A stretch of DNA of 64,000 nt, taken from NCBI GenBank assembly GCA_023150875.1, contig JAKLKC010000005.1, forward strand, positions 62,001 through 126,000, written 5' to 3'. The stretch comes from Myxococcota bacterium. GTDB taxonomy: Bacteria > Myxococcota_A > UBA796 > UBA9615 > JAKLKC01. Shown here one piece after another: positions 1 through 64,000 of this stretch; position 1 is the stretch's first letter; every line of letters starts with the position of its first letter. A model generated the notes under the pieces. It saw only the letters and a program-made list of their open reading frames with translations. It made no database searches and was not told the origin of the DNA. The position numbers and the translations under genes are program-made.

Positions 1-293
1 CCGGGGGCGCCGCGGCTCTCGAGGAGCAGGTTGACGCGGAAGGTGCCGACGACCCGATGGGGGAAGGTGTCGAGGCAGCGGGAGCACTCCAGGTGCAGCG
101 CCACCTCGTATCGACCGTGCACCTCCACCCGGTGGCGCCGCCGGTGCAGGCGCACGCTCGCCTCGCCCCCGGGCTCCCCCCGTCCCCCGGCGACCTCGAG
201 GAGGGACTCGCGCCAGGCGGACTCGTGCCCCGCGAGGTGGACCTCGCGCCCTGCCTTCGGGATCTCGTCGATGCGGACGTGGTAGGACGGCAT
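1..293 (-). CDS. YceD/DUF177 family protein (partial, 3' end outside window)
   Basis: Read on the minus strand from the ATG at 291-293, this frame stays open to the window edge (97 codons visible), so the C-terminus is missing. The translation begins MPSYHVRIDEIPKAGREV and carries the CxxC signature ECSRCLDTF near residues 78-86, then a beta-strand-rich stretch. This is the pattern of the DUF177/YceD family, small proteins linked to 23S rRNA accumulation and usually encoded just upstream of rpmF (ribosomal protein L32). If the usual order holds, rpmF lies just left of the window. It is transcribed divergently from the gene at 547. Family assignment rests on the CxxC motif and the N-terminal pattern; the second half could not be inspected. 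Confidence 0.75.
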   Translation of the reverse strand, partial: MPSYHVRIDEIPKAGREVHLAGHESAWRESLLEVAGGRGEPGGEASVRLHRRRHRVEVHGRYEVALHLECSRCLDTFPHRVVGTFRVNLLLESRGAP

Positions 294-546
294 GGGGTGG
301 GGACGGGCCGCGGCGGTCAGGGGTACCCCCCCGCCCCACGGCGACGGGTCATTATGAGGATCGGGGGAGAGGTGTCAAGGAGCCCTCGCCGGCTCCCAGC
401 ACCGACGGAAGCCCGCCGGCTCGACCGGGGCCGCGGCGGCACGGGTCCAGTCTGGCCGCCCGTCGGGCCGTGTGCTATGCCTCCATGGCACGACGATCCG
501 CCCCCTCATGCGCCTTGGGGCCAGGATCGCCGTGCCGGGAGGATGA
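294..546. other. Divergent intergenic region
   Basis: These 253 bases separate the YceD-like gene (minus) from the gene at 547 (plus) and must hold both promoters. A TATGCC element at 476-481 is a possible -10 box for the rightward gene, but no convincing -35 box accompanies it. I see no terminator, repeat or small gene. Confidence 0.4.
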
Positions 547-1362
547 ATGCGTAGCCTCGTCCGATGGCTCGGAGCGATGGCGACCGGACTCGCGCTGGTC
601 GGTCCCGTGGGAGCGGCCTGGGCCGAGGGGGGCGGGATCCCCGAGGAGGGCTCCGAGGGGGCCTCGCTGTGGGAGGAGGGCTTCGCCCTGTACCGCGCCG
701 GGGACTACGGCGCGGCGGCGTCGCGCCTGGAGCGCCTGGTGGAGGCCGACCCCGGCGACGTCCCCGCCCGGCTCTACCTGGCCGACTGCTACGAGCGCCT
801 GGGGCAGCCCGGACGGGCCCTTGAGCTGGAGACGAGGGCCAAGGAGGAGCGCCGCTCGGCGGCCGAGTTCCGGCCGAAGGAGGTGGAGGCCATCAAGGAT
901 GGGGAGGACCGGCCCGCCGCGCCCCGGCGCTCCCATCGGTCGGGGCGCCTCCTCGGGGTGGGCATGAGCCTGCTCGGGCCCTCGGGGACCGTCGGCTTGT
1001 TCGCCGAGGTCCTCCCCCTGCCCTTCCTCGCCGGGGAAGTGGGATGGGGCTTCGGGATCGGCCGCATCCAGTCCTGGTGGGCCGAGGTCAAGCTGGTCCC
1101 GGCCCCGGGCGCGTGGAGTCCCTTCGTCGGCGCCGGCGTGCTGGGGCTGTTCGGTGTGGTGAAGGACATCGACTACGAGGCCCTGGGCCCCGCCGGGGAG
1201 GCGCTGCTGTCCAGAGAACTGCACGCCTACGCCACCGCCGGCCTCATGCTGATGACCCGCAAGGGCTTCTCGTGCCAGTTCGCGGTCGGCTTCGCGTGGA
1301 CGGGGGTCCTGGAGTACCCGGTCTTCGTGATGCCGGGCTACCGCATGAGCTGGCACTTCTGA
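547..1362 (+). CDS. Secreted TPR protein with barrel-like C-terminal domain, function unknown
   Basis: A 271-residue protein with a good Shine-Dalgarno (GGGAGGATGA) just before the ATG. Residues 1-26 form a classical signal peptide ending AWA. Residues about 38-105 read as one and a half tetratricopeptide repeats (ALYRAGDYGAAASRLERL, then LYLADCYERLGQPGRALEL). From about residue 135 the chain consists of short alternating Gly/aromatic strands and ends in YRMSWHF, with a terminal Phe as in outer-membrane beta-barrels. I infer an envelope protein with a TPR head and a small barrel or beta-sandwich. It is convergent with the next gene, with only 18 bases between stops. No specific function can be assigned. 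Confidence 0.75.
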   Translation: MRSLVRWLGAMATGLALVGPVGAAWAEGGGIPEEGSEGASLWEEGFALYRAGDYGAAASRLERLVEADPGDVPARLYLADCYERLGQPGRALELETRAKEERRSAAEFRPKEVEAIKDGEDRPAAPRRSHRSGRLLGVGMSLLGPSGTVGLFAEVLPLPFLAGEVGWGFGIGRIQSWWAEVKLVPAPGAWSPFVGAGVLGLFGVVKDIDYEALGPAGEALLSRELHAYATAGLMLMTRKGFSCQFAVGFAWTGVLEYPVFVMPGYRMSWHF

Positions 1363-1380
1363 CCGCGTCCTCCGGGGGTC

Positions 1381-2532
1381 TCAGGGATCCGCCAGCCGCA
1401 GGCCCCTCCGGGGGAACATCTCGAGGTAGGTCGGCCGCAGCGCGTCCAGGTCCGCGGGACTCTTGACCGGCAGGAAGCGCCCCTCGGGGCCGAGCCGGGG
1501 GACGAGGAGGTACTCGGCCGGGATCCAGGCGGTCAGCTCGCCCACCAGGCGCTCGAACTGGATCACCTCGCCGCCCTCCACCCGCTTGAGGACGTGGAAC
1601 CAGGTGAGGGGGTAGGGTCGCCCCAGCAGCTCCAGGTCGACGAGCAGGGTGTTGGTGTTGAAGACCGGTACCCGCGACGTGTCGAAGCCCGGCGGGATCC
1701 GGAACCCCTCCAGGATCTGCACCCTGCCCCCCACCCTCGCGGGGCATCCGCCGGAGTCCCCGGGGTGCTTCTCGACGACCTCGGCGGTCAGACCCGACGA
1801 GAACGCCAGGTGCCGCCCCACCGCCCCGGGAAGGGGGCCGGCGCCGAGGTTGTCCACGTTGTAGACCAGGACCATCTCCACGCCCTGGGCGGCCATCCAG
1901 TCCAGGATCCCCGATGCTCGGGCCCGCTCGCAGGCGTCGCCATGGCCCGGCCCATAGAACGAGGCGGTCCCCTTGGGGTCCCGGAAGAGGCCGCCGTCGG
2001 CGCGGATCCGGGGCATGATCCCCTGCACGAAGGTCCGGACCCGCTCCCGCCGCAGGCCCAGCCATCCGGTCTCGTCGAGGTGGCGGCGCGTGGCCTCGTC
2101 GGTGGCGAAGCTGTTCATCAGCGCCACGGGGATCCGGGCACCGTAGCGCTCCTCCAGGTCCAGGATCCGCCGCGCCGTGAGCTGGAGGAAGGATCGCCCG
2201 GGGAGGGCCTCCACGACTCCCTTGACCACGCCGCCGAAGCGGGTGGCCATGCCGCCGTTCAGCACGATCACGCCGAGGCGCCCCTCGGCCATGGCCTGGG
2301 CGCCCGCGGTGTCCAGGGCGTCCCGAACGCGGGTGCCCCTGGGCGGAAGTCCGGGGAAGGCGTCCGGCGATGGCGCCTCGATGGGCTCGCGCACCCAGTT
2401 CACCGAGGGGTCGTAGCCCACCTCGATGACCCGAGCGGCGAGGTCCCGGAAGTCGGCCTCCCGGAATCCGAACGCGTCCAGGAGGGCGCGCTCCGCGGTG
2501 GTGAGATCGTCGAGGGGATGACGCCGATTCAA
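1381..2532 (-). CDS. UDPGP-family UTP-sugar-1-phosphate uridylyltransferase
   Basis: A 383-residue protein of the UDPGP family, which couples UTP and a sugar 1-phosphate to give UDP-sugar and pyrophosphate in the cytoplasm. The nucleotide-binding signature reads VILNGGMATRFGG at residues 89-101 with a basic residue (K104) just after it, close to the eukaryotic-type NGG(L/M)xT form rather than the bacterial GalU form. Further family-like segments are YNVDNLGA, VFNTNTLLV and FERLVGELTAW. I chose TTG at 2530-2532 as start because GGGGAG lies 9 bases upstream and the translation becomes family-like only after it; the frame is open further upstream to 2646 with low-complexity sequence. The sugar (glucose or N-acetylhexosamine) cannot be decided from sequence alone. 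Confidence 0.8.
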   Translation of the reverse strand: MNRRHPLDDLTTAERALLDAFGFREADFRDLAARVIEVGYDPSVNWVREPIEAPSPDAFPGLPPRGTRVRDALDTAGAQAMAEGRLGVIVLNGGMATRFGGVVKGVVEALPGRSFLQLTARRILDLEERYGARIPVALMNSFATDEATRRHLDETGWLGLRRERVRTFVQGIMPRIRADGGLFRDPKGTASFYGPGHGDACERARASGILDWMAAQGVEMVLVYNVDNLGAGPLPGAVGRHLAFSSGLTAEVVEKHPGDSGGCPARVGGRVQILEGFRIPPGFDTSRVPVFNTNTLLVDLELLGRPYPLTWFHVLKRVEGGEVIQFERLVGELTAWIPAEYLLVPRLGPEGRFLPVKSPADLDALRPTYLEMFPRRGLRLADP

Positions 2533-2822
2533 GTGGTGATCTCCCCGCCGCGGCGCGGCGGTGGGTTCGCCCGACCGCCATCCTGGCGGTGCCCACCCGA
2601 GACCCGGTCCAATATGGCCGGACCGGGGCCACCGTTTCAACCGCACCGCGCTTCGGCCGGGCGATCCTCTCGGCAGCGGCGCGGCGCCGATGCCTCCGTG
2701 GTCGGACGTGGATGTGGACAGAGGTCGAATCGTGGACTACTTTGGTCCACGACTATGGCGGGCGGACGCGGTGGGGCGAGAGAACGGGTGCCCCGGGCAC
2801 CCACTTCGTGGAGGACGAGAGA

Positions 2823-3047
2823 GTGGCGGAACATGCGCTGGACGCCAAGGGCCTCATGTGCCCCATGCCCATCGTCAAGCTCAGCAAGCTCATGAGGGCC
2901 CTTCCCACGGGCGACGTCGTCCGCATCGAGGCGGACGACCCCGCCTTCTGCAACGACCTCCGTGCCTGGAGCCACAAGACCGGCCACCCCATCATCGAGC
3001 TGCGGGAGATGGTCCGGGGCGGAGTCGCCCGGGTCGAGAGGACCTGA
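2823..3047 (+). CDS. TusA-family sulfur carrier protein
   Basis: A 74-residue protein of the TusA/SirA family, a sulfur-relay carrier that accepts persulfide on a conserved cysteine. The signature CPMPIVKL begins at Cys13, followed by the usual small alpha/beta core (GDVVRIEADDPAFCNDLRAW). I chose the GTG at 2823, preceded by GAGGACGAGAGA, because this gives the family's normal length; the same frame is open from 2589 but that extension is Arg/Ser-rich and unlike the family. Its stop overlaps the next ATG (TGATG), so it is translationally coupled to the DsrE-like gene. Together they suggest sulfur transfer or thiol-persulfide handling. Confidence 0.85.
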   Translation: MAEHALDAKGLMCPMPIVKLSKLMRALPTGDVVRIEADDPAFCNDLRAWSHKTGHPIIELREMVRGGVARVERT

Positions 3048-3739
3048 TGGGCGGCCCCAGCGCCGCCCTGGCCGGGGCGCCTGACCGGAAGGGGGGGCCC
3101 ATGGCCGCGCCGCCGCCCGACGCCGGGACCGCCACGGAGGTCCCGGGCGCCAGGGACCTCGCCGCGCTGAAGGCGGAGGTCAAGGCCGAGGTCCTCTCCG
3201 AGGTCCGGGGGGAGCTCGACGCGTTGCGGGCGCTCGTCTCTCGCTTCCCGCCCGACGCGGTGGCGGTGCGGGACAAGCGGACCATCGTGGTGTTCAGCGG
3301 CGACTACGACAAGCTGATGGCGGCCTTCATCATCGCCACCGGCGCGGCCTCGATGGGCACCGAGGTCTCCATGTACTTCACCTTCTGGGGCCTGAACGCG
3401 CTCCGCAGGCCCTCGGCGAAGGTCCGGGGGAAGTCGCTGGTGGAGCGCGCCTTCGGCTGGATGATGCCCGCCGGGCCGAAGCGCCAGGGGATCTCGAAGA
3501 TGAACATGATGGGCCTCGGCGGGCCCATGATCCGGCAGGTCATGAAGGCGAAGAACGTCGAGCCCTTGGAGGGGCTGATGGCCCTGGCCCAGGAGATGGG
3601 TGTGCGGATGATCGCCTGCCAGATGTCCATGGACATCCTGGGGATCCGGGGGGAGGAGCTGGTGGACGGCCTCCAGTTCGGCGGTGTCGCCACCTACCTC
3701 GGGGACGACGCCGACGCCCAGGCCAACCTGTTCATCTGA
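3047..3739 (+). CDS. DsrE/DsrF/DrsH-like family protein
   Basis: A 230-residue protein whose ATG overlaps the TusA stop by one base. The first 55 residues are Ala/Glu-rich and may form a short coiled coil (ALKAEVKAEVLSEVRGELDA). The rest matches the DrsE_2 family: a Rossmann-like beta strand (KRTIVVFSGDYDKLMAAF), the segment MYFTFWGLNALRR, the stretch KMNMMGLGGPM, a conserved Cys191 in MIACQMSMDILG, and a C-terminal YLGDDADAQANLFI. Such proteins often sit beside TusA and rhodanese genes and are thought to move sulfane sulfur. A later start (ATG at 3101) is possible and would remove the Gly/Ala leader. No sulfur-oxidation operon is visible around the pair. Confidence 0.82.
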   Translation: MGGPSAALAGAPDRKGGPMAAPPPDAGTATEVPGARDLAALKAEVKAEVLSEVRGELDALRALVSRFPPDAVAVRDKRTIVVFSGDYDKLMAAFIIATGAASMGTEVSMYFTFWGLNALRRPSAKVRGKSLVERAFGWMMPAGPKRQGISKMNMMGLGGPMIRQVMKAKNVEPLEGLMALAQEMGVRMIACQMSMDILGIRGEELVDGLQFGGVATYLGDDADAQANLFI

Positions 3740-3774
3740 CGAGCCCGGGCGGCCTGGACCGCCGTCGGTCCGGC

Positions 3775-5325
3775 TCAGCCGGGACCGGCGGGGACCGGGA
3801 TCCCCTCCTCGTCCACCACGGTGACCGGGTGGCCGAGGGAGCGGAGGGGCTCCTCTACGGTCGCGCGGTCGCCCACCACCACCACCACCAGGTGGTCGGG
3901 CCGGATCACCTGCCGGGCCGCGGCGTTGGCCTGCTCGGCGGTCACGCTCCGGATCGCCGCGGGGTGGTCCTCCAGCCAGGAGTCGGGCAGGCGCCACCAA
4001 CCGAGGGTGGCCAGTCGGCCCGCGGTGCCACCCTGGGTCTCGAAGGATGACGGGTAGCCCCGGACCAGGGACGACGCGGCGTAGTCCCGCTCCGCCGGGG
4101 ACAGGGGCCGCTCGCCCGCAAGTTCCCGGATCTCCTTCAGGATCTCCGCGACGCTCTCCCGGGTGTCCCCGGCCTTCACCGGAGCGGACACCACCCACAT
4201 GCCGGTGCTGGGCCAGTACTCGAAGCCCGATCGCGCGCCGTAGGTGTAGCCCTTGTCCTCCCGCAGGTTCAGGTTGATCCGGCTGGTGAACATGCCGCCG
4301 AAGGCGGCGTTGGCGATCAGGGTCGGGTAGTACAGCGGCGAGGTCCGCGGCACACCGACGTTGCCCACCCTGACCTGGGACTGGGACGCCCCGGGCTTGT
4401 CCACCAGCAGCACCCGCACTCCGGTGGCCGCCGTCACCTCCGGCGCCGGGATGGACCGGACCTTCCGCTTCTTCCACGTGCCGAGGTGCCGGACCAGCAT
4501 GGGCTCCAGCGTGGCGCGGTCGACGTTCCCCACCACCGCGAGGACGGCGTCGTTGGGCGCGTACCGCGCGGCGTGGAAGGCCACGAGGTCCTTGCGGGTG
4601 AGGGCGGCGAGGCTCGCCTCGCTGCCCTCGGTCGGGCGGCCCGCGTAGCCGGCGCCGAAGAGGGCGCGGCGGAAGACCCTCCCCGCGATCACCTCGGGCC
4701 TCGCCCGGCGGGCGACGACGTCGGCCTGGAGCAGCTTGCGGACCCGGTCCAGCTCCCCCTGGGGAAAGGTCGGGGAGGCGAGCATCTCGGCGACGATCTC
4801 CCAGCTCTCGTCGAGCTTGTCCGACAGGGCGTCGAAGTGGAGCGAGGTCGTCTCCAGGTCCACGTCGGTGCCCACGTCGGTGGCGAGGCGCTTGAGTCGC
4901 TCGGACAGGGTCAGGGCGTCCAGGCTCCGGGTGCCCTCGTCGAGCATGGACGCGGTGAACTGGGCCAGTCCCTCCTTGCCCGGCGGATCGGCCGCGGACC
5001 CTGAGCGGAAGACGAGGGAGGCCGTGACCAGGGGCAGCTCCCGGCGGGTGGAGAGGAGGACCTCCAGGCCGTTGGGCAGGACGAAGCGCTCGAAGTCGGG
5101 GGCCCGGAACTCGGGCTCGGGGCCGGGGACGGGGCGGGTGGCGCGCCACGGCTCCGCAGGCGGATCCGTGGGGACCTCGACCGTCGCGGCGGCCGGGGGC
5201 GCGGCCGGGGGCGAGGGAGCCCCGGGCGGCTTGCCCCCCTTGGCGGCGGAGGACGAGGTGGCGAGAAGGACCAGCAGGGCCAAGGCCGAGGCCGCGCGGG
5301 CCGGAGTGGAGGGACGGGGACTCAC
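3775..5325 (-). CDS. M16-family peptidase-like protein lacking the zinc motif
   Basis: A 516-residue secreted protein. The GTG start at 5323-5325 overlaps the stop of the upstream M16 gene (GTGA), indicating translational coupling. An N-terminal hydrophobic stretch (ASALALLVLLATSSSAA) is a signal peptide, followed by a Pro/Ala linker. The M16 fold begins at FERFVLPNGLEVLLSTRRELPLV, but where active members have HxxEH this protein has QFTASMLDEGT, the form typical of the inactive partner. The second M16 domain is evident at TSPLYYPTLIANAAFGGMFTSRINLNLREDKGYTYGA (quoted only as landmarks: GGMFTSRINLNLR). It probably forms a heterodimer with the product of the coupled gene, as in two-subunit periplasmic M16 proteases. 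Confidence 0.85.
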   Translation of the reverse strand: MSPRPSTPARAASALALLVLLATSSSAAKGGKPPGAPSPPAAPPAAATVEVPTDPPAEPWRATRPVPGPEPEFRAPDFERFVLPNGLEVLLSTRRELPLVTASLVFRSGSAADPPGKEGLAQFTASMLDEGTRSLDALTLSERLKRLATDVGTDVDLETTSLHFDALSDKLDESWEIVAEMLASPTFPQGELDRVRKLLQADVVARRARPEVIAGRVFRRALFGAGYAGRPTEGSEASLAALTRKDLVAFHAARYAPNDAVLAVVGNVDRATLEPMLVRHLGTWKKRKVRSIPAPEVTAATGVRVLLVDKPGASQSQVRVGNVGVPRTSPLYYPTLIANAAFGGMFTSRINLNLREDKGYTYGARSGFEYWPSTGMWVVSAPVKAGDTRESVAEILKEIRELAGERPLSPAERDYAASSLVRGYPSSFETQGGTAGRLATLGWWRLPDSWLEDHPAAIRSVTAEQANAAARQVIRPDHLVVVVVGDRATVEEPLRSLGHPVTVVDEEGIPVPAGPG

Positions 5326-6686
5326 GGGCGGGCCTCCTCGGCGACCGCCGCCTTGGGGGTCATGACGAGCACGTATCGCGCGTCGGGGCGCAGCCAATCG
5401 GCCACGGCCCCCTGGACGTCCTCGGCCGTGACCGCGAGGTAGCGGTCCAGGTCCTCCGCGACGTGGTCGGGCGTGCCGAGGTAGTGCAGGTAGCTGTTGA
5501 GCTGGGTCGCCCGGGCGAGCACCCCCTCCAGGCCGGAGAAGAACCCCTTCCGCCAGCCGTTGAGCGCCCTCTCCATCTCCTCCGCGCCGGGGGGCTCGGC
5601 GCGGAGGCGCTCGATCTCGGCGTCGATGGCCGCCTTCAGCTCGTCGGCGTCGTGCCCCGGGGCGGCGGTGGCCACGATGGTATACACGCTGCCGAGCTGG
5701 GCCGACGCCTGGTACGCGGCGACGTCCTGGGCGATGCGCTTCTCGTACACCAGCGAGCGGTACAGGCGCGAGCTCTTCCCGTCGGTGAGCACCGAGCTGA
5801 GGACGTCCAGGGCGGCGTCGCCCGGCGCATAGATGGGCGGAGTCCGCCAGTTCAGCCAGATCCGCGGGAAGGGGACGTTGGGGTCCTCGATCACCTCCAC
5901 CGTCTCGGACGCGAGGTGGACCGGGGGGGGCTCCAGCGCCGGCGCGGGCTCGCCCCCGGGGATGGAGCCGAAATACTTCTCCACCAGGGCCTTCGTGGCC
6001 TCCACGTCGATGTCCCCCGCGATGGCGATGCTGGCGTTCTGGGGCACGTACCAGCGCCGGAAGAACGCCTTGACGTCGTCCAGGCTGGCCCTCTCGAGAT
6101 CCGCGTGGTCCCCGATGGGCAGGTGGTGGTAGGGGTGCCCCTCGGGCCAGATCCCCTCCACGATGTACTTCCGGGCGAGGCCGTAGGGCACGTTCTCGTA
6201 GCGTTGGCGCCGCTCGTTCCGCACCACGTCCCGCTGGTTGTCGAGGTTGGCCTGGTCCAGCGCCGGCAGCAACCACCCCATGCGGTCGGACTCCAGCCAG
6301 AGGGCGAGCTCGAGCTGGTTGCTGGGGAGCACCTGCCAGTAGTCGGTGCGCTCGGCGCTGGTGGACCCGTTGACCTGGCCGCCCGCCTCGATCAGGAGCT
6401 CCATGTACTCGCCCCGGTGGTGCGCCGAACCCTGGAACATCAGGTGCTCGAACAGGTGGGCGAAGCCGGTCAGGCCGGGCTGCTCCTGCTTGGAGCCGAC
6501 GTGGTACCAGACGCTGACCGCCACCAGGGGCAGGTCCCGGTCCTGGTGGAGGACCACGTCGAGGCCGTTGGCCAGCTCGTAGTGGATGGACGGGATGCTG
6601 GGGGCCTGCTCCCCCCCCGCCGCGGCGACACCCGCCGGGGCGAGCAGCACCGCGGCGAGGCCGCCCCAGATGGACTTCGGGCTCAT
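5322..6686 (-). CDS. Secreted M16-family zinc metalloprotease (active subunit)
   Basis: A 454-residue protein with a signal peptide (residues 1-23). The M16 zinc-binding motif is intact: HLFEH at residues 77-81, with the third ligand Glu158 in VVRNERRQRYE, at the usual spacing of 77 residues. A C-terminal M16_C domain follows (VLTDGKSSRLYRSLVYEKRIAQDVAAY). It should act in the periplasm or be membrane-attached, cleaving small proteins or peptides. Its stop overlaps the start of the next gene, an M16 protein without the motif, so the two look like the catalytic and structural subunits of one enzyme. Upstream lies the divergent HD-GYP gene. Confidence 0.9.
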   Translation of the reverse strand: MSPKSIWGGLAAVLLAPAGVAAAGGEQAPSIPSIHYELANGLDVVLHQDRDLPLVAVSVWYHVGSKQEQPGLTGFAHLFEHLMFQGSAHHRGEYMELLIEAGGQVNGSTSAERTDYWQVLPSNQLELALWLESDRMGWLLPALDQANLDNQRDVVRNERRQRYENVPYGLARKYIVEGIWPEGHPYHHLPIGDHADLERASLDDVKAFFRRWYVPQNASIAIAGDIDVEATKALVEKYFGSIPGGEPAPALEPPPVHLASETVEVIEDPNVPFPRIWLNWRTPPIYAPGDAALDVLSSVLTDGKSSRLYRSLVYEKRIAQDVAAYQASAQLGSVYTIVATAAPGHDADELKAAIDAEIERLRAEPPGAEEMERALNGWRKGFFSGLEGVLARATQLNSYLHYLGTPDHVAEDLDRYLAVTAEDVQGAVADWLRPDARYVLVMTPKAAVAEEARP

Positions 6687-6816
6687 GGTGGGTTCCTTCC
6701 CCTGGAAGCGGAGCGTCTACCACAGACCCGATCCCCCGGCAAACATTCCCGGCGCCCGTCTTCCCCTCGGCGGGCGGGCGCCTATGCTTCCACCGCCGGG
6801 CGGAGAGGGATGGAGG

Positions 6817-7485
6817 ATGGCGACGGCGACGGGCGGAGCGCCCGACGACGGGCCCGCCGGACGGGGCGGGCACCAGGCCCGAGGGTTCGGGGCCATCCTC
6901 CGGACGCTGATGGCCCGGCTCGCGGCCCGGGACGCCGCCACCGCCGGGCACTGCGCCCGTGTCGCCCGGTACGCCCGGGCCGTGGCGTCCCGGAGGGGCC
7001 TGCCCCCCGCGGTCGCGCTCGCCACCCACTACGCGGGGCTGCTCCACGACTACGGGAAGATCGGCGTGGACCACTCGGTCCTGAGCAAGCCCGGCCGCCT
7101 CACGCCGGAGGAGCGCCGCCACGTCCGGACCCACGCCCGGCTCACCTGGGACCTGCTGGGCCGGCTGCCCCTGCCCGATGCGCTCGCGGACCTGCCCCTC
7201 CTGGCGGCCGCCCACCACGAGAGGTGGGACGGGGGAGGCTACCCGTTCGGACTGGAGGGCGAAGCGATCCCGGTGGCGGCGCGCATCGTCACCCTCGCCG
7301 ACGTCTTCGACTCGCTCACCGCCGCGAGGCCCTACCGTCAGGCGATCGGCGTCGAGCAGGCGCTCGGGATCCTGGAGGAGGGGAGGGACTCCGCCTACGG
7401 CGGCGAGGACCTGGACGCCTTCATGGCCTGGGCGAGGGAGGTGGAGGGACCGAGGCGGGAGGAGCGACGGCGGCGCGCTCCCTGA
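6817..7485 (+). CDS. HD-GYP domain phosphohydrolase
   Basis: A 222-residue cytoplasmic protein consisting almost only of an HD-GYP domain, the family that degrades cyclic di-GMP or related cyclic dinucleotides. Motifs: H77-D78 in LLHDYGKIG, HHE at 133-135, and DGGGYP at 138-143 (the GYP signature with Gly for the common Thr), then RIVTLADVFDSLTAARPYR. All expected metal ligands appear present. No receiver or sensor domain is attached, so input must come from elsewhere. ATG at 6817 is preceded by GGAGAGGGATGGAGG; an upstream extension of the frame is not protein-like. Confidence 0.85.
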   Translation: MATATGGAPDDGPAGRGGHQARGFGAILRTLMARLAARDAATAGHCARVARYARAVASRRGLPPAVALATHYAGLLHDYGKIGVDHSVLSKPGRLTPEERRHVRTHARLTWDLLGRLPLPDALADLPLLAAAHHERWDGGGYPFGLEGEAIPVAARIVTLADVFDSLTAARPYRQAIGVEQALGILEEGRDSAYGGEDLDAFMAWAREVEGPRREERRRRAP

Positions 7486-7517
7486 GAAGAACGAGGATCG
7501 CCGTCGCCGGGTGGGAC

Positions 7518-8849
7518 TCAGCGGCGGCGGCGCGCGGTCCCGGCCGACACCACGGCTCCGATGACCATGAGGCCGCCGAGGGCCGCCCCCCCGGCCCCGC
7601 GGGGGTCGGAGTCGCACTGGCAGCCGCCGACCGAGGGGCCGGGGCCTCCGCCCGAGGTGTCGTCGTCCCCGGCGCTGTCGTCGTCGTCTCCGCCCTCCCC
7701 TCCGCAGTCGGCGTCCTGGGCGTCGATGGCCCCGTCGCAGTCGTTGTCCACCTGGTCGAAGCACGCCTCGTCCGCGTCGGGAGAGAAGTCCCGGTCGGAG
7801 TCGTCGCAGTCCCCCGGGGCGGCGCCGTCGATGCAGGGCTCCGGCCCCTCGCAGTACCCGTCGCCGTCGTCGTCGGTCACGGTGGTGTCCTCGTCGACGC
7901 TGCCGTCGCAGTCGTCGTCGGCGCCGTTGGCGGTCTCCGGGGCTCCGGGGTGGACGTCGGCGTCGCCGTCGTCGCAGTCGTCGCCTCCGTCCGCCGTGGG
8001 GGCGTGGCCGTCCCCGTCCCCGTCGGAGGCGTCGTGGCCGTCGCAGTTCTGGTCCACCCCGTCGCCAGGCACGTCGACCTCGCCGGGGCCGATGGAGCCG
8101 TCGTCGTCGTCGCAGTCCCCGTCGCAGGCGCTGGAGCCGTCGCCGTCGAGGTCGAGGTCGGAGCAGGAGGTGACCACGTGCATGGCGTTCTCCAGGAGCT
8201 CCACGATGTCCTTGACTCCGTCGCCGTCGGCGTCGGGGTTCCCGTACTCGTCGGAGCTGAAGCCAAGGACCACCACCTTCTGGGACCGGGCGACGGTGGC
8301 CGCCACCGCCGTCGAGGCGATGCTGTCGTAGATCGCCGCCGAGAAGGCGGTGGGATCCGAGGAGTGGGGAGGGACTTCGACCCCGTTGACCTGGCTGTTG
8401 TTGGTCCCCTGGATGTTGCTGGGGACCGAGTTGGGGGAGGTGAAGAGGGTCCCGCCGTGCTGGTAGATCTGCCGGGCGTTGCCCGAGGCGCCGCCGATGG
8501 AGACGCCGAGGTTCTGCATGAAGGCGGTGTTGCTCTCCATGGCGTGGCTGTGGAAGACCACCGGCACCGCCGCGCCCAGGAGCGCCAGCAGCGCGGACTC
8601 GCCGCCGGAGTCCCCGAACCAGATCCTCGCGGTGTCGACGACCACGATGTCCCAGCCCGCGGTCGCCTGGCTGGCGAAGTCCTGGGCGGTGGAGACCAGG
8701 GTGCAGCTCCCACCCCCGTACGCCTGCTGGCACGCCAGGTGGGCCGAGGAGGGGCTGGTGTCGTCGAAGACGAGCACGGTCTCCGACCGCGCCGCGGCGG
8801 GGGCCAGCAGGGCGGCGCACAGCAGCGGGACGACGCGGTGGGCGCTCAT
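7518..8849 (-). CDS. Secreted MopE-repeat protein with MYXO-CTERM-like C-terminus
   Basis: A 443-residue protein; ATG at 8847-8849 follows a strong AAGGAGG. After a signal peptide (to about residue 21, AAARSE) comes a domain of about 200 residues (ETVLVFDDTSPSS, WDIVVVDTARIWFGDSGG, VVFHSHAMESN) that reads like a flavodoxin/ThuA-like alpha/beta fold. Then follow about four Asp/Cys-rich repeats of MopE type (DLDGDGSSACDGDCDDDDG, CDQVDNDCDGAIDAQD-like), which bind calcium or other metals. The tail has an acidic/Ser/Gly linker, a Cys pair (GGCQCDS), a hydrophobic helix and a terminal ARRRR: the layout of a MYXO-CTERM sorting signal, expected to be processed and displayed on the cell surface. Confidence 0.8.
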   Translation of the reverse strand: MSAHRVVPLLCAALLAPAAARSETVLVFDDTSPSSAHLACQQAYGGGSCTLVSTAQDFASQATAGWDIVVVDTARIWFGDSGGESALLALLGAAVPVVFHSHAMESNTAFMQNLGVSIGGASGNARQIYQHGGTLFTSPNSVPSNIQGTNNSQVNGVEVPPHSSDPTAFSAAIYDSIASTAVAATVARSQKVVVLGFSSDEYGNPDADGDGVKDIVELLENAMHVVTSCSDLDLDGDGSSACDGDCDDDDGSIGPGEVDVPGDGVDQNCDGHDASDGDGDGHAPTADGGDDCDDGDADVHPGAPETANGADDDCDGSVDEDTTVTDDDGDGYCEGPEPCIDGAAPGDCDDSDRDFSPDADEACFDQVDNDCDGAIDAQDADCGGEGGDDDDSAGDDDTSGGGPGPSVGGCQCDSDPRGAGGAALGGLMVIGAVVSAGTARRRR

Positions 8850-8964
8850 GGGGACGTCCTCCTTGGGGGACCGGCGGGGAGCCGGGCTCCGCCCGGGCGA
8901 AGCATACAGCAGCGCGCCGCGTCCCGCGCCGGTGTTCCGCCCGGACGCGACCCGCACCACCGGG

Positions 8965-10176
8965 TCAGCCACCGTCCCGGGCGAGACCCGCGAGACCGGG
9001 GAGCTCCGCCTCGGCCTCGGGGAAGGGGCGGCCGACGTTGTGGGGCCGCCGCACGGCGATGGGGACCATGCCCGCCGCCCGAGCCGCCCGGAGGCCCTTG
9101 CGGGTGTCCTCCACCACGGCGCACTCCGACGGCGACACTCCCAGGACCCGGGCAGCCTCCAGGAAGATGTCGGGGGCGGGCTTGCCCCCGAGACCGGGAC
9201 GTCCGCCCACCACCGGGATGCCAGGGTCCTCCACCCCCGCCCCCCGCAACACCGCCCGGACGTCCGCCTCGGCGGTGTTCGACGCGATGGCGGCGGGGCG
9301 ACCGAGCCCCCGGGCGAAGGCCAGGGCGGCCTCCGCGTCGGCGTAGAGCCGGATCCCCCCCGCCGCGCAGGCCCGGGAGAAGCGCCGCGCCTTCTCCGCC
9401 TCCAGCGCCGCGAGGTCGACGCCGTGAAGGCCGTGGCGGACGACCTCCCCCCGCGCGCCCTCGCCGAGGTCGGTCCAGTGGCGCAGGTACTCCTCCCGGT
9501 CTAGGGCGTGCCCGTAGGGCGCGAAGGCGGCCCCGTAGGCGGCGCGGTGGGCCTCCTCGGAGTCCGCCAGGGTGCCGTCGAAGTCCAGCAGCAGGGCCCC
9601 CGCCCTCGCCACCACCTCGGCGGGATGGGGGACCTGCCGGTCGAGCTCGGCGCGGAACGCCTCCAGGGCGGCGCCACCGAACAGGCAGAACGTCAGGACT
9701 TCCACCGGAGTGTCGCCGCCCAGGTGCTCCTTCGCCCGGGCGATGGAGATCCGCGCGCACTCCTCCAGCGGGAACCCGAAGACCCCCGTCGAGATGGCGG
9801 GGAGGGCCACTCGGGACAGGCCGTGGCGGGCGGCGACCTCCAGGGCCGCCCCCACCGCCGAGCCCAGCTTCGCCTCCTCGTCGCCGTCGCCCATCCGCGG
9901 CCCGACGGCGTGGATCACGTGGCGGGCAGGGAGGTCGCCGCCTCCGGTCAGCACCGCGCCACCCACCGGGCAGCCCCCGATCCCGTCGCACTCCCGCTGG
10001 ATCCCGGGACCGCCCCGCCGGGCGATGGCGCCGGCCACGCCGGAGCCCAGGACGAGGCGGGCATTGGCGGGGTTGACGATGGCGTCCTCGGCGAGGGCGG
10101 TGATGTCCCCCTCCACCAGGCGCAGCACCCGGCCGCCCACGAGGCGGGACGTGGAGGACGGGACCTGGAGATCCAC
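8965..10176 (-). CDS. Macro domain::HAD-superfamily phosphatase fusion protein
   Basis: A single uninterrupted frame of 403 codons with two domains. Residues 1-185 are a macro domain (ADP-ribose binding): VEGDITALAEDAIVNPANARL, GSGVAGAIARRGG (44-56), GGCPVGGAVLTGGGDL and ISTGVFGFPLEEC (128-140). From about residue 193 a HAD hydrolase of the beta-phosphoglucomutase type follows with all four motifs: DFDGT at 198-202, Ser299 in IASNT, Lys332 in GGKPAPDIF and VVEDT at 354-358, plus a helical cap. Macro proteins hydrolyse ADP-ribosyl groups, O-acetyl-ADP-ribose or ADP-ribose phosphates; HAD phosphatases remove phosphates. The substrate of the pair is unknown. It lies 4 bases from the HEAT-like lipoprotein gene, same strand. 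Confidence 0.85.
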   Translation of the reverse strand: MDLQVPSSTSRLVGGRVLRLVEGDITALAEDAIVNPANARLVLGSGVAGAIARRGGPGIQRECDGIGGCPVGGAVLTGGGDLPARHVIHAVGPRMGDGDEEAKLGSAVGAALEVAARHGLSRVALPAISTGVFGFPLEECARISIARAKEHLGGDTPVEVLTFCLFGGAALEAFRAELDRQVPHPAEVVARAGALLLDFDGTLADSEEAHRAAYGAAFAPYGHALDREEYLRHWTDLGEGARGEVVRHGLHGVDLAALEAEKARRFSRACAAGGIRLYADAEAALAFARGLGRPAAIASNTAEADVRAVLRGAGVEDPGIPVVGGRPGLGGKPAPDIFLEAARVLGVSPSECAVVEDTRKGLRAARAAGMVPIAVRRPHNVGRPFPEAEAELPGLAGLARDGG

Positions 10177-10180
10177 CGGC

Positions 10181-11860
10181 TCAGCCTCCCCCCGCGGCCG
10201 GTGGAACGGGCGGAGACCCGCTCCCCCCCACCAGCAGGTAGACCGCCGCCGCCGCCCGCACCGACACGTGGGGCTCGGGGTCGCCCAGGGCGGCCACCAG
10301 GGCCTCCAGACCGGCGGGATCGCAGGAAGCGACGACGGCGTCCACCGCTCCCTCCCGCACCGCGGGATCGGGATCGGCGAGGGCCCCGCGGGCCAAGGGC
10401 GCGTAGGGCCCGGTGCCGGCGGCCGCCAGGGCGGCCAGGACCTGCACCTTCGTGGAGGCGTCCGCTGCGTCGAAGGCCGCCCCGAGGGCCGGCGCCAGGT
10501 CGGGGTCGGCGAGGCTCGCCGCCGTCTCCGCCGCCGCGGCCCGGACCGCCGGACTCGCGTCCCGGAGCAGCGCCGCCAGCGCCGCCCCCCGCTCCGCTCC
10601 GGCCGTCCAGCCCCGGATGCCCCGGGCCAGGGCGGCGCGGACGAGGGTGTCGCCGTCGGCGGTCACGGTCGTGACCAGGATCCCCCCGTCGGCCGGGTCG
10701 TAGGCGGACAGGGCCGCCGCCGCCTCCCGGCGGTCTTCGGCGGCGGCGGCGCGCCAGGACGCGGCGAGCAGCTCCGCCGGGTAGGTCCGGGGCCACGCCC
10801 TCGCCAGCGCCCAGGCGGCGGCGAGGCGCTCCGCCCCGGGGGCGCCGGCGGCCTGCTCCTCCAGGGCCGTCGCGGCGCTGGCGGGAGGGCCGGGCCTTCC
10901 CGGGGCACGGGTGGAGACCACCGTGGCGCGCGCGTCCAGGGCGATCCCCGGGGAGGGGGGCGGGGGCCCTCCCCCGTCCCGGGCCAGGGCGGCGAGGGTG
11001 ATCGTCCGGGGCAGGCCGCCGGACACGGCGGCGATCCGCGCCGCCTCCGCCAGGGCGCCGGCGTCGCCGGCGGCGGACCGGGCGGTCCTCCACGCCGCGA
11101 GCAGGGCCGCCAGGCCGGGATCGTCGTCGGAGAGGGGGGGCGGGAACGCGGCGGCGGCCTCCCCGGCGCCGGGTGCCGTGAGGTCCCGGAGCAACGCCCG
11201 CCGCGCCTCCGGCGACCCGTCCCCGAGGCCCCGGCGCACCAGCTCCGCCACGTCGTCTCCCCGCGTCCCACCCCGCCAGAGCCTCAGCGCCGCCCGCGCG
11301 GCCTCCCCCCGCACCAGGGCCTCGGGCTCGTCCATCCCCAGAGCGATCACCTCCGCGGACTCGGCGCCCAGGCGGCCGGGCAGGGCGCGCATCGCCGCCG
11401 CCACCCGGTCGCCCGGGACGGCGACGAGCACGTCCGAGCCGGGGTAGATGGGCTTGGGCGTCAGCGCGTCCCGGAAGAACGCCGCGTCGGCGATCCCCGC
11501 CGGCCCGCACCGGGCCAGGGCGCCGTAGTCGCTGGTGAGCCACTGCCCGCCGGACCCGAGCACGACGTCCCTCAGGACCTCGGGGGCGTGCCGGGACAGG
11601 GCCGCGGCCAGCCGCGCGTACTCCCGAGCGGCGTCCGCCCGCCTGTCCTGCTCCATGCGGATCAGCACCCGGGAGCGCCAGCCGGCGTAGGAGCCCTGGT
11701 GCCGGGCGAGGAAGCGCTCCAGGACGTCCAGGGCGTCGTCGAACCGGGCGTCGGCCCGGAGCTGGTCGACGCGACGGAGCACCTTGCGCTCCGGAGAGGC
11801 GCACCCCGCGAGGATGGCAATACCTAGCAATATCAGTAGCTTATGGGCCGATTCGCGCAA
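10181..11860 (-). CDS. HEAT-repeat lipoprotein, function unknown
   Basis: A 559-residue predicted lipoprotein. I chose the TTG at 11858-11860, preceded by GGAGG, because it gives a compact signal peptide ending in the lipobox LAGC (Cys20). Residues 25-75 contain a TPR-like unit (RFDDALDVLERFLARHQGSYAGWRSR). The second half is rich in HEAT-like repeats (DASPAVRAAAAETAASLADPDLAPAL, DPDPAVREGAVDAVVASCD, DPEPHVSVRAAAAVYLL), so it is probably a helical scaffold in the envelope. The first 45 bases of the gene are strikingly AT-richer than the surroundings and use codons such as ATA and CTA that are otherwise rare here. No catalytic motif is seen. The macro::HAD gene follows after 4 bases. Confidence 0.75.
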   Translation of the reverse strand: MRESAHKLLILLGIAILAGCASPERKVLRRVDQLRADARFDDALDVLERFLARHQGSYAGWRSRVLIRMEQDRRADAAREYARLAAALSRHAPEVLRDVVLGSGGQWLTSDYGALARCGPAGIADAAFFRDALTPKPIYPGSDVLVAVPGDRVAAAMRALPGRLGAESAEVIALGMDEPEALVRGEAARAALRLWRGGTRGDDVAELVRRGLGDGSPEARRALLRDLTAPGAGEAAAAFPPPLSDDDPGLAALLAAWRTARSAAGDAGALAEAARIAAVSGGLPRTITLAALARDGGGPPPPSPGIALDARATVVSTRAPGRPGPPASAATALEEQAAGAPGAERLAAAWALARAWPRTYPAELLAASWRAAAAEDRREAAAALSAYDPADGGILVTTVTADGDTLVRAALARGIRGWTAGAERGAALAALLRDASPAVRAAAAETAASLADPDLAPALGAAFDAADASTKVQVLAALAAAGTGPYAPLARGALADPDPAVREGAVDAVVASCDPAGLEALVAALGDPEPHVSVRAAAAVYLLVGGSGSPPVPPAAGGG

Positions 11861-11937
11861 CCGCGCCTCCGCCCCGGGCGGCCGTGGCCGGGGAGCGGGG
11901 ATTCTACCCCGACGGCGGGGCGGCGAGGGCGCGGGCC

Positions 11938-14253
11938 TCAGGCCCCCTTGATCTCCACCGCGTAGTCCGAGCTGCCGGAGCACTTGTAGTAGTCCTTGGA
12001 CTCCACGACGACGAGGTACTGCCCATCGAGCTCGTAGAAGGACCCGGTGCGCTCCACGTTCTCGGTGCTGCTCCCGCTGTTGTCCGAGTAGTCCACCTGC
12101 GTCCAGGCGTCCCCCGAGTCCTCGCGGTGGTAGAGGCGCACCCGGTAGTCGTGCCCCGAGGGGATGCCCGACACGGCAACGCGGACTCCGCAGGGCGTGA
12201 TGGCGTAGTCGAGGATGTCCACAAGCGGCTCGTACTCGAAGAAGTAGGCGTCGAAGGTGTCGTCCGTGGAGTGGAAGCGGCCGTTGACCACTTGAACGTC
12301 GTAGCAGTAGCTCACCCGGAAGGGGATGCCCCCGATGTTGATGGACTCGTCGAAGCAGGTGTCAGCCGCGCTGCCGCAGTCGCCGCCGATCCCGAAGATC
12401 TCGAGGTTGAGGATCCCCTCGATGTCGCCGATGCTGGTGTTCCAGTCGGTCTCCCAGTCCACCTCGCTCGCCGGCTCGCTGCTCCCCTCGTACCCGTTGT
12501 TGATCTCGCCGTCGCAGTCCTGGTCGATGTCGTCGCAGATCTCGGCGCGGCCGGGGTAGATCGAGGCGTTCCCGTCGTCGCAGTCTCCCATGCAGTTCGC
12601 CCACCCGTCGTGGTCGGCGTCGTAGCCCTCGTCCACGCTGAGGTCGCAGTCGTTGTCCTGGCCGTCGCAGACCTCGGTGGCCCCGGGGCGCACCGCCGAC
12701 GACCCGTCGTCGCAGTCGCCGCCGCAGGAGGTGTAGCCGTCCCCGTCGGCGTCGTAGCCCTCGTCCACGGAGCCGTCGCAGTCGTCGTCGATGGTGTTGC
12801 ACGTCTCGGATCGCCCGGGGTTGATGGACCCGTTCGCGTCGTTGCAGTCGCCGGCGCAGGAGGAGTAGCCGTCGAAGTCCGCGTCGTGTCCCTCGTCGAC
12901 CGCCCCGTCGCAGTCGTTGTCGCGGGCGTCGCATACCTCGGTCGCGCCGGGGTAGACCGAGGCGGCAGCGTCGTCGCAGTCCCCCTCGCAGGTGGCGACA
13001 CCGTCGGAGTCGATGTCGAAGGCCTCGTCCACGAGGCCATCGCAGTCCTGGTCGATGTTGTCGCAGACCTCCGTCGCCCCGGGCCGGATCTCGGCGTCGC
13101 CGTCGTTGCAGTCGCCGCCGCAGGAGGCGAAGCCGTCGCCGTCCAGGTCGTAGCCCTCGTCGACCTGCCCGTCGCAGTCGTTGTCGAGGGTGTCGCAGCT
13201 CTCGAAGATCCCCGGACGCACGCTGGCCTGGGTGTCGTCGCAGTCCCCCTCGCACGGGGTCCAGCCGTCGCCGTCGATGTCCCAGCCGTCGTCGATCACC
13301 CCGTCGCAGTTCTCGTCGATACCATCGCAGTCCTCCAGGGCGCCGGGGTGGATCGACGGGTCGGCGTCGTCGCAGTCCCCGGCGCAGTACGACGACCCGT
13401 CCCCGTCGAAGTCGAAGCCGTCGTCCACCACGCCGTTGCAGTCGTTGTCGTACCCGTCGCAGATCTCCTCGCCCCCGGGGTGGACGGTGGCGTTGTGGTC
13501 GTCGCAGTCCCCCTCGTTGGGAGTGTAGCCGTCGCCGTCCTGGTCCCGGTCTCCCTCGGGGATGTCCTCGACCTGGATGGTGATCAGCGCCTGGCCCTGC
13601 ACCTGCCAGCCGTCGCCGCTGACGAACGCGGTCAGGGAGACCGTGTGCAGGCCGATGGCGAGGTCGTCCTTCGAGAAGACGGTGTACCCGTCAGGATCCG
13701 AAACCCCCTCCCAGATGGTGGCGTCGACGTTGCTCGCCCACCGCACGTCCAGCACTCCCTCACCGTCGGCCCCCTCGACGAGTCCGCGGAACTCCACCTC
13801 GTCGCCCACGGTGAACGAGGCGCCGGTGGCGGGGTTCAGGATCTCGACCCGGGGCGGGGCGGGCACGTAGAGGAGACCGATGGTCGCCGTGCCGCTCTCG
13901 GCGTCGCTGTCCACCGCCTGGAGGGTGATGGCGTGGGCCCCGTAGCTCAGCGTCGCCGTCGAGAAGGAGACCCTTCCCTCGGCGTCGGCGTTGCCCTCCC
14001 ACAGGGTGCCGTCGACGCTGCTCTTCCACAGCACGGTCAGGGTGTCGAGGGGATCCTGGGTGTCCCCCACCTGCCCCTCGAACACCAGCACCCCGTCGGC
14101 CTGATCCCCGTCGCTGGGGTGCAGGATCGCGGCGCTGGGAGGGCTGTTGTAGGCGGTGATCCCCTGGTTCGTGCAGCCCACGGCGAACGCGGCGAGGGCG
14201 AGGGGGGCGGCGACGAGGAGCGAAAGAGCATTCGGGGCGACCGGGCGGTGCAT
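11938..14253 (-). CDS. MopE-repeat lipoprotein (eight repeats) with Ig-like and C-terminal domains
   Basis: A 771-residue lipoprotein: signal peptide with lipobox AVGC (Cys27), two Ig/PKD-like beta domains (about residues 40-135 and 136-235, each with the WxSxVDxTxWEG motif), then eight tandem repeats of about 43 residues of the form DxDGDGxxxCxGDCDDxxxx...PGxxExCDxxDNDCDGxVDEG between about residues 240 and 590. Each repeat offers Asp-rich loops for calcium and four conserved cysteines. The last 180 residues form a distinct beta-rich domain with several cysteines. ATG at 14251-14253 is preceded by GGAGGGG; a GTG four codons upstream (14263-14265) is an alternative start. Repeats resemble those of the copper-regulated surface protein MopE, but ligand and role here are unknown. 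Confidence 0.8.
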   Translation of the reverse strand: MHRPVAPNALSLLVAAPLALAAFAVGCTNQGITAYNSPPSAAILHPSDGDQADGVLVFEGQVGDTQDPLDTLTVLWKSSVDGTLWEGNADAEGRVSFSTATLSYGAHAITLQAVDSDAESGTATIGLLYVPAPPRVEILNPATGASFTVGDEVEFRGLVEGADGEGVLDVRWASNVDATIWEGVSDPDGYTVFSKDDLAIGLHTVSLTAFVSGDGWQVQGQALITIQVEDIPEGDRDQDGDGYTPNEGDCDDHNATVHPGGEEICDGYDNDCNGVVDDGFDFDGDGSSYCAGDCDDADPSIHPGALEDCDGIDENCDGVIDDGWDIDGDGWTPCEGDCDDTQASVRPGIFESCDTLDNDCDGQVDEGYDLDGDGFASCGGDCNDGDAEIRPGATEVCDNIDQDCDGLVDEAFDIDSDGVATCEGDCDDAAASVYPGATEVCDARDNDCDGAVDEGHDADFDGYSSCAGDCNDANGSINPGRSETCNTIDDDCDGSVDEGYDADGDGYTSCGGDCDDGSSAVRPGATEVCDGQDNDCDLSVDEGYDADHDGWANCMGDCDDGNASIYPGRAEICDDIDQDCDGEINNGYEGSSEPASEVDWETDWNTSIGDIEGILNLEIFGIGGDCGSAADTCFDESINIGGIPFRVSYCYDVQVVNGRFHSTDDTFDAYFFEYEPLVDILDYAITPCGVRVAVSGIPSGHDYRVRLYHREDSGDAWTQVDYSDNSGSSTENVERTGSFYELDGQYLVVVESKDYYKCSGSSDYAVEIKGA

Positions 14254-14306
14254 GGACCCCTCCACGCCTCCCCGGGCCGGCGGGGCGCCCGGAGGAAGGC
14301 GGAGCT

Positions 14307-14336
14307 AGAGTATCCGAAAACGCTGCGCGATCCCAA
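14307..14336 (-). promoter_or_regulatory. Putative sigma-70-type promoter of the MopE lipoprotein gene
   Basis: On the minus strand TTGGGA (14331-14336) and TACTCT (14307-14312) are separated by 18 bases and lie about 55 bases upstream of the ATG at 14253, in one of the few AT-containing patches of this intergenic region. Assigned by eye only. Confidence 0.35.
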
Positions 14337-14377
14337 GCGCGGGGACGCCGTGAGGCCCGGTCCGGGACGGAGGGACC

Positions 14378-15859
14378 CTAGGAGCCCGACCCGACCCCGC
14401 GGCGCTCCCGGGCGATGGCGTCGCGCTTCTCGGCGGGGACCGGGACGGGGTAGCGACCGTCGAAGCAGGCGGCGCACCGCCGCTCCGCCAGGGCGGCGTC
14501 GAGGCCCGCCACCGACAGGAAGGTCAGGGAGTCCACGGCGAGGTCCGCCGCCCAGCGCCCCTCCATGTCCCGCTGCTCCGCCAGGGTGAGGCCGCCGGGC
14601 CGGGGGTCCGGCGCGTACCGCCGCGCCGCCAGCTCCTCCTCGGTGCTCATGTCGATGCCGTAGTAGCAGGGATGGAGCACCGGCGGGGCGTGGATGACGA
14701 GGTGCACCTCCCGGGGGCCCTGGGTGCGGACCATGGCGAGGATCCGCTGCACCGTGCTGCCCCGGACGATGCTGTCGTCCACCACCACCACCCGGTGGCC
14801 CTCGAACTCCGCGCGGATGGGGTTGAGCTTCACCCGCAGGGCGTCGGCCCGGCTGATCTGGTCGGCCATGATGAAGGTGCGGCCGGAGTACCGGTTCTTG
14901 ATGAACCCCTCGCGGTAGGGGGCGCCGACCTCCTCGGCGAAGGCGACCGCCGCCGGGCGGCTGGTGTCGGGGATGGGGATCACCCGGTCGCAGGCGAAGC
15001 CTCTCTCGCGCCACTCCCGGGCGAGGCGCCTCCCGAGGGCGTAGCGCCGGTCGACCACCGGCCTCCCGGCGGTGACCGAGTCGGGGCGGGCGAAGTAGAT
15101 CTCCTCGAACACGCAGGGGGTGGCGGCGGGGGTCGTGACCTTCCGCCGGAGGGGCTCCTCCCCCGGCCGGAGCACCAGCAGCTCCCCGGGGGGCAGGTCG
15201 CCCACGGTCGCGAACCCGAGGGCGTCCAGGGCGACGCTCTCGCTGGCCGCCGCCCAATCCCCCTCGGCGCTGCGCCCCAGGACGCCGGGCCGGATCCCCG
15301 AGGGGTCGCGGAAGGCCAGGAGGGTGGGCCTCCCGTCGACCTGGAGCGCGGCGACCAGCGAGAAGGCCCCCTCGGTGCGGCGGGCGGTGTCCGCCAGCGC
15401 CGCGGCGACGTCGTCGAGGGTGTGCCCCCGGGGGCGGGCGGCGACGAGGGCGTCGGCGAAGAGGCAGAGGACGGGCTCGACGTCGCAGGCGCTGAGCAGG
15501 TGGATCGACCGGCTCAGCAGCTCGACCCGCAGCTCGTCGTAGTTGGTGATGTTGCCGTTGTGGGCCATCACCACGCCGGGCCGGCGGTCGAGGAAGGGCT
15601 GGGCGTCGTCCAGCACCCCCCTCCCGATGGTGGGATAGCGGACGTGCCCTATCCCCAGCGACCCCGTCAGCCGGGCCAGGACCTCGGGCTCGCGGTAGAC
15701 GTCCCGGACGAGCCCCAGGCCGTGGTGCATGGGGAACCGCGGCCCGTCCACGGTGACGATGCCCGCCGAGTCCTGCCCCCGATGCTGGAGCGCCTGGAGC
15801 CCCTGGCAGAGCAGGGGCGCGACGGGACGGGACGCGATGACGCCGAGGAAGCCGCACAT
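14378..15859 (-). CDS. purF: Amidophosphoribosyltransferase
   Basis: A 493-residue enzyme of purine synthesis: glutamine plus PRPP gives 5-phosphoribosylamine. The protein starts MCGFLGVI, so the catalytic Cys2 becomes the N-terminal nucleophile directly after Met removal, with no propeptide. The glutaminase domain (NTN hydrolase) shows QHRGQDSAGI, GIGHVRYPT and MAHNGNITNYDELR; the phosphoribosyltransferase domain shows the PRPP loop VVVVDDSIVRGST near residues 345-358 and the NRYSGRTFI segment. C-terminal cysteines (RRCAACFDGRYPVPVP) end the chain as in the family. The start is fixed by the MCGF motif. No other pur gene is adjacent; recX lies upstream on the same strand beyond a repeat. Confidence 0.96.
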   Translation of the reverse strand: MCGFLGVIASRPVAPLLCQGLQALQHRGQDSAGIVTVDGPRFPMHHGLGLVRDVYREPEVLARLTGSLGIGHVRYPTIGRGVLDDAQPFLDRRPGVVMAHNGNITNYDELRVELLSRSIHLLSACDVEPVLCLFADALVAARPRGHTLDDVAAALADTARRTEGAFSLVAALQVDGRPTLLAFRDPSGIRPGVLGRSAEGDWAAASESVALDALGFATVGDLPPGELLVLRPGEEPLRRKVTTPAATPCVFEEIYFARPDSVTAGRPVVDRRYALGRRLAREWRERGFACDRVIPIPDTSRPAAVAFAEEVGAPYREGFIKNRYSGRTFIMADQISRADALRVKLNPIRAEFEGHRVVVVDDSIVRGSTVQRILAMVRTQGPREVHLVIHAPPVLHPCYYGIDMSTEEELAARRYAPDPRPGGLTLAEQRDMEGRWAADLAVDSLTFLSVAGLDAALAERRCAACFDGRYPVPVPAEKRDAIARERRGVGSGS

Positions 15860-15967
15860 GGGCGGCGAGGATAACGGGGGGCGGGGCGCGGGGGAAGGGC
15901 CGCGCGCCGCTCTAACCCGCCTCAGGCCATGAGCTGGAGGGGAACGGCCTTGGAGCGGACCGTACCG

Positions 15968-16107
15968 CGTTCCCTCGTGCCCGCGCCCAGGCCGAAGGCC
16001 GGTGCCCGCGCCCGTGCCCGGCGGGGACGTCCGATGACGGTGCCGTTGCCCACCACGGATCGGGCACGGGCACGGGCTCGGGCACGGGCTCGGGCACGCA
16101 AGGAACG
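15968..16107. repeat. GTGCCC-type hexamer repeats arranged as an imperfect inverted repeat
   Basis: Between purF and recX, the left part is made of CGTGCCCGCGCCC-type units and the right part of GGGCACGGGCTC units, their reverse complement. The outer ends match: CGTTCC-CT-CGTGCCCG at 15968-15983 against the reverse complement of CGGGCACGCAAGGAACG ending at 16107, so the element can fold into a long imperfect hairpin. Related hexamers occur at 34733-34759 and 62761-62938. Confidence 0.7.
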
Positions 16108-16130
16108 TTCGGTGGATTGCCTGAGGATGG

Positions 16131-16613
16131 TTAGCGCCCCCCCAGCTCCCCGTCCCCGAGCACGAGGTCCACCACTTCGGCGGCCACGTCGCCGCCGAAC
16201 CCACGCCGGGCCAGCATCGCCCAGGCCCGGCGCCGGGCGACGTCGGGGGCCAGCCCCGCGAGGCGCCCCGCCGCCCTCTCCAGCAGGACCCGCGCCGCGT
16301 CCCGCTGGTCGTCGCCGGTCACCGCCGCCAGCGCCCCCTCCGCCTCCCCGTCGGGGACCCCCCGGCGGCGCAGCTCCATGGAGAGGGCGCGGACCCCCCG
16401 GGCCCCCTTGCGGGCCGCCACCCACGAGCGGGCAAGGCGCGCCTCGTCGATCAGTCCCGCCTCCCGGGCCGAAGCCACCAGGGCCTCCGCCTCGCCAACC
16501 TCCGCCCCCCACCTCCGGAGCCGGTCCGCCAGCTCCTTCTGGGACACCTCGCGGGTGGCGAGCAGCCGCAGCGCCCTCTCCCGCCTCTTCTTTCGGCCCT
16601 CGTCGCCCTCCAT
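16131..16613 (-). CDS. recX: Regulatory protein RecX
   Basis: A 160-residue cytoplasmic protein of the RecX family, which binds RecA filaments and modulates their activity. It is built of three-helix repeats: ALRLLATREVSQKELADRLRRWG (first), GLIDEARLARSWVAARK (second) and LARRGFGGDVAAEVV (last), with the typical GLIDEARLA and RRRAWAMLARRGF landmarks. Length and repeat order fit the family. recA is not adjacent, which is common outside proteobacterial model species. The start ATG at 16611-16613 gives a family-like N-terminus (MEGDEGRKKRRERALRLL). Confidence 0.85.
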   Translation of the reverse strand: MEGDEGRKKRRERALRLLATREVSQKELADRLRRWGAEVGEAEALVASAREAGLIDEARLARSWVAARKGARGVRALSMELRRRGVPDGEAEGALAAVTGDDQRDAARVLLERAAGRLAGLAPDVARRRAWAMLARRGFGGDVAAEVVDLVLGDGELGGR

Positions 16614-16810
16614 GCGCCTCCTCCCGCCCCCTTCCGGCCCCGATCCCCAGGGCGGCCGGGCCCCGGCGGAGCCCCGCCATGCCTCCCGGACCGACCCGAC
16701 CCGCGGCCGGTCCTCAATATTCCCCGGTGCCCCGCCGATGAGGGGGCCGCCGGATCCAATGACTCGATCCGGCCCCGTTCGTGCGGATGGACGGAAGGAG
16801 GAAGGATTCG

Positions 16811-19800
16811 ATGCCCATGAGACTGTGTCGACCGGGGAGGCTCCCTCCCGGCGGGTGGCTCGCGGTGTTCGCCGCGGCGTGGCTGCAGGGTGGCTGTCAG
16901 CCGGAGGACCCGGCGCAGAACACGCCGGACCAGCGCGTCGACGACGAGCCCATCGACTGGCCCGGCACGCCGAAGCTGGTGGCGGACACCGGCACCGTGC
17001 CGATCCACACCTTCGACGGGACTCCCCCCGAGCTGGACGGGGACGGCGACGGCTTCACCGTCTCCCAGGGAGACTGCGACGACGCGGATCCGACGAGGAA
17101 CCCGGCGGACGTCGACGGCGACGGCCTCTCCACCTGCGCCGGGGACTGCGACGACTCCCTCGCCGCGGTCTACCCCGGCGCGCCGGAGTCCTGCGACGGC
17201 ACGGACGAGGACTGCGACGGCACGGTGGACAACGGCTTCGACGCCGACTTCGACACCTTCAGCCCCTGCCTCGACGACTGCGACGACGGCAACCCCTTCG
17301 TCAACCCCTCGGTGGTCGAGGGCTGCGACGGCATCGACAACAACTGCGACAGCGTGGTGGACGAGGGCTTCGATGCCGACGGCGACGGCTTCGGCGCGTG
17401 CCTCGGCGACTGCGACGACACCTCCGCCCTGGCCTACCCCGGCGCCCCCGAGCTCTGCGACGGCGCCGACAACGACTGCAACGCCGCGGTGGACGACAGC
17501 ATCGACTTCGTCACCTGGTACCTCGACGCCGATGGCGACGGGATCGGTGACGCCTCGAACTCGACGACCATCTGCGAGCCTCCGCCCCCGGGCTGGGTGG
17601 TCACCTCCGGTGACTGCGACGACGCCGTGGCCGGGGTCTTCCCGGGAGCCACCGAGCTCTGCAACGGGATCGACGACGACTGCAGCGGTGCCGCCGACGA
17701 CGGTCTCGTCTTCACCACCTACTACCTGGACGAGGACGGCGACGGGTTCGGCGTGGACGCGACCGCGACCGTGACCTGCGACGGCCCCCCGGCCAACTAC
17801 GTCGCCGCCTCGGGCGACTGCGACGACGCCGCCCCCGGCACCCACGTCGGCGCGGCCGAGCTGTGCAACGGGGTCGACGACGACTGCAGCGGCGTGGCCG
17901 ACGACGGGCTGGAGTTCGTCTCGTACTTCGCCGACGGCGACGGCGACGGCTTCGGCCTCGACGGCACCGAGGTCAGCACCTGCGACGGCGCCCCCGCGGG
18001 CCACGCCGCCGCCCCGGGCGACTGCGACGACGCCGTGGCGTCGGTCTTCCCCGGCGCCACCGAGACCTGCAACGCCATCGACGACGACTGCAGCGGCGCC
18101 GCCGACGACGGGCTGGAGTTCGTCTCGTACTACGCCGACCTCGACCTCGACGGGTACGGCGACGCCGCCACCCAGGTCTCCACCTGCGACGGCGCCCCCG
18201 AGGGTCACATCGCCGCCTCCGGCGACTGCGACGACGCCGTGGCCTCGGTCTTCCCCGGCGCCACCGAGGTGTGCGACGGCGTGGACCAGGACTGCTCCGG
18301 CGCGGCCGACGACGGGCTGGAGTTCGTGACCTACTACTTCGACGGCGACCTCGACGGCTTCGGCCTGTCGGACGTGAAGGTCGCCACCTGCGACGGCGCC
18401 CCCGGCGGCTACGTCACCGCGGACGGCGACTGCGACGACACCGCCCTGGCGGTCTTCCCCGGCGCGTCCGAGCTGTGCGACGCCCTCGACAACGACTGCG
18501 ACGGCCTGGTGCCCGACACCGAGATCGACGACGACCTCGACGGGATGGCCGACTGCACCGGCGACTGCAACGACGCCGACGCCACCACCTACTTCGGCGC
18601 CACCGAGCTCTGCGACGGCGTCGACAACAACTGCAACGGCGCCGTGCCTCTCAACGAGCAGGACGGCGACGCCGACGGCTTCCGGCGCTGCGCTGGCGAC
18701 TGCAACGACGCCGCCGCCGCCGTCTATCCCGGCGCCACCGAGGTGTGCGACGGCGTGGACAACGACTGCAACGGCGACACCGACACCGCCGACGCCGGCT
18801 ACGCCGCCGACTTCGACGGCGACGGCGACCTGGCGGCGGACTGCGGCGGAACCGACTGCGACGACGCCGATCCCGCCATGGTGGGCACCGACCTGGACGG
18901 CGACGGGTACTCCACCTGCACCGGGGACTGCGACGACGGCGTCGCGGACTTCAACCCCGGGGCGACCGAGACCTGCGACGGCGCCGACAACGACTGCGAC
19001 GGCCTGACCGACCAGGACGACGACGGCGCGGTCCTCGACGTCGACGGCGACGGCTACGACGACGAGGCCTGTGGCGGGAGCGACTGCGACGACTCCCGCT
19101 CCAACGTCTTCCCCTCCAGCCTGAACGAGACCTCGAGCTACGTGAAGGCGTGCGCTCCCCTGCTCTCGCCCGACCTGGACGCCGCCGTGGACGCCTGGAA
19201 CGACCAGCGCGTCGAGCAGCCGAGCATCGTCTTCGACGGCTCGGAGTACAAGATGTACTACCGGGGCGAGGTGAACGCGAACTACATGTCCTTCGGGCTC
19301 GCCACCTCCCAGGACGGCGTGACCTGGACCGAGTACGAGGACAACCCGGTCTACACCCCCTGGGTGGACGCCGCCGCCTGGGACAAGAACTCCGCCTCCA
19401 GCCCGTGGGCCGTGTACGACGCCAACGACGTCGCCGCGCCGTACAAGATCTACTACCACGCCAAGCTGGTGAGCGGGAAGCGCGTCATCGGGCTCATCAC
19501 CAGCACCGACGGCATCGCCTGGACCCCCTACGGGACCGGCCCCATCGTCAGCAACACCGCCGGCTGGTACGACAGCGACAACGCCCACAACCCGACGGTG
19601 CTGATCGACTCCCTCACCGGCGAGTACCAGATGTGGTACAGCGGCAAGCAGGGCAGCACGTACAGCATCATCTACGCGTGGTCGACCGACGGCGGCTACA
19701 CCTGGACGAAGTACGAGGCGACCCCCGTGTTCTTCGCGGGCGGCGCCGGCGAGTGGGACTCGGTGCGGATCGCCAGCCCTGCGGTGATCCAGGAGGACGA

Positions 19801-20341
19801 CGGCGGCTACCGCTTCTGGTACGCCGGCGCCCCCGACACCTCGTTCCTCAGCATCGGCTCGGGCACGTCCATCGACCCGTACTCCTTCGTGCGGGGCGGG
19901 CTGGACCCGGTGCTGTCGCCCGACGCCGACCAGGCCGCGCGCTTCGACTCGTCGGAGCTGAACTCGGTGTTCCCGATGGTCCACGAGGGCGGCATCACCC
20001 TCGTGTACTCCGGCTCCATCGGCCACAACAACGCGGTCACGTACATCTCCACCGCCACCAACTGGTATCCGGTGGTGGAGATCGACTCCCCCGCGGACGG
20101 CGCCGACGTCGCCGGCAGCTTCGACGTCGCCGGCATCGTCACCGACTCCCACGCCGACGGGATCGTCCTCACCGTGTTCGACGAGACCGACAGCGTCGTC
20201 GGGAGCGGCACGCCCCTGGCCGACGGCAGCTTCTCCATCACCGTGGTGGACCTCGACCCCGGCGCCCACGACCTGACCGTCGTGGCCGAGGACGCGGGCT
20301 ACCTGACGGGCGAGATGACCGTCAGCGTGACCATGAACTGA
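16811..20341 (+). CDS. Large MopE-repeat lipoprotein with C-terminal five-bladed beta-propeller
   Basis: An 1176-residue lipoprotein (lipobox QGGC, Cys29). ATG at 16811 follows GGAAGGAGGAAGG; an in-frame upstream start at 16781 is less likely. Residues about 70-770 hold roughly fifteen MopE-type repeats; several are a longer variant with an insert (LEFVSYYADxDxDGYG...TCDGAPxGHxAASGDCDD). Residues about 780-1085 form a domain with recurring blades: YKMYYRGE, GLATSQDGVTWT, YKIYYHAK, YQMWYSGK, YRFWYAGA and SFLSIGSG, as in GH43/GH32-like five-bladed propellers. The usual catalytic acids of glycosidases cannot be confirmed. A final Ig-like domain (about 1090-1176) ends the chain. The next gene is a shorter paralogue with the same propeller, so the pair arose by duplication. 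Confidence 0.8.
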   Translation: MPMRLCRPGRLPPGGWLAVFAAAWLQGGCQPEDPAQNTPDQRVDDEPIDWPGTPKLVADTGTVPIHTFDGTPPELDGDGDGFTVSQGDCDDADPTRNPADVDGDGLSTCAGDCDDSLAAVYPGAPESCDGTDEDCDGTVDNGFDADFDTFSPCLDDCDDGNPFVNPSVVEGCDGIDNNCDSVVDEGFDADGDGFGACLGDCDDTSALAYPGAPELCDGADNDCNAAVDDSIDFVTWYLDADGDGIGDASNSTTICEPPPPGWVVTSGDCDDAVAGVFPGATELCNGIDDDCSGAADDGLVFTTYYLDEDGDGFGVDATATVTCDGPPANYVAASGDCDDAAPGTHVGAAELCNGVDDDCSGVADDGLEFVSYFADGDGDGFGLDGTEVSTCDGAPAGHAAAPGDCDDAVASVFPGATETCNAIDDDCSGAADDGLEFVSYYADLDLDGYGDAATQVSTCDGAPEGHIAASGDCDDAVASVFPGATEVCDGVDQDCSGAADDGLEFVTYYFDGDLDGFGLSDVKVATCDGAPGGYVTADGDCDDTALAVFPGASELCDALDNDCDGLVPDTEIDDDLDGMADCTGDCNDADATTYFGATELCDGVDNNCNGAVPLNEQDGDADGFRRCAGDCNDAAAAVYPGATEVCDGVDNDCNGDTDTADAGYAADFDGDGDLAADCGGTDCDDADPAMVGTDLDGDGYSTCTGDCDDGVADFNPGATETCDGADNDCDGLTDQDDDGAVLDVDGDGYDDEACGGSDCDDSRSNVFPSSLNETSSYVKACAPLLSPDLDAAVDAWNDQRVEQPSIVFDGSEYKMYYRGEVNANYMSFGLATSQDGVTWTEYEDNPVYTPWVDAAAWDKNSASSPWAVYDANDVAAPYKIYYHAKLVSGKRVIGLITSTDGIAWTPYGTGPIVSNTAGWYDSDNAHNPTVLIDSLTGEYQMWYSGKQGSTYSIIYAWSTDGGYTWTKYEATPVFFAGGAGEWDSVRIASPAVIQEDDGGYRFWYAGAPDTSFLSIGSGTSIDPYSFVRGGLDPVLSPDADQAARFDSSELNSVFPMVHEGGITLVYSGSIGHNNAVTYISTATNWYPVVEIDSPADGADVAGSFDVAGIVTDSHADGIVLTVFDETDSVVGSGTPLADGSFSITVVDLDPGAHDLTVVAEDAGYLTGEMTVSVTMN

Positions 20342-20613
20342 CCGCGCTCGCCGCGGGAGGGGGGGCGACCACCCTCCCGCGGCACCCATCCCTCCGCTCC
20401 CGGGCACCCTGCCCCCTCCCCTCCCCTCCCCCCTCCCGACCTCCAGCCCTACGGCCACGCTCGGATCGTGCGTGCGCCGGCTCCGCCCCGCCACCTTCTT
20501 CGTTCCTCGGTTTCCCCCTCCACCCCCGGTCCGTTCAATAATGGGGGGGCGCCCCGCGCGGTCCGTGGCCGCGCCACCGCCCCCGTCTCCAGGGGAACAG
20601 GAGGATGACCGAG
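20342..20613. other. Intergenic region between the two propeller lipoproteins
   Basis: 272 bases with a C-rich run (about 20407-20440) and a CCGGTCC motif (20526-20532) followed by an A/T-rich CAATAAT (20536-20542), the likely -10 region of the downstream gene. A similar CCGGTCC plus CAATATT is found at 16706-16720 in front of the first paralogue. No terminator or small gene seen. Confidence 0.4.
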
Positions 20614-22332
20614 ATGACGACGCGCCCCTCTCCGCCCGCCGGCCCGACGATGTGGCTTGCGGCCCTCGCCCTCGCGGGTCTCGCCGCCGCGGGCTGCACC
20701 GACCCCAGCGAGGACGACGACACCACCGCCGTCGACGACGACACCACTCCCGACGACGACACCACCCCCGACGACGACACCGTCATCGACGACGACACCG
20801 CCCCCGACGACGACACCACCCCCGACGACGACACCACCCCCGTCGAGCAGGACCTCGACCTGGACGGCTGGACCGACGTGGAGGGCGACTGCGACGACGG
20901 CGACCCCGACGTCTTCCCCGGCATGGCGGAGCTCTGCGACGGCAAGGACAACGACTGCGACCCCCTCACGGTGGAGGACGCCGACGGCGACGGCGACGGC
21001 GCGTCGGTCTGCGACGGGGACTGCGACGACGCCGAACCCCTGCTCAACCCGGTCGACGCCGACGGGGACGGCTTCTCGACCTGCACCCTCGACTGCGACG
21101 ACGCCGACGCCGCGGTGGTGCCCGACGACGGCGCCGACCAGCAGACCTCCGGCTTCCTGAAGCTCTGCACTCCGCTCCTGGAGCCCCACGGCACCTGGGA
21201 CGAGGACTTCCTGGTCCAGGCCTCGGTGATCTACGACGGCGAGTACAAGATGTACTACCGGGGCGGGGAGGCCGCGGCGAACCAGGCCGTGGGCCTCGCC
21301 ACCAGTCCCGACGGGATCGATTGGACCCACTTCGGCACCACCGCCGTGTTCGACCTCGTCGGCCAGACCTGGGAGAGCAACGGGATCAGCGCGCCCTGGG
21401 TGGTGCGGGAGCCCCTGGACGAGACCTGGCCCTACAAGCTGTACTACCACGCCAAGGAGCCCGACGGCTCCCGCTCCATCGGCCTCGCGGTCTCCGCCGA
21501 CGGGATCTCCTGGACCCGATGGGGCACCGCTCCCATCGTCTCCCACGGCGACCCCGGCACCTACGACGAGAAGAACGCCCACGCCCCGACGGTCGTGCCC
21601 GGCGGCCTCGGCACCTGGCACATGTGGTACTCCGCCAAGACCGACGACGACGTGTACTCCATCGCCTACGCCACGTCGGAGGACCTGGGCTACACCTGGA
21701 CCAAGTTCGAGGCGAACCCGATCTTCGCCGCGGCCCCCGTCGGGGAGTGGGACGCGGGGCGGATCACCCACCCCTCCATCCTGCCCCGGGGCAGCGGCTA
21801 CCAGTTCTGGTACGCCGGCTCCGCCGACACCGCCTACGACTCCATCGGCTACGGCATCTCGCCGGACCTGGTGGCGTGGGAGCGCTGGCCCCACAACCCC
21901 GTGCTCACCCCGGGCGCCGCCGGGCGCTGGGACGCCTCGGAGCTGTGGGCCGCTTCGGTCTACGACCTGGGGGACCGCTACTACATGTTCTACTCCGCCG
22001 CCGACGAGGGGGCCCACTACGGGCGGTTCGGGCTGGCCATCAACCAGAGGCCCGGTGTCGAGGTCTACGGCCCCGCCGAGGGCGCCGTCCTCGACTCCGC
22101 GACGACCCCCTGGTTCGCCGGGCGGGTCGAGGACGACTTCGTGGAGACCACGACCGTCACCTTCCAGAGCGACGTCGACGGCGTCCTCGCCGAGCTCGCC
22201 CCCGACCCGTGGGGCCGCGTCGTCGTCCAGGCGGCGCAACCCCTCACCCCCGGCAGCCACGTGATCCGGATGCGGGCCCAGGACGACTCCGGCCTGGAGC
22301 GCGCCGCCGAGGTGACCGTCACCGTCGAGTGA
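20614..22332 (+). CDS. Lipoprotein with DDDT linker, short MopE region and beta-propeller
   Basis: A 572-residue lipoprotein, shorter paralogue of the gene before it. Signal peptide with lipobox AAGC (Cys28); then seven tandem DDDT-type units (residues about 32-72), a flexible acidic stalk; about three MopE-type repeats (72-175); a five-bladed propeller (about 185-480) with YKMYYRGG, GLATSPDGIDWTHFG, YKLYYHAK, WHMWYSAK, YQFWYAGS and YYMFYSAAD; and a final Ig-like domain with VTVTVE at the end. The ATG at 20614 is nine bases from AGGAGG and is preferred over the in-frame ATG at 20605, which abuts it. Ligand and activity are unknown; a carbohydrate-related role is suggested only by fold resemblance. 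Confidence 0.8.
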   Translation: MTTRPSPPAGPTMWLAALALAGLAAAGCTDPSEDDDTTAVDDDTTPDDDTTPDDDTVIDDDTAPDDDTTPDDDTTPVEQDLDLDGWTDVEGDCDDGDPDVFPGMAELCDGKDNDCDPLTVEDADGDGDGASVCDGDCDDAEPLLNPVDADGDGFSTCTLDCDDADAAVVPDDGADQQTSGFLKLCTPLLEPHGTWDEDFLVQASVIYDGEYKMYYRGGEAAANQAVGLATSPDGIDWTHFGTTAVFDLVGQTWESNGISAPWVVREPLDETWPYKLYYHAKEPDGSRSIGLAVSADGISWTRWGTAPIVSHGDPGTYDEKNAHAPTVVPGGLGTWHMWYSAKTDDDVYSIAYATSEDLGYTWTKFEANPIFAAAPVGEWDAGRITHPSILPRGSGYQFWYAGSADTAYDSIGYGISPDLVAWERWPHNPVLTPGAAGRWDASELWAASVYDLGDRYYMFYSAADEGAHYGRFGLAINQRPGVEVYGPAEGAVLDSATTPWFAGRVEDDFVETTTVTFQSDVDGVLAELAPDPWGRVVVQAAQPLTPGSHVIRMRAQDDSGLERAAEVTVTVE

Positions 22333-22548
22333 TCCCGCCGCCCCGGGGCTCCCGCCGGCCCCCGGTCCCCCTTCCCCCTCCCTCCCCCAAGCGCTCCGAC
22401 TCCGCCCGCGGGCCGACATCCCCCTGCCCGCGGGTGGGCCCCCCGTTTGGACGGGTTGGATCTGGCCATCCCCCGTCGCGGGCGCACATTCGGCGCCGGA
22501 CCCGGCGGACGGCACGCCCGGACGTGACCGGCGGTGCGGCGGAGCAGG

Positions 22549-24798
22549 ATGCGGGCCTCGACCCTCGAGACGAAGAGCGCCGCGGCGCTCGCCGGGACGC
22601 TGCTCCTCGCGGCGCTGATCGCGGTGGGGGCGTTCCGCGCCCACGACCTGCTCCGGACCCAGGAGGTGCTCCTCCACGACGCGTCCGCCCGACGCCTGTT
22701 CGCGGTGCGGGACCTCGAGTTCGCCCTCGAGAGGGAAGCGTCGTCGTTCCGCGCGTGGTTGCTGTTCCAGCGGCCGACCTCCCGCGAGGAGATGGACCGC
22801 GCCAGGGCCGAGTCCGACGCGCGGCTCCGCGGGATCCGCGCCCGCTCCCCGGACCCCTCCCTCGCCCGCCTCGCCCGACGCCTGGAGGAGTCGGAGCGGG
22901 AGTATCGGCTCGGGATCGAGGAGATCGCGAGACTCCGCCTGGGCGGCGCCGGCATCGAGGAGATCGTGACGGCGTCGGGGCCCGGAATGGTCGAGCGCCG
23001 CCGCCAGGTGTACCAGGACCTCCAGGCGCTGGCCGCTTGGGAGGAGGCCGCGGTCCGATCGGAGATCGGCGCCGCCCTCGACAGGCTGCGCCGGGCGGAC
23101 CGACTGATCCTGGTGGTGGCCGTCCTCGGCCTGACCCTGGCGGGGGCGCTCATGTGGGTGCTGACCCGCGGCCTGACGGCGGCGCTCCGGCTCGCCCGGG
23201 AGGCCCGGGAGTGCGCCGAGGAGTCCAGGGCGTTCACCGATGCCCTGCTCGCCGCCGCTCCCGTCGCCTTCGTCTGCGTGGACCCCGAGCTCCGGTGCGA
23301 GAAGGTCAATGGGGCCTTCGCTTCGCTGGCGGGGCGGACCGAAGCCGCCGTGGAGGGGCTGCCCCTCCGCGAGGCCCTCCCGTCCCTCGCCGCCCCCCTG
23401 GAGCCCCTGGTCCGGCGGGTGCTGGACGCCGGCGAACCCGTCCGGGACGTCGAGGTCGACGGGAAGGGGCGAGACCGGGGTGAGCGCGCCGGCTGGTTCC
23501 TCGCCCACGCCTACCCCGTCCCGGACGAGGGACGGGGGGTCCGCGCCGTGGGGCTGCTCCTCGTGGACGTCACCGAGCGGCACCGGGCCGAGGACGCGGA
23601 GCGCTCCCTGGCCCTGGAGAACGCCGGGCTCCTCCTGGAGGCCCGGGAAGCCAATCGTCGGAAGGACCGCTTCCTGGCCACCCTGGGTCACGAGCTGCGG
23701 ACTCCCCTGTCGGGGATCCTCAACGCCTTGGAGATCCTGGAGCGGCGCGGGTCCGCCGCGGCGGAGGACCGGCGCTATCGGGGAGTGATCGTCCGGCAGG
23801 CACGCCACGTCGCCCGCCTGGTGGGGGACCTGCTGGACGTCGCCCGGATCGGGAGCGGGCGGCTCGAGGTGGTGCGGGTCCCCCACGACCTGGCGGACGA
23901 CGTGCGCCGCGCCCGGGACGCCCACGACGGGGAGGCGGCGGCGAAGCGCCACGACGTGCGGGTCTCGCTGCCGGGCGCGCCCTTGCTGGTGGACGGGGAT
24001 CCCGATCGCCTGGCCCAGGTGGTCTCGAACCTCCTCGGCAACGCCATCAAGTACACGCCCCCGGGCGGCCGGATCCGGGTGAGCCTCGGCGCCGATCCCA
24101 GCACCGGGGATTCGGTGCTCTCGGTGACCGACACCGGCCCCGGGATCCCCCCGTCCGTCCGGGACCGGATCTGGGACCCCTTCTACCAGGTGGAGCGCGG
24201 AGCCGGCGGCGGGCTGGGCCTCGGCCTCGCGGTGGTGCGGGAGATCGTGCGCCTCCACGGGGGGCGCATCGACGTCCGGTGCGACGATCCCGGTCTCGGC
24301 TGCACCTTCGAGGTCCGGCTGCCGCCGGCCCCCACGGCGCCACACCTCCCGGTCCCCACCCCGGATCGCGCCCCCCCTCGCCCCGCGCTCCGCCGGATCC
24401 TGGTGGTGGAGGACGACGAGGACGCCCGGGAGACGCTTCGGACCCTGCTGGAGCTGGACGGCCACCGGGTCGTCGCCGCCTCCACCGGCCCCGAAGGGGT
24501 CCGGGCCGCGGAGCTGGAGCCCCCCGACCTGGCGCTGGTGGACATCTGCCTGCCCGGATTCGACGGGTACGAGGTCGCACGCCGGATCCGCGCCCGCTCC
24601 GGAGCGGCGCCCTTCCTGGTGGCCATGACGGGCTACGGGCGCCCCGAAGACCGCGAGGCGGCGGAGGCGGCGGGCTTCGACGCCCACGTCGTCAAGCCGC
24701 TGGACGTCGACGCCCTCGCCCGCGTGCTGTCGGGGTCGCGGGGTCGCCCGCCGCCGGACTCCCTCGGCACCCCCTCCGCCGCCCCCGCGCCTGGTTGA
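22549..24798 (+). CDS. Membrane hybrid sensor histidine kinase with PAS and receiver domains
   Basis: A 749-residue protein: transmembrane helix 1 (about residues 10-30), an extracytoplasmic helical sensor region, transmembrane helix 2 (LILVVAVLGLTLAGALMWVL, about 186-206), a PAS domain (LLAAAPVAFVCVDPELRCEKVNG), HisKA with phospho-acceptor His381 in LGHELRTPLSG, HATPase_c with N box (LLGNAIKYTPPGG), G1 box (VTDTGPGIP) and G2 box (GLGLGLAVVREI), and a C-terminal receiver domain with phospho-acceptor Asp665 (VDICLPGFDGYE) and Lys in VVKPLD. All catalytic boxes are intact. No cognate regulator is adjacent; the stand-alone receiver protein at 26694 is two genes away. An in-frame GTG at 22534 is an alternative start. 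Confidence 0.9.
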   Translation: MRASTLETKSAAALAGTLLLAALIAVGAFRAHDLLRTQEVLLHDASARRLFAVRDLEFALEREASSFRAWLLFQRPTSREEMDRARAESDARLRGIRARSPDPSLARLARRLEESEREYRLGIEEIARLRLGGAGIEEIVTASGPGMVERRRQVYQDLQALAAWEEAAVRSEIGAALDRLRRADRLILVVAVLGLTLAGALMWVLTRGLTAALRLAREARECAEESRAFTDALLAAAPVAFVCVDPELRCEKVNGAFASLAGRTEAAVEGLPLREALPSLAAPLEPLVRRVLDAGEPVRDVEVDGKGRDRGERAGWFLAHAYPVPDEGRGVRAVGLLLVDVTERHRAEDAERSLALENAGLLLEAREANRRKDRFLATLGHELRTPLSGILNALEILERRGSAAAEDRRYRGVIVRQARHVARLVGDLLDVARIGSGRLEVVRVPHDLADDVRRARDAHDGEAAAKRHDVRVSLPGAPLLVDGDPDRLAQVVSNLLGNAIKYTPPGGRIRVSLGADPSTGDSVLSVTDTGPGIPPSVRDRIWDPFYQVERGAGGGLGLGLAVVREIVRLHGGRIDVRCDDPGLGCTFEVRLPPAPTAPHLPVPTPDRAPPRPALRRILVVEDDEDARETLRTLLELDGHRVVAASTGPEGVRAAELEPPDLALVDICLPGFDGYEVARRIRARSGAAPFLVAMTGYGRPEDREAAEAAGFDAHVVKPLDVDALARVLSGSRGRPPPDSLGTPSAAPAPG

Positions 24799-24952
24799 CC
24801 CCGGCCGGCCGTGGCGCCGCCAGCCGGGCCAGGGGGCCAGATCGCGGAACCTGCGTCCGCCCCCTTTATCGGCCCGCCCTCCTGGCGCATCATGATGGAC
24901 CGCGGACTCGGCGGGCCCCCGCCCCGCCGGCGCGCCGGAGGCCTCGCCGCCG

Positions 24953-26707
24953 ATGAACGCCAGGACCCTCGTCCCCTGCCTCTCCCTCCTCGCCCTCGCG
25001 GCGCTCCCCGCCTGCTCCGACACCCAGATCCACGGGCTCGAGGCCGAGCTGGTGGTGGACCCCGACCACCTGGACTTCGGGAGCGTGAGCGTGGGGGCGG
25101 TGGAGACCCGGAGCGTGCGGCTCCTGAACGCGGGGGAGGCGTCGCTGGAGATCCTCGGCCTGGCGCTGCGGGACGGCGCCCCCTCCCTGGCGTTCGCCGG
25201 GACTCCCGGGCGCCTCGGCCCCGGCGAGGAGACCTTCGTCACCGTCTCGTTCCAGCCGGGCGGCGAGGGATCGGTCTCGGACGTCCTGGTGGTGGAGAAC
25301 ACCGAGACCGACGCCCCCGTCGAGGTCCCCATCACCGCGTCCGGATCGGACCTGCCTCCGGTCCCCGGCTCACCGGACATCTACGCGAACCCCGCGGGCT
25401 GGTCGTTCGGCCCCGTCGACGTGGGCCAGGTCTTCTCGGCGGCCTTCGACGTGCACAACGGCGGCGACGGCGACCTGCTGCTGGACTCGGCGCACCTCGC
25501 GGGGGACGTCGCCTTCACCCTGAGCGACGGCGGGGGGCTCCCCCTCACCATCCCCCCCGGCGGCGAGCCCACCCGGCTCGTGGTGGAGTTCGCGCCCTAC
25601 GGGGTGCAGGAGTTCGTGACCGATCTCCACGTCCTGAGCAACGACGCCGACACCCCCGACCTGGTGATCCCCATCAACGGCGAGGGCGCGGACGTGGGGA
25701 GCGACGGGCCCGTGGCGGTGTGCTCGGTGAGCCCCCCGGCGGCGGTGCAGTACGACCAGCTCGTCTGGAACGGGACGGCGAGCTACGACACCGGCGGTCG
25801 CCCCATCGTCTCCTACGTGTGGACCCTCTCCGCCCGCCCCTCGGGGAGCGCCGCCGCCATGACCGGATCCGGCGCCACCCGCACCACCACCACGGACCTC
25901 CCCGGCTCCTACACCGGCGAGCTGGTGGTCTCCAACGACCTGGGCCAGACCAGCACGCCCTGCACCACCACCGCCGTCGTCTCGGAGCTGGAGCTGGGGG
26001 ACGGCCCGGTGGCGGTGTGCTCGGTGAGCCCCACCTCGGCGTTCCCCTTCGACACCCTCACCTGGAACGGCGCCGCCAGCTACGACCCCGACGGTCGGCC
26101 CATCGTCGCGTGGACCTGGACGATCTCGTCGTTCCCCACGGGCAGTTCCGCGGGTCTGACGGGCTTCGGCACGAACCGCACCACGGTGACCGACCTCGCG
26201 GGAACCTACACGGCGGGCCTGGTGGTCACCAACGACCTGGGACAGGCGAGCCCCCCCTGCTACGCGACCTCCGAGGTCACCCCCACCGAGGACCTGTGGA
26301 TCGAGATGTACTGGACCCACTCCGGGGACGACATGGACCTGCACCTCCTCAAGCCCGGGGGGAGCCTCCGCACCAGCGGCGACTGCTACTACTCGAACTG
26401 CACCGGGGGCGGCCTGGACTGGGGCGTCTCGGGGGTGACCTCCGACAACCCTCGCCTGGACCTGGACGACATCCCCGGCACGGGTCCCGAGAACATCAAC
26501 ATCGTCGCCCCCTACTCCGGCACCTATACGGTGGTGGTCAACGACTACCCCGGAAGCGTGTACTCCTCGTCCAACCCCACGACGGTCAACATCTACGTCG
26601 CCGGCGCCCTCGCCGCGAGCTTCAGCAACAACATGCTCGGAGGCGAGAACTGGGACTGGTTCGTCGCCACCGTCGACTGGCCTTCGGGGACGATCACGCC
26701 GTTCTAG
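24953..26707 (+). CDS. Surface lipoprotein with ASH-like and PKD-like domains
   Basis: A 584-residue lipoprotein with lipobox LPAC (Cys21). Residues about 30-125 and 130-245 are two beta domains of the ASH/choice-of-anchor-D type (LDFGSVSVGAVETRSVRLLNAG, FGPVDVGQVFSAAFDVHNGG). Two PKD-like repeats follow (each starting GPVAVCSVSP and containing LxWNGxASYDxxGRPIVxxxWT). The last 140 residues (MYWTHSGDDMDLHLLKPGG, ENINIVAPYSGTYTVVVNDY) resemble the DUF2135/prepeptidase-like beta-sandwich seen at C-termini of secreted proteins. It is probably a cell-surface adhesive or structural protein. The 3' end overlaps the convergent receiver gene by 14 bases. Confidence 0.78.
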   Translation: MNARTLVPCLSLLALAALPACSDTQIHGLEAELVVDPDHLDFGSVSVGAVETRSVRLLNAGEASLEILGLALRDGAPSLAFAGTPGRLGPGEETFVTVSFQPGGEGSVSDVLVVENTETDAPVEVPITASGSDLPPVPGSPDIYANPAGWSFGPVDVGQVFSAAFDVHNGGDGDLLLDSAHLAGDVAFTLSDGGGLPLTIPPGGEPTRLVVEFAPYGVQEFVTDLHVLSNDADTPDLVIPINGEGADVGSDGPVAVCSVSPPAAVQYDQLVWNGTASYDTGGRPIVSYVWTLSARPSGSAAAMTGSGATRTTTTDLPGSYTGELVVSNDLGQTSTPCTTTAVVSELELGDGPVAVCSVSPTSAFPFDTLTWNGAASYDPDGRPIVAWTWTISSFPTGSSAGLTGFGTNRTTVTDLAGTYTAGLVVTNDLGQASPPCYATSEVTPTEDLWIEMYWTHSGDDMDLHLLKPGGSLRTSGDCYYSNCTGGGLDWGVSGVTSDNPRLDLDDIPGTGPENINIVAPYSGTYTVVVNDYPGSVYSSSNPTTVNIYVAGALAASFSNNMLGGENWDWFVATVDWPSGTITPF

Positions 26708-27227
26708 GCTCCGCGGGTCCCCCCTCGTCCTCCGGTGGCCGCCCACCTCCACCGCGGCGTGGGGCGTGCTCGTCCAGGACCTCCACCAGCGCCTCCAGCG
26801 CCACGGGCTTGCGGAGGGCGCGGACCCCGGCGGGCGCGGCGAAGGCGGACACGACCACCACGGGGATCCCGGCGAAGACCGCCTCGCGGCCCAGCGATTC
26901 GAGGAGCTGCCAGCCGTCCATCCCCGGCATCTCCAGGTCCAGCAAGATGACGTCCGGCCGGCTCCGGGCGAGGGACTCCAGGGCCTCGGCTCCGTCCCTG
27001 GCCGCCTCGGCGGACCACCCCGCGGACTCCACGGCCCCCTGGAGGGCCCGGAGCACGCCGGGGTCGTCCTCGACCAGGAGTGCCGCGCCCGGTCCGCCAC
27101 CGGGCGCCTCGTCCGGCGCCCCGCCGGGAGCAGGGGCGCGGTGGACGGCGTCCCGCGGCTCCTCGCCTCTCCCCCGGATCTCTTCCATCGCCATGGCACC
27201 GCCTCCACCCGCCGCCCGCCTTTCCAT
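26694..27227 (-). CDS. Stand-alone response regulator receiver protein
   Basis: A 177-residue protein with a 45-residue Gly/Ala/Arg-rich leader and one receiver domain: acidic pair in ALLVEDDPG, phospho-acceptor Asp97 in ILLDLEMPGMDGW, the Ser of VVVVSAFAAP and Lys of ALRKPVALEALVEVL. No output domain follows, only a short polar tail. It may receive phosphate from the hybrid kinase upstream. ATG at 27225-27227 is preceded by GGAGGAAGG; a second ATG at 27194 with GGAGGCGG upstream would shorten the leader and is equally plausible. Its 3' end overlaps the convergent lipoprotein gene. Confidence 0.8.
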   Translation of the reverse strand: MERRAAGGGGAMAMEEIRGRGEEPRDAVHRAPAPGGAPDEAPGGGPGAALLVEDDPGVLRALQGAVESAGWSAEAARDGAEALESLARSRPDVILLDLEMPGMDGWQLLESLGREAVFAGIPVVVVSAFAAPAGVRALRKPVALEALVEVLDEHAPRRGGGGRPPEDEGGPAEPRTA

Positions 27228-27373
27228 CGGCCTTCCTCCCGGCCGGCGCAAGACGGGCCATCGGGCCACGTCCCCGGCCGGGATCCCGCAGGGGACGGGC
27301 GGGAGCGGCGTGGCCACCGGACTCGTCACCGCCTCGCCGCCCCCTCGGGCTCAAGTCCTGGCGGCGGCGTCCG

Positions 27374-29089
27374 ATGATCCGATGGGGCCTTCACATCGCC
27401 GGCGGACAGCCGACGGATGACCAGGCGCGTGCCCGCGGACCCCGGGGCGGTGCCCCGTCCCCCGCGGCCCCGCCGGCCCTGGAGCGAGAATTGCCCCACC
27501 CGCGGAGCGCAGGACCTGCCTCGGCCCCCCCCTCCCCGGCGGTCCGACCGCGACGGCCGACCCCACCCCGGAGGGCGCTGCTGGCCGGCTGCTTCGGCAT
27601 GGCCGCCCTCGCGCCCGCCGCGGCGGCGGAGGCCGCCGACCTGCGGGTGGGAGAGAGGTCTCGCTACGCGGACCTGGAGGCCGCCCTGGCCGACGCGGCT
27701 CCCGGCGACCGGATCCTCATCGCCCCGGGCACCTACACCGGAGACCACCGGATCACCGTCCCCGTCGAGATCAAGGGCATCGCCGACGGCGTGGTGCTGA
27801 AGGCCGAGAGCGGGCGAGTCCTCCAGCTCGACCCCACCGCCTCGGGTACGGTGGTCACCCGCCTGACGGTGGACGGCGGCAACGGGACGTACGGGGGCGG
27901 CGCGCTGGCCAACCGCGGCGTCTTCACCTTCCGCCGCGTGACGTTCCGGAACGGCTGGGCCACCAACGGTGGAGGCGGGCTCGCCTGCACCGACGCCGAC
28001 TGCACCGTGGAGCTCTGCGAGTTCGTGGACAACCGCGCCGATGGGGACGGGGGCGGCCTCGCGGTGTACGCCGGGACGGGCACGGTCTTCGGGTCGACGT
28101 TCCAGGACAACGTCGCCGGCAGCCGCGGGGGCGGCGTGGTCGTGGTGGAGTCCAGCTCCCTGGACTTCGCCTCCAACCGACTCGTGGGCAACTCCACGGA
28201 GCGGGAGGGGGCCGGAGCGGTGATGGTCGCCGAGGTCGCCGACGCCTCGGTGCGCGGCAACACCATCCAGGCGAACCTGGCGGCCACCTATGGGTCCGTC
28301 TGCCTCGTCGCCTCGGCGGGGGAGGTCCGGGGGAACCTCGTGGAGGACAACTTCGCGGTGGGGGACGTGGGCGGCGTGGTGGCCCTCACCAGCACCGTCA
28401 ACGTGATCGGCAACGTGATCCGCAGGAACGGCTGCGGGATCGCCGGGGGCGGGATCTACTTCATCAACTCCCTGGCGGGCGTGATCCGGAACAACGTGGT
28501 GTACGCCAACGAGGCCGGCCAGACCGGGGGCGGGATCCTGGTGGAGGACGGGGTCGGCGACGTGTACAACAACGTGGTCGCGTACAACACCAGCGTCTAC
28601 GGCGGCGGGGGGATCATGATGGGGCGCGGAGGCTTCGGCGTGGTGGCCCAGAACACCGTCTACGCCAACGCCTGCGGCGGCGCCAACTCCGACGGCGTGA
28701 GCGCCATCGACGGCTCGGACCTGGTCCTCTGGAACAACGTCGTGGTCTTCAACGAGGACTCGGGGATCTTCGGAGACAAGTCCCGGTCGATCTCGGTGAG
28801 GTACAACGAGTCCTACGGCAACGGCAGCGGCGTGGTGAACTTCGGTGGCGACGCGGCCTCGTCGGCGGGGACCAGCGGAAACGTCTCCGTCGATCCCCTG
28901 ATGGTCCACATGAGCTTCGGGGGTGAGGCCACCGAGGACGACATCCGCCCAGGCCGGGGGAGCCCCCTCCGGGACGCGGGGGATCCCGCCCTGCTGGACC
29001 CCGACGGCTCCCGCAGCGACCTCGGGGCCTTGGGCGGGGTCTACGGCGACTCGTGGGAGGACCTGCCCATCCGCTTCCTCTGGCAGTGA
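27374..29089 (+). CDS. Secreted right-handed parallel beta-helix protein
   Basis: Up to 571 residues. After a signal-like segment (RRALLAGCFGMAALAPAAAA) the chain reads as a pectate-lyase-like parallel beta-helix: DLEAALADAAPGDRILIAPGTYTG (the common Pbl entry motif), then repeated short coils such as GGGALANRGVFTFRRVTFRNG, NNVVYANEAGQTGGGILVEDG and NNVVAYNTSVYGGGGIMMG. The C-terminus has the frequent DPLMxxxxxGxxxDxRPGRGSPLRDAGDP ending. No catalytic residues of pectate lyases or other enzymes are evident, so it may be a structural or sugar-binding surface protein. The start is uncertain: ATG at 27374 lacks a good ribosome site, while TTG at 27491 follows GGAGCGAGAA and gives a shorter N-terminus. 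Confidence 0.8.
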   Translation: MIRWGLHIAGGQPTDDQARARGPRGGAPSPAAPPALERELPHPRSAGPASAPPSPAVRPRRPTPPRRALLAGCFGMAALAPAAAAEAADLRVGERSRYADLEAALADAAPGDRILIAPGTYTGDHRITVPVEIKGIADGVVLKAESGRVLQLDPTASGTVVTRLTVDGGNGTYGGGALANRGVFTFRRVTFRNGWATNGGGGLACTDADCTVELCEFVDNRADGDGGGLAVYAGTGTVFGSTFQDNVAGSRGGGVVVVESSSLDFASNRLVGNSTEREGAGAVMVAEVADASVRGNTIQANLAATYGSVCLVASAGEVRGNLVEDNFAVGDVGGVVALTSTVNVIGNVIRRNGCGIAGGGIYFINSLAGVIRNNVVYANEAGQTGGGILVEDGVGDVYNNVVAYNTSVYGGGGIMMGRGGFGVVAQNTVYANACGGANSDGVSAIDGSDLVLWNNVVVFNEDSGIFGDKSRSISVRYNESYGNGSGVVNFGGDAASSAGTSGNVSVDPLMVHMSFGGEATEDDIRPGRGSPLRDAGDPALLDPDGSRSDLGALGGVYGDSWEDLPIRFLWQ

Positions 29090-29114
29090 CCGGGCCCTCC
29101 CCGTCCGGTCCCCC

Positions 29115-30995
29115 TCAGGGCCCCAGCTCGGACCTCCGGATCGCCCACGCCGCCAGCTCGGTCCCCGCCTCGTCCCGCATGGAGACCTGCAGCTCGGGAT
29201 CGGCCGCCTGGGTGTCGGCGTCCACCACCAGGAACGAGGGTCCGTCGTCGTCGCAGGCGAGGATCTCGCTCTCGTCGGGGCAGGGGGAGTTGCTGTTGGC
29301 CAGGGGCGACGAGGTCAGCTCCGGCACGTCGTAGCCGTGGTCGGGGCCAGGGATCAGGCGGAACTCGCTGCGGTGCACGTCCCCGGAGAGCAGCACCACC
29401 CCGCCGATCCCCCGGTCGGCGACCTCCTGGAGGAGGCGTTCCCGGGCCTCGGGGAAGGCCGCCCAGGAGTCGTCGGAGCCCTGGAGGGTCCACTGGCTGC
29501 CGCAGGCGACGAAGCGGAAGGTCGCGTCGGACGCGGCGAGGGCCTCCACCAGCCACTCCTCCTGTTCCGCCCCCAGCAGGGTGCCGTCCAGGCCCCGCCA
29601 GTACCGGTCGTCCAGCATGAAGAACTCCACGTCCCCGTAGCGATGGCTGAAGAAGACCCCCTCGGTCCCCGGCAGCCCCGCGGATGGGTTGGGCCAGTAC
29701 TCCGAGAAGGCCCGTAGCGCCACCTCCCGGCCCGGATCGCTCCCGTCGGTGTTGTTGCCGACGAAGTCGTGGTCGTCCCAGATCGCCAGGGAGGGCACGG
29801 CGGCCAGCAGGTCGCTCCGCAGGGGGCGGGAGTGGGCCCAGCGGTAGTTCTCGCGCAGGGCGCCGAGGTCGGCGGTGTTGCCGTAGTGGTTGTCGCCCAC
29901 GAACAGGAACACGTCGGGGGCCAGCGCGGCGAGGGCCCCGAAGGCGGGCTGGGCGTCGTCCTTGGAGCAGGACCCGAAGGCGAAGCGCAGCGGGGCGGCG
30001 CTGCCGGCCTCGGGTCCCGCCACCAGGCGGTAGGGCCCGAACCGCTCCCCCTGGACCTCCAGGTCGTAGGACCAGGCCGCCCCGGGGGACAGCCCCTCCA
30101 AGCGGACGGCGTGGGTGAAGTCCCCCTCGGCTCCGGGCCAGGCGACGTGGACCGGGGGAGCGGACGCGAGACCGGCGTCGCTCTCGGCGACCCTGAGGGC
30201 GACCCGCCGGGTGGCGTCGGTGCGGAACCAGATCCGGGCTCCCCCCGGCTCGGGGGGCCCGAGTAGGGGGCCATGGGTCAGGGGCGCGTCCCAGCAGCCG
30301 TCGCAGGCGATCCCCAGCCCCTCCGGATCGGTCCAGGACGCGACCTCGTCCCCCTCGGTGCCGATCTCCAGCGCCAACCCGTCCCGGCAGTAGAAGGGCT
30401 CGCCGTCCAGGGACACGGCGAAGCAGGTGGGCCGCCACAGGTCTCCGCCGTCCAGGGTGCGGACGGTGAAGCGGTCCAGGGCGGCCCGGGAGAGGGTGAG
30501 GCCCTCCCACGCGAAGCCGTCCACCGCCCCCGCCTCCAGGTCGTCCCAGTCGGGACGGTCCAGGGCGAAGCAGTCGTGGTCCGAAAGGCACACCTCGGCG
30601 CCGTCGTCGGTGCCGTCGTAGGTCCCGCCGCCGGTGCGGACGGTGACGTGGAGGACCCCGACCGTGTCGTCCCAGGTGGGCGGAGCCGGCTCGGCGCACC
30701 CCGCCCCGTCCCCGGGCACCCCCTCGTCGGCCACCCCGTCGCAGTCCTGGTCGACGCCGTCGCAGACCTCCTGGGCGCCGGGGTGGACCCCGGGATCGTC
30801 GTCGGCGCAGTCCTGGGGCGGGGGGACGCCGTCCCCGTCGGCGTCGGTGGGCCCGGCGTCGTCGTCCGGCCCCCCGTCGTCGTCGGGGGATCCGGCGTCG
30901 TCGTCGCCCGCCACCTCGGGATCGCCGGTCCAGGGGCCGGCACAGGCGGCGGCCAGCAGGACCGCCAGGGACGCTGACTGGAAGGCGCCCTTCAC
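29115..30995 (-). CDS. PhoD-like metallophosphatase lipoprotein with acidic/MopE N-terminus
   Basis: A 626-residue lipoprotein (lipobox AAAC, Cys18). The GTG at 30993-30995 follows GGAGGTCAA and overlaps the upstream stop as GTGA. Residues 28-50 form a DDDA/GSPDDD acidic stalk, followed by one MopE-type unit (DADGDGVPPPQDCADDDPG). From about residue 240 the PhoD (alkaline phosphatase D/phosphodiesterase) fold is seen: an N-terminal fibronectin-like domain, FGSCSKDD (near 337), VGDNHYGN (near 363), WDDHDFVGNN (near 402) and LLSGDVHRSEF (near 532), all expected metal-binding motifs. It should hydrolyse phosphomonoesters or diesters at the cell surface. The coupled upstream gene is a cytosine deaminase. 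Confidence 0.82.
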   Translation of the reverse strand: MKGAFQSASLAVLLAAACAGPWTGDPEVAGDDDAGSPDDDGGPDDDAGPTDADGDGVPPPQDCADDDPGVHPGAQEVCDGVDQDCDGVADEGVPGDGAGCAEPAPPTWDDTVGVLHVTVRTGGGTYDGTDDGAEVCLSDHDCFALDRPDWDDLEAGAVDGFAWEGLTLSRAALDRFTVRTLDGGDLWRPTCFAVSLDGEPFYCRDGLALEIGTEGDEVASWTDPEGLGIACDGCWDAPLTHGPLLGPPEPGGARIWFRTDATRRVALRVAESDAGLASAPPVHVAWPGAEGDFTHAVRLEGLSPGAAWSYDLEVQGERFGPYRLVAGPEAGSAAPLRFAFGSCSKDDAQPAFGALAALAPDVFLFVGDNHYGNTADLGALRENYRWAHSRPLRSDLLAAVPSLAIWDDHDFVGNNTDGSDPGREVALRAFSEYWPNPSAGLPGTEGVFFSHRYGDVEFFMLDDRYWRGLDGTLLGAEQEEWLVEALAASDATFRFVACGSQWTLQGSDDSWAAFPEARERLLQEVADRGIGGVVLLSGDVHRSEFRLIPGPDHGYDVPELTSSPLANSNSPCPDESEILACDDDGPSFLVVDADTQAADPELQVSMRDEAGTELAAWAIRRSELGP

Positions 30996-32170
30996 TTGAC
31001 CTCCTCCATTGGGAGCGGCCCGCCCCGCCCCCGCACCACCCTCGGGCGGGGACGCAGCCGCACCACCTCGATCTCGTCGTCCACGGGCCACCACAGCAGG
31101 TCCGCCTCGGCCCCCTCGCGGATCGGCGGAGGGCCGCCGAAGGGGAGGTGGTTCTCGGTGTGGAGGGTGCGGAAGGCGCGGCGGATCTCGTCCTCGCCGG
31201 TGAGATGGCCGACGTGGACCAGCATGTGGGCGGCGTCCACGAGGTTGGCGGTACCCAGGCGGTACCAGGGGTCCACGACGGAGTCGTGCCCGATCCCCAC
31301 CCGGGCCCCGGCCCGCCACAGCTCGTCCACGCGGGTGAGGCCCCGGCGGCGGGGGTAGCCGTCGTAACGCCCCTGGAGGACGACGTTGTCGAGGGGGTTG
31401 GCGACCACCAGCAGCCCCGCCTCGGCCACCAGCTCCACCACCTTCGCCGCGTGGGGGTTCGGGTAGGAGTGGAGGGCGGTGCAGTGCCCGGCGACGACCC
31501 GCGCCCCCACGCCCCGGTCCAGGGCCTCGGCGCAGGCGACCTCAAGGTTCCGGGAGCCGGGGTCGTCGGTCTCGTCGCAGTGCAGGTCCACCCCGATCCC
31601 GTGGCGCTCGGCGAGGTCGAAGGCGAGCCGCACCGAGCGCCACCCCTCGTCGGCGGTGCGCTCGAAGTGGGGGATCGCCCCCACGGCGTCGCAGCCCATG
31701 GCCACCACCTCCCCCCACCGCTCCAGGGCGCCGCGGTGCCTCAGGATCCCTTCCTGGGGGAAGGCCACCACCTGGAGGCCGGGGTGCTCCCCCTTGAGCC
31801 CGATGAGCGCCTCGGCGGCGGGCAGGCAGGCGGTGTCGACGTGGGTCCGCACCCGGTAGGCGCCCCACTCGGCGTACATCTTCAGGGTCCGGCGGGCCCG
31901 GGCCTCCACGTCGGCCCGGGTCAGCCCCGCCCGCAGCTCCGCCCAGAGGGCGATCCCCTCCCGCAAGGTGCCGGATACATTCGGCTTTTTCGCACCGAGC
32001 AGCGCGGCGTCCAGGTGGACGTGGGGCTCGGCGAGGGTGGGGGTGAGGAGGCCGCCGGGGACGACCTCCTCCCCCGGTAGGGCCGCCAGGTCGCCGATGC
32101 CGGCGATCCGGCCGCCCTCGACCCGGAGGTCGACGACGGAGCCATGGAGGCGCGCGCGTTGGAAGAGCAT
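30992..32170 (-). CDS. Cytosine deaminase-like metal-dependent amidohydrolase
   Basis: A 392-residue cytoplasmic enzyme of the CodA type, which deaminates cytosine (or related pyrimidines/isocytosine) to uracil using a single metal. Motifs: HVHLD at 50-54, LHCDETDDPGSRNLE (His197 and Glu200), GHCTALH at 228-234, and GHDSVVDPWYRLGTANLVDAAHM with His295/Asp296, closely matching the order and wording of cytosine deaminase motifs. ATG at 32168-32170 begins the family-like sequence MLFQRARLHG; upstream codons are Arg/Pro-rich and not family-like. The stop overlaps the start of the PhoD-like lipoprotein gene by four bases. Exact substrate is uncertain within the subfamily. Confidence 0.85.
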   Translation of the reverse strand: MLFQRARLHGSVVDLRVEGGRIAGIGDLAALPGEEVVPGGLLTPTLAEPHVHLDAALLGAKKPNVSGTLREGIALWAELRAGLTRADVEARARRTLKMYAEWGAYRVRTHVDTACLPAAEALIGLKGEHPGLQVVAFPQEGILRHRGALERWGEVVAMGCDAVGAIPHFERTADEGWRSVRLAFDLAERHGIGVDLHCDETDDPGSRNLEVACAEALDRGVGARVVAGHCTALHSYPNPHAAKVVELVAEAGLLVVANPLDNVVLQGRYDGYPRRRGLTRVDELWRAGARVGIGHDSVVDPWYRLGTANLVDAAHMLVHVGHLTGEDEIRRAFRTLHTENHLPFGGPPPIREGAEADLLWWPVDDEIEVVRLRPRPRVVRGRGGPLPMEEVK

Positions 32171-32236
32171 GGGGGGATCCTGGCGGACCGGCGGCGGGCC
32201 GTCTACCCCGGTCGGGCACGTCCGCCGTGGCGCTCC

Positions 32237-32265
32237 TTGACGGGGGCGGGCCCGGACTCTAGCTT
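32237..32265 (+). promoter_or_regulatory. Putative sigma-70-type promoter
   Basis: TTGACG (32237-32242) and TAGCTT (32260-32265) are separated by 17 bases and lie 43 bases upstream of the ATG at 32309, so they are well placed to drive the compact gene run 32309-33355. This is the best promoter match in the window; assigned by eye. Confidence 0.5.
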
Positions 32266-32308
32266 GGCGGCGCGGCGGGCGAACCTGCGCCCCCCGGGAG
32301 GGAGTCCC

Positions 32309-32551
32309 ATGGCGCGGATCTGGACCTCGTTCGCGGTGGCGGGCGCCGCCCTCCTGGCGGGCGCGCCGGCGGCCCACGCCCACGGGGGGCACGGCCGCCC
32401 GGAGTGGTCGGGGTCACTGGCGCACCTGCTGTTCGAGCCGGCCCACCTCCCCCTGACCCTCGCCGCCGCCGCCCTCCTCGCGGCGTCGGCGATCCGGGCG
32501 TCCCGGAGCCTGAGGCGGGGGGGGCGCGGGAGCGGAGGCGCTGACCGATGA
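32309..32551 (+). CDS. Small His-containing membrane protein, unknown
   Basis: An 80-residue protein with GGGAGGGAG before its ATG. Residues 1-24 look like a signal peptide (AAHA end), followed by a short polar segment HGGHGRPEWSG, one hydrophobic helix (LPLTLAAAALLAASAIRA, about 48-65) and a basic Gly/Arg-rich tail that would stay in the cytoplasm. The HGGHG cluster could bind metal. I do not recognise a family. Its stop overlaps the next start (ATGA), so it is co-translated with the VOC-family gene. Confidence 0.6.
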   Translation: MARIWTSFAVAGAALLAGAPAAHAHGGHGRPEWSGSLAHLLFEPAHLPLTLAAAALLAASAIRASRSLRRGGRGSGGADR

Positions 32552-32964
32552 CCTCCCACTTCATCCTCTACGTGGACGACCAGGCCCGGAGCCGGCGCTT
32601 CTACGCCCGGGCGCTGGGCATCGAGCCCCGGCTGGACGTGCCGGGCATGACGGAGTTCGCCCTCCCCGGCGGCGGAGTCCTGGGACTGATGCCCGAGGCG
32701 GGGATCCGCTCCCTCTTGGGGCCGGGCCTCCCCGCCCCGTCCCCGGCGACGCCCCTCCGGTCCGAGCTCTACCTGCTGGTCCCCGATCCCGAGGCGAGCC
32801 ATCGCCGGGCGTTGGAGGCGGGCGCCGTCGAGCTGAGCCCCTTCGCCCCGCGCTCCTGGGGCCACGCCGCCGCCTACTCCCTGGACGCCGACGGCCACGT
32901 CCTGGCCTTCGCCTCGCCCGCCCCCGGGGGGGCGGCCTCGGGCGCGCTGGGCGGCGGGGACTGA
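32548..32964 (+). CDS. VOC-family (glyoxalase-like) protein
   Basis: A 138-residue protein of the vicinal-oxygen-chelate fold: FILYVDDQARSRRFYARALGIEP at the N-terminus, a central MTEFALPGGGVLGLMPEAG strand pair, ELYLLVPDPEASHRRALEAGA starting the second half, and a C-terminal AYSLDADGHVLAFASP strand with the usual DxDGHxLxF pattern. Such proteins are metal-dependent lyases, dioxygenases or resistance proteins; His4, Glu near 75 and the C-terminal residues are possible ligands, but the substrate is unknown. It is translationally coupled to the small membrane protein before it and 4 bases from the DUF488 gene. Confidence 0.78.
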   Translation: MTSHFILYVDDQARSRRFYARALGIEPRLDVPGMTEFALPGGGVLGLMPEAGIRSLLGPGLPAPSPATPLRSELYLLVPDPEASHRRALEAGAVELSPFAPRSWGHAAAYSLDADGHVLAFASPAPGGAASGALGGGD

Positions 32965-32968
32965 CGCC

Positions 32969-33355
32969 GTGACCGTCCGCGTGGTCCGCCTGGGCACCGG
33001 GCGCGCCCCCGGCGAGGGGCTGCGGATCGGCACGGTGCGGCGCCCACCCCGGGGCGTGCCCAAGTCCCGCTACGCCTCGGACGACTGGTACGACGTGTGG
33101 CTGCCGAACCTGGCCCCCACCGCCGAGACCATCAAGCTCGCCCGCGCCGCCGACTCCCCGGAGGGCTGGGCCGCCTTCGAGAAGCGCTACCGCTCCGAGA
33201 TGTCCACCCCCGACAGCGCCCACCTCCTGGACCTCCTGGCGGCCCTCTCCCGCACCGCGGACTTCTCGGTGGGCTGCTACTGCGAGGACGAGACCCACTG
33301 CCACCGGACGATCCTGCGCCAGCTCCTGGCGGAGCGGGGAGCCGAGCTGGGGTGA
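32969..33355 (+). CDS. DUF488 family protein
   Basis: A 128-residue protein of the DUF488 family, recognised by the N-terminal IGTVRRPPRGVPKSRYASDDWYDVWLPNLAP segment (landmark IGTVRRPPRG) and the C-terminal cysteine/histidine signature SVGCYCEDETHCHRTILRQLL. The conserved CxC...CHR cluster suggests a metal or redox role, but no activity is established for the family. GTG at 32969 is the start, four bases after the preceding stop. Confidence 0.8.
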   Translation: MTVRVVRLGTGRAPGEGLRIGTVRRPPRGVPKSRYASDDWYDVWLPNLAPTAETIKLARAADSPEGWAAFEKRYRSEMSTPDSAHLLDLLAALSRTADFSVGCYCEDETHCHRTILRQLLAERGAELG

Positions 33356-33410
33356 GCGTCCCGCGCCACGATGACCGACGGAAGCGGGGAGATGGTAGGG
33401 GACCTCGGCG

Positions 33411-34154
33411 ATGAAAGACCAGTACTTCGGCGACATCAACGACTACCGCAAGTACGGCCTCCTCCGCGTCCTCAAGTCGGGCGGCGGATCCCTCCAGGTC
33501 GCCTGGATGCTCACGCCCGATGACGGCGGGCGAGACGGGGGATCCCGGTCCTACCTCGACGATCCCGACCGATGGGCCGGGCACGATCCCGACTTGTATC
33601 ACGGCCTCCGCGACCTCCTGGCCTCCTCGTTGCGGGGGCCTTCAGTGACCCTGCTCGAGAGATCGGACCTGTTGCCCGGGGCCTCGTATCACTCGGTGCG
33701 AGTCCCCGACGGACGGCGGGCACGCGACTCGTGGTCCGAAGACCTGCTCCGCGCGGCCTCCGGCACCGATCTCGTTTTCCTCGATCCGGATATCGGCATC
33801 GAGATACCCTCGTGCCCGGCGGGTCGGGCGGGTTCTTCCGGGTACGTCACCTGGCGCGAGGTCGAGGGGCTCTGGGCGGCGGGCTCCTCGGTGCTCATCT
33901 ACCAGCACTACCGCCGCGAACCCCGGCGGCCCTTCGCCGAGCGACTCGCGGGGGAGCTACGCTCCCGCACGGGCGGGGGCCTCGTCGAGGCGTTCCACAC
34001 ACCCCACGTCCTCTTCCTCCTCGCCGCCCAGGACCGGCACGCCGGGCGCTTCGGGGCTGCGATCCCGAGCCTCCGGCAGCGCTGGCGGGGTCAGATCGAA
34101 CCTCTGGGGCTGGCGGACCTGCCCACGGGACCGATGACCCGGTGCGCGCGATAG
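33411..34154 (+). CDS. Conserved hypothetical protein
   Basis: A 247-residue soluble protein that starts MKDQYFGDINDYRKYGLLR, an N-terminus I know from otherwise uncharacterised bacterial proteins. Further landmarks are LLERSDLLPGASYHS, LVFLDPDIGIEIPS, a GYVTWREVEGLWAAGSSVLIYQHYRREP segment (landmark VLIYQHYRR) and FHTPHVLFLLAAQDRH. The FLDPDIGIE strand followed by VLIYQHY is reminiscent of an alpha/beta domain with an acidic active site, possibly nuclease- or methyltransferase-like, but this is only an impression. No signal peptide or membrane segment. It lies between DUF488 and DUF1801 genes. Confidence 0.65.
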   Translation: MKDQYFGDINDYRKYGLLRVLKSGGGSLQVAWMLTPDDGGRDGGSRSYLDDPDRWAGHDPDLYHGLRDLLASSLRGPSVTLLERSDLLPGASYHSVRVPDGRRARDSWSEDLLRAASGTDLVFLDPDIGIEIPSCPAGRAGSSGYVTWREVEGLWAAGSSVLIYQHYRREPRRPFAERLAGELRSRTGGGLVEAFHTPHVLFLLAAQDRHAGRFGAAIPSLRQRWRGQIEPLGLADLPTGPMTRCAR

Positions 34155-34194
34155 GCGGCGACAGGTGATTCACCCTCTCACGGAAGGCATGAGA

Positions 34195-34644
34195 ATGAAC
34201 GAGCAGGACCGGAAGAGCCCCGAGCGTGATGGTGGTCCCGACCCGAAGCCGGCGCTCCTCGCCGGCGGCAACCCCCGGATCCCGAAGGCCGACGGCGACG
34301 CCCCCGTGCAGGCGTACATCGCGGCGATCCCGGGTTGGAAACGCGAGGTCGGCGCTCGCCTCGACGCCCTCGTCGTTCGCTGCGTCCCCGGGGTCCGCAA
34401 GGCCGTCAAGTGGAACTCCCCCTTCTACGGCATCCAGGGCCAGGGCTGGATCGTGTCCTTCCACGTCTTCACCCGCTACGTGAAGGTGACCTTCTTTCAG
34501 GGCGCATCGCTCCACCCGCCCCCGCCCGGAGGGACGGGCAAGGACGCGCGCTGGATCGACGTCCACGAGGGCGACCTGGACGAAGGGCAGATGGAGGCGT
34601 GGGTGAAGCAGGCGGCCGCGCTCCCGGGTTGGGGGAAGTCGTAG
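34195..34644 (+). CDS. DUF1801 family protein
   Basis: A 149-residue cytoplasmic protein. After a polar leader of about 40 residues it shows the DUF1801 pattern: VQAYIAAIPGWKREVGARLDALV, VPGVRKAVKWNSPFYG (the conserved KWxxPxYG core), WIVSFHVFTRYVKVTFFQGA and a C-terminal helix ending AAALPGW. The family is small, widespread and functionally uncharacterised. The start ATG at 34195 follows GGAAGGC; another ATG two codons upstream would work too. Confidence 0.78.
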   Translation: MNEQDRKSPERDGGPDPKPALLAGGNPRIPKADGDAPVQAYIAAIPGWKREVGARLDALVVRCVPGVRKAVKWNSPFYGIQGQGWIVSFHVFTRYVKVTFFQGASLHPPPPGGTGKDARWIDVHEGDLDEGQMEAWVKQAAALPGWGKS

Positions 34645-34865
34645 GCGACGCGGTTCCGGTGCAGGGGGTCACTTGCCCACGCCTCCACATCCCTTCGCCC
34701 TCCACCCCAGCCCCTTGGGAGTCCCCTCGCTTCGTGCCCGTGCCCGGGTGCGGGCCCGGCGACGCCAACAGGAAGGAGGGGATGCCTCGGGGTCCGGAAG
34801 GCGGTCCTCGGACTCTCGGATCCCTGCGGATCCCCGGTGCCACCCGGCCGCCCCCGCGCACCCCG
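34645..34865. other. Convergent intergenic region with a short GTGCCC repeat
   Basis: 221 bases between two convergent genes. It contains CGTGCCCGTGCCCGG followed after three bases by CGGGCCCGG (34733-34759), a short hairpin of the same hexamer type as at 15968-16107. No T-rich terminator tract is evident. Confidence 0.4.
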
Positions 34866-35423
34866 TCAGGTGGCCCGGGGGTCCACGGGCGTTCGGAGGG
34901 GTCCGCCGGGCTCGGCCGGCGGGGTGTCCTGTCCGGGGGGGCGGGCGGTGGAGCCGGGGACGATGGGGAGGGGGTGTCCCTCGGCGGCGGCCTTCAGGCC
35001 CCGGAGGGCATCGTCCATCTGGCGGGCCCACTCCCGGGGGATGCCGAGGGCGCGGATCGCGAGGACCAGGGGGCCCCGGGCGCGCTCCACCACCACCACC
35101 CGGGTCCAGCCCGAGGGCAGCGGGCGGATCTCCACCGCGCGGCGGCCCCCCACTCCGCCCAGGACGCTGATCCACTCCAGGTGCCGGCCCGGATCGACGT
35201 GCTCCACCCGTGCCCGGTGGAGCATGGGGCGCGCGCCCAGGAGGCGGGGGAGGCGCAGCTCCTCCACCAGGCCGCCCGGGAGCCATGGCTCGGGGGTCAG
35301 GGAGCGGGCCCAGGCGCAGCCCGGATCCCAGCGGGGCCAGTCGTCGAGGTTGCGGAAGACGTCCCAGACGCGGGCCGCCGTCGCGTGGACGTCGATGCTC
35401 CTCTCGATCCTCAGGTCCAGCAC
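34866..35423 (-). CDS. SRPBCC-family (START-like) protein
   Basis: A 185-residue protein; residues 1-145 have the SRPBCC/polyketide-cyclase pattern: LRIERSIDVHATAARVWDVFRNLDDWPRWDPG, WLPGGLVEELRLP, LEWISVLGGVGGRRAVEIRPLPSGWTRVVVVERARG and a final amphipathic helix (MDDALRGLKAAAEGH). The fold binds hydrophobic ligands such as lipids or polyketides; the ligand is unknown. A Pro-rich tail of about 35 residues follows. It stands alone, convergent with DUF1801. Confidence 0.78.
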   Translation of the reverse strand: MLDLRIERSIDVHATAARVWDVFRNLDDWPRWDPGCAWARSLTPEPWLPGGLVEELRLPRLLGARPMLHRARVEHVDPGRHLEWISVLGGVGGRRAVEIRPLPSGWTRVVVVERARGPLVLAIRALGIPREWARQMDDALRGLKAAAEGHPLPIVPGSTARPPGQDTPPAEPGGPLRTPVDPRAT

Positions 35424-35525
35424 CGCTGCTCCCCTGCCGGCGCCCCTCCCGGATGGGGTTGCGGATCCCGGGCCAGGGCGGCGGGGGGGTCCTCCGGCGG
35501 GTCGGGCGGGCGGGGCGCGGTGCGA

Positions 35526-36695
35526 TCAGGGCGAGCCGAACACCCCCTCCGGCGTCGCATCGAAGTCGACCACCGTGGCGGCCACGGTGAAGAGGCCGCT
35601 CTCGTAGATGTCGTCACAGCTCCAGGCGAAGTCCCCCGGGCCATCCGCCACCACGTCCCCCGTGGCGGGGTCGACGACGGCGGTCAGGAAGTCCTCGGAC
35701 GTGCCCTCGTTGTGCCCGTTGGCGTAGGTCGGGTCGTCCACCAGCAGCTCCCCGGGGCCCATGCGGGTCTGGTCGTCCCCCTCGCCCGGGTGGCGGTCGA
35801 GGTCGGTCCAGAAGGGCTCGTCCCTGTCGCTGTTGTTGAAGGCGTAGACGTACCCGCCGTCGAGCCGGCCGTACATGCGCTGGCGGTAGCAGGACAGGGG
35901 GGCGGGCTCGGGGGCGGGCGGCGCCTCCGCCCCGCCGAACTCGCCCTCGGGGGGCGCCTCGCCCGTCAGCTCCCGGCCCAGACGGACCACCTGGAGGTCC
36001 GGCACCAGGCCGGTGTCCACGTCCAGCGTCATCGAGCCGTAGTTGCCGGCGACCGTCATCCCCACGTCGTCGGCGCCACCGGCCAGCCAGCCGTCACCGG
36101 CGTCCCAGCGCCCGTAGAGGTACTCCACCTCCTGCACCGGCGTCGTCCGGTCCCAGCGGATGTAGACCGCCGTCTCTTCCGGCCGGCCGACCTCCCAGGG
36201 GGTCGGCCCGTCGATCATGAAGCCGCGGGTCGCCTCGGGGTCCGAGCCGGACCACCAGATCCGGGACTTCGTGAGGCCGTCGATCTCCACGTCCGCCGCG
36301 GCGTCGTAACCGGCGGCGACGGCGAACGCCTCGTCGGGCACCCGGAAGGTCACCGTCACCGTGCGCCCCTCGAAGTCCCCCTCCACCACCGCCGTGCCCG
36401 CGTCGTCCAGCTCCAGGGCGGCGACGTCGATGCCCAGGTCGTGGGTCAGGTGGCAGAAGGTCTTCTCCACCACCGCCGGCACCTCGTAGTTGGCGAGGCA
36501 CACGTTGGCACGGAACAGCCGCCACGCGCCGTGATCGTAGGCCTGGGCCTCTGCGGAACACGCCATCAGGCGCTCCAGGATGGCCTCGTCGCGACAGGCG
36601 GGATCGGTCTCGGCCCGGGCGGTCGCGGACGCCGAGGCGATGAGGCCCAGCGCAACGGCGATGCGGCCGGGGACGGGGAATCGTGGATGGATCAA
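35526..36695 (-). CDS. Secreted protein of unknown function
   Basis: A 389-residue protein with a signal peptide (cleavage after about residue 28, ARAE). The mature part has seven or more cysteines (DPACRDEAILERLMACSAE, ANVCLANYEV, FCHLTHD, LSCYRQRMYG, AWSCDDIYESG), a beta-rich middle, and a Pro/Glu stretch near residue 265. The C-terminal half contains NNSDRDEPFWTDLD, GDDQTRMGPGELLVDDPTYANGH-type segments that look like a surface-exposed beta domain. I recognise no family. It is 17 bases downstream of the small acidic lipoprotein gene and probably forms an operon with it. Confidence 0.65.
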   Translation of the reverse strand: MIHPRFPVPGRIAVALGLIASASATARAETDPACRDEAILERLMACSAEAQAYDHGAWRLFRANVCLANYEVPAVVEKTFCHLTHDLGIDVAALELDDAGTAVVEGDFEGRTVTVTFRVPDEAFAVAAGYDAAADVEIDGLTKSRIWWSGSDPEATRGFMIDGPTPWEVGRPEETAVYIRWDRTTPVQEVEYLYGRWDAGDGWLAGGADDVGMTVAGNYGSMTLDVDTGLVPDLQVVRLGRELTGEAPPEGEFGGAEAPPAPEPAPLSCYRQRMYGRLDGGYVYAFNNSDRDEPFWTDLDRHPGEGDDQTRMGPGELLVDDPTYANGHNEGTSEDFLTAVVDPATGDVVADGPGDFAWSCDDIYESGLFTVAATVVDFDATPEGVFGSP

Positions 36696-36712
36696 GTCCT
36701 GCTCCTTCCGGC

Positions 36713-36931
36713 CTAGTGGAGGTCCGGGGCGATGGAGGCGGGGATCGAGGAAGCCAGGGAAGGCGCCGGGCTGGAGTCGTCGTCCCCGGAAGCGTCGTCG
36801 TCACCGGAGGCGTCGTCGTCACCGGAGGCGTCGTCGTCTCCGGAGGCGGCGGGCTCCTCGCCAGCGGGGGAGCCGCACCCGGCCCCCAGGGCCAGGCCGG
36901 TCAAGAGGAGGATGAGGCGGCGGTCGGTCAT
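36713..36931 (-). CDS. Small lipoprotein with DDDASG tandem repeats
   Basis: A 72-residue lipoprotein: signal peptide with lipobox GAGC (Cys19), a short Gly/Pro/Glu segment, four SGDDDA-type units (residues about 33-54) and a short C-terminus (SLASSIPASIAPDLH). It is little more than an acidic stalk on a lipid anchor, and matches the linkers found in the large MopE lipoproteins of this window. It could be a remnant of a larger protein or a small surface spacer. The ATG is at 36929-36931. Confidence 0.6.
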   Translation of the reverse strand: MTDRRLILLLTGLALGAGCGSPAGEEPAASGDDDASGDDDASGDDDASGDDDSSPAPSLASSIPASIAPDLH

Positions 36932-37008
36932 GGGTACTCCGTCCGCGGGCGGGGATGCGCGCTCCGCCCGCGGGTTGCTCCACCTGATCGGCCGCGGGAG
37001 CGGCCGGG

Positions 37009-37038
37009 TTGAGGGCGGCGCGGGATCCCGACTACACT
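37009..37038 (+). promoter_or_regulatory. Putative sigma-70-type promoter of the DUF3006/ComEC-like operon
   Basis: TTGAGG (37009-37014) and TACACT (37033-37038), 18 bases apart, lie 18 bases upstream of the ATG at 37056. They would give a short leader. Assigned by eye. Confidence 0.4.
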
Positions 37039-37055
37039 CCCCGTCGGGAGCCCCC

Positions 37056-37310
37056 ATGGACCGACTCGTCGTCGATGCCTTCGAAGGAGATCTCGCCCGG
37101 GTCGAGCTGGCCCCGGGGCGGGTCCTGGACCTGCCCAGGGCGTGGCTGCCGCGGGCCGCCCGGGAGGGGGACCACGTCGCGGTGGAGGTCGTGTCCGACG
37201 GTACCGTCCGCTTCGCCGTCGACGCCGAGGCCACCGCCAACGCCCGGCGCGGGGCCGGCGACCTGCTGGACAGCGTCGCCGAGGAGCCTCCGGACGACTT
37301 CAGGATATGA
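37056..37310 (+). CDS. DUF3006 family protein
   Basis: An 84-residue protein of the DUF3006 family: MDRLVVDAFEGDLARVEL, LDLPRAWLPRAAREGDHVAV and a C-terminal helix (ANARRGAGDLLDSV). Members are small beta-rich proteins of unknown function that are very often encoded immediately upstream of ComEC-like metallo-beta-lactamase-fold proteins, exactly as here (13 bases to the next gene). A second, lipid-anchored relative sits on the other side of that gene at 38687. Confidence 0.85.
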   Translation: MDRLVVDAFEGDLARVELAPGRVLDLPRAWLPRAAREGDHVAVEVVSDGTVRFAVDAEATANARRGAGDLLDSVAEEPPDDFRI

Positions 37311-37323
37311 GCCGAGGCCCACG

Positions 37324-38529
37324 GTGACGCCGGGCCGCCGCCTCCTCCCCCTCCTGGTCCTGCTGGGTGTCCTGCTGGGCCTGGCGCTCGGGTGCGGCGC
37401 GGCGTTTGCCGGGGAAGCGGAGGCGGAGGCCGCCCCCCTGGTGCTCCACTTCCTGGACGTGGGCCAGGGGGACGCGGTGCTGGTCCGCACCCCCGACGGC
37501 AAGGCGGTCCTGGTGGACGGCGGCAAGCCGGCGGGAGGGGTGGTCCGGCAGCTCGACGCGCTCGGCGTGACGCGCCTGGACCTGCTGATCGCCACCCACG
37601 CCGACTACGACCACATGGGCGCCCACGAGGAGGTCCTGGGGCGGTTCCCGGTGGGCGCCTGGATCACCAACGGCGTGCCCCACACCACCCAGAGCTACCG
37701 CCGCACCGTGGAGCTGGCCGCTCGCCTCGCCCGGGAGGGGCGGCTGAAGGTCTACAAGGCTGGCAGCTTCCGGCCCGGGCAGGACGTGGGCTCCGGGGGG
37801 GTCGGCCTCCACCTCCTGCCCCCCCCGCCGGGGGTCGATCCGGGGGAGCAGAACGTGAACTCGGTGGGGCTGGTGGTCACCTACGGCCCCTTCAAGGCGG
37901 TGCTGACCGGCGACTCCGAGGGGCCCGAGACGGCCGCGTGGCTCGGGATGGATGCCTACGACGGGCTGCTCCGGGACGCCACCGTGCTCAAGGCCACCCA
38001 TCACGGTGCCCGGAACGGGGATCCCGCCACCCCGGGATGGCTGCCCCGCCTGCACCCGGACCTGGTGGCGATCCCCGTGGGCGACAACAACTACGGCCAC
38101 CCGACGCCGGAGGCGCTGGCGGCCTACCGTGCCGTGGGGGCGAGGGTGCTCCGCACCGACCGGGACGGCCGGATCACCGTGCGCGCCTGGCCCGACGGGC
38201 GATACGAAGTGGAGACCGAGCGGGCGCCGGTGGTCACCGGGGGGACCTCCCGGGGAGCCGGACCGCCGCCGCCGCCGGCCGTCTCGCCCCCCGCCCCACT
38301 CCCCTCCCCCGCCGCGCCGCCCGGGGACGGGCCCCCCTCCCCGGGGGGCGCGCCTCCCTCCCCGGACGGGGCCTGCCCCGAGAGCCACCCCATCAAGGGC
38401 AACCGGGGCTCGAAGGGGTGGATCTACCACCTGCCCGGCGGCGCGCACTACGGCCGGACCCGTGCCGAGGAGTGCTTCGCCACCCCCGCCGCGGCCGAGG
38501 CCGGGGGCTATCGCCGCGCGGGGCGCTGA
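37324..38529 (+). CDS. ComEC/Rec2-like metallo-beta-lactamase-fold protein with C-terminal sunset-like domain
   Basis: A 401-residue protein. The N-terminal hydrophobic segment contains ALGC (Cys24), so it may be a lipoprotein or a signal-anchored protein. The metallo-hydrolase core has LHFLDVGQGDAVLVRTPDGKAVLVDGG, the metal motif HADYDH at residues 92-97, LTGDSEG and LKATHHGARNG, as in the hydrolase domain of ComEC (DNA uptake) and in free-standing homologues. A Pro-rich linker (about 305-355) leads to a small terminal domain with CPESHPIKGNRGSKGWIYH, YGRTRAEECFATPAAAEAGGYRRA, a module also found behind secreted nucleases. It may act on extracellular DNA or nucleotides. The start is a GTG at 37324. 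Confidence 0.82.
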   Translation: MTPGRRLLPLLVLLGVLLGLALGCGAAFAGEAEAEAAPLVLHFLDVGQGDAVLVRTPDGKAVLVDGGKPAGGVVRQLDALGVTRLDLLIATHADYDHMGAHEEVLGRFPVGAWITNGVPHTTQSYRRTVELAARLAREGRLKVYKAGSFRPGQDVGSGGVGLHLLPPPPGVDPGEQNVNSVGLVVTYGPFKAVLTGDSEGPETAAWLGMDAYDGLLRDATVLKATHHGARNGDPATPGWLPRLHPDLVAIPVGDNNYGHPTPEALAAYRAVGARVLRTDRDGRITVRAWPDGRYEVETERAPVVTGGTSRGAGPPPPPAVSPPAPLPSPAAPPGDGPPSPGGAPPSPDGACPESHPIKGNRGSKGWIYHLPGGAHYGRTRAEECFATPAAAEAGGYRRAGR

Positions 38530-38686
38530 CGCCGAGCCCGCCCGCCGGCGCCTCCATCACGGCGACCCGCCGGTGTAATGGCGTGTAATGGTCACGGCTG
38601 GAAGCCGCCCGCCCCCGCGCCCACCCTGTCCCCTCGCCCACCACCGCCGATCGCCCGGCCGGTCGAAAGCCACCCGGGGGGAGCCC

Positions 38687-39079
38687 GTGCCCGTCGTCCC
38701 GCCCCACCACCCGCCGCCCCTCCGGCGAACCGCGCCGGTTGTCCCCCTCGCCCTCGCCGTGGCCCTCGGCGCCTGCGCGGCCGGCCAGCACCCGTCTCCG
38801 GGGCGGTCCATCTCCCGGCCCGCCGCCTGCCCCGGGGCCTTGGGGGCGGCGGTGGACGGCATCGAGGGGTCCTGGGCGCGGGTGGAGGTGGCCGGCGGAC
38901 CCGTCCTGGACCTCCCCCGCTCCTGGCTCCCCCGGGGTGCCCGGGAGGGCAGCCGCCTGTGCGCGCGGAGCGCCGGTGGGGGCGGGATCCTCCTCGTCCT
39001 GGACCGCCGATCCGCGGCGAGCGCCCGGGAGGGGGCCCGCCGCCTCCTGGACGGCGCCGCCCGGTCCCCGACTCCTCGT
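38687..39079 (+). CDS. DUF3006-like lipoprotein, 3' end unresolved
   Basis: From the GTG at 38687 (GGGGGAG upstream) this frame encodes a lipoprotein signal peptide with lipobox LGAC (Cys30), a short linker, and then a clear relative of the DUF3006 protein at 37056: VDGIEGSWARVEVAGGPVLDLPRSWLPRGAREGS, ending with the helix SAREGARRLLDGAA. The homology stops near 39070, but no stop codon follows: the frame stays open through the whole antisense gene (39080-39616) and beyond, and the other two plus frames also lack a nearby stop. I end the feature at the last base before the opposing gene's stop. A lost or mis-assembled stop codon, or a genuine long antisense read-through, are both possible. 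Confidence 0.5.
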
Positions 39080-39616
39080 TCAGCCCAAGGCGCGCCGGGC
39101 GATCCCCCCCGCCACGAAGGCCACGGCGGCGGCGAGGGCCGCGATCCCGATCATCTCCAGGGCGCTGCGCCAGCGGGAGCGGTGGACGAAGGGGGCCCTC
39201 ACGATCCCCGCCGCCCCGAGGGCGAGGGCGGCCAGGACCACGGCCATGCCCAGGACCCCCAGCCCCGGGGGCCGGGGGAGGACGTAGGCGAACAGGGGCG
39301 CGGCCCCCACGACGACGAAGGCGGCGAGGGTGGCGAGCCCGTGGCGCAGGGGCTTCTCCAGGACCACCGATCCGCCCCCCTGCTCGATCTCCGACTTGAT
39401 CCCGAGGAAGTTGCTCGCCCCCATGGAGATCCCGTCGGCGAAGAGGTTGGCGATCCCCAGGATCAGGCCGACATCGGCGGGGAGGGAGGCGCCCGACGCG
39501 CCCGCGACCACCGCCAGGGTGGTGATCACCCCGTCCACCGCTCCGTAGACCATGTCCCGGAGGTAGTGTCCGAAGCCCCGGTCGGGCCTGCCGGGGCGGG
39601 TGGCGGCCTCGTCCAA
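39080..39616 (-). CDS. VIT1/CCC1-family membrane transporter
   Basis: A 178-residue integral membrane protein. The signature YLRDMVYGAVDGVITTLAVVAGASGA is that of the VIT1/CCC1 (DUF125) family, iron/manganese transporters that export or sequester the metal; GISMGASNFLGIKSE is the matching second motif. About four to five helices follow, including FVVVGAAPLFAYVLP and a C-terminal ALEMIGIAALAAAVAFVAGGIARRALG. It lacks the ferritin-like domain of some bacterial members. I chose the TTG at 39614-39616 (GGAAGG five bases upstream), since the extended N-terminus in this frame is Arg/Pro-rich and overlaps the divergent gene's promoter region. Confidence 0.8.
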   Translation of the reverse strand: MDEAATRPGRPDRGFGHYLRDMVYGAVDGVITTLAVVAGASGASLPADVGLILGIANLFADGISMGASNFLGIKSEIEQGGGSVVLEKPLRHGLATLAAFVVVGAAPLFAYVLPRPPGLGVLGMAVVLAALALGAAGIVRAPFVHRSRWRSALEMIGIAALAAAVAFVAGGIARRALG

Positions 39617-39746
39617 CCCGTCCTTCCCTCCCCGCCCCCTCTCCCGCGGGGCCGCCGGGATCGGCCTGCAACCCCGGGACCGGACCGCCCCCTCGGCCGC
39701 ATACCCACGCTGTGGTACCCTCGCGGCACGGGAGGGAGCGCCGGAC

Positions 39747-40751
39747 ATGATCGCGAAACGGGCCGTCGGAGCAGGGGGATCGCCGGAGCACCCGGGGGTG
39801 GAGGGCCGAGACCGGTCCATCGACCCGGTGTGGGACGGGCGCCCGTCGCGGATCGAGACCTGGTACGCCACCTGGACCGAACCCGCCACGGGGACCGGCT
39901 TCTGGCTGCACCACGAGGTGGTCGCCCCGCCCCGGGGGGAGGCGATCTCCCAGGGCTGGGCAGCGGTCTTCCCCCCCGGGGAGGCGCCGGTGGTGGAACG
40001 CTTCGGCCCCGAGGCGGCGGTCCATCCCGTGCCGGAGGGGACCCTGTTCGACTCCCGGGCCGCCCGGGCCTCCCGCGGGCTCCTGGAGGGGCGGACGGAG
40101 GGGCTCTCGTGGCGCCTGGAGTACGCCGACGCGGGGGCGGCGCTGCGGCCCTTTCCGCCCTGGACCTTCGGCCGGGAGTGGTTCCCCGGCAGCCAGGTGG
40201 CCTCCTACCCCACCGCCCGCTTCTCTGGCACCTTCGGGGTGGGCCCCCGAACCTTCGACCTCCAGGACGCGCCCGGCGCCATGTCCCACATCTACGCCCA
40301 CGGCCACGCCCACGGCTGGACCTGGCTCCACGCGGACCTGGGGGGTGGAGACGCCCTGGAGATCGTCGCCGCGCGCCCCCAGCGGGCCGCCCTGCGGTGG
40401 CTCCCGGTCCTGACCTTCGCCCGCCTCAGGGTGGGGGGGCGCGACTGGCCCCGGGACCCGGCGCGGTCGGTCCTGGGCATGCGGACGCGGCCGGGGCTGC
40501 CCCGTTGGACCACCCGCGGCCGCGCGGGGGACCTGGAGCTGGACGTGGAGGTGGAGGTGCCGGACGCGGCCTCCGTCACCCTGGCCTACCACGACCCCGA
40601 CGGCACCCCGGCGTGGTGCACCAACAGCGAGAGGGCGTCCGCGACCGTCCGGGCCAAGGGCCCCTTCGGCGAGCGCACCTGGCGCCTGGACGGGACGGCC
40701 CACGCCGAGGTGGGCACGAGGACGCCGCCGCCGGGGCGGGTGGTGTACTGA
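39747..40751 (+). CDS. Lipocalin-like (AttH/CrtC or tocopherol-cyclase-like) protein
   Basis: A 334-residue soluble protein rich in Trp, Gly and His. Landmarks: PVWDGRPSRIETWYATWTEPATGTGFWLHHEV, LEYADAGAALRPFPPW, FGVGPRTFDLQDAPGAMSHIYAHGHAHGWTWLHADLGGGDALEIVAARP (landmarks HIYAHGHAHGWTWLHAD). This wording resembles the double-lipocalin families AttH/CrtC (carotenoid hydration) and tocopherol cyclase, which act on hydrophobic ring or polyene substrates. Assignment is tentative, as I rely on a few segments. The ATG at 39747 follows GGGAGGGAG. It is convergent with a methyltransferase gene four bases away. Confidence 0.55.
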   Translation: MIAKRAVGAGGSPEHPGVEGRDRSIDPVWDGRPSRIETWYATWTEPATGTGFWLHHEVVAPPRGEAISQGWAAVFPPGEAPVVERFGPEAAVHPVPEGTLFDSRAARASRGLLEGRTEGLSWRLEYADAGAALRPFPPWTFGREWFPGSQVASYPTARFSGTFGVGPRTFDLQDAPGAMSHIYAHGHAHGWTWLHADLGGGDALEIVAARPQRAALRWLPVLTFARLRVGGRDWPRDPARSVLGMRTRPGLPRWTTRGRAGDLELDVEVEVPDAASVTLAYHDPDGTPAWCTNSERASATVRAKGPFGERTWRLDGTAHAEVGTRTPPPGRVVY

Positions 40752-40755
40752 ACGC

Positions 40756-41433
40756 CTACTCGACCCGCTCCGCCGCCAGCCGCCAGCCCAGCCCCGACAG
40801 GGTCTCCTCGCAACCGATCACCCGCAGGCCGGCCCCCTCGACGAGGGCCACCAGGCCCTGGGCGGTGAAGCGGCCCTCCACGCCGCTGGCGAGGCGCCAC
40901 AGCATCATCGACAGGGCGAAGCGGGGATCCCGGGAGAGGGCCTCCACCGGGGCGAACCGGCCGCCGCGCCGGGGCTCCAGGAGCACCAGCCGCCCCCCCG
41001 GGCGGAGCACCCGCCGCACCTCCGACAGCACCTTGCCCCGCTCGGGCACCAGGTACAGGAACGAGTGGCCGGTGGCGGCGTCGAAGCTCCCGTCCGGGAA
41101 GGGCAGGGCCCGGGCGTCCCCCTGGACCAGCTCGATCCGCTCCCGGGCCGGCGACGCCGAGACCCGGGGACGGGCCCGGGCCAGCATCCCCGGGCTGTAG
41201 TCCAGGCCCACCACCCGCAGCAGGGGATCCGCCTCGGCCAGGGCGATGGCGGACACCGCCGGCCCCGTCCCCAGGTCGATGAGGCGACGGCCCGGCTGCC
41301 CGTCGCCCCCGGCCCCCTCGGGGAAGTGCCGCGCCAGGCCGCGGATGTGGTCGCGCCAGATCTCCTGGGCGGTCATCCAGTCGTACAGCGGCGCCCCCAG
41401 GTCAAAGGCCCGCGCGCCCAGGATCCGAGCCAT
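40756..41433 (-). CDS. Class I SAM-dependent methyltransferase
   Basis: A 225-residue cytoplasmic enzyme of the UbiE-like small-molecule methyltransferase type. Motif I is RLIDLGTGPAVSAIALAE, the acidic end of strand 2 is VVGLDYSPGMLARAR, motif post-I is LVQGDARALPFPDGSFDAATGHSFLYLV, and motif III is EVRRVLRPGGRLVLLEPRRG. The C-terminal part is a helix plus the substrate lid (LVALVEGAGLRVIGCEE). The substrate cannot be deduced; it lies between the lipocalin-like gene and a MopE lipoprotein. Confidence 0.82.
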   Translation of the reverse strand: MARILGARAFDLGAPLYDWMTAQEIWRDHIRGLARHFPEGAGGDGQPGRRLIDLGTGPAVSAIALAEADPLLRVVGLDYSPGMLARARPRVSASPARERIELVQGDARALPFPDGSFDAATGHSFLYLVPERGKVLSEVRRVLRPGGRLVLLEPRRGGRFAPVEALSRDPRFALSMMLWRLASGVEGRFTAQGLVALVEGAGLRVIGCEETLSGLGWRLAAERVE

Positions 41434-41455
41434 CTTCCCTCCGCTCCGCGGGGGC

Positions 41456-44212
41456 TCAGCAGCCCGCCCCCGGCAGTACCGCCGGGTCCGAGTCGTCGCA
41501 GTCGCCGCACCGGTCCGTCCACCCGTCCCCGTCCAGGTCGTCTCCGGAGTCGACGCAGAACAGCACGCCCCGGTGGTCCAGGTCGAAGGGGTCGGCCCCT
41601 GCCGTGAACACCTCGTAGACCGCCCCCTCGGTACCCCGCCCCACCCCCAGCGAGCCCGGCGCCGCGACCGCCGCCGAGAGGTCGGTCTCCGGCACCGTGC
41701 CCCCCGGGGTGCAGCTCCACCCCACCAGGCCGTCGCTGGCCGCCACCGAGCCGAAGTGGGCCGACAGGCGGCCGTCGGCGCGGAACACCAGGGTGAAGGT
41801 GTTCTCGTCCGCGGGGTTGAGCTGCGACACCTCGATGAAGTGGACCGACACCGCGTCCTCGTGCTGCACCCAGGCGATGGTGCCCGTGTCCCCCTTCAGG
41901 TCGTCCCACAGGCCGGCGACACTGTCCACCTCGGTGGTGCTCAGGAACTCCGACGAGGACTCGCTGTAGTCGGTGTCGATCCCATTGAAGGTGACGCGCC
42001 CGTTGGAGATCACCCAGCCCGAGGCGTGGTCCGCCCCGCAGAAGGGGAAGCGGAAGCCGCCGACGAAGACCATCTCCCCCGCCGTGTCGTCCCCCAGCAT
42101 GTCGAGGACGACGGGGAGTTCGGGGTCGTCGCCGTCGATGGCGCCGTCGCAGTCGTCGTCCAGGCCGTTGGCGTCGTCCTCCCAGGCGTAGGGGTAGACG
42201 GCGGGGTCCGCGTCGTCGCAGTCCCCGTCGCAGGCGGGGATCCCGTCGCCGTCGAGGTCGGAGCCGTCGACCGTGGGATCGGTGTCGTCGCAGTCCCCGT
42301 CGCAGGCGCTCTGGCCATCGCCATCGGCGTCCAGGCCGTGGACGGCGGGATCGGTATCATCGCAGTCGTTCCCCCCGCAGGAGGCGGCGTCGTCGCCGTC
42401 CCCGTCGGAGTCGGCCAGGAGGTCGGGATCGTCCCCGTCCACCGCGCCGTCGCAGTCCTGGTCGACGCCGTCGCAGGTCTCGGCTGCCCCGGGGTGGATC
42501 GAGGCCGCCAGGTCGTCGCAGTCCCCGCCACAGGCGGTGGTGCCGTCGCCGTCGAGGTCGGCGCCCCCGTCCTCGTCCACGGCGCCGTCGCAGTCGTCGT
42601 CCACCCCGTCGCACCCCTCGGGGGCTCCGGGGCGGCGGTCGGGATCGGCGTCGTCGCAGTCGCCGCCGCAGGTCGCGTAGCCGTCTCCGTCGGCGTCGAA
42701 GCCCTCGTCCACGCCTCCTTCGCAGTCGTCGTCCACGCCGTTGCACGTCTCCGCCGCGTCGGGGTTCACCGCCGCGGACCCATCGTCGCAGTCGCCGCCA
42801 CAGGTCGTGTAACCGTCCCCGTCGGCGTCGTAGCCCTCGTCCACGGCGCCGTCGCAGTCGTCGTCCCTCCCGTCGCACGACTCGGTGCGCCCGGGGTTGG
42901 TGCCGGGACGGGTGTCGTCGCAGTCCCCCCCGCAGGTGGTGTATCCGTCCCCGTCGACGTCGTGCCCCTCGTCCACGACGTCGTCACAGTCCTGGTCCAC
43001 TCCGTCGCACGCCTCCGCCCGGCCGGGGTAGAGGTCGGGATCGGCGTCGTCGCAGTCGCCGTTGCACACGGTGACGCCGTCCCCGTCGACGTCGTGCCCG
43101 TCGTCCACCGCGCCGTCGCAGTCGTCGTCCCGCCCGTTGCACGTCTCGGTCGCGCCGGGGAAGACCAGGTTCCGCGCGTCGTCGCAGTCCCCCCCGCAGG
43201 TGGTGTATCCGTCTCCGTCGGCGTCGAAGCCCTCGTCCACCGCGGCGTCGCAGTCCTGGTCCACCCCGTCGCAGACCTCCGCCGCGCCGGGCCGGATCCC
43301 GGGGTCGGCGTCGTCGCAGTCGGTGTCGCAGGCGTAGCCGTCTCCGTCCCCGTCCAGGCCGTCGTCCACCACCCCGTCGCAGTCATCGTCGATGCCGTCG
43401 CAGGTCTCGACCGCGCCAGGGTTTGTCGACGCGGTGCCGTCGTCGCAGTCGCCGCCGCAGGTCGTGTATCCGTCTCCGTCGGCGTCGAAGCCCTCGTCCA
43501 CCGCGCCGTCGCAGTCGTCGTCCCGGCCGTCGCACGTCTCGGCCACGCCGGGGTTCGCCGCCGCCGCGGCGTCGTCGCAGTCCCCCCCGCAGGTCGTGTA
43601 TCCGTCCCCGTCCTCGTCGAAGCCGTCGTCGACGGTGCCGTCGCAGTCCTGGTCCACCCCGTCGCACGTCTCCGCCGCCCCGGGGGCGATGTCGGACCTC
43701 CCGTCGTGGCAGTCCCCCTCGCACGGCGTGTATCCGTCTCCGTCGGTGTCCAGGTCCGTCCCCTCGTCGACCTCGCCGTCGCAGTCGTCATCCCGGCTGT
43801 TGCACTGCTCCGGCGCGTCGTCGTGGACCGCGGGATCGCCGTCGTCGCAGTCGCCGGCGATCTCGCCGGGGCACGACGCGTCGTCCAGGTGGCCGTCGCC
43901 GTCCCCGTCGAAGTCCTCGTCCACGAGGCCGTCGCAGTCGTCGTCCCGGGTGTTGCACTCCTCGGGGGCGCCCGGGTACACCTCCGCGCGGTCGTCGTTG
44001 CAGTCCACGTCCGAGGTGTAGCCGTCTCCGTCCCGGTCGTCGGGGGAGACGTCGTCGTCGGCCGTGTCGTCGTCGGCCGTGTCGTCGTCGGCGGCGGTGT
44101 CGTCGTCCTGGGTGGCGTCGTCGTCGTCGGCCTGCGGGGTGGGCGCGCACGCGGCGAGGAGCAGGAGCGCCAGCAGGGGCGTCAGCGGTCCGGTCGTTCG
44201 GCGTGGGGACAT
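41456..44212 (-). CDS. Large MopE-repeat lipoprotein with DDDT linker
   Basis: A 918-residue lipoprotein: lipobox LAAC (Cys22), an acidic stalk of DDDAT/DDDTA units (residues about 28-53), then about fifteen MopE-type repeats between residues 55 and 690, most of the strict form DxDGDGYTTCGGDCDD...PGxxETCDGxDDDCDGxVDEG. A beta-sandwich of about 170 residues follows (FVGGFRFPFCGADHASGWVISNGRVTFNG, GTIAWVQHEDAVSVHFIEVSQL), reminiscent of nidogen-like or PEP-CTERM-style outer domains, and a last repeat ends the chain (LDGDGWTDRCGDCDDSDPAVLPG). The ATG at 44210-44212 follows GGAGCATCG. It probably binds many calcium ions at the surface; ligand unknown. Confidence 0.82.
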   Translation of the reverse strand: MSPRRTTGPLTPLLALLLLAACAPTPQADDDDATQDDDTAADDDTADDDTADDDVSPDDRDGDGYTSDVDCNDDRAEVYPGAPEECNTRDDDCDGLVDEDFDGDGDGHLDDASCPGEIAGDCDDGDPAVHDDAPEQCNSRDDDCDGEVDEGTDLDTDGDGYTPCEGDCHDGRSDIAPGAAETCDGVDQDCDGTVDDGFDEDGDGYTTCGGDCDDAAAAANPGVAETCDGRDDDCDGAVDEGFDADGDGYTTCGGDCDDGTASTNPGAVETCDGIDDDCDGVVDDGLDGDGDGYACDTDCDDADPGIRPGAAEVCDGVDQDCDAAVDEGFDADGDGYTTCGGDCDDARNLVFPGATETCNGRDDDCDGAVDDGHDVDGDGVTVCNGDCDDADPDLYPGRAEACDGVDQDCDDVVDEGHDVDGDGYTTCGGDCDDTRPGTNPGRTESCDGRDDDCDGAVDEGYDADGDGYTTCGGDCDDGSAAVNPDAAETCNGVDDDCEGGVDEGFDADGDGYATCGGDCDDADPDRRPGAPEGCDGVDDDCDGAVDEDGGADLDGDGTTACGGDCDDLAASIHPGAAETCDGVDQDCDGAVDGDDPDLLADSDGDGDDAASCGGNDCDDTDPAVHGLDADGDGQSACDGDCDDTDPTVDGSDLDGDGIPACDGDCDDADPAVYPYAWEDDANGLDDDCDGAIDGDDPELPVVLDMLGDDTAGEMVFVGGFRFPFCGADHASGWVISNGRVTFNGIDTDYSESSSEFLSTTEVDSVAGLWDDLKGDTGTIAWVQHEDAVSVHFIEVSQLNPADENTFTLVFRADGRLSAHFGSVAASDGLVGWSCTPGGTVPETDLSAAVAAPGSLGVGRGTEGAVYEVFTAGADPFDLDHRGVLFCVDSGDDLDGDGWTDRCGDCDDSDPAVLPGAGC

Positions 44213-44329
44213 CGATGCTCCGGTGCGGGCCGCCCGGGGGGCGGGGGACAGGGGCACGGCGGCGATGGGAGGATAGACTACCCCGGCCCACCGGGGGGAG
44301 CGCGACGGCCGGCGTCCGGACGATCCCGT

Positions 44330-45469
44330 TCAGATCGCCCTCCGGGACGCCTCTCGGACGCCCATGGCCCCTTGCCAGGCCCGGGCGAGGGCCGGGCCGA
44401 CGGCGTCCCAGGTCAGCCCCGCCATCACCCTCCCCCGGGCCGCGGGGTGAGGGCCCGCCTCCCACGCCCGGGTCACCGCGGCGGCGATGGAGCGGGGGTC
44501 CCCGGGATCGCACGGGAGCACCGCGTCCCCCAGCAGGTCCGCCGCGTAGCCCGCGGTGGTGGACACCAGGGCGCAGCCCTGGAGCGCCGCCTCCAGGGTC
44601 ACCCGCCCCACGGACTCCGCCCAGCTCGCCAGGACGTGGACCCTCGCCCCCGCCATGGCCGAGCGCACCATCTCCGGCGGCTGGTAGCCGAGCCAGACGG
44701 TCCTGCCCGGGCTCGTCCGGGCGGCGAGGCGCTCCACGTAGCCGCGGTGGCGGGGGTTCCCCGGCCCCACCAGCACCAGGGGCAGGCCCGTGGGCTCCAG
44801 GGCGTCGATGACCCCCAGGGGGTTCTTGAGGTCCTCGATGCGTCCCACGCACAGCACGAACGGGCCCGGGACCCCGGCCAGCCGGCGCGCGGGGCCGGGG
44901 TCCGCGGGGGGCGCCGCGGGCACCGCCGTGGGGACCACCGCCGACGGGACCGAGCCCGGGTCCAGGCCCGTGGCCCGCAGCAGCTCCCGCTCCTCCCGGG
45001 GGCAGGTGAAGGTCGCCATGGAGGCCCAGCGCAGCAGGTCCCGACGCTGCTCCGCCCACCCCGGGACCCCCCGGAGCAGCCCCCGCTGCGCGGGATCCAC
45101 CACCCGGAGCACCGCCCGGCGGCACGCCTCCGCCGCCTCCTCGGAGCCGGCGAGGCGGGCCACCGCGCCGGCCAGGCCCCGCCGCCCCTCCCGCAGGTAG
45201 CGGCCGAGGTCGTGGTGCAGGGGGGTGAGGACCACCGGCACGCCGCGAGCCCGCGCGGCTCGGGCCTGGGCCCAGGCATCCTGGGGGCGGGTGACGTTCC
45301 AGACGTGCACCAGGTCCACCCCCCGCAGGTCCCCCGGGACGCCCGCCTCCACCCTCACCCGGAATCCCAGGCGCTCCCCCGCCTCCGCCGCCTCCCGGGC
45401 GTGCAGCACGTCGCCGCCGGGCCGGCGCTCCACGTCCGCCCGCAGCAGGACCAGCACCGTGGCGCTCAC
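44330..45469 (-). CDS. GT-B fold glycosyltransferase (family 4-like)
   Basis: A 379-residue protein whose GTG start (45467-45469) overlaps the upstream stop as GTGA. The N-terminal half has VLVLLRADVERRPGGDVLHAREAAEAG and VDLVHVWNV, the C-terminal half has the donor-binding domain: FVLCVGRIEDLKNPLGVIDALE, RTVWLGYQPPEMVRSAMAGARVHVLASWAESVGRVTLEAALQGCALVSTTAG, where the Glu pair ESVGRVTLEAALQG is the typical EX7E motif of retaining GT4 enzymes. It transfers a sugar from a nucleotide donor, substrate unknown. It is the last gene of the glycan operon 44330-51215. Confidence 0.85.
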   Translation of the reverse strand: MSATVLVLLRADVERRPGGDVLHAREAAEAGERLGFRVRVEAGVPGDLRGVDLVHVWNVTRPQDAWAQARAARARGVPVVLTPLHHDLGRYLREGRRGLAGAVARLAGSEEAAEACRRAVLRVVDPAQRGLLRGVPGWAEQRRDLLRWASMATFTCPREERELLRATGLDPGSVPSAVVPTAVPAAPPADPGPARRLAGVPGPFVLCVGRIEDLKNPLGVIDALEPTGLPLVLVGPGNPRHRGYVERLAARTSPGRTVWLGYQPPEMVRSAMAGARVHVLASWAESVGRVTLEAALQGCALVSTTAGYAADLLGDAVLPCDPGDPRSIAAAVTRAWEAGPHPAARGRVMAGLTWDAVGPALARAWQGAMGVREASRRAI

Positions 45470-46443
45470 CGCGACGGGTCCCGGGCCGCCGCCCCCGCGC
45501 CGTACCCCGGGCCATCCGCCGACAGGAGCACTTCCAGGGGCTGCCGCGTCCACCGCGCCATCGCCCACCACCCCGAACGCCCCCCGGGGCGCTCCGCCAG
45601 GCCCCTCGCCACGCAGGCGGCCGTCAGGGACAGCCGCAGCAGCTCGGCGCGCCCCGGGCCGAGGTCCCGCAGCGCCCACCGGAGCAGCGCCCCCCAGACT
45701 CGCTGCCGCCTCTCGGGCGTCCAGTTGGGGTTCCCGGCGTGGGGGATGGGCGGCGCGCCCACCTGGGCCACCAGGGCTCCCCGGGCCCGAGCCCGCGCGC
45801 ACAGCTCCAGGTCGGTCCCGTAGGCCCAGAAGGACTCATCGAAGCCCTGGACCTCCCTCAGGAAGCTCGTCCGCCCCGCCAGCGCCGCCCCCAGCAGCCA
45901 ACCGGCGGGGGCGATCCGCCCCGGAGAGGGAGGCCCCATCGCCCGCCGCACCACCCCGCCAGCGAACCGGCCCCGGAGGGTGGGCACGGCGAACGAGGAG
46001 GGCTGGGGGCTGCCGTCGGGGTTCACCATGGGCAGCCCCAGCAGCACCGGGCCCGGATGGCGGTCGAAGGCGTCCACGAGGGCGACCAGGGCGGCCGCGT
46101 GGGGGCGCGTGTCCGGGTTCAGGAAGAGCACCAGCGGCGCCCGGACGCGGGCGAGGCCGGCGTTGTTCCCGTGGGAGTACCCGACCTCCACCGGGGAGTG
46201 GATCCGCTCCACCCCGGGGAAGGCGGCGCACACCTCGGCGGTCCGGTCCCGGGACGCGTTGTCGAACACCACCACCTGGAGCGGGAACGGCGGGGGATCG
46301 GACTCCAGCGCGGCGAGACATCCCTGGAGCTGCTCGGCGTCGTCCCGCGTGAACACCACCACCGACAGCCGGGGCAGCGCGCCCGCGGGCAGGCCCAGGC
46401 GCTCGGCCAACGGGATCGACGGAGATCCATCCGCTCGGGACAT
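45466..46443 (-). CDS. GT-A fold glycosyltransferase (family 2, rhamnosyltransferase-like)
   Basis: A 325-residue inverting glycosyltransferase: LSVVVFTRDDAEQLQGCLAAL, VVVFDNASRDRTAEV, the donor/metal motif LVLFLNPDTRPH (DxD-like NPDT as in dTDP-rhamnosyl transferases), LGAALAGRTSFLREVQGFDESFWAYGTDLELCARAR with the catalytic-base region ESFWAYGTDLELC. C-terminal helices may associate with the membrane. The gene is 12 bases from the fusion gene before it and overlaps the next by four bases, so all belong to one operon. Confidence 0.88.
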   Translation of the reverse strand: MSRADGSPSIPLAERLGLPAGALPRLSVVVFTRDDAEQLQGCLAALESDPPPFPLQVVVFDNASRDRTAEVCAAFPGVERIHSPVEVGYSHGNNAGLARVRAPLVLFLNPDTRPHAAALVALVDAFDRHPGPVLLGLPMVNPDGSPQPSSFAVPTLRGRFAGGVVRRAMGPPSPGRIAPAGWLLGAALAGRTSFLREVQGFDESFWAYGTDLELCARARARGALVAQVGAPPIPHAGNPNWTPERRQRVWGALLRWALRDLGPGRAELLRLSLTAACVARGLAERPGGRSGWWAMARWTRQPLEVLLSADGPGYGAGAAARDPSR

Positions 46444-46455
46444 CGCCGGGGCGTC

Positions 46456-49197
46456 CTATCCGCGGTCGGGAAGCGGGGGGTCCGGAGGGAGGGCCTGGGC
46501 CAGGCCCTGGAGGACGCGACGCTCCCAGGGCGCCAGCTCCGCCATCCTCCGGTGGGTCGCCATGTTGCGCCCCAGGTCGTCGCAGCTCTTCTCGCAGCCG
46601 CACGCGGCGCCGGGGTCGTTGCCGATGAGCTGGAAGAAGGGGTCGCGCTTCTCGACGACCCGCGTCTTCCGCCGGAAGTACCGCTGCTTGGGGCCGTTCC
46701 AGATCTCCGGGAAGCGGTTCTCGTGGAGGTTGCCGACGGGGATCCGGTGCGACTTGAGACAGGACGTGATCCTGCCGTCGGGCATGACCCGGGCGAAGGT
46801 CCACCCGATGGAGCACGGGAAGGTGTGGACGATGTTCGCGTCGGCGTTGCCCACCACCGCGTCGGGGGTCGAGATCCGTCGGAGCCACTGGTCGTAGTTG
46901 TACAGGACCCCCTCCAACCCCCGCCGGGCCAGCCGCTCCCGCACCCGCAGCGAGTCGCGGTGGAGGCGCTGCCTCTGCTCCTCGTCGAAGAGGATGGCGT
47001 CGGTCGCCCCGGGGATGGTGTCCACGACGGTGAACTCCACCCACTCCGAGCCGGTGTCCAGGACGAAGTCCACCATCTCCTCCATCTCGTGGCAGTTGAT
47101 GGTGGAGACGACGTGATACACTTTTATCAGCGGCTTGTCGCGCTTCCGGCGGTTCAGCTCCGTCAGGGCCCTCTTGAGACGCTGGAACTGCTCCTCGGTC
47201 TTGTTGGGGTGCGTCCGGGCGTACGCCTCGCCGGTACCCGCCCACACCGAGACCGTCATCTCGTCCAGGCCCAGGTCCAGGACCCGGTCCAGGACCGGCC
47301 CCTCGACGAGGTTGAAGTTGGTGTTCACGTAGCAGTACATCCCCGCCTTCTTGATCACGTCGATCACGTCGAGGATGCGGGGGTGGACGAAGGGATCCCC
47401 GCCCCCCGCCAGGTAGACCTCCTTGGTCCCCATGGCGGCGACGTCGGCGACGAGCTGGCAGATCAGCTCGAAGGGGAGCTGCTTGCGCTTCTCCTCCTCC
47501 GGCGGGGCGTGCTCGTTGAGCAGGGGAGAGTGGAGCCAGCAGGCGATGCAGTCGTTGTTGCAGCGGTTGGTGATGTCGAGCTGGAGCAGGTAGGGGCCCG
47601 TGAAGGCGTGCTCTCCGTGGAGGATCCCCAGCAGCTCCCGCCTCTCGTCCACGTATCCCCGCAGCGCGTCGGGCAGGCCCCTGACCTCCCGCGGCGAGAT
47701 CTGGGGCCTCCTGGGCGGCGGGCGCACCCCGGCGAAGGGCTTGAGGGAGGGGTCCCGGCGCCGGGCCAGACCGGCGGGCCCCGCGTCCACCGCCGTGCCC
47801 GCCGCTCCGGCGAGGCCGTCCGCCGCCGCGGCCCCGAGGGGGAAGCCCAGCCCCACTCCGGCCCGCTCCCCGTCGGGGACGCCGCCGTCGGCAAGCAGGT
47901 CGGCGTCCACGGCGATGTGGGCCCCCGCCAGGACCACCGCCGGGGACTCGGCCACCGGGTGGGCCGGGCGGACCTCGTCACCCGCGGGGCCCCGGCCGCG
48001 GACCGGGGGGCGGCCCTCGGGGGAGAGGCCGTGCAGGGCGAGGCCCAGGCGGTAGGACGCCAGCATCCTCATGGCCGTCGCCCCCCACGAGAAGGTCGAC
48101 TCCGCCCTCTCCCGGGCCAGGCGCTCCAGGGAGCGCCGCTCTTCGGGGTGGTCGAAGAGCCAGGCGATCCCCCGGGCGAGGTCGGGCACCGAGCCGGGCT
48201 CCACCAGCAGGCCGCAGCGGCCGTGCTCCACCATCTCCACCGCCTCCCCCACCCGGCTGACCACCATCGCCTTGCCCGCCGCCAGGTACTCGACGACCTT
48301 CAGGGGGCTCTTGGTGCGGACCTGGGGGGTGTCCTCGAAGCAGGCGACGGCGACGTCGGCGGCGGCCATCCAGTCGGCGACGTCCTCGTGGGGGACCGAG
48401 CCGGTGAAGACCAGCGACTCCCCCAGGCCCAGCTCCCCGGCGATCCGGTGGAGGTCCTTCTCGCGGCTGCCGGACCCCACGACGGCGAACCGGGCGTCCG
48501 GATGGGTGCGGAGCACCTCCGCGGCGGCCCGCACGAAGAGGTCGGCGTACTGCGCGTTGTGGAGCTGGCCGACGTACAGGGCGAGGGGTGCGTCCCCGAA
48601 GCCGGCGGCGGCCCGCATGCGGCCCCGGTCGCGTCCGGGCCGGAAGCGGGCGAGGTCGGCCCCCACCGGGGCCCAGGCGATCCGCTCGTCGGGCACCCCG
48701 AGGGCCCTGGCCTGCTCCCGCAGCGCGGCGCTGGCCACCGAGACGGTGTCGGCGATCCGCGGCAGCGCCCGCTCCAGGCGGTCCAGGCGGGCGGCGACGG
48801 CGGGGTCGTGGGGACCGGAGCGGTAGATCTCCGCCTCCCAGTCGTCCCAGTCGTAGTGGAGCGGCACCCCCCGCAGGTAGGCCGCCGTCGCCGCGGGCAG
48901 GGAGACGTGGGAGAAGCACTTCTGGAAGTGGATCACGTCCGCCCAGCGGGCGAGCTGGGTCATCGTCGCCAGCTTCTTGAGCCCGAACCGGGCGTGCCGG
49001 ACCTGGGGGACGACCTCGAAGGGGAACTCCTGGCGCGTGGCGGCGACCTCGGGGGTCACCTCGGGCCGGGCGAGGTGATAGACCAGCTTCACCTCGCAGC
49101 CGGCGTGACACAGGGCGGTGGCGACGGAGGTGATCCGCACGGTCCACGGCTCCAGCGGCTCGTAGATGTCGTGGGGATGGATCATCAGGACGCGCAT
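46456..49197 (-). CDS. Fusion: GT4 glycosyltransferase::radical SAM/SPASM enzyme
   Basis: One uninterrupted frame of 913 codons. Residues 1-395 are a GT4-type glycosyltransferase (MIHPHDIYEPLEPWTVR, LALYVGQLHNAQYADLF, KSPLKVVEYLAAGKAMVVSRVGEAVEMVEHGRCGLLV). A low-complexity Ala/Gly linker of about 100 residues follows. From about 535 a radical SAM domain begins: LQLDITNRCNNDCIACW, with the cluster cysteines C546, C550 and C553 (CX3CX2C), then GTKEVYLAGGGDPFVHPR (the GGxP-like SAM motif). The C-terminal 150 residues carry further cysteines (TFPCSIGW, ITSCLKSHR, GAACGCEKSCDDLG), as in SPASM domains with extra iron-sulfur clusters. It probably modifies a sugar, lipid or peptide substrate in the pathway. 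Confidence 0.85.
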   Translation of the reverse strand: MRVLMIHPHDIYEPLEPWTVRITSVATALCHAGCEVKLVYHLARPEVTPEVAATRQEFPFEVVPQVRHARFGLKKLATMTQLARWADVIHFQKCFSHVSLPAATAAYLRGVPLHYDWDDWEAEIYRSGPHDPAVAARLDRLERALPRIADTVSVASAALREQARALGVPDERIAWAPVGADLARFRPGRDRGRMRAAAGFGDAPLALYVGQLHNAQYADLFVRAAAEVLRTHPDARFAVVGSGSREKDLHRIAGELGLGESLVFTGSVPHEDVADWMAAADVAVACFEDTPQVRTKSPLKVVEYLAAGKAMVVSRVGEAVEMVEHGRCGLLVEPGSVPDLARGIAWLFDHPEERRSLERLARERAESTFSWGATAMRMLASYRLGLALHGLSPEGRPPVRGRGPAGDEVRPAHPVAESPAVVLAGAHIAVDADLLADGGVPDGERAGVGLGFPLGAAAADGLAGAAGTAVDAGPAGLARRRDPSLKPFAGVRPPPRRPQISPREVRGLPDALRGYVDERRELLGILHGEHAFTGPYLLQLDITNRCNNDCIACWLHSPLLNEHAPPEEEKRKQLPFELICQLVADVAAMGTKEVYLAGGGDPFVHPRILDVIDVIKKAGMYCYVNTNFNLVEGPVLDRVLDLGLDEMTVSVWAGTGEAYARTHPNKTEEQFQRLKRALTELNRRKRDKPLIKVYHVVSTINCHEMEEMVDFVLDTGSEWVEFTVVDTIPGATDAILFDEEQRQRLHRDSLRVRERLARRGLEGVLYNYDQWLRRISTPDAVVGNADANIVHTFPCSIGWTFARVMPDGRITSCLKSHRIPVGNLHENRFPEIWNGPKQRYFRRKTRVVEKRDPFFQLIGNDPGAACGCEKSCDDLGRNMATHRRMAELAPWERRVLQGLAQALPPDPPLPDRG

Positions 49198-49241
49198 CGA
49201 CTCACCGGGACGCCGGCCCGAGGGCCGGGACGGGGCTCGCT

Positions 49242-51215
49242 CTACAGATTGCCCTTGGCCTCACCCACCCACAAGCGGATCAGCTCCGCCGCCCCGGGCG
49301 CCCGGCCCACCGCGCCCCCCAGCCGCTGGAGGGGGCGGGTGGCCGCCCCGCCGGAGACCGGAGGAGGAGGAGCCTCGGGTTCGGGCCCGCGGGGGGGAGC
49401 GGGACCGGGCCCCCCCTCGGGGGGAGGGACCGGGCCGGGGGGAGGCGGCGCTCCGGCCTGCCCCCTCGCCCGCCGCACCGCCAGCCGCCAGGCCGGAGTG
49501 CCCTGGATCTCGTGGAGGTCCCGCTCCACGTTGCCCAGGTGCTCCCGGAGGACCCTCTCCTGCCCGGCGACCTCGTCCCTCTCGCGGCACACCTCCGCCA
49601 CCCGGGACTGGAGGGAGGCCCTCTCCCCCAGGAGCCCCTCCCTCTCCCCCTGGAGCCCCTCCACCCTGCGGCTCAGGCCGTCGATCTCCCGCAGCAGCAC
49701 CTGTCGCTCCTCCCGGGCCGCGTCGTCGCGGCGGGAGAGGTCCTCGATGGTGCGCGCCTGCTCCTGGATCCTCCGGGCCAGGTCCCTCTTCTCGTCCTCG
49801 GAGCGCTCCCCCCGGGCGCGCTCGGCCCGCAGGTCGTCCTCGGCCAGCACCGCCAGGCGGTCCCGCTCGGCCCGGGCGACCCGGGCCTCCTCCTCGGCCA
49901 CCGCCAGCCGCCGGTCGGCGTCCAGGGCCCGCCGCTGCATCTCGGCCCGGTCGGCGTCCCAGGCGGCCTGGGCGGCGGCGCGGTGCTCCTCGGCCTGGCG
50001 TCGCACCAGGTCCAGCTCGGCACGGGCGAGGGCGATCCGGGCCCCGGTCATCTCGTGGAGGGCGGTGGGTCCCCGCCTCCTCCGGGGGAGGTCCTGGAAG
50101 AAGGGCAGCGCGGGCTCGACCACCGCCTCGGCGCGGTGGCGGTCCAGGAACAGGCGGCGGGCGTTGCGGGCCCGGGCCGCCACCTTTCGGGGGCTGCGGG
50201 CCAGCTCGGACACCAGCTCGGCGATCCCGCCGCGGTCGGCGGGGTCGACGGTCCACCCGGCCTGGGCGTCCTCGATCTCCCGGGCCATCTCGCCGTCCCG
50301 GGCGTAGATCACCGGCAGGCCCGCCCAGAGGTACTCCACGGTGCGGGTGGTGATGGCGAGGCGCCGCTCGGGGTTGTCGCGGTACACGTCCAGGGCGACG
50401 GTGCCCTCCCGGATCAGCGCCTCGCGGTAGAGGGCGTGGGGCAGGGCTTCCCGCACCCGGGCGCGGGCGCGGCCGGCCAGCGCGGCCTCCACCCGGGGCC
50501 AGGGGCTCTCCCCGCCGTCGACGTCCCCCAGGAGGGAGGCGCCGGGGGTGGAGAGGTACACGTCCAGGGCGGCGTCCCCGTCGCCTTCCAGCCCGTCGGC
50601 GGCGCCCAGGAGGGCCGCCTCGGAGTCGATCCACGGCCACCTCGCCCCCCCGTAGACGAGGCGGAAGGGGCCTCCGCCCGTGGCGCGGGGGGGAGGGGCC
50701 TCCGGGAGCCCGAGGGGGACGACGCTGACGGGCAGCCGCCGCGGGTCGTGGCCGGCAAGCACCAGGAAGGCCGAGAACCAGTCCCTCTGGCGCTCGCCGG
50801 GGACCAGGACGTGGTCGGCCCGGTGGAGGGCGGCGACCTTCGCCGCGAGGTCCGGGGCGAGGCGGCTCTCGGGGCGGCGGAAGAGGTTCTCGAGGGTGAG
50901 GGAGCCGTGGAGGTCTACGGCGACGGGGAGATCGACGTCGGGGAGGTGGGAGGCCAGGGCCCACTGCTCCACCAGCAGGGCGTCCGGGGACACGCGGGCG
51001 ATGGTCTCCAGCAGGGAGCCCGGGGTGAAGGCGAGGGCGCGGAGGGCCTCGGGGGCACCGGCGGGGAGGGCGCGGGCGTCGACGGCGTGGAGGACGCGGT
51101 GCCCGTGGGCGGCGAGGCCCGCGCCCAGGGCACCGATCCTCAGCCCGCCCCCGGACGCCGGGTGGTCGGGCAGCGGCGGCGGGTCCGAGGAGATGCACAG
51201 GACCGTGCGGCGCAT
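49242..51215 (-). CDS. Glycosyltransferase with long C-terminal coiled coil
   Basis: A 657-residue protein. Residues 1-380 are a GT-B glycosyltransferase (VLCISSDPPPLPDHPASGGGLRIGALGAGLAAHGH, ADHVLVPGERQRDWFSAFL, RTVEYLWAGLPVIYARDGEM, AGWTVDPADRGGIAELV). Residues about 395-565 are a continuous heptad-like coiled coil (RAELDLVRRQAEEHRAAAQ, EEEARVARAERDRLAVLAEDDLRAERARGERSEDEKRDLARRIQEQ), followed by the short motif GTPAWRLAVRRAR common at the end of such glycan-assembly glycosyltransferases, and a Pro-rich tail. The coiled coil may organise a complex or measure chain length. ATG at 51213-51215 is preferred; a GTG eight codons upstream is possible. It begins the glycan operon. Confidence 0.82.
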   Translation of the reverse strand: MRRTVLCISSDPPPLPDHPASGGGLRIGALGAGLAAHGHRVLHAVDARALPAGAPEALRALAFTPGSLLETIARVSPDALLVEQWALASHLPDVDLPVAVDLHGSLTLENLFRRPESRLAPDLAAKVAALHRADHVLVPGERQRDWFSAFLVLAGHDPRRLPVSVVPLGLPEAPPPRATGGGPFRLVYGGARWPWIDSEAALLGAADGLEGDGDAALDVYLSTPGASLLGDVDGGESPWPRVEAALAGRARARVREALPHALYREALIREGTVALDVYRDNPERRLAITTRTVEYLWAGLPVIYARDGEMAREIEDAQAGWTVDPADRGGIAELVSELARSPRKVAARARNARRLFLDRHRAEAVVEPALPFFQDLPRRRRGPTALHEMTGARIALARAELDLVRRQAEEHRAAAQAAWDADRAEMQRRALDADRRLAVAEEEARVARAERDRLAVLAEDDLRAERARGERSEDEKRDLARRIQEQARTIEDLSRRDDAAREERQVLLREIDGLSRRVEGLQGEREGLLGERASLQSRVAEVCRERDEVAGQERVLREHLGNVERDLHEIQGTPAWRLAVRRARGQAGAPPPPGPVPPPEGGPGPAPPRGPEPEAPPPPVSGGAATRPLQRLGGAVGRAPGAAELIRLWVGEAKGNL

Positions 51216-51403
51216 GGGGCCTCGCTCCGGGGTGGACACCGCCGCATCCTAGCAAATCCGCGGCGGATCTCCCCTCCGGGACGGCGCTTTCCGCACCCGG
51301 GCCTCACGTCCCGCCCCCTCGGGCCGATGAGCGGTGAGGGTGGGAAGGCCAGGGGCCCGCGGGACCGTCCCCTCCGGTGGGGTCGGCGCCCGCCCCCGAG
51401 GAA
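51216..51403. other. Divergent intergenic region of the glycan operon
   Basis: 188 bases between the glycan operon (minus) and the sensor-like gene (plus). A TAGGAT (complement of 51248-51253) is a possible -10 for the operon, and ATCCGCGGCGGAT (51257-51269) is a short palindrome nearby that could be an operator. Weak evidence only. Confidence 0.3.
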
Positions 51404-52363
51404 ATGCTCCCGACGCTCCCCGCTCCGTCCCCTCTCCTGGCCCTGGCGCTGGCCGTCTCGGCGGCGGGCGCGGGTGCCCTCGTCGCCGGTCCGCCGGGCG
51501 CGGCGGCGGCGGCGGGCCTGGCCGCCGTCGCCACCCTGGCCCTCGCCGCGGCTTCCGCGCCCGGCACCGCCGACGCCGCGGCCTGGCGAGAGACGCGAAG
51601 CGTCGAGGCGGGCCCCGGACCCGAGGCGGTCCCGGAGCCACCCCCGCCGGACGGCGGCAGGACCGCCGGGCCGCTCCCCGATCCCGCCGTGCGGGCGCTG
51701 GGGGAGGCCGCCGCGGCCCTGCGGGCGCCCCTGGCCTCCGCCCGGTCGGAGCTGTCGATGCTGGCGGACCGCCTGGAGGCGGCCGGCGACCTCCCGGCGG
51801 CGCGCCTCCTGGCGTCGGCCCGGGAGGGGCTGGCCGCGGCGGAGCGCCACGCGGCGGTGGCCCGCGCCCTGGCGGGCAGCCTGGGACGCGGACCCCACGC
51901 CCTGGACCTGGGGGTGCTGGCCTCACGGGTGGGGGACTCATGCGCGCCGGCGGTGGCGGCCAACGGCACCCGGCTCACCGTGCGGCTGGGCTGCCCTCTG
52001 CCGGTGTTGGGACATCCCCGCGCCCTGGAGGCCGCGCTGCGGGTCCTGCTGGACGACGGGCTGGCGGCCTGCAACGCCATCGCCCGCCCCGGCCGGCTCG
52101 AGGTCCGCGCCACCCGGGACGGCGCCTACGCCCGAGTCGAGATCGCCGACTCCCGCCGGACCTCCCGGCTGAGCCCGGGACCCGGCGCCCCGCCCTCCGG
52201 CCCCCTGGACCTCGCCCGCGCCCTGCTCCGGGCCCACGGCGGCGACCTGCTCCTGATGGGAAGGGACCCGGTCCTGGAGGGAGCACTTCGGGTGCTGACC
52301 GTCCCCCTGGCGGCGGAGCAGCCGGCCGCCGCCCGGGCGGAGTGGGGCGTGGAGGCCGCCTGA
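51404..52363 (+). CDS. Degenerate sensor-kinase-like membrane protein
   Basis: A 319-residue protein with two hydrophobic helices at the N-terminus (LLALALAVSAAGAGALVAG and AAAGLAAVATLALAAASA), a Pro-rich linker, a helical part like a dimerisation domain (LPDPAVRALGEAAAALRAPLASARSELSMLADRLEAA), where the usual H-E/D-xR phospho-acceptor motif is absent (LRAPLASARSEL aligns with the HELRTPLxxIxxxL helix but lacks the His), and a C-terminal ATPase-like domain without recognisable G boxes (LEAALRVLLDDGLAACNAIA, VEIADSRRTS, LDLARALLRAHGGDL). It looks like a histidine kinase that has lost catalysis and may act as a scaffold or sensor. ATG at 51404 follows GAGGAA. Confidence 0.6.
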   Translation: MLPTLPAPSPLLALALAVSAAGAGALVAGPPGAAAAAGLAAVATLALAAASAPGTADAAAWRETRSVEAGPGPEAVPEPPPPDGGRTAGPLPDPAVRALGEAAAALRAPLASARSELSMLADRLEAAGDLPAARLLASAREGLAAAERHAAVARALAGSLGRGPHALDLGVLASRVGDSCAPAVAANGTRLTVRLGCPLPVLGHPRALEAALRVLLDDGLAACNAIARPGRLEVRATRDGAYARVEIADSRRTSRLSPGPGAPPSGPLDLARALLRAHGGDLLLMGRDPVLEGALRVLTVPLAAEQPAAARAEWGVEAA

Positions 52364-52390
52364 CGGCGACCCTCCGGGCGGGCCGGCGGA

Positions 52391-53494
52391 TCAGGGCGCC
52401 TCGAACGGCGTCGCCGCGCCGCACACCCTCCAGGTGGAGGCCAGGGGCTCCGAGGTCTCGTCGTGGCCGGCGATGCCGTTGCCTCCGGGGCCGCCGTCCT
52501 CCCCCGCCTCGCTGAAGTCCGTCCGGCAGAAGGCCTCGCCGAGGACGTGCTCGACCGGGGAGACGATGCCCTGGGCCTCCGGCGGCGTGTCCGCGGCGTA
52601 GGCGGAGGCGATGGGCCCGGGATCGGGGCCGTCCACCGCGAGCCCCGTCTTGTCCACCGCCTCCTCCTTGTCGCCCCAGAGGACGATGTCGACGTCCTGG
52701 ACCCGGTCCGTCGCCCCGTCCCAGTGGAAGAGCACGATCACCTCGCCGGCGTTGGAGATCCCCGCGGAGGTCCCCACCGAGCCGTCGGCGCAGGGGACCA
52801 TGGCCGGGGCGCCGCCGCCCTCCACCAGGGAGAAGTCCGGCGCGAGGCCGTACCAGCCGGCGAACCCGGCGTTGGTGGCGACCACCACCGTCTCCCCCGG
52901 GGCCACCGCCGCGCCGTCGGGGAAGCGGACGCAGAAGTCGTAGGTGGAGGCCACCAGGACCCCGGTCACCACCTGCGCATATTCCGGCACCCACGCGGTC
53001 ACCATATCGGTGACGAAGTAGCCCGACAGGGACACGGTCGCCCCCGTGGGGTTGTAGACCTCGACGTACTCGCCCTCGGTGGGGGTGACGACGACCTCGC
53101 TCACCAGGAGCGTGTCGTGTTCCGGCGGCGGGGTCGTGTCATCGTCCCCCGTGTCGTCATCGGAGACGTCGTCGTCGGAGGTGTCGTCGTCCGGCGTGAC
53201 ATCGTCGTCCGAGACGTCGTCATCCGAGACGTCGTCATCCGAGACGTCGTCGTCCGAGACATCGTCATCCGAGACGTCGTCGTCCGAGACATCGTCGTCC
53301 GAGACATCGTCGTCCGAGACATCGTCGTCCGAAGCGTCGTCGTCCGAGACGTCGTCATCCGAGACGTCGTCGTCCCCCACCCAGGAGTCGTCGTCATCGT
53401 CGTCGTCGCCCCCATTCCTGCCGGGTCCGCTCGGGGAGGGGACGCAGGCGGCGAGCAGCAAGGCGGGGAAGAGGAGCGCGGCGGGAGTGCGCAA
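52391..53494 (-). CDS. Lamin-tail-domain lipoprotein with long DDDVS repeat linker
   Basis: A 367-residue lipoprotein (lipobox LAAC, Cys17) with a run of seven Asp and about seventeen tandem five-residue units, mostly DDDVS/DDDTS (residues about 29-125), forming a highly negative stalk. The rest is a lamin-tail-like beta-sandwich: LLVSEVVVTPTEGEYVEVYNPTGATVSLSGYFVTDM, FPDGAAVAPGETVVVATNAGFA, GEVIVLFHWDGATDRVQDVDIVLWGD, which is common in secreted proteins of this bacterial group and in some surface nucleases. No enzyme domain is attached. Surface display and calcium binding by the stalk are inferred. Confidence 0.82.
   Translation of the reverse strand: MRTPAALLFPALLLAACVPSPSGPGRNGGDDDDDDDSWVGDDDVSDDDVSDDDASDDDVSDDDVSDDDVSDDDVSDDDVSDDDVSDDDVSDDDVSDDDVTPDDDTSDDDVSDDDTGDDDTTPPPEHDTLLVSEVVVTPTEGEYVEVYNPTGATVSLSGYFVTDMVTAWVPEYAQVVTGVLVASTYDFCVRFPDGAAVAPGETVVVATNAGFAGWYGLAPDFSLVEGGGAPAMVPCADGSVGTSAGISNAGEVIVLFHWDGATDRVQDVDIVLWGDKEEAVDKTGLAVDGPDPGPIASAYAADTPPEAQGIVSPVEHVLGEAFCRTDFSEAGEDGGPGGNGIAGHDETSEPLASTWRVCGAATPFEAP
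53133..53409. repeat. In-frame 15-base tandem repeat encoding the DDDVS stalk
   Basis: On the plus strand the unit is GACGTCGTCGTCCGA with variants GACATCGTCATCCGA and similar, repeated about seventeen times; the minus strand encodes Asp-Asp-Asp-Val-Ser. Because the unit is a multiple of three, copy-number change would alter stalk length without changing frame. Confidence 0.85.
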
Positions 53495-53645
53495 GACGGG
53501 GCCTCCGGGGCGCCTCGAGCCAGCCGGCGAACGGACCGGAGGCCGCGGGAGAAGGGCGGTGGGCGGACGATCCGCCCTGCGAGAGGGACTCTACCGTCAT
53601 CGACCGCGGACCGAAAGCGCCGCGGGGACGCCAGGGGTCGGGGCG

Positions 53646-53856
53646 CTAGTACGTCGTTCCAGAGCGAGTTCCCCAGTTTCTGAGTCCGCCTTCCAGCTCA
53701 TCGGCGTCGCGGTCCCGCGAACGGGAGGCCCCGTAGGGCGGGGGCTTGTCCCCCGCCGAAGCCCCGCGGCGGGGGACAAGCCCCCGCCCTACGTTCCGGA
53801 TCGGGTGGGCCTGGGAACGGAGAAACTGGGGAGGAACCTTCGGAACGTGGTACTAG
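53646..53856. repeat. 211-base nested inverted-repeat (MITE-like) element
   Basis: The region between the lamin-tail gene and flhF (358 bases without a gene) holds a large palindromic element. Its ends are CTAGTACGTCGTTCC (from 53646) and the inverted copy ending GTACTAG at 53856; inner segments AGTTCCCCAGTTTCT and AGAAACTGGGGAGGAAC also match as inverted copies. In the centre is a perfect inverted repeat: arms 53732-53758 and 53767-53793 (27 bases each, GTAGGGCGGGGGCTTGTCC core) with an 8-base loop. The last stop codon of flhF (53853-53855) lies within the right end. The remaining bases 53495-53645 carry nothing recognisable except a possible promoter patch near 53590. Confidence 0.85.
53732..53793. 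repeat. Perfect 27-base hairpin at the core of the element
   Basis: Two 27-base arms, exact reverse complements, around the loop AAGCCCCG. The stem would be extremely stable in single strands or RNA. It lacks a following T-tract, so it is not a classical terminator, though it could block transcription or exonucleases between the convergent-free ends of flhF and the lamin-tail gene. Confidence 0.8.
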
Positions 53857-54932
53857 CCCGCCCGCGCCAGGGCGAGGTCGTCGGCGTCGCCGGGGTCCGC
53901 CGCGGGTCCGGCGTCGTTCGCCGTCCCGGCGGGCAGCACCCGGGCGCGCACGGCCTCGATCCACTGGAGGACGGCGCTCCAGCTCGCCAGCTCGAGCCCC
54001 ATCTCGGCGCTCCGACCTCCGGAGAGGAAGGCCAGGGGCAGGCCGGCGCGCACACCGACCTCGACCGCTCCCCCGGGCCGGGTGGCGTCGTCCAGGTGGG
54101 TCAGGGCGATCCCGGACACGCCCCCCCGGGGCAGGCAGCGGACGGCGGCCAGGGTCTCCTCGGGCGCCGTGGTCGCCGCCGCCGCCAGCAGCACCTCGGC
54201 CCCCGGGGCCACCACCACCCTCTCGGCGACGGCGGTGACGGTGGCCGGCTCCAGCGGGTTGAAGCCGGGCAGGTCCAGCACGACGAAGAAGGCGTCCTGG
54301 CACGCGGCGAGCCGATCGCCCAGGGCCCAGGGATCGGGGGCCGGGGCCAGCTCCACCCCCGGGAGGTCCGGGTCGGTCCGCATCGAGGACACGGACTCGG
54401 GAGAGCAGTCCAGGAGGAAGACCCTGCCGGGCGCCACGCCCGCGGCGCGGTGGGCGAGCTTGCGGGCGAGGGTGGTCCTCCCCTCGCCGTGCCGGCCGGT
54501 GACGGCGACGATCCTCGGCCGGCCCGCCGCCACCCGGACGGGCCCCCGGGTGGGCCAGCGCGCCTCCAGGGCCGCGGCGAACGCGGCCTCGGGGGTGGCA
54601 CCCTCCCGGGTCGCCGCCACCGCCTCCTCCACGGCCGCGGCGACGTCCTCCGCCCGGGCCCCGGCGCCGAGGAACACGTCCCGCCAGGCCCGGACCTGGG
54701 GGAAGACCGCGAGGCTCGTCGCCCGCGAAGCCTGCTCCCGGGCCATCATCCGCCGGATCACCCCGAGGTCCTCGGTCCTGGCGGCGGTCACCGCCACCCG
54801 CCGCGCCCCCCCGTTGCCCGGCGCCCCCGGGGCGGTCCCCGACGACAGGACGACCGCGTCGGGACCGAACTCCGCCTTCACCGCCCGCATCGCCTCCTCC
54901 AGCGAGGAGGCCTCGAACCTCTTGACCCTCAT
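53853..54932 (-). CDS. flhF: Flagellar biosynthesis GTPase FlhF, degenerate P-loop
   Basis: A 359-residue SRP-type GTPase homologous to FlhF, which helps place the flagellum at a cell pole. The N-terminus has the family form MRVKRFEASSLEEAMRAVKAEFGPDAVVLSSG. The G1 loop is VTGRHGEGRTT (146-154), with Arg152 in place of the canonical Lys; G3 is VVLDLPGFNPLE (usual DTxGR absent), and G4 is THLDDATRPGG instead of TKLDE. GTP binding may therefore be altered. The expected neighbour flhG/fleN, a MinD-like ATPase, is not found downstream. The ATG at 54930-54932 follows GGAGGGAGC. Assigned from the overall pattern and the adjacent flagellar genes. Confidence 0.8.
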   Translation of the reverse strand: MRVKRFEASSLEEAMRAVKAEFGPDAVVLSSGTAPGAPGNGGARRVAVTAARTEDLGVIRRMMAREQASRATSLAVFPQVRAWRDVFLGAGARAEDVAAAVEEAVAATREGATPEAAFAAALEARWPTRGPVRVAAGRPRIVAVTGRHGEGRTTLARKLAHRAAGVAPGRVFLLDCSPESVSSMRTDPDLPGVELAPAPDPWALGDRLAACQDAFFVVLDLPGFNPLEPATVTAVAERVVVAPGAEVLLAAAATTAPEETLAAVRCLPRGGVSGIALTHLDDATRPGGAVEVGVRAGLPLAFLSGGRSAEMGLELASWSAVLQWIEAVRARVLPAGTANDAGPAADPGDADDLALARAG

Positions 54933-55174
54933 GCTCCCTCCGCGGTGCCGGCAGGGTCCACGCCCCGGCGGCCGCCATCGCGCCAACGCCGCCGTATCGA
55001 CGGCCCGCGCCGGACGTTGAGGGAGGGATCGCGCGCCCGCGCGTTTTCCGGTGACACCCCCCGGCCGTCGGTCCGGCCGGGGCTACACGCCGGCGGGGAT
55101 CGTGGGGCATGATCCCGCCCCGCCCGCCACCGGGGACCCGCCCGGACCTCGCCCGCCCCAGGAGGACGCCGCCC
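54933..55174. other. Divergent intergenic region flhF / HI0933-type gene
   Basis: 242 bases with no visible gene, repeat or terminator; it must hold the promoters for both divergent genes. GGAGGACGCCGCCC before 55175 is the ribosome site of the flavoprotein gene. Confidence 0.4.
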
Positions 55175-56479
55175 ATGGCCCCCACCGCCCGCCCCCCTGG
55201 GGACGTCGTCACCGAGGTCTGCGTCGTCGGCGCCGGGGCGGCGGGGCTGTGGGCGGCGGCGACGGCGGCCCGGGGGGGCGCGGCGGTGGTGCTGCTGGAG
55301 AAGACCCGCCGCCCCGGGACCAAGGTCCTGGCCAGCGGGGGGACCCGCTGCAACCTCACCACCACCCTCGACGCCCGCGCCGCCGCCCGCCTCTTCGGCC
55401 CCGGGGAGCGGTTCCTCGGCCCGGCCTTCGCCGCCCTGCCGCCCCACCGGGTGCGGGAGCGGTTCGCCGCCCTGGGGGTGCCTACGGTGGAGGAGCCGGC
55501 CCTGGAGAAGGTCTTCCCCGCCAGCCAGAGGGCCCGGGACGTCCGGGACGCCCTGGTGGGGGAGGCCCGGCGCCTGGGGGTGGAGGTGCTGCTGGAGCGG
55601 CCCGTCGCGGGCATCGAGCCGGGGCCCTCGGGGGGCTGGACGGTGCGCCTGGCCGACGGCCCGCAGGTTCTCTGCCGGGCGGTCCTGGCCTGCCCCGGGG
55701 GCCAGAGCCATCCCCGCTCCGGCACCACCGGCGACGGGTACCGCTGGATGCGCGAGCTGGGCCTCGCCGTCGTCGAGCCCGTGCCCGCCCTCGTCCCCCT
55801 CCGGAGCCCGGCGCCGTGGGTGCGGGAGCTGACGGGGATCTCCCTCCAACGGGTGGAGGCGCGGCTCCTGGACGCCGCGGGGAGGGTGCTGGGCCGGCGG
55901 GCCAGGCCCGTCGTGTTCACCCACCACGGCCTCTCGGGCCCGGGGGCGATGGACCTCTCGGAGCCGGTCGCCCGCGCCGAGGCGGCATCCCGCAGGGAGG
56001 GCACGCCCGTCCAGCCCCTGGACCTCGCCCTGGACCTCCTCCCGGACCTCCACGCCGACGCGCTCCAGGCACTCCTGATCGAGGCGGCGGAGCGGCGCGG
56101 GGCCCCCACCCTGGCCTCGGTCCTGCCGGGGGAGATCCCCAGGCGCCTCCTCGCCGCGGCGGCCTCCCAGGCGGGCCTCCCGGAGTCCAACCCCAGGGCG
56201 CAGCGGTTGGACCGCGCCGCCCGGGGCCGCCTGGTGGAGGCGCTGAAGGGCCTGAGGGTCCCCGTGGACGGCACCCTGGGCTGGGGCGAGGCCGAGGTGA
56301 CCGCGGGGGGCCTCGCGCTGGAGGAGGTGGACCGCCGCACCATGGGGGTCCGCCGCCACCCCGGCCTCTACGCCCTGGGGGAGCTCCTGGACCTGTCCGG
56401 CCCCATCGGGGGCCTGAACTTCCAGGCCGCCTTCGCCACCGCCGAGCTCGCGGGCCTCGCCGCCGCCCGGCGGGGGTAG
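55175..56479 (+). CDS. HI0933-family FAD-dependent oxidoreductase
   Basis: A 434-residue flavoprotein: VTEVCVVGAGAAGLWAAATAARGGAAVVLLEKTRRPGTKVLASGGTRCNLTT, i.e. a GxGxxG FAD loop followed by the family-specific GTKVLASGGTRCNLTT, then ACPGGQSHPRSGTTGDGYRWMRELG and a C-terminal VTAGGLALEEVDRRTMGVRRHPGLYALGELLDLSGPIGGLNFQAAFATAELAG (landmark GGLNFQAAFATA). Function of this family (YhiN) is not established. Its position on the plus strand interrupts the flagellar genes on the minus strand, with 3 bases to the flhA stop, so it is probably not part of flagellar assembly. Confidence 0.88.
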   Translation: MAPTARPPGDVVTEVCVVGAGAAGLWAAATAARGGAAVVLLEKTRRPGTKVLASGGTRCNLTTTLDARAAARLFGPGERFLGPAFAALPPHRVRERFAALGVPTVEEPALEKVFPASQRARDVRDALVGEARRLGVEVLLERPVAGIEPGPSGGWTVRLADGPQVLCRAVLACPGGQSHPRSGTTGDGYRWMRELGLAVVEPVPALVPLRSPAPWVRELTGISLQRVEARLLDAAGRVLGRRARPVVFTHHGLSGPGAMDLSEPVARAEAASRREGTPVQPLDLALDLLPDLHADALQALLIEAAERRGAPTLASVLPGEIPRRLLAAAASQAGLPESNPRAQRLDRAARGRLVEALKGLRVPVDGTLGWGEAEVTAGGLALEEVDRRTMGVRRHPGLYALGELLDLSGPIGGLNFQAAFATAELAGLAAARRG

Positions 56480-56482
56480 GGC

Positions 56483-58570
56483 TCAGGGCATCCGGATCGT
56501 CGCCAGCCGGCGGACCTTCACGTCCGAGCCGATCTCCAGGTTGGAGATCACCGGGATCGCCGAGAGGGTCCGCTCCAACAGCCGCCGCAGGGGGGCGCGG
56601 AGGGGGGCGCCCACCAGCAGGACCACCGATCCGTCCCCCTGGGGGGTCTTCTCGACCTCGGCGGCGATGCGACGTACCAGCTCCTGGTAGAGCCCGGGGT
56701 CGATGGCGAGGGTCTGGCCCCCCTCGGGCAGGGGTTGGAGGGCCCTGCGGAGGGACTCCTCCACCGGAGGAGCCAGGGTCACGCAGCGCACCTGGCCGTC
56801 GGAGTCCCGCACCGAGGCGGAGATCTGCCGCGCCAGTCGCCGCCGGGCGAACTCGGTGAGGACTTCGGGGTCCTTGGTGTCGGGAGCGTGGTCCGCCAGG
56901 GCCTCCAGGATCCCCAGCAGGTTGCGGATGCTCACCGACTCCCGCAGCAGGTTCCGGAGCACCTTCAGCACCGTGCCCAGGGGCAGCAGCGCCGGGATCA
57001 GCTCGTCCACGACCTTGGGGTGGGTCTTGGCGAGCTGGTCGATGAGGGTCTGGAGCTCCTGCCGGCCCACGAACTCGGCGCAGTGCCTCTTCACGACCTC
57101 GCTCAGGTGGATCGAGAGCACCGTCACGGGGTCCACCACCGTGTAGCCCGCGGCGATGGCCGCCCCCCGCTGGCCCTCGGTGATCCAGAGCGCCGGGAGC
57201 CCGAACGCCGGCTCCTTGGTGGCGATCCCCTGGATCGGCCTCCGGACCCCGCCGGGGTCCATGGCGAGGACGTGGTGGACCATCAGCTCCCCCCGCGCCA
57301 CCTCCGCCCCGTGCAGCAGCACCAGGTACTCGGTCTGTTTCAGCGACAGGTTGTCGCGGATGTGGATGGGGGGCACGATCACCCCGTGGGTCCGGGCGAA
57401 CTGCCGTCGCATCTTCTGGATCCGCTCGGTCAGATCTCCCCCCCGGCGGTCGTCCACCATGGCCAGCAGGTCGAAGCCGACCTCCATCTCCAGGGTCTCC
57501 ACGGCGACGACGTCGCCGGGCTCGATCTGGGAGGGGGAGGAGTCCTTGCGGGGCGCCTTCTCGCCCCGGGACTGGGCGCGGCGCTCCTCCGCCTCCCTGG
57601 CCTCGGCCCGGCGCTCCGCCGAGAACGCGGCGCCCGCCGCAAGGGCCGCCATCCCCAGGAAGGGCAGCCGGAAGCCGGGGATGGCGACGAAGCAGAGCAG
57701 CACTCCCGAGAGCACCCACAGGGCCCGGGGCCGCCCCAGGAGCTGCTGGCCCAGGTCCTGCTCCAGCCCCCCGCCGCCGGTCACCCGCGTGACCAGGAGG
57801 CCCGCCGCCACCGAGACGATCAGGGCCGGCACCTGGGAGACCAACCCGTCTCCGACGGTGAGGATCGTGTAGTTCCTGGCCGCCTCCCCGACGGGCATCC
57901 CCCGCTGGACCACGCCGATGACCAGGCCGCCCACGATGTTGATGGCGGTCACGGCGAGGCCGGCGACGGCGTCCCCCCGGATGAACTTGCTCGCCCCGTC
58001 CATGGCGCCGTAGAAGTCCGCCTCCAGCGCCACGTCCTTGCGCCGCCGCCGCGCCTCCGCCTCGGTGATGGCGCCGGCGTTGACGTCGGCGTCGATGGAC
58101 ATCTGCTTGCCCGGCATGGCGTCCAGGGTGAAGCGGGCGGTCACCTCGGCGATCCGGCCCGCCCCCTTGGTGATGACCGCGAAGTTGATCACCACCAGGA
58201 TCACGAAGGTGATCAGGCCGACGACGAAGTCGCCCCCCACCATGAACTCGCCGAAGGTGTGGATGAGCTGGCCCGCCGACTCGGTCCCCTGGTGGCCCCG
58301 CAGCAGGATCAGGCGGGTCGAGGCGACGTTCAGGCCCAGGCGGAACAGGGTGGTGACCAGCAGCAGGGTCGGGAAGACCGAGAAGTCCATCGGCTCCCGG
58401 ACATAGAAGGTGACCAGGAACACCATCAGCCCGACGGCGATGCTGAGGGTGAGGGCCAGGTCCAGCACCAGGGGCGGGAGGGGGACGACGATGGGGAGCA
58501 GCACGCCGATGAACACCAGCGCCCAGGCCGAGTCGGCGTAGCTCCGGCGGGCGGGCGCGGGCGCGCTCAC
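56483..58570 (-). CDS. flhA: Flagellar export apparatus protein FlhA
   Basis: A 695-residue membrane protein of the flagellar type III export gate. The N-terminal half has about eight transmembrane helices and the FHIPEP signature region TARFTLDAMPGKQMSIDAD around residues 145-165; the cytoplasmic half (from about 340) is the substrate-docking platform (IQKMRRQFARTHGVIVPPIHIRDN, PALWITEGQRGAAIAAGYTVVDPVTVLSIHLSEVV, LRNLLRESVSIRNLLGILEALAD). Family length and order are normal. The start is a GTG at 58568-58570, 16 bases from flhB. Part of the fliM-flhA operon. Confidence 0.96.
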   Translation of the reverse strand: MSAPAPARRSYADSAWALVFIGVLLPIVVPLPPLVLDLALTLSIAVGLMVFLVTFYVREPMDFSVFPTLLLVTTLFRLGLNVASTRLILLRGHQGTESAGQLIHTFGEFMVGGDFVVGLITFVILVVINFAVITKGAGRIAEVTARFTLDAMPGKQMSIDADVNAGAITEAEARRRRKDVALEADFYGAMDGASKFIRGDAVAGLAVTAINIVGGLVIGVVQRGMPVGEAARNYTILTVGDGLVSQVPALIVSVAAGLLVTRVTGGGGLEQDLGQQLLGRPRALWVLSGVLLCFVAIPGFRLPFLGMAALAAGAAFSAERRAEAREAEERRAQSRGEKAPRKDSSPSQIEPGDVVAVETLEMEVGFDLLAMVDDRRGGDLTERIQKMRRQFARTHGVIVPPIHIRDNLSLKQTEYLVLLHGAEVARGELMVHHVLAMDPGGVRRPIQGIATKEPAFGLPALWITEGQRGAAIAAGYTVVDPVTVLSIHLSEVVKRHCAEFVGRQELQTLIDQLAKTHPKVVDELIPALLPLGTVLKVLRNLLRESVSIRNLLGILEALADHAPDTKDPEVLTEFARRRLARQISASVRDSDGQVRCVTLAPPVEESLRRALQPLPEGGQTLAIDPGLYQELVRRIAAEVEKTPQGDGSVVLLVGAPLRAPLRRLLERTLSAIPVISNLEIGSDVKVRRLATIRMP

Positions 58571-58586
58571 GGGACTCGTCCCCCCA

Positions 58587-59681
58587 TCATCGCGTCGCTC
58601 CCAGGGTCCGGTCGCCCCTCAGACCGCGGACCCGTTGGACGAAGGCCATGACCTCGGCCACGGCCTGGTACAGGTCCTCGGGGATCTCCCTCCCCTCCCG
58701 GCCGGTCTTCCACAGGAGCCGCGCCAGGGGGCGGTTCTCCACCCGGGGGATCCCCTTCTCCCGGGCCAGCCTCTTGATCTGCTCGGCCCGGGCGTCGACC
58801 CCCATGGCGGTGATGACCGGCGCCCGGTGGCGCCCCATCACGTAGGCCAGGGCGATGGCGAAGTGGTCGGGGTTGGTGACGATCACGTCCGCCTCGGCGA
58901 TGGCCGCCACCAGCCGGTTCCCGCTGGCCAGGGAGCGGTGGACCTGCCGCCGCCTCCCCTTGATCTGGGGGTTCCCGTCGTCCTGCTTCAGCTCCTCCAA
59001 CAGCTCCTGGCGCGTCATCCGCATCTGCTTCTGGTTGGACCAGCGTTGGAACAGGTAGTCGGCGGCGGCCAGCACCCCCAGCAGGACGCAGGCGACCTTC
59101 ACCATCCGGGAGACCGCCTCGCCCGCCACGGCGAGGCTGGACTCCAGGGGCTGGGACATCATCCGGGGGAGGTCGCCCACGAAGGGGCTGAGGGCCAGGC
59201 CGGCGGCGACCCCCAGCAGCACCGCCTTGAACAGCCCCTTCAGGGCCTCCACCAGGGCCCGGAGGGACAGGAGGCGCCCGAAGCCGGCGACGGGATCGAC
59301 CCGGTTCCAGTCCGGCGCCACCGCCTTCCCCGAGAAGTTGCCCCGGGTCTGGGCGAGGGAGATCGCGCCCCCGGCGAACCCGGTGGCCAGCACCAGGCCC
59401 CCCGCGCCCGAGACCACGGCGGAGGACGCCTCCACGAACAGCACCCGAGGGTCGGCCAGGGCCGCTCCGGGGTCGGCGAGCCGCCCGATCCACCGGCGGA
59501 AGCCGTCCTCCAGGGCGGAGAGGACCCCGGGGAGGGTCAGGCTGCCCACCACCCACGCCCCCAGGAGGCCGGCGACGGCGGCCGCGTCCCGGCTGAAGGC
59601 GATCTGCCCCTTCTCGCGGAACTCCCGCTCCCGCTTGGGGGTCGCCTGTTCGGTCTTCTCGGCGTGGGAGGCGTCGGCCAT
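58587..59681 (-). CDS. flhB: Flagellar export switch protein FlhB
   Basis: A 364-residue protein with four transmembrane helices and a cytoplasmic tail, which switches export specificity from rod/hook to filament proteins. Family landmarks: KTEQATPKREREFREKGQIAFSRD at the N-terminus, RMTRQELLEELKQDDGNPQIKGRRRQ, and the autocleavage site, which here reads TNPDHFAIAL (Asn270-Pro271-Asp272-His273) instead of NPTH; Asn and Pro, the residues needed for cleavage, are kept. A longer-than-usual C-terminal tail follows. Start ATG at 59679-59681. Between fliR (7 bases upstream) and flhA. Confidence 0.96.
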   Translation of the reverse strand: MADASHAEKTEQATPKREREFREKGQIAFSRDAAAVAGLLGAWVVGSLTLPGVLSALEDGFRRWIGRLADPGAALADPRVLFVEASSAVVSGAGGLVLATGFAGGAISLAQTRGNFSGKAVAPDWNRVDPVAGFGRLLSLRALVEALKGLFKAVLLGVAAGLALSPFVGDLPRMMSQPLESSLAVAGEAVSRMVKVACVLLGVLAAADYLFQRWSNQKQMRMTRQELLEELKQDDGNPQIKGRRRQVHRSLASGNRLVAAIAEADVIVTNPDHFAIALAYVMGRHRAPVITAMGVDARAEQIKRLAREKGIPRVENRPLARLLWKTGREGREIPEDLYQAVAEVMAFVQRVRGLRGDRTLGATR

Positions 59682-59688
59682 CGGCGCC

Positions 59689-60477
59689 TCAGTCCCCCGG
59701 GGCGACGGACAGGGCCGCCGCGGCCATGGCGTCCCCGGTCCACGACGCCGCCCGGGTCATGGCCGGCCCCGCCACCACCAGCAGGCCGAGGCCCGCCGCG
59801 AGGCTGAAGGCCGCCCCGATGGCGAAGTAGGGGTTCATCTGGGGCGAGGTCCGGGCCAGCAGGGCCGTCCAGAGGTTCACCACCAGCATCGCCAGCACCA
59901 CCGGGGCGCCCAGGCGGACCCCGGCGGCGATCATCTCCGCCCCGAGGCGGGTCAGGCCCAGGGCCTCCGCCGCCCGGGGCAGCCCCTGCCCCGCGGGCAT
60001 GGGGCCATAGGAGCGGGCCAGGGCGGCGATCAGGCCGTGGTGGGCGTTGGAGGCGAGGAGGGCGAGGGAGGCGATGGTGACCTGGAGGCGGGGGAGGATC
60101 CCCTCGCTCTCCTGGCTGTGGGGGTCGAAGAGCTGCACGGCGTCGAGGCCGACGGCGACCTCGACGAACGAGGCCGCCACCTGGATGGCGAGGAACACCA
60201 GGCGGGCGGCCAGGCCCATGGCCAGCCCGACGCCCACCTCGGCCACGGCGGCGGAGGCGGCGGCCAGGGATCCGGGCTCGGGCACGTCGCCCACGCCGTC
60301 GCGGGCGAAGGGGTAGAGCACGAACGCCAGCGCCCCCGCCCCCGCGAGCCTCGCCCGCAGGGGGACACCGGGGCCCCCCAGCACGGGGGCGGTCATCAGG
60401 AAGGCGCCCGCCCGCAGGAAGGCAAGGGCCACCACCAGGACGGCGTGGAGGTCGATGGCGAGGGTGGCCGCGTTCAC
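59689..60477 (-). CDS. fliR: Flagellar export gate protein FliR
   Basis: A 262-residue membrane protein of the export gate with about six helices: LAFLRAGAFLMTAPVLGG, ASAAVAEVGVGLAMGLAARLVFLAIQVAASFVEVAVGLDAVQLFDP, the conserved region LRLGAPVVLAMLVVNLWTALLARTSPQMNPYFAIG, and a final hydrophobic segment. The GTG start (60475-60477) overlaps the fliQ stop by four bases. Together with FliP and FliQ it forms the core gate of the apparatus. Confidence 0.94.
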   Translation of the reverse strand: MNAATLAIDLHAVLVVALAFLRAGAFLMTAPVLGGPGVPLRARLAGAGALAFVLYPFARDGVGDVPEPGSLAAASAAVAEVGVGLAMGLAARLVFLAIQVAASFVEVAVGLDAVQLFDPHSQESEGILPRLQVTIASLALLASNAHHGLIAALARSYGPMPAGQGLPRAAEALGLTRLGAEMIAAGVRLGAPVVLAMLVVNLWTALLARTSPQMNPYFAIGAAFSLAAGLGLLVVAGPAMTRAASWTGDAMAAAALSVAPGD

Positions 60478-60740
60478 GGTCCCACCGAGATCATGGCGAA
60501 GAGGCGGGCGGTGAACTCCACCAGCTCCTGGATCATGAACCCACCCAGGCCCAGCAGCATCGCGAAGATCGCCAGGATCTTGGGCACGAAGGAGAGGGTG
60601 GCCTCGTGGACCTGGGTGGCGGCCTGGAGCAGGCTGACCGCGAGCCCCACCAGCATGGAGGCCGCCAGGAGCGGTCCCGCGACGGTGAGGACCATCAGGA
60701 TCGCCTGCCGGGAGATCTCCAGGGCGGTCTCGGGTGTCAC
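60474..60740 (-). CDS. fliQ: Flagellar export gate protein FliQ
   Basis: An 88-residue membrane protein with two helices (MVLTVAGPLLAASMLVGLAVSLLQAATQ and KILAIFAMLLGLGGFMIQELVEF) and the typical ALEISRQAILMVL N-terminus. Length equals the family. The start is a GTG at 60738-60740. It overlaps fliR by four bases and lies 58 bases downstream of the FliO::FliP gene. Confidence 0.95.
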   Translation of the reverse strand: MTPETALEISRQAILMVLTVAGPLLAASMLVGLAVSLLQAATQVHEATLSFVPKILAIFAMLLGLGGFMIQELVEFTARLFAMISVGP

Positions 60741-60798
60741 GTCAGGGGCCCCCGGCCCGCGAGGGTTGCGGCCGCCGGCTGCGGCTGGTCCCCGGGCC

Positions 60799-62712
60799 TC
60801 ACGGACCGAACCCCCGCACCAGGGAGCCCACGGTGAGGTTCCAACCGTCCACCATCACGAAGAGGAGGAGCTTGAACGGAAGGGAGATCATCGCGGGCGG
60901 CAGGACCATCATGCCCATGGCCAGCAGGGTGGTGGCGACGATCATGTCCACCACCAGGAACGGGATGTAGATCAGGAACCCGATCTCGAAGGCCGTCTTG
61001 AGCTCGCTGATGATGAAGGCCGGGATCAGGGTGGCGCTGGGGACCTCGTCCCGGGTCGCGGGGCGGGTGGACGACGACAGGCCCAGGAAGAGCTCCAGGT
61101 CCGCCTTGCGGGTGTGGCGGAACATGAACTCCCGGACGGGGGTCATGGCGCGGCCCAGGGCCTCCTCCTCGCCGATGCTGCCGGACTGGAAGGGGACCAG
61201 GGCGTCCTCGTTCACCCGCGTCATCACCGGGCTCATGATGAACCAGGTGAGGAACAGGGCCAGCCCGACGAGGACCTGGTTGGGCGGGGTGTTCTGGATC
61301 CCGATGGCCTGTCTCAGGAAGCTGAACACCACGATGAGACGGGTGAAGCAGGTGAGGGTGATGAGCAGCGCCGGCGCCAGGCTCATCACCGTGAGCAGCA
61401 CCACGATCCGTGTCGCCAGGGAGGGTGTGACCGTCTCGCGGATCACGGGGGCGAGGCTGAGCTCCGGGTCCCCCGCCGCCAGGGCCCATCCCGGCGCGGC
61501 CAGGCATGCCACGGGGATGGCGAGGAGCAGCAGGGTGGCGATCCACGGGGGGCGGCGCACCCGGGGGGCGTCGGCGACCGGAGCGCCGCCCGCGGGGTTC
61601 CGGGGCGGGGCGGCGGCCTCCGGGCGGGAGGGAGGCGCAGGGTCGGGCTCCGCGCTGGCCCGGGCACGCTCCCGGGCGCGCCTCACCTCGTCCATGGCCT
61701 TGCGGGCGGCCCGGGTCCACTCCCCCTTCGGCTCCGCCTGCGCCCCCTCGTCGGCGACCTCGAACATGGGATCCCGGGGGCGAGCCGCCGCGGGCGGGCG
61801 GTCCCGACGGGCGTGGGTGCCGTCCCGCGGTGACGGCGCCGGGCCACGGGGCGGGATCGGGCCGGGCTCCACCTCGTCCCAGCGGACCTCGACGTCCTCG
61901 GAGGCGAGGCCCTCCCCGGCGCCGGGGGACTCCTCCCACGAGGTCAGGAGGTCCACCCTCTCGGGGCCGATCCCCACGACGAGGGTGCGGTGGTGGACCC
62001 GGAGGAGCGCCACGCCCGCGCGGGCGTTCAGCATCCTGAGCCCCCGCAGCTCCAGCCCGTCCCCCCGGCCCGGGAGGACCCGGGTGGTCCGGAGCCACGC
62101 CGCGAGCCAGGCCGGCGCCCGGGGCGAGGCGGCCGTGGCGCGGAGGGCCAGGGCCAGCCCCGCCACCAGCGCCAGGCCCAGCAGGATCCGGCCCAGCGCA
62201 CCCAGGGAGAGCGCCGTCGCCCCCGCTCCCTCCGGGGCGGGGACCGGCGCCGGAGCCGGCGCGAGCAGGGGATCGGCGGGGGGCGGCGGGGCGGCGACCG
62301 GCTCGGCCCCTGCGGACGCCAGGGCGGCGGCGACGTCGGCGGGAAGGGGCTCCAGGGCCGGCGCCCGGGCGGGCGGCGGCGCCGGGGCGGGCTCCCGGGG
62401 AGGCGACGCGACCGTCCGGCTCCCCCGGGAGGCCCCGCGCCACGCCCTCCGGGGGGCGGGACCGGCCACCTCGCCCGAGGCCCCGCCGGCGGCGGCCCGG
62501 GCGACCGACGGCTCCCCCACCGGGGGCAGCGGGGTCGGAGCCGCGATCCCCTCGGGGGACGCCGACGCGACCCGAACCACCCCCTCCCCTCCCTCCACGA
62601 CGGTGGGGACCTCTCCACCGGGAGCGTGCCCCTCCTGGGCCCACGCCGCCCCCGACACCATCCAACCTACCGCCGCCAACCAGGCCGCCCGCCTCCAACT
62701 CCCGACCTCCAT
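60799..62712 (-). CDS. FliO::FliP fusion protein of the flagellar export apparatus
   Basis: One frame of 637 codons from the ATG at 62710-62712 (GGAGGATGC before it). Residues 1-26 are a signal-like helix, 27-165 a Pro/Ala-rich stretch, about 165-190 a transmembrane helix, then the FliO cytoplasmic domain (RTTRVLPGRGDGLELRGLRMLNARAGVALLRVHHRTLVVGIGPERVDLL). After a polar linker, residues about 385-637 are FliP: an internal signal-peptide-like helix (LLLLAIPVACLAAPGWALA), LLITLTCFTRLIVVFSFLRQAIGIQNTPPNQVLVGLALFLTWFIM, SELKTAFEIGFLIYIPFLVVDM and the C-terminal VDGWNLTVGSL. Normally fliO and fliP are separate. The frame is open further upstream: a second start at 62958 would add a His/Glu/Gly-rich leader (see findings). 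Confidence 0.88.
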   Translation of the reverse strand: MEVGSWRRAAWLAAVGWMVSGAAWAQEGHAPGGEVPTVVEGGEGVVRVASASPEGIAAPTPLPPVGEPSVARAAAGGASGEVAGPAPRRAWRGASRGSRTVASPPREPAPAPPPARAPALEPLPADVAAALASAGAEPVAAPPPPADPLLAPAPAPVPAPEGAGATALSLGALGRILLGLALVAGLALALRATAASPRAPAWLAAWLRTTRVLPGRGDGLELRGLRMLNARAGVALLRVHHRTLVVGIGPERVDLLTSWEESPGAGEGLASEDVEVRWDEVEPGPIPPRGPAPSPRDGTHARRDRPPAAARPRDPMFEVADEGAQAEPKGEWTRAARKAMDEVRRARERARASAEPDPAPPSRPEAAAPPRNPAGGAPVADAPRVRRPPWIATLLLLAIPVACLAAPGWALAAGDPELSLAPVIRETVTPSLATRIVVLLTVMSLAPALLITLTCFTRLIVVFSFLRQAIGIQNTPPNQVLVGLALFLTWFIMSPVMTRVNEDALVPFQSGSIGEEEALGRAMTPVREFMFRHTRKADLELFLGLSSSTRPATRDEVPSATLIPAFIISELKTAFEIGFLIYIPFLVVDMIVATTLLAMGMMVLPPAMISLPFKLLLFVMVDGWNLTVGSLVRGFGP

Positions 62713-62968
62713 GCATCCTCCACGGGCCCCTCCCGGCCCCCCCCTCGCCTCCCCCGTCATCCCGCGCCCGTGCCCGTGCCCGCGCCCGAGCCCGCGCCCG
62801 TGCCCGTGTTCGTGCCCGTGTTCGTGCCCGTGTTCGTGCCCGTGTTCGTGCCCGTGTTCGTGCCCGTGCCCCTGTTCGTGCCCGTGCCCGTGTTCGTGTT
62901 CGTGTTCGTGTTCGTGCCCCCGCCCGCGCCCGCCCGCCTCGAATATCCCGGGATGCATCACCACCTCC
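62713..62968 (-). other. Gap between fliN and the FliO::FliP gene, possible alternative N-terminus
   Basis: 256 bases that are in frame with the FliO::FliP gene without a stop. Near the fliN end an ATG (62956-62958) follows GGGAGGTGGTG, a near-perfect ribosome site, and only 10 bases separate it from the fliN stop. If used, it adds 82 residues (MHPGIFEAGG, then a HEHG-type repeat, then MTGEARGG). Otherwise the stretch is a non-coding repeat spacer. See the repeat feature and findings. Confidence 0.5.
62761..62938. repeat. GTGCCC/GTGTTC tandem repeat (12-base period)
   Basis: Plus strand units are CGTGCCCGTGTT repeated about five times without change, flanked by CGTGCCCGTGCCCGCGCCC and GTGTTCGTGTTC variants. 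On the minus strand in the FliO::FliP frame it spells His-Glu-His-Gly units. The unit length keeps the frame open whatever the copy number. Confidence 0.9.
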
Positions 62969-63313
62969 CTACTCCCTACCCAAGTTCTCGATCCTCTCCC
63001 TGGGCGGAAGGATATCGACGATCCGGATCCCCAGCCGGTCATCCACCACCACCACCTCCCCCCGGGCCAGGACCCGGTCGTTGACCACCAGGTCCAGGGG
63101 CTCGTCCACCCCCTTGTTCAGCTCGATGATGGAGTTCGGACCCAGGCGGAGGAGGTCCTTGACCAGCACCTTCTTCTGCCCGAGCCTCACCACCAGCTCC
63201 AGGGGCACGTCGAGGATCATCTCGATCCCCGCCTCCTTCCCCGCCGCGGCCCCCCGGGCGGGCAGGTCCCGCTCGTCCGCGTGGACGCCACCGCCCGCCA
63301 CCGTGTCACTCAT
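62969..63313 (-). CDS. fliN: Flagellar motor switch protein FliN
   Basis: A 114-residue protein with the SpoA/FliN core: EMILDVPLELVVRLGQKKVLVKDLLRLGPNSIIELNKGVDEPLDLVVNDRVLARGEVVVVDDRLGIRIVDIL. It forms the lower C-ring of the motor switch together with FliM. The N-terminal 35 residues are variable (SDTVAGGGVHADERDL). ATG at 63311-63313 follows GGAGGTGCCC and lies inside the end of fliM (overlap of 8 bases). Confidence 0.96.
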   Translation of the reverse strand: MSDTVAGGGVHADERDLPARGAAAGKEAGIEMILDVPLELVVRLGQKKVLVKDLLRLGPNSIIELNKGVDEPLDLVVNDRVLARGEVVVVDDRLGIRIVDILPPRERIENLGRE

Positions 63314-64000
63314 GGGCACCTCCCGTCACCACGCCTTGGAGTTGGACCGCCCGGCGGCCGCCGCTGGCGCCGAGCACGGCGTCCCAGCGGGGCACCCCCT
63401 CGACCGTCACCCGCACCCGGGGCGTGTCGTCCAGGCTCAGCACGTCCCCGACCCGGATCCCGAGGAGGTCCCGGACCTTCAGCGGGCGGGGTGACATCTC
63501 GGCGACGAGGCTCACGGGCATCTCCCGGAGCCGCGCCTCCATCGCCGGGACCGCCACCCGCTCCCGGGCGCTCCGCACGGCCTTCACGCCCCGGGTGAGC
63601 CACTCCGGCACCACCACCGCCATCTCTCCGAGGTCGGCGGCGGGGGTGATGGCGCGGTAGCGGGCCACCACCACCGTGGTCCGTTCGGAGATCGCCCGGC
63701 AGGCTCGGGGATCGGCCTCGCACTTCCGCATCTCGAACCGCTGGGGCTCCCGCTCGCTCCACGACCGCGCCAGGCCGCCCAGGTAGCGACGGGCGAGGCG
63801 CCCCGCGATCCGCAGGTCGATGGACGAGGGGGCCCGGTCCATGACCGCGCTGGTCGGGGCCACCTGTCCGCGGGCGGTCGCTCCCCCCATGATCCCCTCC
63901 ACCACCGGGTAGAGCAGGCCGGGCTCCAGGGCCAGCAGGCCGTCCCCGGCCACCAGGGGCGCGACGAAGGCCACGAAGGCGAGGGGCCGCTCGTTGACCC
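63306..64000 (-). CDS. fliM: Flagellar motor switch protein FliM (partial, 5' part outside window)
   Basis: The C-terminal 231 residues are visible; the frame continues to the window edge. It shows the FliM middle domain (LLALEPGLLYPVVEGIMGGATARG, with DRAPSSIDLRIAGRLARRYLGGLARSWSE) and the C-terminal SpoA domain (MPVSLVAEMSPRPLKVRDLLGIRVGDVLSLDDTPRVRVTVEGVPRWDAVLGASGGRRAVQLQ). Before residue GTG 63972-63974 the frame reads VNERPLAFVAF, as expected inside FliM, so that codon is not the start. The CheY-binding N-terminus is off window. First gene in the visible flagellar operon. Confidence 0.92.
   Translation of the reverse strand, partial: VNERPLAFVAFVAPLVAGDGLLALEPGLLYPVVEGIMGGATARGQVAPTSAVMDRAPSSIDLRIAGRLARRYLGGLARSWSEREPQRFEMRKCEADPRACRAISERTTVVVARYRAITPAADLGEMAVVVPEWLTRGVKAVRSARERVAVPAMEARLREMPVSLVAEMSPRPLKVRDLLGIRVGDVLSLDDTPRVRVTVEGVPRWDAVLGASGGRRAVQLQGVVTGGAHE

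Follow-up and report, generated by a model that had tools for sequence, protein, structure and literature searches.

Within the window, the 64,000-nucleotide stretch of a Myxococcota contig analysed here, a short gene encoding a putative DUF3006 lipoprotein has no stop codon at its end and its frame continues into a convergent VIT-family gene (Table 1). We consider it very probable that this gene lost its stop in the present sequence, by substitution, by a small loss at the 3' end or by a consensus error, and that the run-on is passive. The case looks like an ordinary stop loss or sequence error, not like a new fused protein. The natural gene would extend from 38687 to about 39053-39090 and its 3' end would abut that of the VIT gene. 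Past this natural end, the frame lies codon-on-codon antisense to VIT, so that a stop would require one of the codons TTA, CTA or TCA in VIT, which this genome of 75% GC almost never uses; it then follows a usually open shifted frame of a plus-strand gene and ends in the methyltransferase gene. The extension is probably not a selected protein, and ribosomes that enter it would be freed by tmRNA, or else their product would be degraded.

Table 1. Features around the lipoprotein gene, in positions of the window.
Feature	Position	Strand	Evidence
DUF3006 protein, intact paralogue with its own stop	37056-37310	+	PF11213, E 8.7e-14, 51.9 bits
ComEC/Rec2-like metallo-beta-lactamase-fold protein with C-terminal "sunset" domain	37324-38529	+	PF00753, E 3.2e-10
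DUF3006 lipoprotein gene (putative), GTG start, without a stop at its end	38687-39079	+	PF11213; BLASTP; coding signal 38741-39061
Run-on of the lipoprotein frame	39080-41200	+	Judged non-coding: no Pfam match, low coding score, openness explained by phase
VIT-family gene, convergent	39080-39622	-	PF01988, E 2.1e-27; 5' limit provisional
Gene in another plus frame, crossed by the run-on	39747-40751	+	Coding signal 39786-40712
Methyltransferase gene, where the run-on finally stops	40756-41433	-	PF08241, E 8.5e-23; coding signal 40759-41424

The absence of the stop is a direct observation. When stops were listed by frame, the first one in the frame started by GTG 38687 was TAG 41198, and the upstream limit of this open frame (mod 2) was TAA 38576. 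Downstream of 39079, the first stops of the two remaining plus frames are TAG 39285 and TGA 39397. The initial annotation had described a lipoprotein frame that lacks a stop and stays open far into the opposing gene, and no stop in any plus frame for over 200 bases after about 39070; both descriptions agree with these positions. As one of three options, it had further proposed that an indel or mutation erased the stop. Stop loss as such is supported, but a one-base indel was rejected as the sole cause because there is no stop near 39080 in any plus frame, the other two staying open for more than 200 bases beyond it. A base substitution, a larger 3' loss or a consensus fault could explain the missing stop.

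The relationship proposed for the product, a DUF3006-like lipoprotein homologous to the one encoded at 37056, was borne out. BlastP aligned the two proteins with 36 of 73 residues identical (49%, E 4e-21), and the 37056 copy is a clear DUF3006 member. In the translated stretch, the PF11213 match of the lipoprotein covers residues 55-122 (E 5e-07) and scores 30.3 bits against a curated cut-off of 32.3, and a profile search of the bacterium's own genome gave 32.9 bits, above this cut-off. Inspected by eye, the N-terminus RRTAPVVPLALAVALGAC presents the features of bacterial lipoproteins, namely a charged n-region, a hydrophobic stretch and, following it, a lipobox-like LGAC with its cysteine; the product of the 38687 gene is thus a putative lipoprotein. 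A ribosome-binding-like stretch, ggggggag, was also seen by eye upstream of the GTG. The ComEC-like gene sits between the two DUF3006 copies.

Codon usage served to segment 798,881 bases of the same assembly, taken as 40 stretches, with a model in which coding signal is free to end without a stop. The signal of the lipoprotein gene, which starts at 38741, closes at 39061, and the antisense signal of VIT occupies 39098-39625. The stop codon of VIT is 39080-39082, and the lipoprotein frame is aligned codon for codon with the VIT gene. The 3' end of VIT looks natural, since one homologue from the class aligns with the protein up to residue 179 of 180. Further along the run-on, the product of the 39747-40751 gene has no family match in Pfam or NCBIfam, despite a clear coding signal.

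We then compared the 3' end of the lipoprotein gene with those of its relatives. In the 37056 copy, the stop comes 11 codons past the DUF3006 match. All of the 30 best-scoring other DUF3006 loci, which include this copy and are homologues rather than orthologues, have a stop between 5 and 58 codons downstream of the match (median 12), whereas the lipoprotein frame reaches the end of its fetched locus, 500 codons on, without one. Judged against these 30 homologues, not against orthologues, it is longer at its 3' end, and by the same comparison its missing stop is unusual. Of 20 further DUF3006 loci, mostly partial and ending near profile position 41, 19 have a stop 4-121 codons downstream of it, while one reaches the contig end without a stop; by eye, no second clear lipoprotein was found among them in the 30-60 residues upstream. 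A second DUF3006 match, mostly partial and often following a short hydrophobic N-terminus as seen by eye, occurs in many genomes of the class. Because the coding signal ends at 39061 and DUF3006 homologues stop soon after the match, a stop would be expected near 39080 in the lipoprotein gene. That one was lost is suggested by the paralogue and by these distant homologues.

Genome searches revealed no orthologue or close relative showing the original stop. A search of 58 genomes with the lipoprotein, its own included, gave matches in six, the other five being weak (best E 1.1e-4). At the DNA level, the seven genomes of the order, own included, yielded short matches in four of the six others and none across most of the query. 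A GTDB genome scan found no relative with the lipoprotein as query and one distant locus only with VIT. A literature search on DUF3006 found no paper in the library covered.

Given a missing stop, codon bias accounts for how long the run-on is. Past 39079, the codons of the lipoprotein frame are the reverse complements of VIT codons. A stop in this frame would need TTA, CTA or TCA on the opposite strand; these are rare here, together making up 0.055% of codons, so the antisense frame stays open. The effect of phase was measured directly on 540 coding segments of the same assembly, each of at least 400 bases. The codon-aligned antisense phase was wholly open in 452 of the 540, against 27 and 16 for the other two antisense phases. 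Where the run-on crosses the 39747 gene, it follows a sense-shifted frame of a class wholly open in 349 of the 540 segments, against 7 for the other shift. Since both phases are mostly open by codon bias, a long run-on is no surprise. Its openness is passive and results from the codon bias that keeps stops out of the neighbouring genes.

A protein genuinely lengthened by antisense-encoded sequence, to as many as 837 residues, as the initial annotation had allowed, has the open frame in its favour, and such openness is expected from codon bias. No Pfam family matched the 706 codons of the run-on at E<=1. Coding signal moves from the lipoprotein gene to VIT, next to the plus gene, which uses a different frame, and finally to the methyltransferase gene; per-codon scores of the run-on were -0.16, -0.66 and 0.02, versus 0.42 for VIT, 0.25 for the plus gene and 0.40 for the methyltransferase gene. 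A genuine antisense overlapping gene is recognized by coding signal, domain or conservation, and the run-on showed neither signal nor domain. We therefore regard a genuine extension as highly improbable.

A different possibility is a gene programmed to lack a stop. In E. coli, ArfA is controlled by mRNA cleavage or termination before the stop, plus trans-translation. The genome studied here does carry a tmRNA (160.9 bits), which makes ribosome rescue possible. However, a simple consensus scan of 38400-40000 detected no terminator-like site (0.2 expected in shuffles), and the RNA of 39030-39180 folded no better than its shuffles (z +1.89), 194 of the 200 being as stable or more so, so that neither a terminator-like site nor a structured RNA end was found; no conserved counterpart was found either in the 58 genomes or in the GTDB scan with the lipoprotein. 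An ArfA-like programmed gene is scarcely credible on these grounds. The same very low probability is given to a naturally stopless lipoprotein gene in which ribosomes running antisense into VIT would always be rescued by trans-translation, so that either the rescue system or VIT transcription would determine how much product is made.

Returning to loss of the stop as the favoured explanation, two of its branches differ in what happened. In the first, which is compatible with that explanation and in which the assembly error considered by the initial annotation would be the whole cause, only the sequencing or assembly is at fault and living cells would carry a normal stop near 39080. The assembly is a draft of 180 contigs, and its other run-ons were surveyed with the same segmentation. 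At the standard setting, the lipoprotein gene is one of 12 segments, out of 616 with a stop in reach, whose frame stays open for more than 500 bases beyond the coding signal. Among the 218 members of 109 convergent pairs, three do so, the lipoprotein gene again being one; the other two are a kinase fragment that enters its neighbour and a gene whose ending can be seen to carry on in a different frame. These counts depend on the segmentation penalty: at 6, 9 and 13, runs of more than 500 bases were found in 22/637, 12/621 and 8/602 segments, and in 4/220, 3/218 and 3/218 convergent members, with a codon table one round later than in the main survey, hence 621 instead of 620 segments.

The other 11 outliers were examined by eye. 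Eight look like a single gene continuing in the same frame, in seven cases across proline-rich stretches and in the eighth (C158:76235) with a deviating codon usage. Two, C125:75432-75977 (-) and C169:33163-34110 (+), show frame shifts near the end or in the middle of the gene, with a natural-looking continuation in another frame. The last, C92:12160-12786 (-), is a kinase-like fragment whose frame extends about 1 kb antisense into a convergent neighbour. The lipoprotein gene is thus not alone in this assembly in missing its end, although such cases are uncommon, and some of them are frame shifts, due either to errors or to true decay. The frame shifts visible in at least two of the 11 lend some weight to a pure error. 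However, they may themselves be errors or true decay, and at the lipoprotein gene a substitution or a larger fault would be needed, there being no plus-frame stop near 39080. We hold a pure error to be a serious possibility, somewhat short of an even chance.

In the second branch, the gene is a decaying duplicate, a pseudogene related to the 37056 gene, and its stop was no longer maintained. The coding signal of the lipoprotein gene is weak and the gene itself may be decaying: per-codon scores were 0.02 over the first 28 codons (38687-38769), -0.11 over 38770-38850 and 0.26 over 38851-39052, falling to -0.78 over the last 27 bases before VIT (39053-39079), a short stretch, and the segment was not called at the strictest penalty (13). 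By eye, many homologues end in a D-[FI]-[DE]-L-like motif that is absent from its C-terminus, and no DUF3006 match at E<=0.01 was found in the other six genomes of the order. Against decay, the start, the ribosome-binding-like stretch, the signal-like N-terminus and the DUF3006 domain are unbroken over 393 bases, and third-position GC is 0.92-0.95 in windows starting at 38636-38834, then 0.85 in the one from 38933. Decay of a duplicate is a tentative reading, rather unlikely and less favoured than a pure error.

The 38687 case appears to belong to a class already described, in which stop loss or a 3' frameshift extends one gene of a convergent pair. PMC2478687 counts 178 convergent overlaps longer than 60 bp, assigns 124 of them to this class and considers the remaining 54 as possibly true; stop loss into a convergent neighbour is treated there as a known cause of long overlaps. 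As in the category iii overlaps of that paper, which arise when stop loss or a frameshift lengthens a gene at its 3' end, one gene is longer at its 3' end than its homologues. The present case differs in its 2.1 kb run-on over three genes, lengthened by very high GC, and in being judged against a paralogue and distant homologues instead of orthologues. The excerpted text of PMC2174442 also derives overlaps from stop-codon mutation, with a phase that depends on codon bias, and states that opposite-strand phases need further selective hypotheses. The likeness with its phase 123:321 overlaps lies in a lost stop followed by read-through into a complementary gene, where codon bias and phase set the chance of a new stop; however, selection is invoked there for opposite-strand overlaps, and none is evidenced for the lipoprotein/VIT overlap. 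PMC3454372, in the portion relevant here, credits Merino 1994 with antisense open frames caused by codon usage, and its reference list contains Silke 1997, which by its title concerns the same effect. Frames of this type resemble ours in that the codon-aligned antisense frame is open as TTA, CTA and TCA are rare; what sets the present frame apart is that it continues a real coding region lying upstream.

The significance of this case is mostly for annotation. According to the relevant part of PMC2848648, Prodigal tolerates an opposite-strand overlap of 200 bp between 3' ends; because of this limit, it would be expected to drop or cut the lipoprotein gene. In GC-rich drafts, an absent stop can produce spectacular open frames of little meaning, and a phase control such as the count of wholly open aligned antisense frames given above is a quick way to spot them.

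Two neighbouring proteins gave further observations. The ComEC-like protein has a partial match to TIGR00361 (E 4e-19, below cut-off) and one above cut-off to NF051437 (E 3.8e-15), the "sunset" domain, at residues 357-400 (38392-38523, +). NCBIfam lists this short C-terminal domain also on several ribosomal proteins, and a literature search on "sunset domain" yielded one paper, on another subject judging by its title. Downstream, 41456-44257 (-) encodes a long protein of DGDGYTTCGGDCDD-type repeats, which presumably resemble those of putative metal- or calcium-binding repeat proteins.

Follow-up and report, generated by a model that had tools for sequence, protein, structure and literature searches.

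A covalent GT4 glycosyltransferase-radical SAM fusion with a putative role in the tailoring of exported surface glycans

We identified a gene at 46456..49197, on the minus strand of the window (the whole 64,000-nucleotide stretch of Myxococcota bacterium DNA that was analyzed), that encodes a GT4 glycosyltransferase and a twitch-type radical SAM enzyme in one chain of 913 aa, an architecture supported by Pfam matches and by orthologues. From sequence comparisons, we consider it probable, at roughly 55%, that the product is a bifunctional surface-polysaccharide (O-antigen-like) enzyme that would couple sugar transfer to radical tailoring of a glycan exported by an ABC transporter. The first-pass annotation of this DNA had described an uninterrupted frame of 913 codons without naming a strand, and the minus-strand frame indeed has zero internal stops. 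A plus-strand reading of 46456-49197, where a shadow open reading frame runs from 45739 to 50307 (1522 aa), was rejected, as the homology lies on the minus strand. Pfam placed GT4 domains at residues 20-363, Radical_SAM at residues 542-712, and a SPASM-type match at residues 795-844, and the approximate layout is a GT4 enzyme (residues 1-390), a disordered linker (residues 400-496), and a radical SAM enzyme (residues 500-905). No curated NCBIfam model matched the fusion at its cut-off, the best scores being 121.7 of 442 for TIGR04063 and 89.9 of 380 for TIGR04317.

The two halves are joined by a disordered Ala/Gly/Pro linker (residues 397-500; 47698..48009, minus strand) delimited by AF2 pLDDT and coding periodicity. 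As annotated, this segment is rich in Ala and Gly, and its residues 400-496, at about nt 47710-48000, had pLDDT values of <50 in the AF2 model. The GC3 of the linker was 0.95, compared with 0.98 for the glycosyltransferase part and 0.96 for the radical SAM part, and a stop codon is present in one alternative frame of the linker. The frame is coding along its full length, linker included. The AF2 model of the full chain consists of two confident globular halves on a floppy tether, and its pTM of 0.54 fits two domains joined in this flexible manner.

The window sequence comes from a single MAG contig, and in one further genome (G004) the halves lie at the ends of two contigs with the break inside the linker, as might be seen if a missed stop, a frameshift, or an assembly error had joined two genes. 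However, the coding periodicity runs across the linker, and independent full-length fusions exist in other genomes. Two genomes of the same order, G001 and G002, carry one-frame fusions of 858 and 851 aa, with 52% identity and with uninterrupted linkers about 60 aa shorter than that of the window fusion; G005 has fragments of the fusion only. Among 237 genomes drawn from the phylum, matches at 1e-60 were found in the window's own genome, G001, and G002 only. A scan of GTDB r220 with one genome per species returned 77 loci (numbered here with the prefix L, genomes with G), and we use RS for homologues of the radical SAM half of the window fusion. Intact GT4::RS frames were present in UBA6601 (L050, the record matching G002), in L052 (the record matching G001), in Wallbacteria (L053, L054, L062, and L117), and in Gpa_5 (L071), and the fusions of the Wallbacteria MAGs and the Gpa_5 MAG are more distant than those of G001 and G002. 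In L074, the fusion is present with a broken glycosyltransferase frame. Fusions in relatives of the same order, in Wallbacteria, and in Gpa_5 are therefore not an assembly error; these orthologues rule out an artefact or two joined genes, to which we give next to no chance. The covalent arrangement is conserved in close relatives, and homologues are always two separate genes, a pattern that the annotation had anticipated as a counterargument, only in the unfused Omnitrophota branch. All fused rows fell on one side of a branch in the glycosyltransferase tree (support, 98/92; one change), and the radical SAM tree needed two changes, with L071 weakly placed. The simplest reading of these trees would be one old fusion that was later spread or lost. 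No relative was encoded on any viral contig, and no plasmid matched the fusion.

The glycosyltransferase half (residues 1-390; 48028..49197, minus strand) was defined by Pfam, alignment, AF2, and Foldseek and is the full GT4-type enzyme that had been annotated. It belongs to the GT4 family, matching PF00534 with an E value of 1.3e-28 and GT4 family profiles with E values of 1e-20 to 1e-30. Its model has a GT-B fold, for which Foldseek gave MshA and BshA as the best structural relatives and also matched SPS. Alignment of the family showed conserved HYDWDDWE and KSPLKxxEY motifs, and in the usual EX7E motif the first Glu is replaced and E303 is retained. The half resembles MshA, BshA, PimB', and HepE, which are retaining GT4 enzymes of the GT-B fold and match it with good coverage, but identity to them is about 20%, and both the HYDWDDWE signature and the fused partner are particular to the window subfamily.

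The radical SAM core (residues 533-715; 47053..47601, minus strand; Pfam, AF2, and Foldseek) matched Radical_SAM PF04055 with an E value of 4e-12, and the AF2 model of this half had a pLDDT of 92.8. The CX3CX2C cluster motif annotated at C546, C550, and C553 (47539..47562, minus strand) is present and is invariant in the 36 family members (36/36) over which we counted cysteine conservation. The GGE-like SAM-binding motif is G598-G599-G600-[E/D]601-P602, with E in 30/36 members and D in the window protein. By the cluster motif, the GGE-like motif, and the TIM-barrel core of the AF2 model, this half is a member of the radical SAM superfamily, in which similarity does not give function (PMC6231123).

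The tail of the protein had been annotated as SPASM-like, a type with two auxiliary clusters that is defined by the seven-cysteine motif CX9-15GX4C...CX2CX5CX3C...C (PMC6231123). The alignment showed instead C795-X12-G-X4-C813 and C868-X3-C872 (46582..46815, minus strand), with C795, C813, and C872 kept in 36/36 members and C868 in 35/36. C866 is kept in only 5/36, leaving four conserved cysteines, and therefore the seven-cysteine motif is absent and the SPASM assignment has to be replaced. A twitch domain is a shortened SPASM domain whose ligands, four as in BtrN (PMC9012708), serve one auxiliary cluster, and the tail of the fusion is, judged from its sequence, of this type, with cysteines that suffice for one predicted auxiliary cluster. 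BtrN, a 2-deoxy-scyllo-inosamine dehydrogenase acting on a sugar-like cyclitol, has in common with the fusion a radical SAM core, one four-cysteine auxiliary cluster (predicted in the fusion), and the CX12GX4C spacing. Unlike the fusion, BtrN is a free-standing protein of about 250 aa, and no close homology between it and the fused radical SAM half was detectable outside the core, the profile match (E value of 1.4e-7) covering the auxiliary region only.

The Foldseek neighbors of the radical SAM half were PqqE, BlsE, SuiB, CteB, DesII, SkfB, anSME, MoaA, and BtrN. The sugar-acting enzymes BlsE, DesII, and BtrN were among both the profile and the fold matches. BlsE and DesII ranked second and sixth among the fold matches (TM to target of 0.72 for BlsE) and have sugar substrates, but they are 14-18% identical to the fused half and differ in domain composition, and their substrates are a soluble nucleoside or TDP-sugar. 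The SPASM enzymes PqqE, anSME, and SuiB were the best neighbors, and a Pfam SPASM match spans C795-C813; in contrast to these enzymes, the fused half is without three of the seven SPASM cysteines, an RRE, and a peptide context. The presence of the peptide-modifying SuiB, CteB, SkfB, and PqqE among the neighbors would fit a glycosylated RiPP, with a ribosomal peptide matured by the radical SAM half and glycosylated by the glycosyltransferase half. The mycofactocin pathway offers a precedent for a radical SAM enzyme combined with a glycosyltransferase. Set against this, the fusion had no Pfam match to PqqD/RRE, the predicted N terminus of the radical SAM half has short helices only, without an RRE-like fold or strands, and glycosyltransferases and ABC exporters dominate the operons. 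We regard a RiPP product as highly improbable, and the peptide cross-link that had been listed among the possible reactions is not supported, as an RRE domain was not found and a peptide context was not seen.

The fusion lies in a minus-strand operon with three other glycosyltransferases, all of them annotated previously. The order is GTX (49242..51239), the fusion, a GT2 glycosyltransferase (45466..46443, 12 bp downstream of the fusion), and a GT4 glycosyltransferase (44330..45802, a mechanical open reading frame whose real start is probably internal), and the gaps around the fusion are at most 45 bp. GTX is a divergent 665-aa protein with a glycosyltransferase-like N terminus and a coiled coil; the window protein had no Pfam match, and its homologue in L050 had a weak Glyco_trans_4_4 match. 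In L050, L054, and L071, a GTX homologue immediately precedes GT4::RS; in L111, one lies upstream of a truncated GT4 gene, and in L076 and L082 the gene downstream of it is an unfused GT4. The gene pair is thus conserved across phyla. Homologues of the window GT4 gene at 44330..45802 lie at most 10 kb from the fusion in L050 and L052. No Wzm/Wzt or B12-type radical SAM genes adjoin the fusion in the window genome; the top matches to Wzt there lie on different contigs. The glycosyltransferase operon is adjoined by a gene for a 933-aa protein with 13 Cu-binding_MopE metal-binding repeats (41456-44257, minus strand), and upstream of it are flagellar-export-like genes (56483-63974, minus strand; FlhA, FlhB, FliR, and FliQ by eye).

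An ABC-dependent export locus with Wzm and Wzt, absent beside the window gene, is found in L050, L071, and many Omnitrophota loci. L050 (UBA6601) contains a radical SAM gene, Wzm, Wzt with Wzt_C, GTX, and GT4::RS. The genes of L071 (Gpa_5), all in one direction, encode Wzm, Wzt with Wzt_C, a phosphodiesterase, GTX, GT4::RS, RS, RS::B12-rSAM::RS (rSAM, radical SAM), and B12-rSAM::GT2. These are the two loci with canonical export genes beside the fusion. The nearest neighbors of the fusion in G001 are a molybdopterin oxidoreductase and a TPR-kinase, with no glycan operon, and a GT4 gene and a sulfatase-type protein are encoded downstream. The TPR and Ser/Thr protein kinase gene of G001 (L040 10355-12217, plus strand) overlaps the fusion stop.

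Where GT4 and RS are unfused, mostly in Omnitrophota, they are encoded in tight operons that also contain genes for one or two B12-type radical SAM enzymes and, in many cases, for a Wzm/Wzt-type exporter. An RS homologue was also present in 39 of the 71 loci with the GT4 family, a count that rests on a loose score; at an identity of at least 35%, GT4 and RS homologues lie within 20 kb of each other in about 32 loci, many of them tight operons. The 39 loci include 21 with B12-type A enzymes, 28 with B12-type B enzymes, and 12 with a Wzt-like ATPase. The radical SAM enzymes of the Omnitrophota operons are fused in many combinations; one 1429-aa frame contains three radical SAM modules, and one frame of 1540 aa contains three B12-rSAM modules (L089). 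Tandem radical SAM megaproteins, with three twitch/SPASM modules in about 1430-1480 aa or three B12-rSAM modules in 1540 aa, were seen in L089 (4150-13043), L086 (2702-7024), L067, and L083, and mixed radical SAM chains of 1716-2192 aa were seen in L071 and L054.

The Omnitrophota Wzt-like ATPases have a long C-terminal part that is found again on radical SAM proteins encoded in the same operons (blastp E values of 9e-24 to 1e-12). A Pfam scan did not identify this domain, which was present in 17/39 loci with both GT4 and RS versus 0/32 loci with GT4 only; we saw it at L057 4802-7540, L070 1251-4268, and L059 2275-5889. It is a candidate glycan-binding domain, and the occurrence of one module on both the exporter and the radical enzymes is most easily accounted for by a glycan that both of them handle.

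Two other explanations of the fusion must be weighed against these neighborhoods. The halves might have no common substrate and be fused as a scaffold within one glycan pathway, the radical SAM half making a nucleotide-sugar or another precursor. The linker, which is long and disordered (pTM 0.54), 50-110 aa in the fusion family, and poorly conserved, would suit such a role, as would the differing partners found when the halves are unfused (B12-rSAM::RS fusions), but the two enzymes are found next to each other time and again in different phyla, and the C-terminal domain of the exporter on RS enzymes suggests action on a polymer or a lipid-linked intermediate. We consider scaffolding unlikely. 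By analogy with HpnI/HpnK/HpnJ, the substrate of the pair might be a membrane glycolipid and not a polymer, with glycosylation followed by radical remodeling, as in the route to bacteriohopanetetrol cyclitol ether. HpnJ acts after the glycosyltransferase HpnI and is thus a precedent for radical SAM remodeling of a freshly transferred sugar (PMC12583986), and the partner B12-rSAM enzymes score best against HpnJ (E values of 1e-65 to 1e-75), below the cut-off. However, HpnI, HpnK, and HpnJ are separate proteins, the similarity to HpnJ belongs to the partner enzymes and not to the fused radical SAM half, and the Wzm/Wzt exporter and the exporter domain repeated on radical SAM proteins point to an exported glycan. 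A glycolipid substrate therefore appears quite unlikely.

The recurrence of GT4 and radical SAM enzymes together in several phyla beside export genes makes radical remodeling of a surface sugar chain during its synthesis probable. The first-pass annotation had proposed that transfer and a radical step on one substrate could be coupled, and side-by-side homologues in the glycan-export operons of other phyla back this part of its proposal. In a bifunctional surface-polysaccharide enzyme, the GT4 half would act on the cytoplasmic side and extend a lipid-linked glycan by a sugar, the tethered radical SAM half would then abstract hydrogen from the added sugar or a neighboring one, and the single auxiliary [4Fe-4S] cluster would take up the electron, as proposed for BtrN. 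We infer that both halves are catalytically active, that they have a common substrate, and that these cytoplasmic steps occur in this order. The exact chemistry can be suggested more tentatively: the net change would most likely be sugar oxidation or rearrangement, perhaps dehydrogenation of the BtrN kind or epimerization. The tailored glycan would then be recognized and exported by a Wzm/Wzt-type ABC transporter, which in the window genome might be one encoded elsewhere.

In ABC-dependent export, O-antigens often carry a modification at the growing end that is read by the exporter, and such chain-end modification licenses export (PMC9445017); the fusion loci L050 and L071 resemble this pathway in their Wzm and Wzt_C genes. 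The caps known from ABC-dependent O-antigens are methyl, methylphosphate, and Kdo. None of these is known to be made by radical SAM enzymes. A possible but doubtful extension is an undescribed polysaccharide pathway common to Omnitrophota, Wallbacteria, and a lineage of the myxobacterial type. There, radical SAM enzymes of the twitch and B12 types, arranged in chains, often tandem- or glycosyltransferase-fused and bearing the exporter's own C-terminal domain, would make a sugar cap by radical chemistry, and this cap would license ABC export.

The window genome has a second GT4::rSAM/SPASM fusion, unrelated to the first and about 900-957 aa long (G000:C105:3774-6470; L009 3771-6641, minus strand), and by a match-table count both of its halves are in one frame in 48/71 genomes of the class. 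Its locus also holds several further radical SAM genes, and at L009 7949-9072 (plus strand) the SPASM-type tail of a radical SAM gene continues in another frame, a frameshift or sequencing error. One operon at G000:C100 (L010 4639-10996) encodes a GT2 glycosyltransferase, a type I phosphodiesterase, an unfused radical SAM paralogue (42% to the radical SAM half of the window fusion), and a B12-rSAM::GT2 fusion (833 aa). As the second GT4::rSAM fusion and the B12-rSAM::GT2 fusion show, glycosyltransferases and radical SAM enzymes are joined repeatedly in the lineage.

The suggestion that the fusion is a new enzyme system holds insofar as full-text literature searches, with incomplete coverage of subscription journals, found no description of either GT4::rSAM fusion, but the fusion is not singular, given the unrelated family in the same class. 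We regard it, from its sequence relationships, as a new covalent and genomic arrangement of known enzyme classes with a putative function. Radical SAM enzymes modify peptides, cofactors, nucleotides, and antibiotic sugars, and the literature searched contained no account of such tailoring for bacterial surface polysaccharides. Through the fusion and its conserved neighborhood, one radical SAM family is linked to one glycosyltransferase and to an export system, and this link offers a substrate class that can be tested for enzymes otherwise carrying only the annotation "radical SAM/SPASM."
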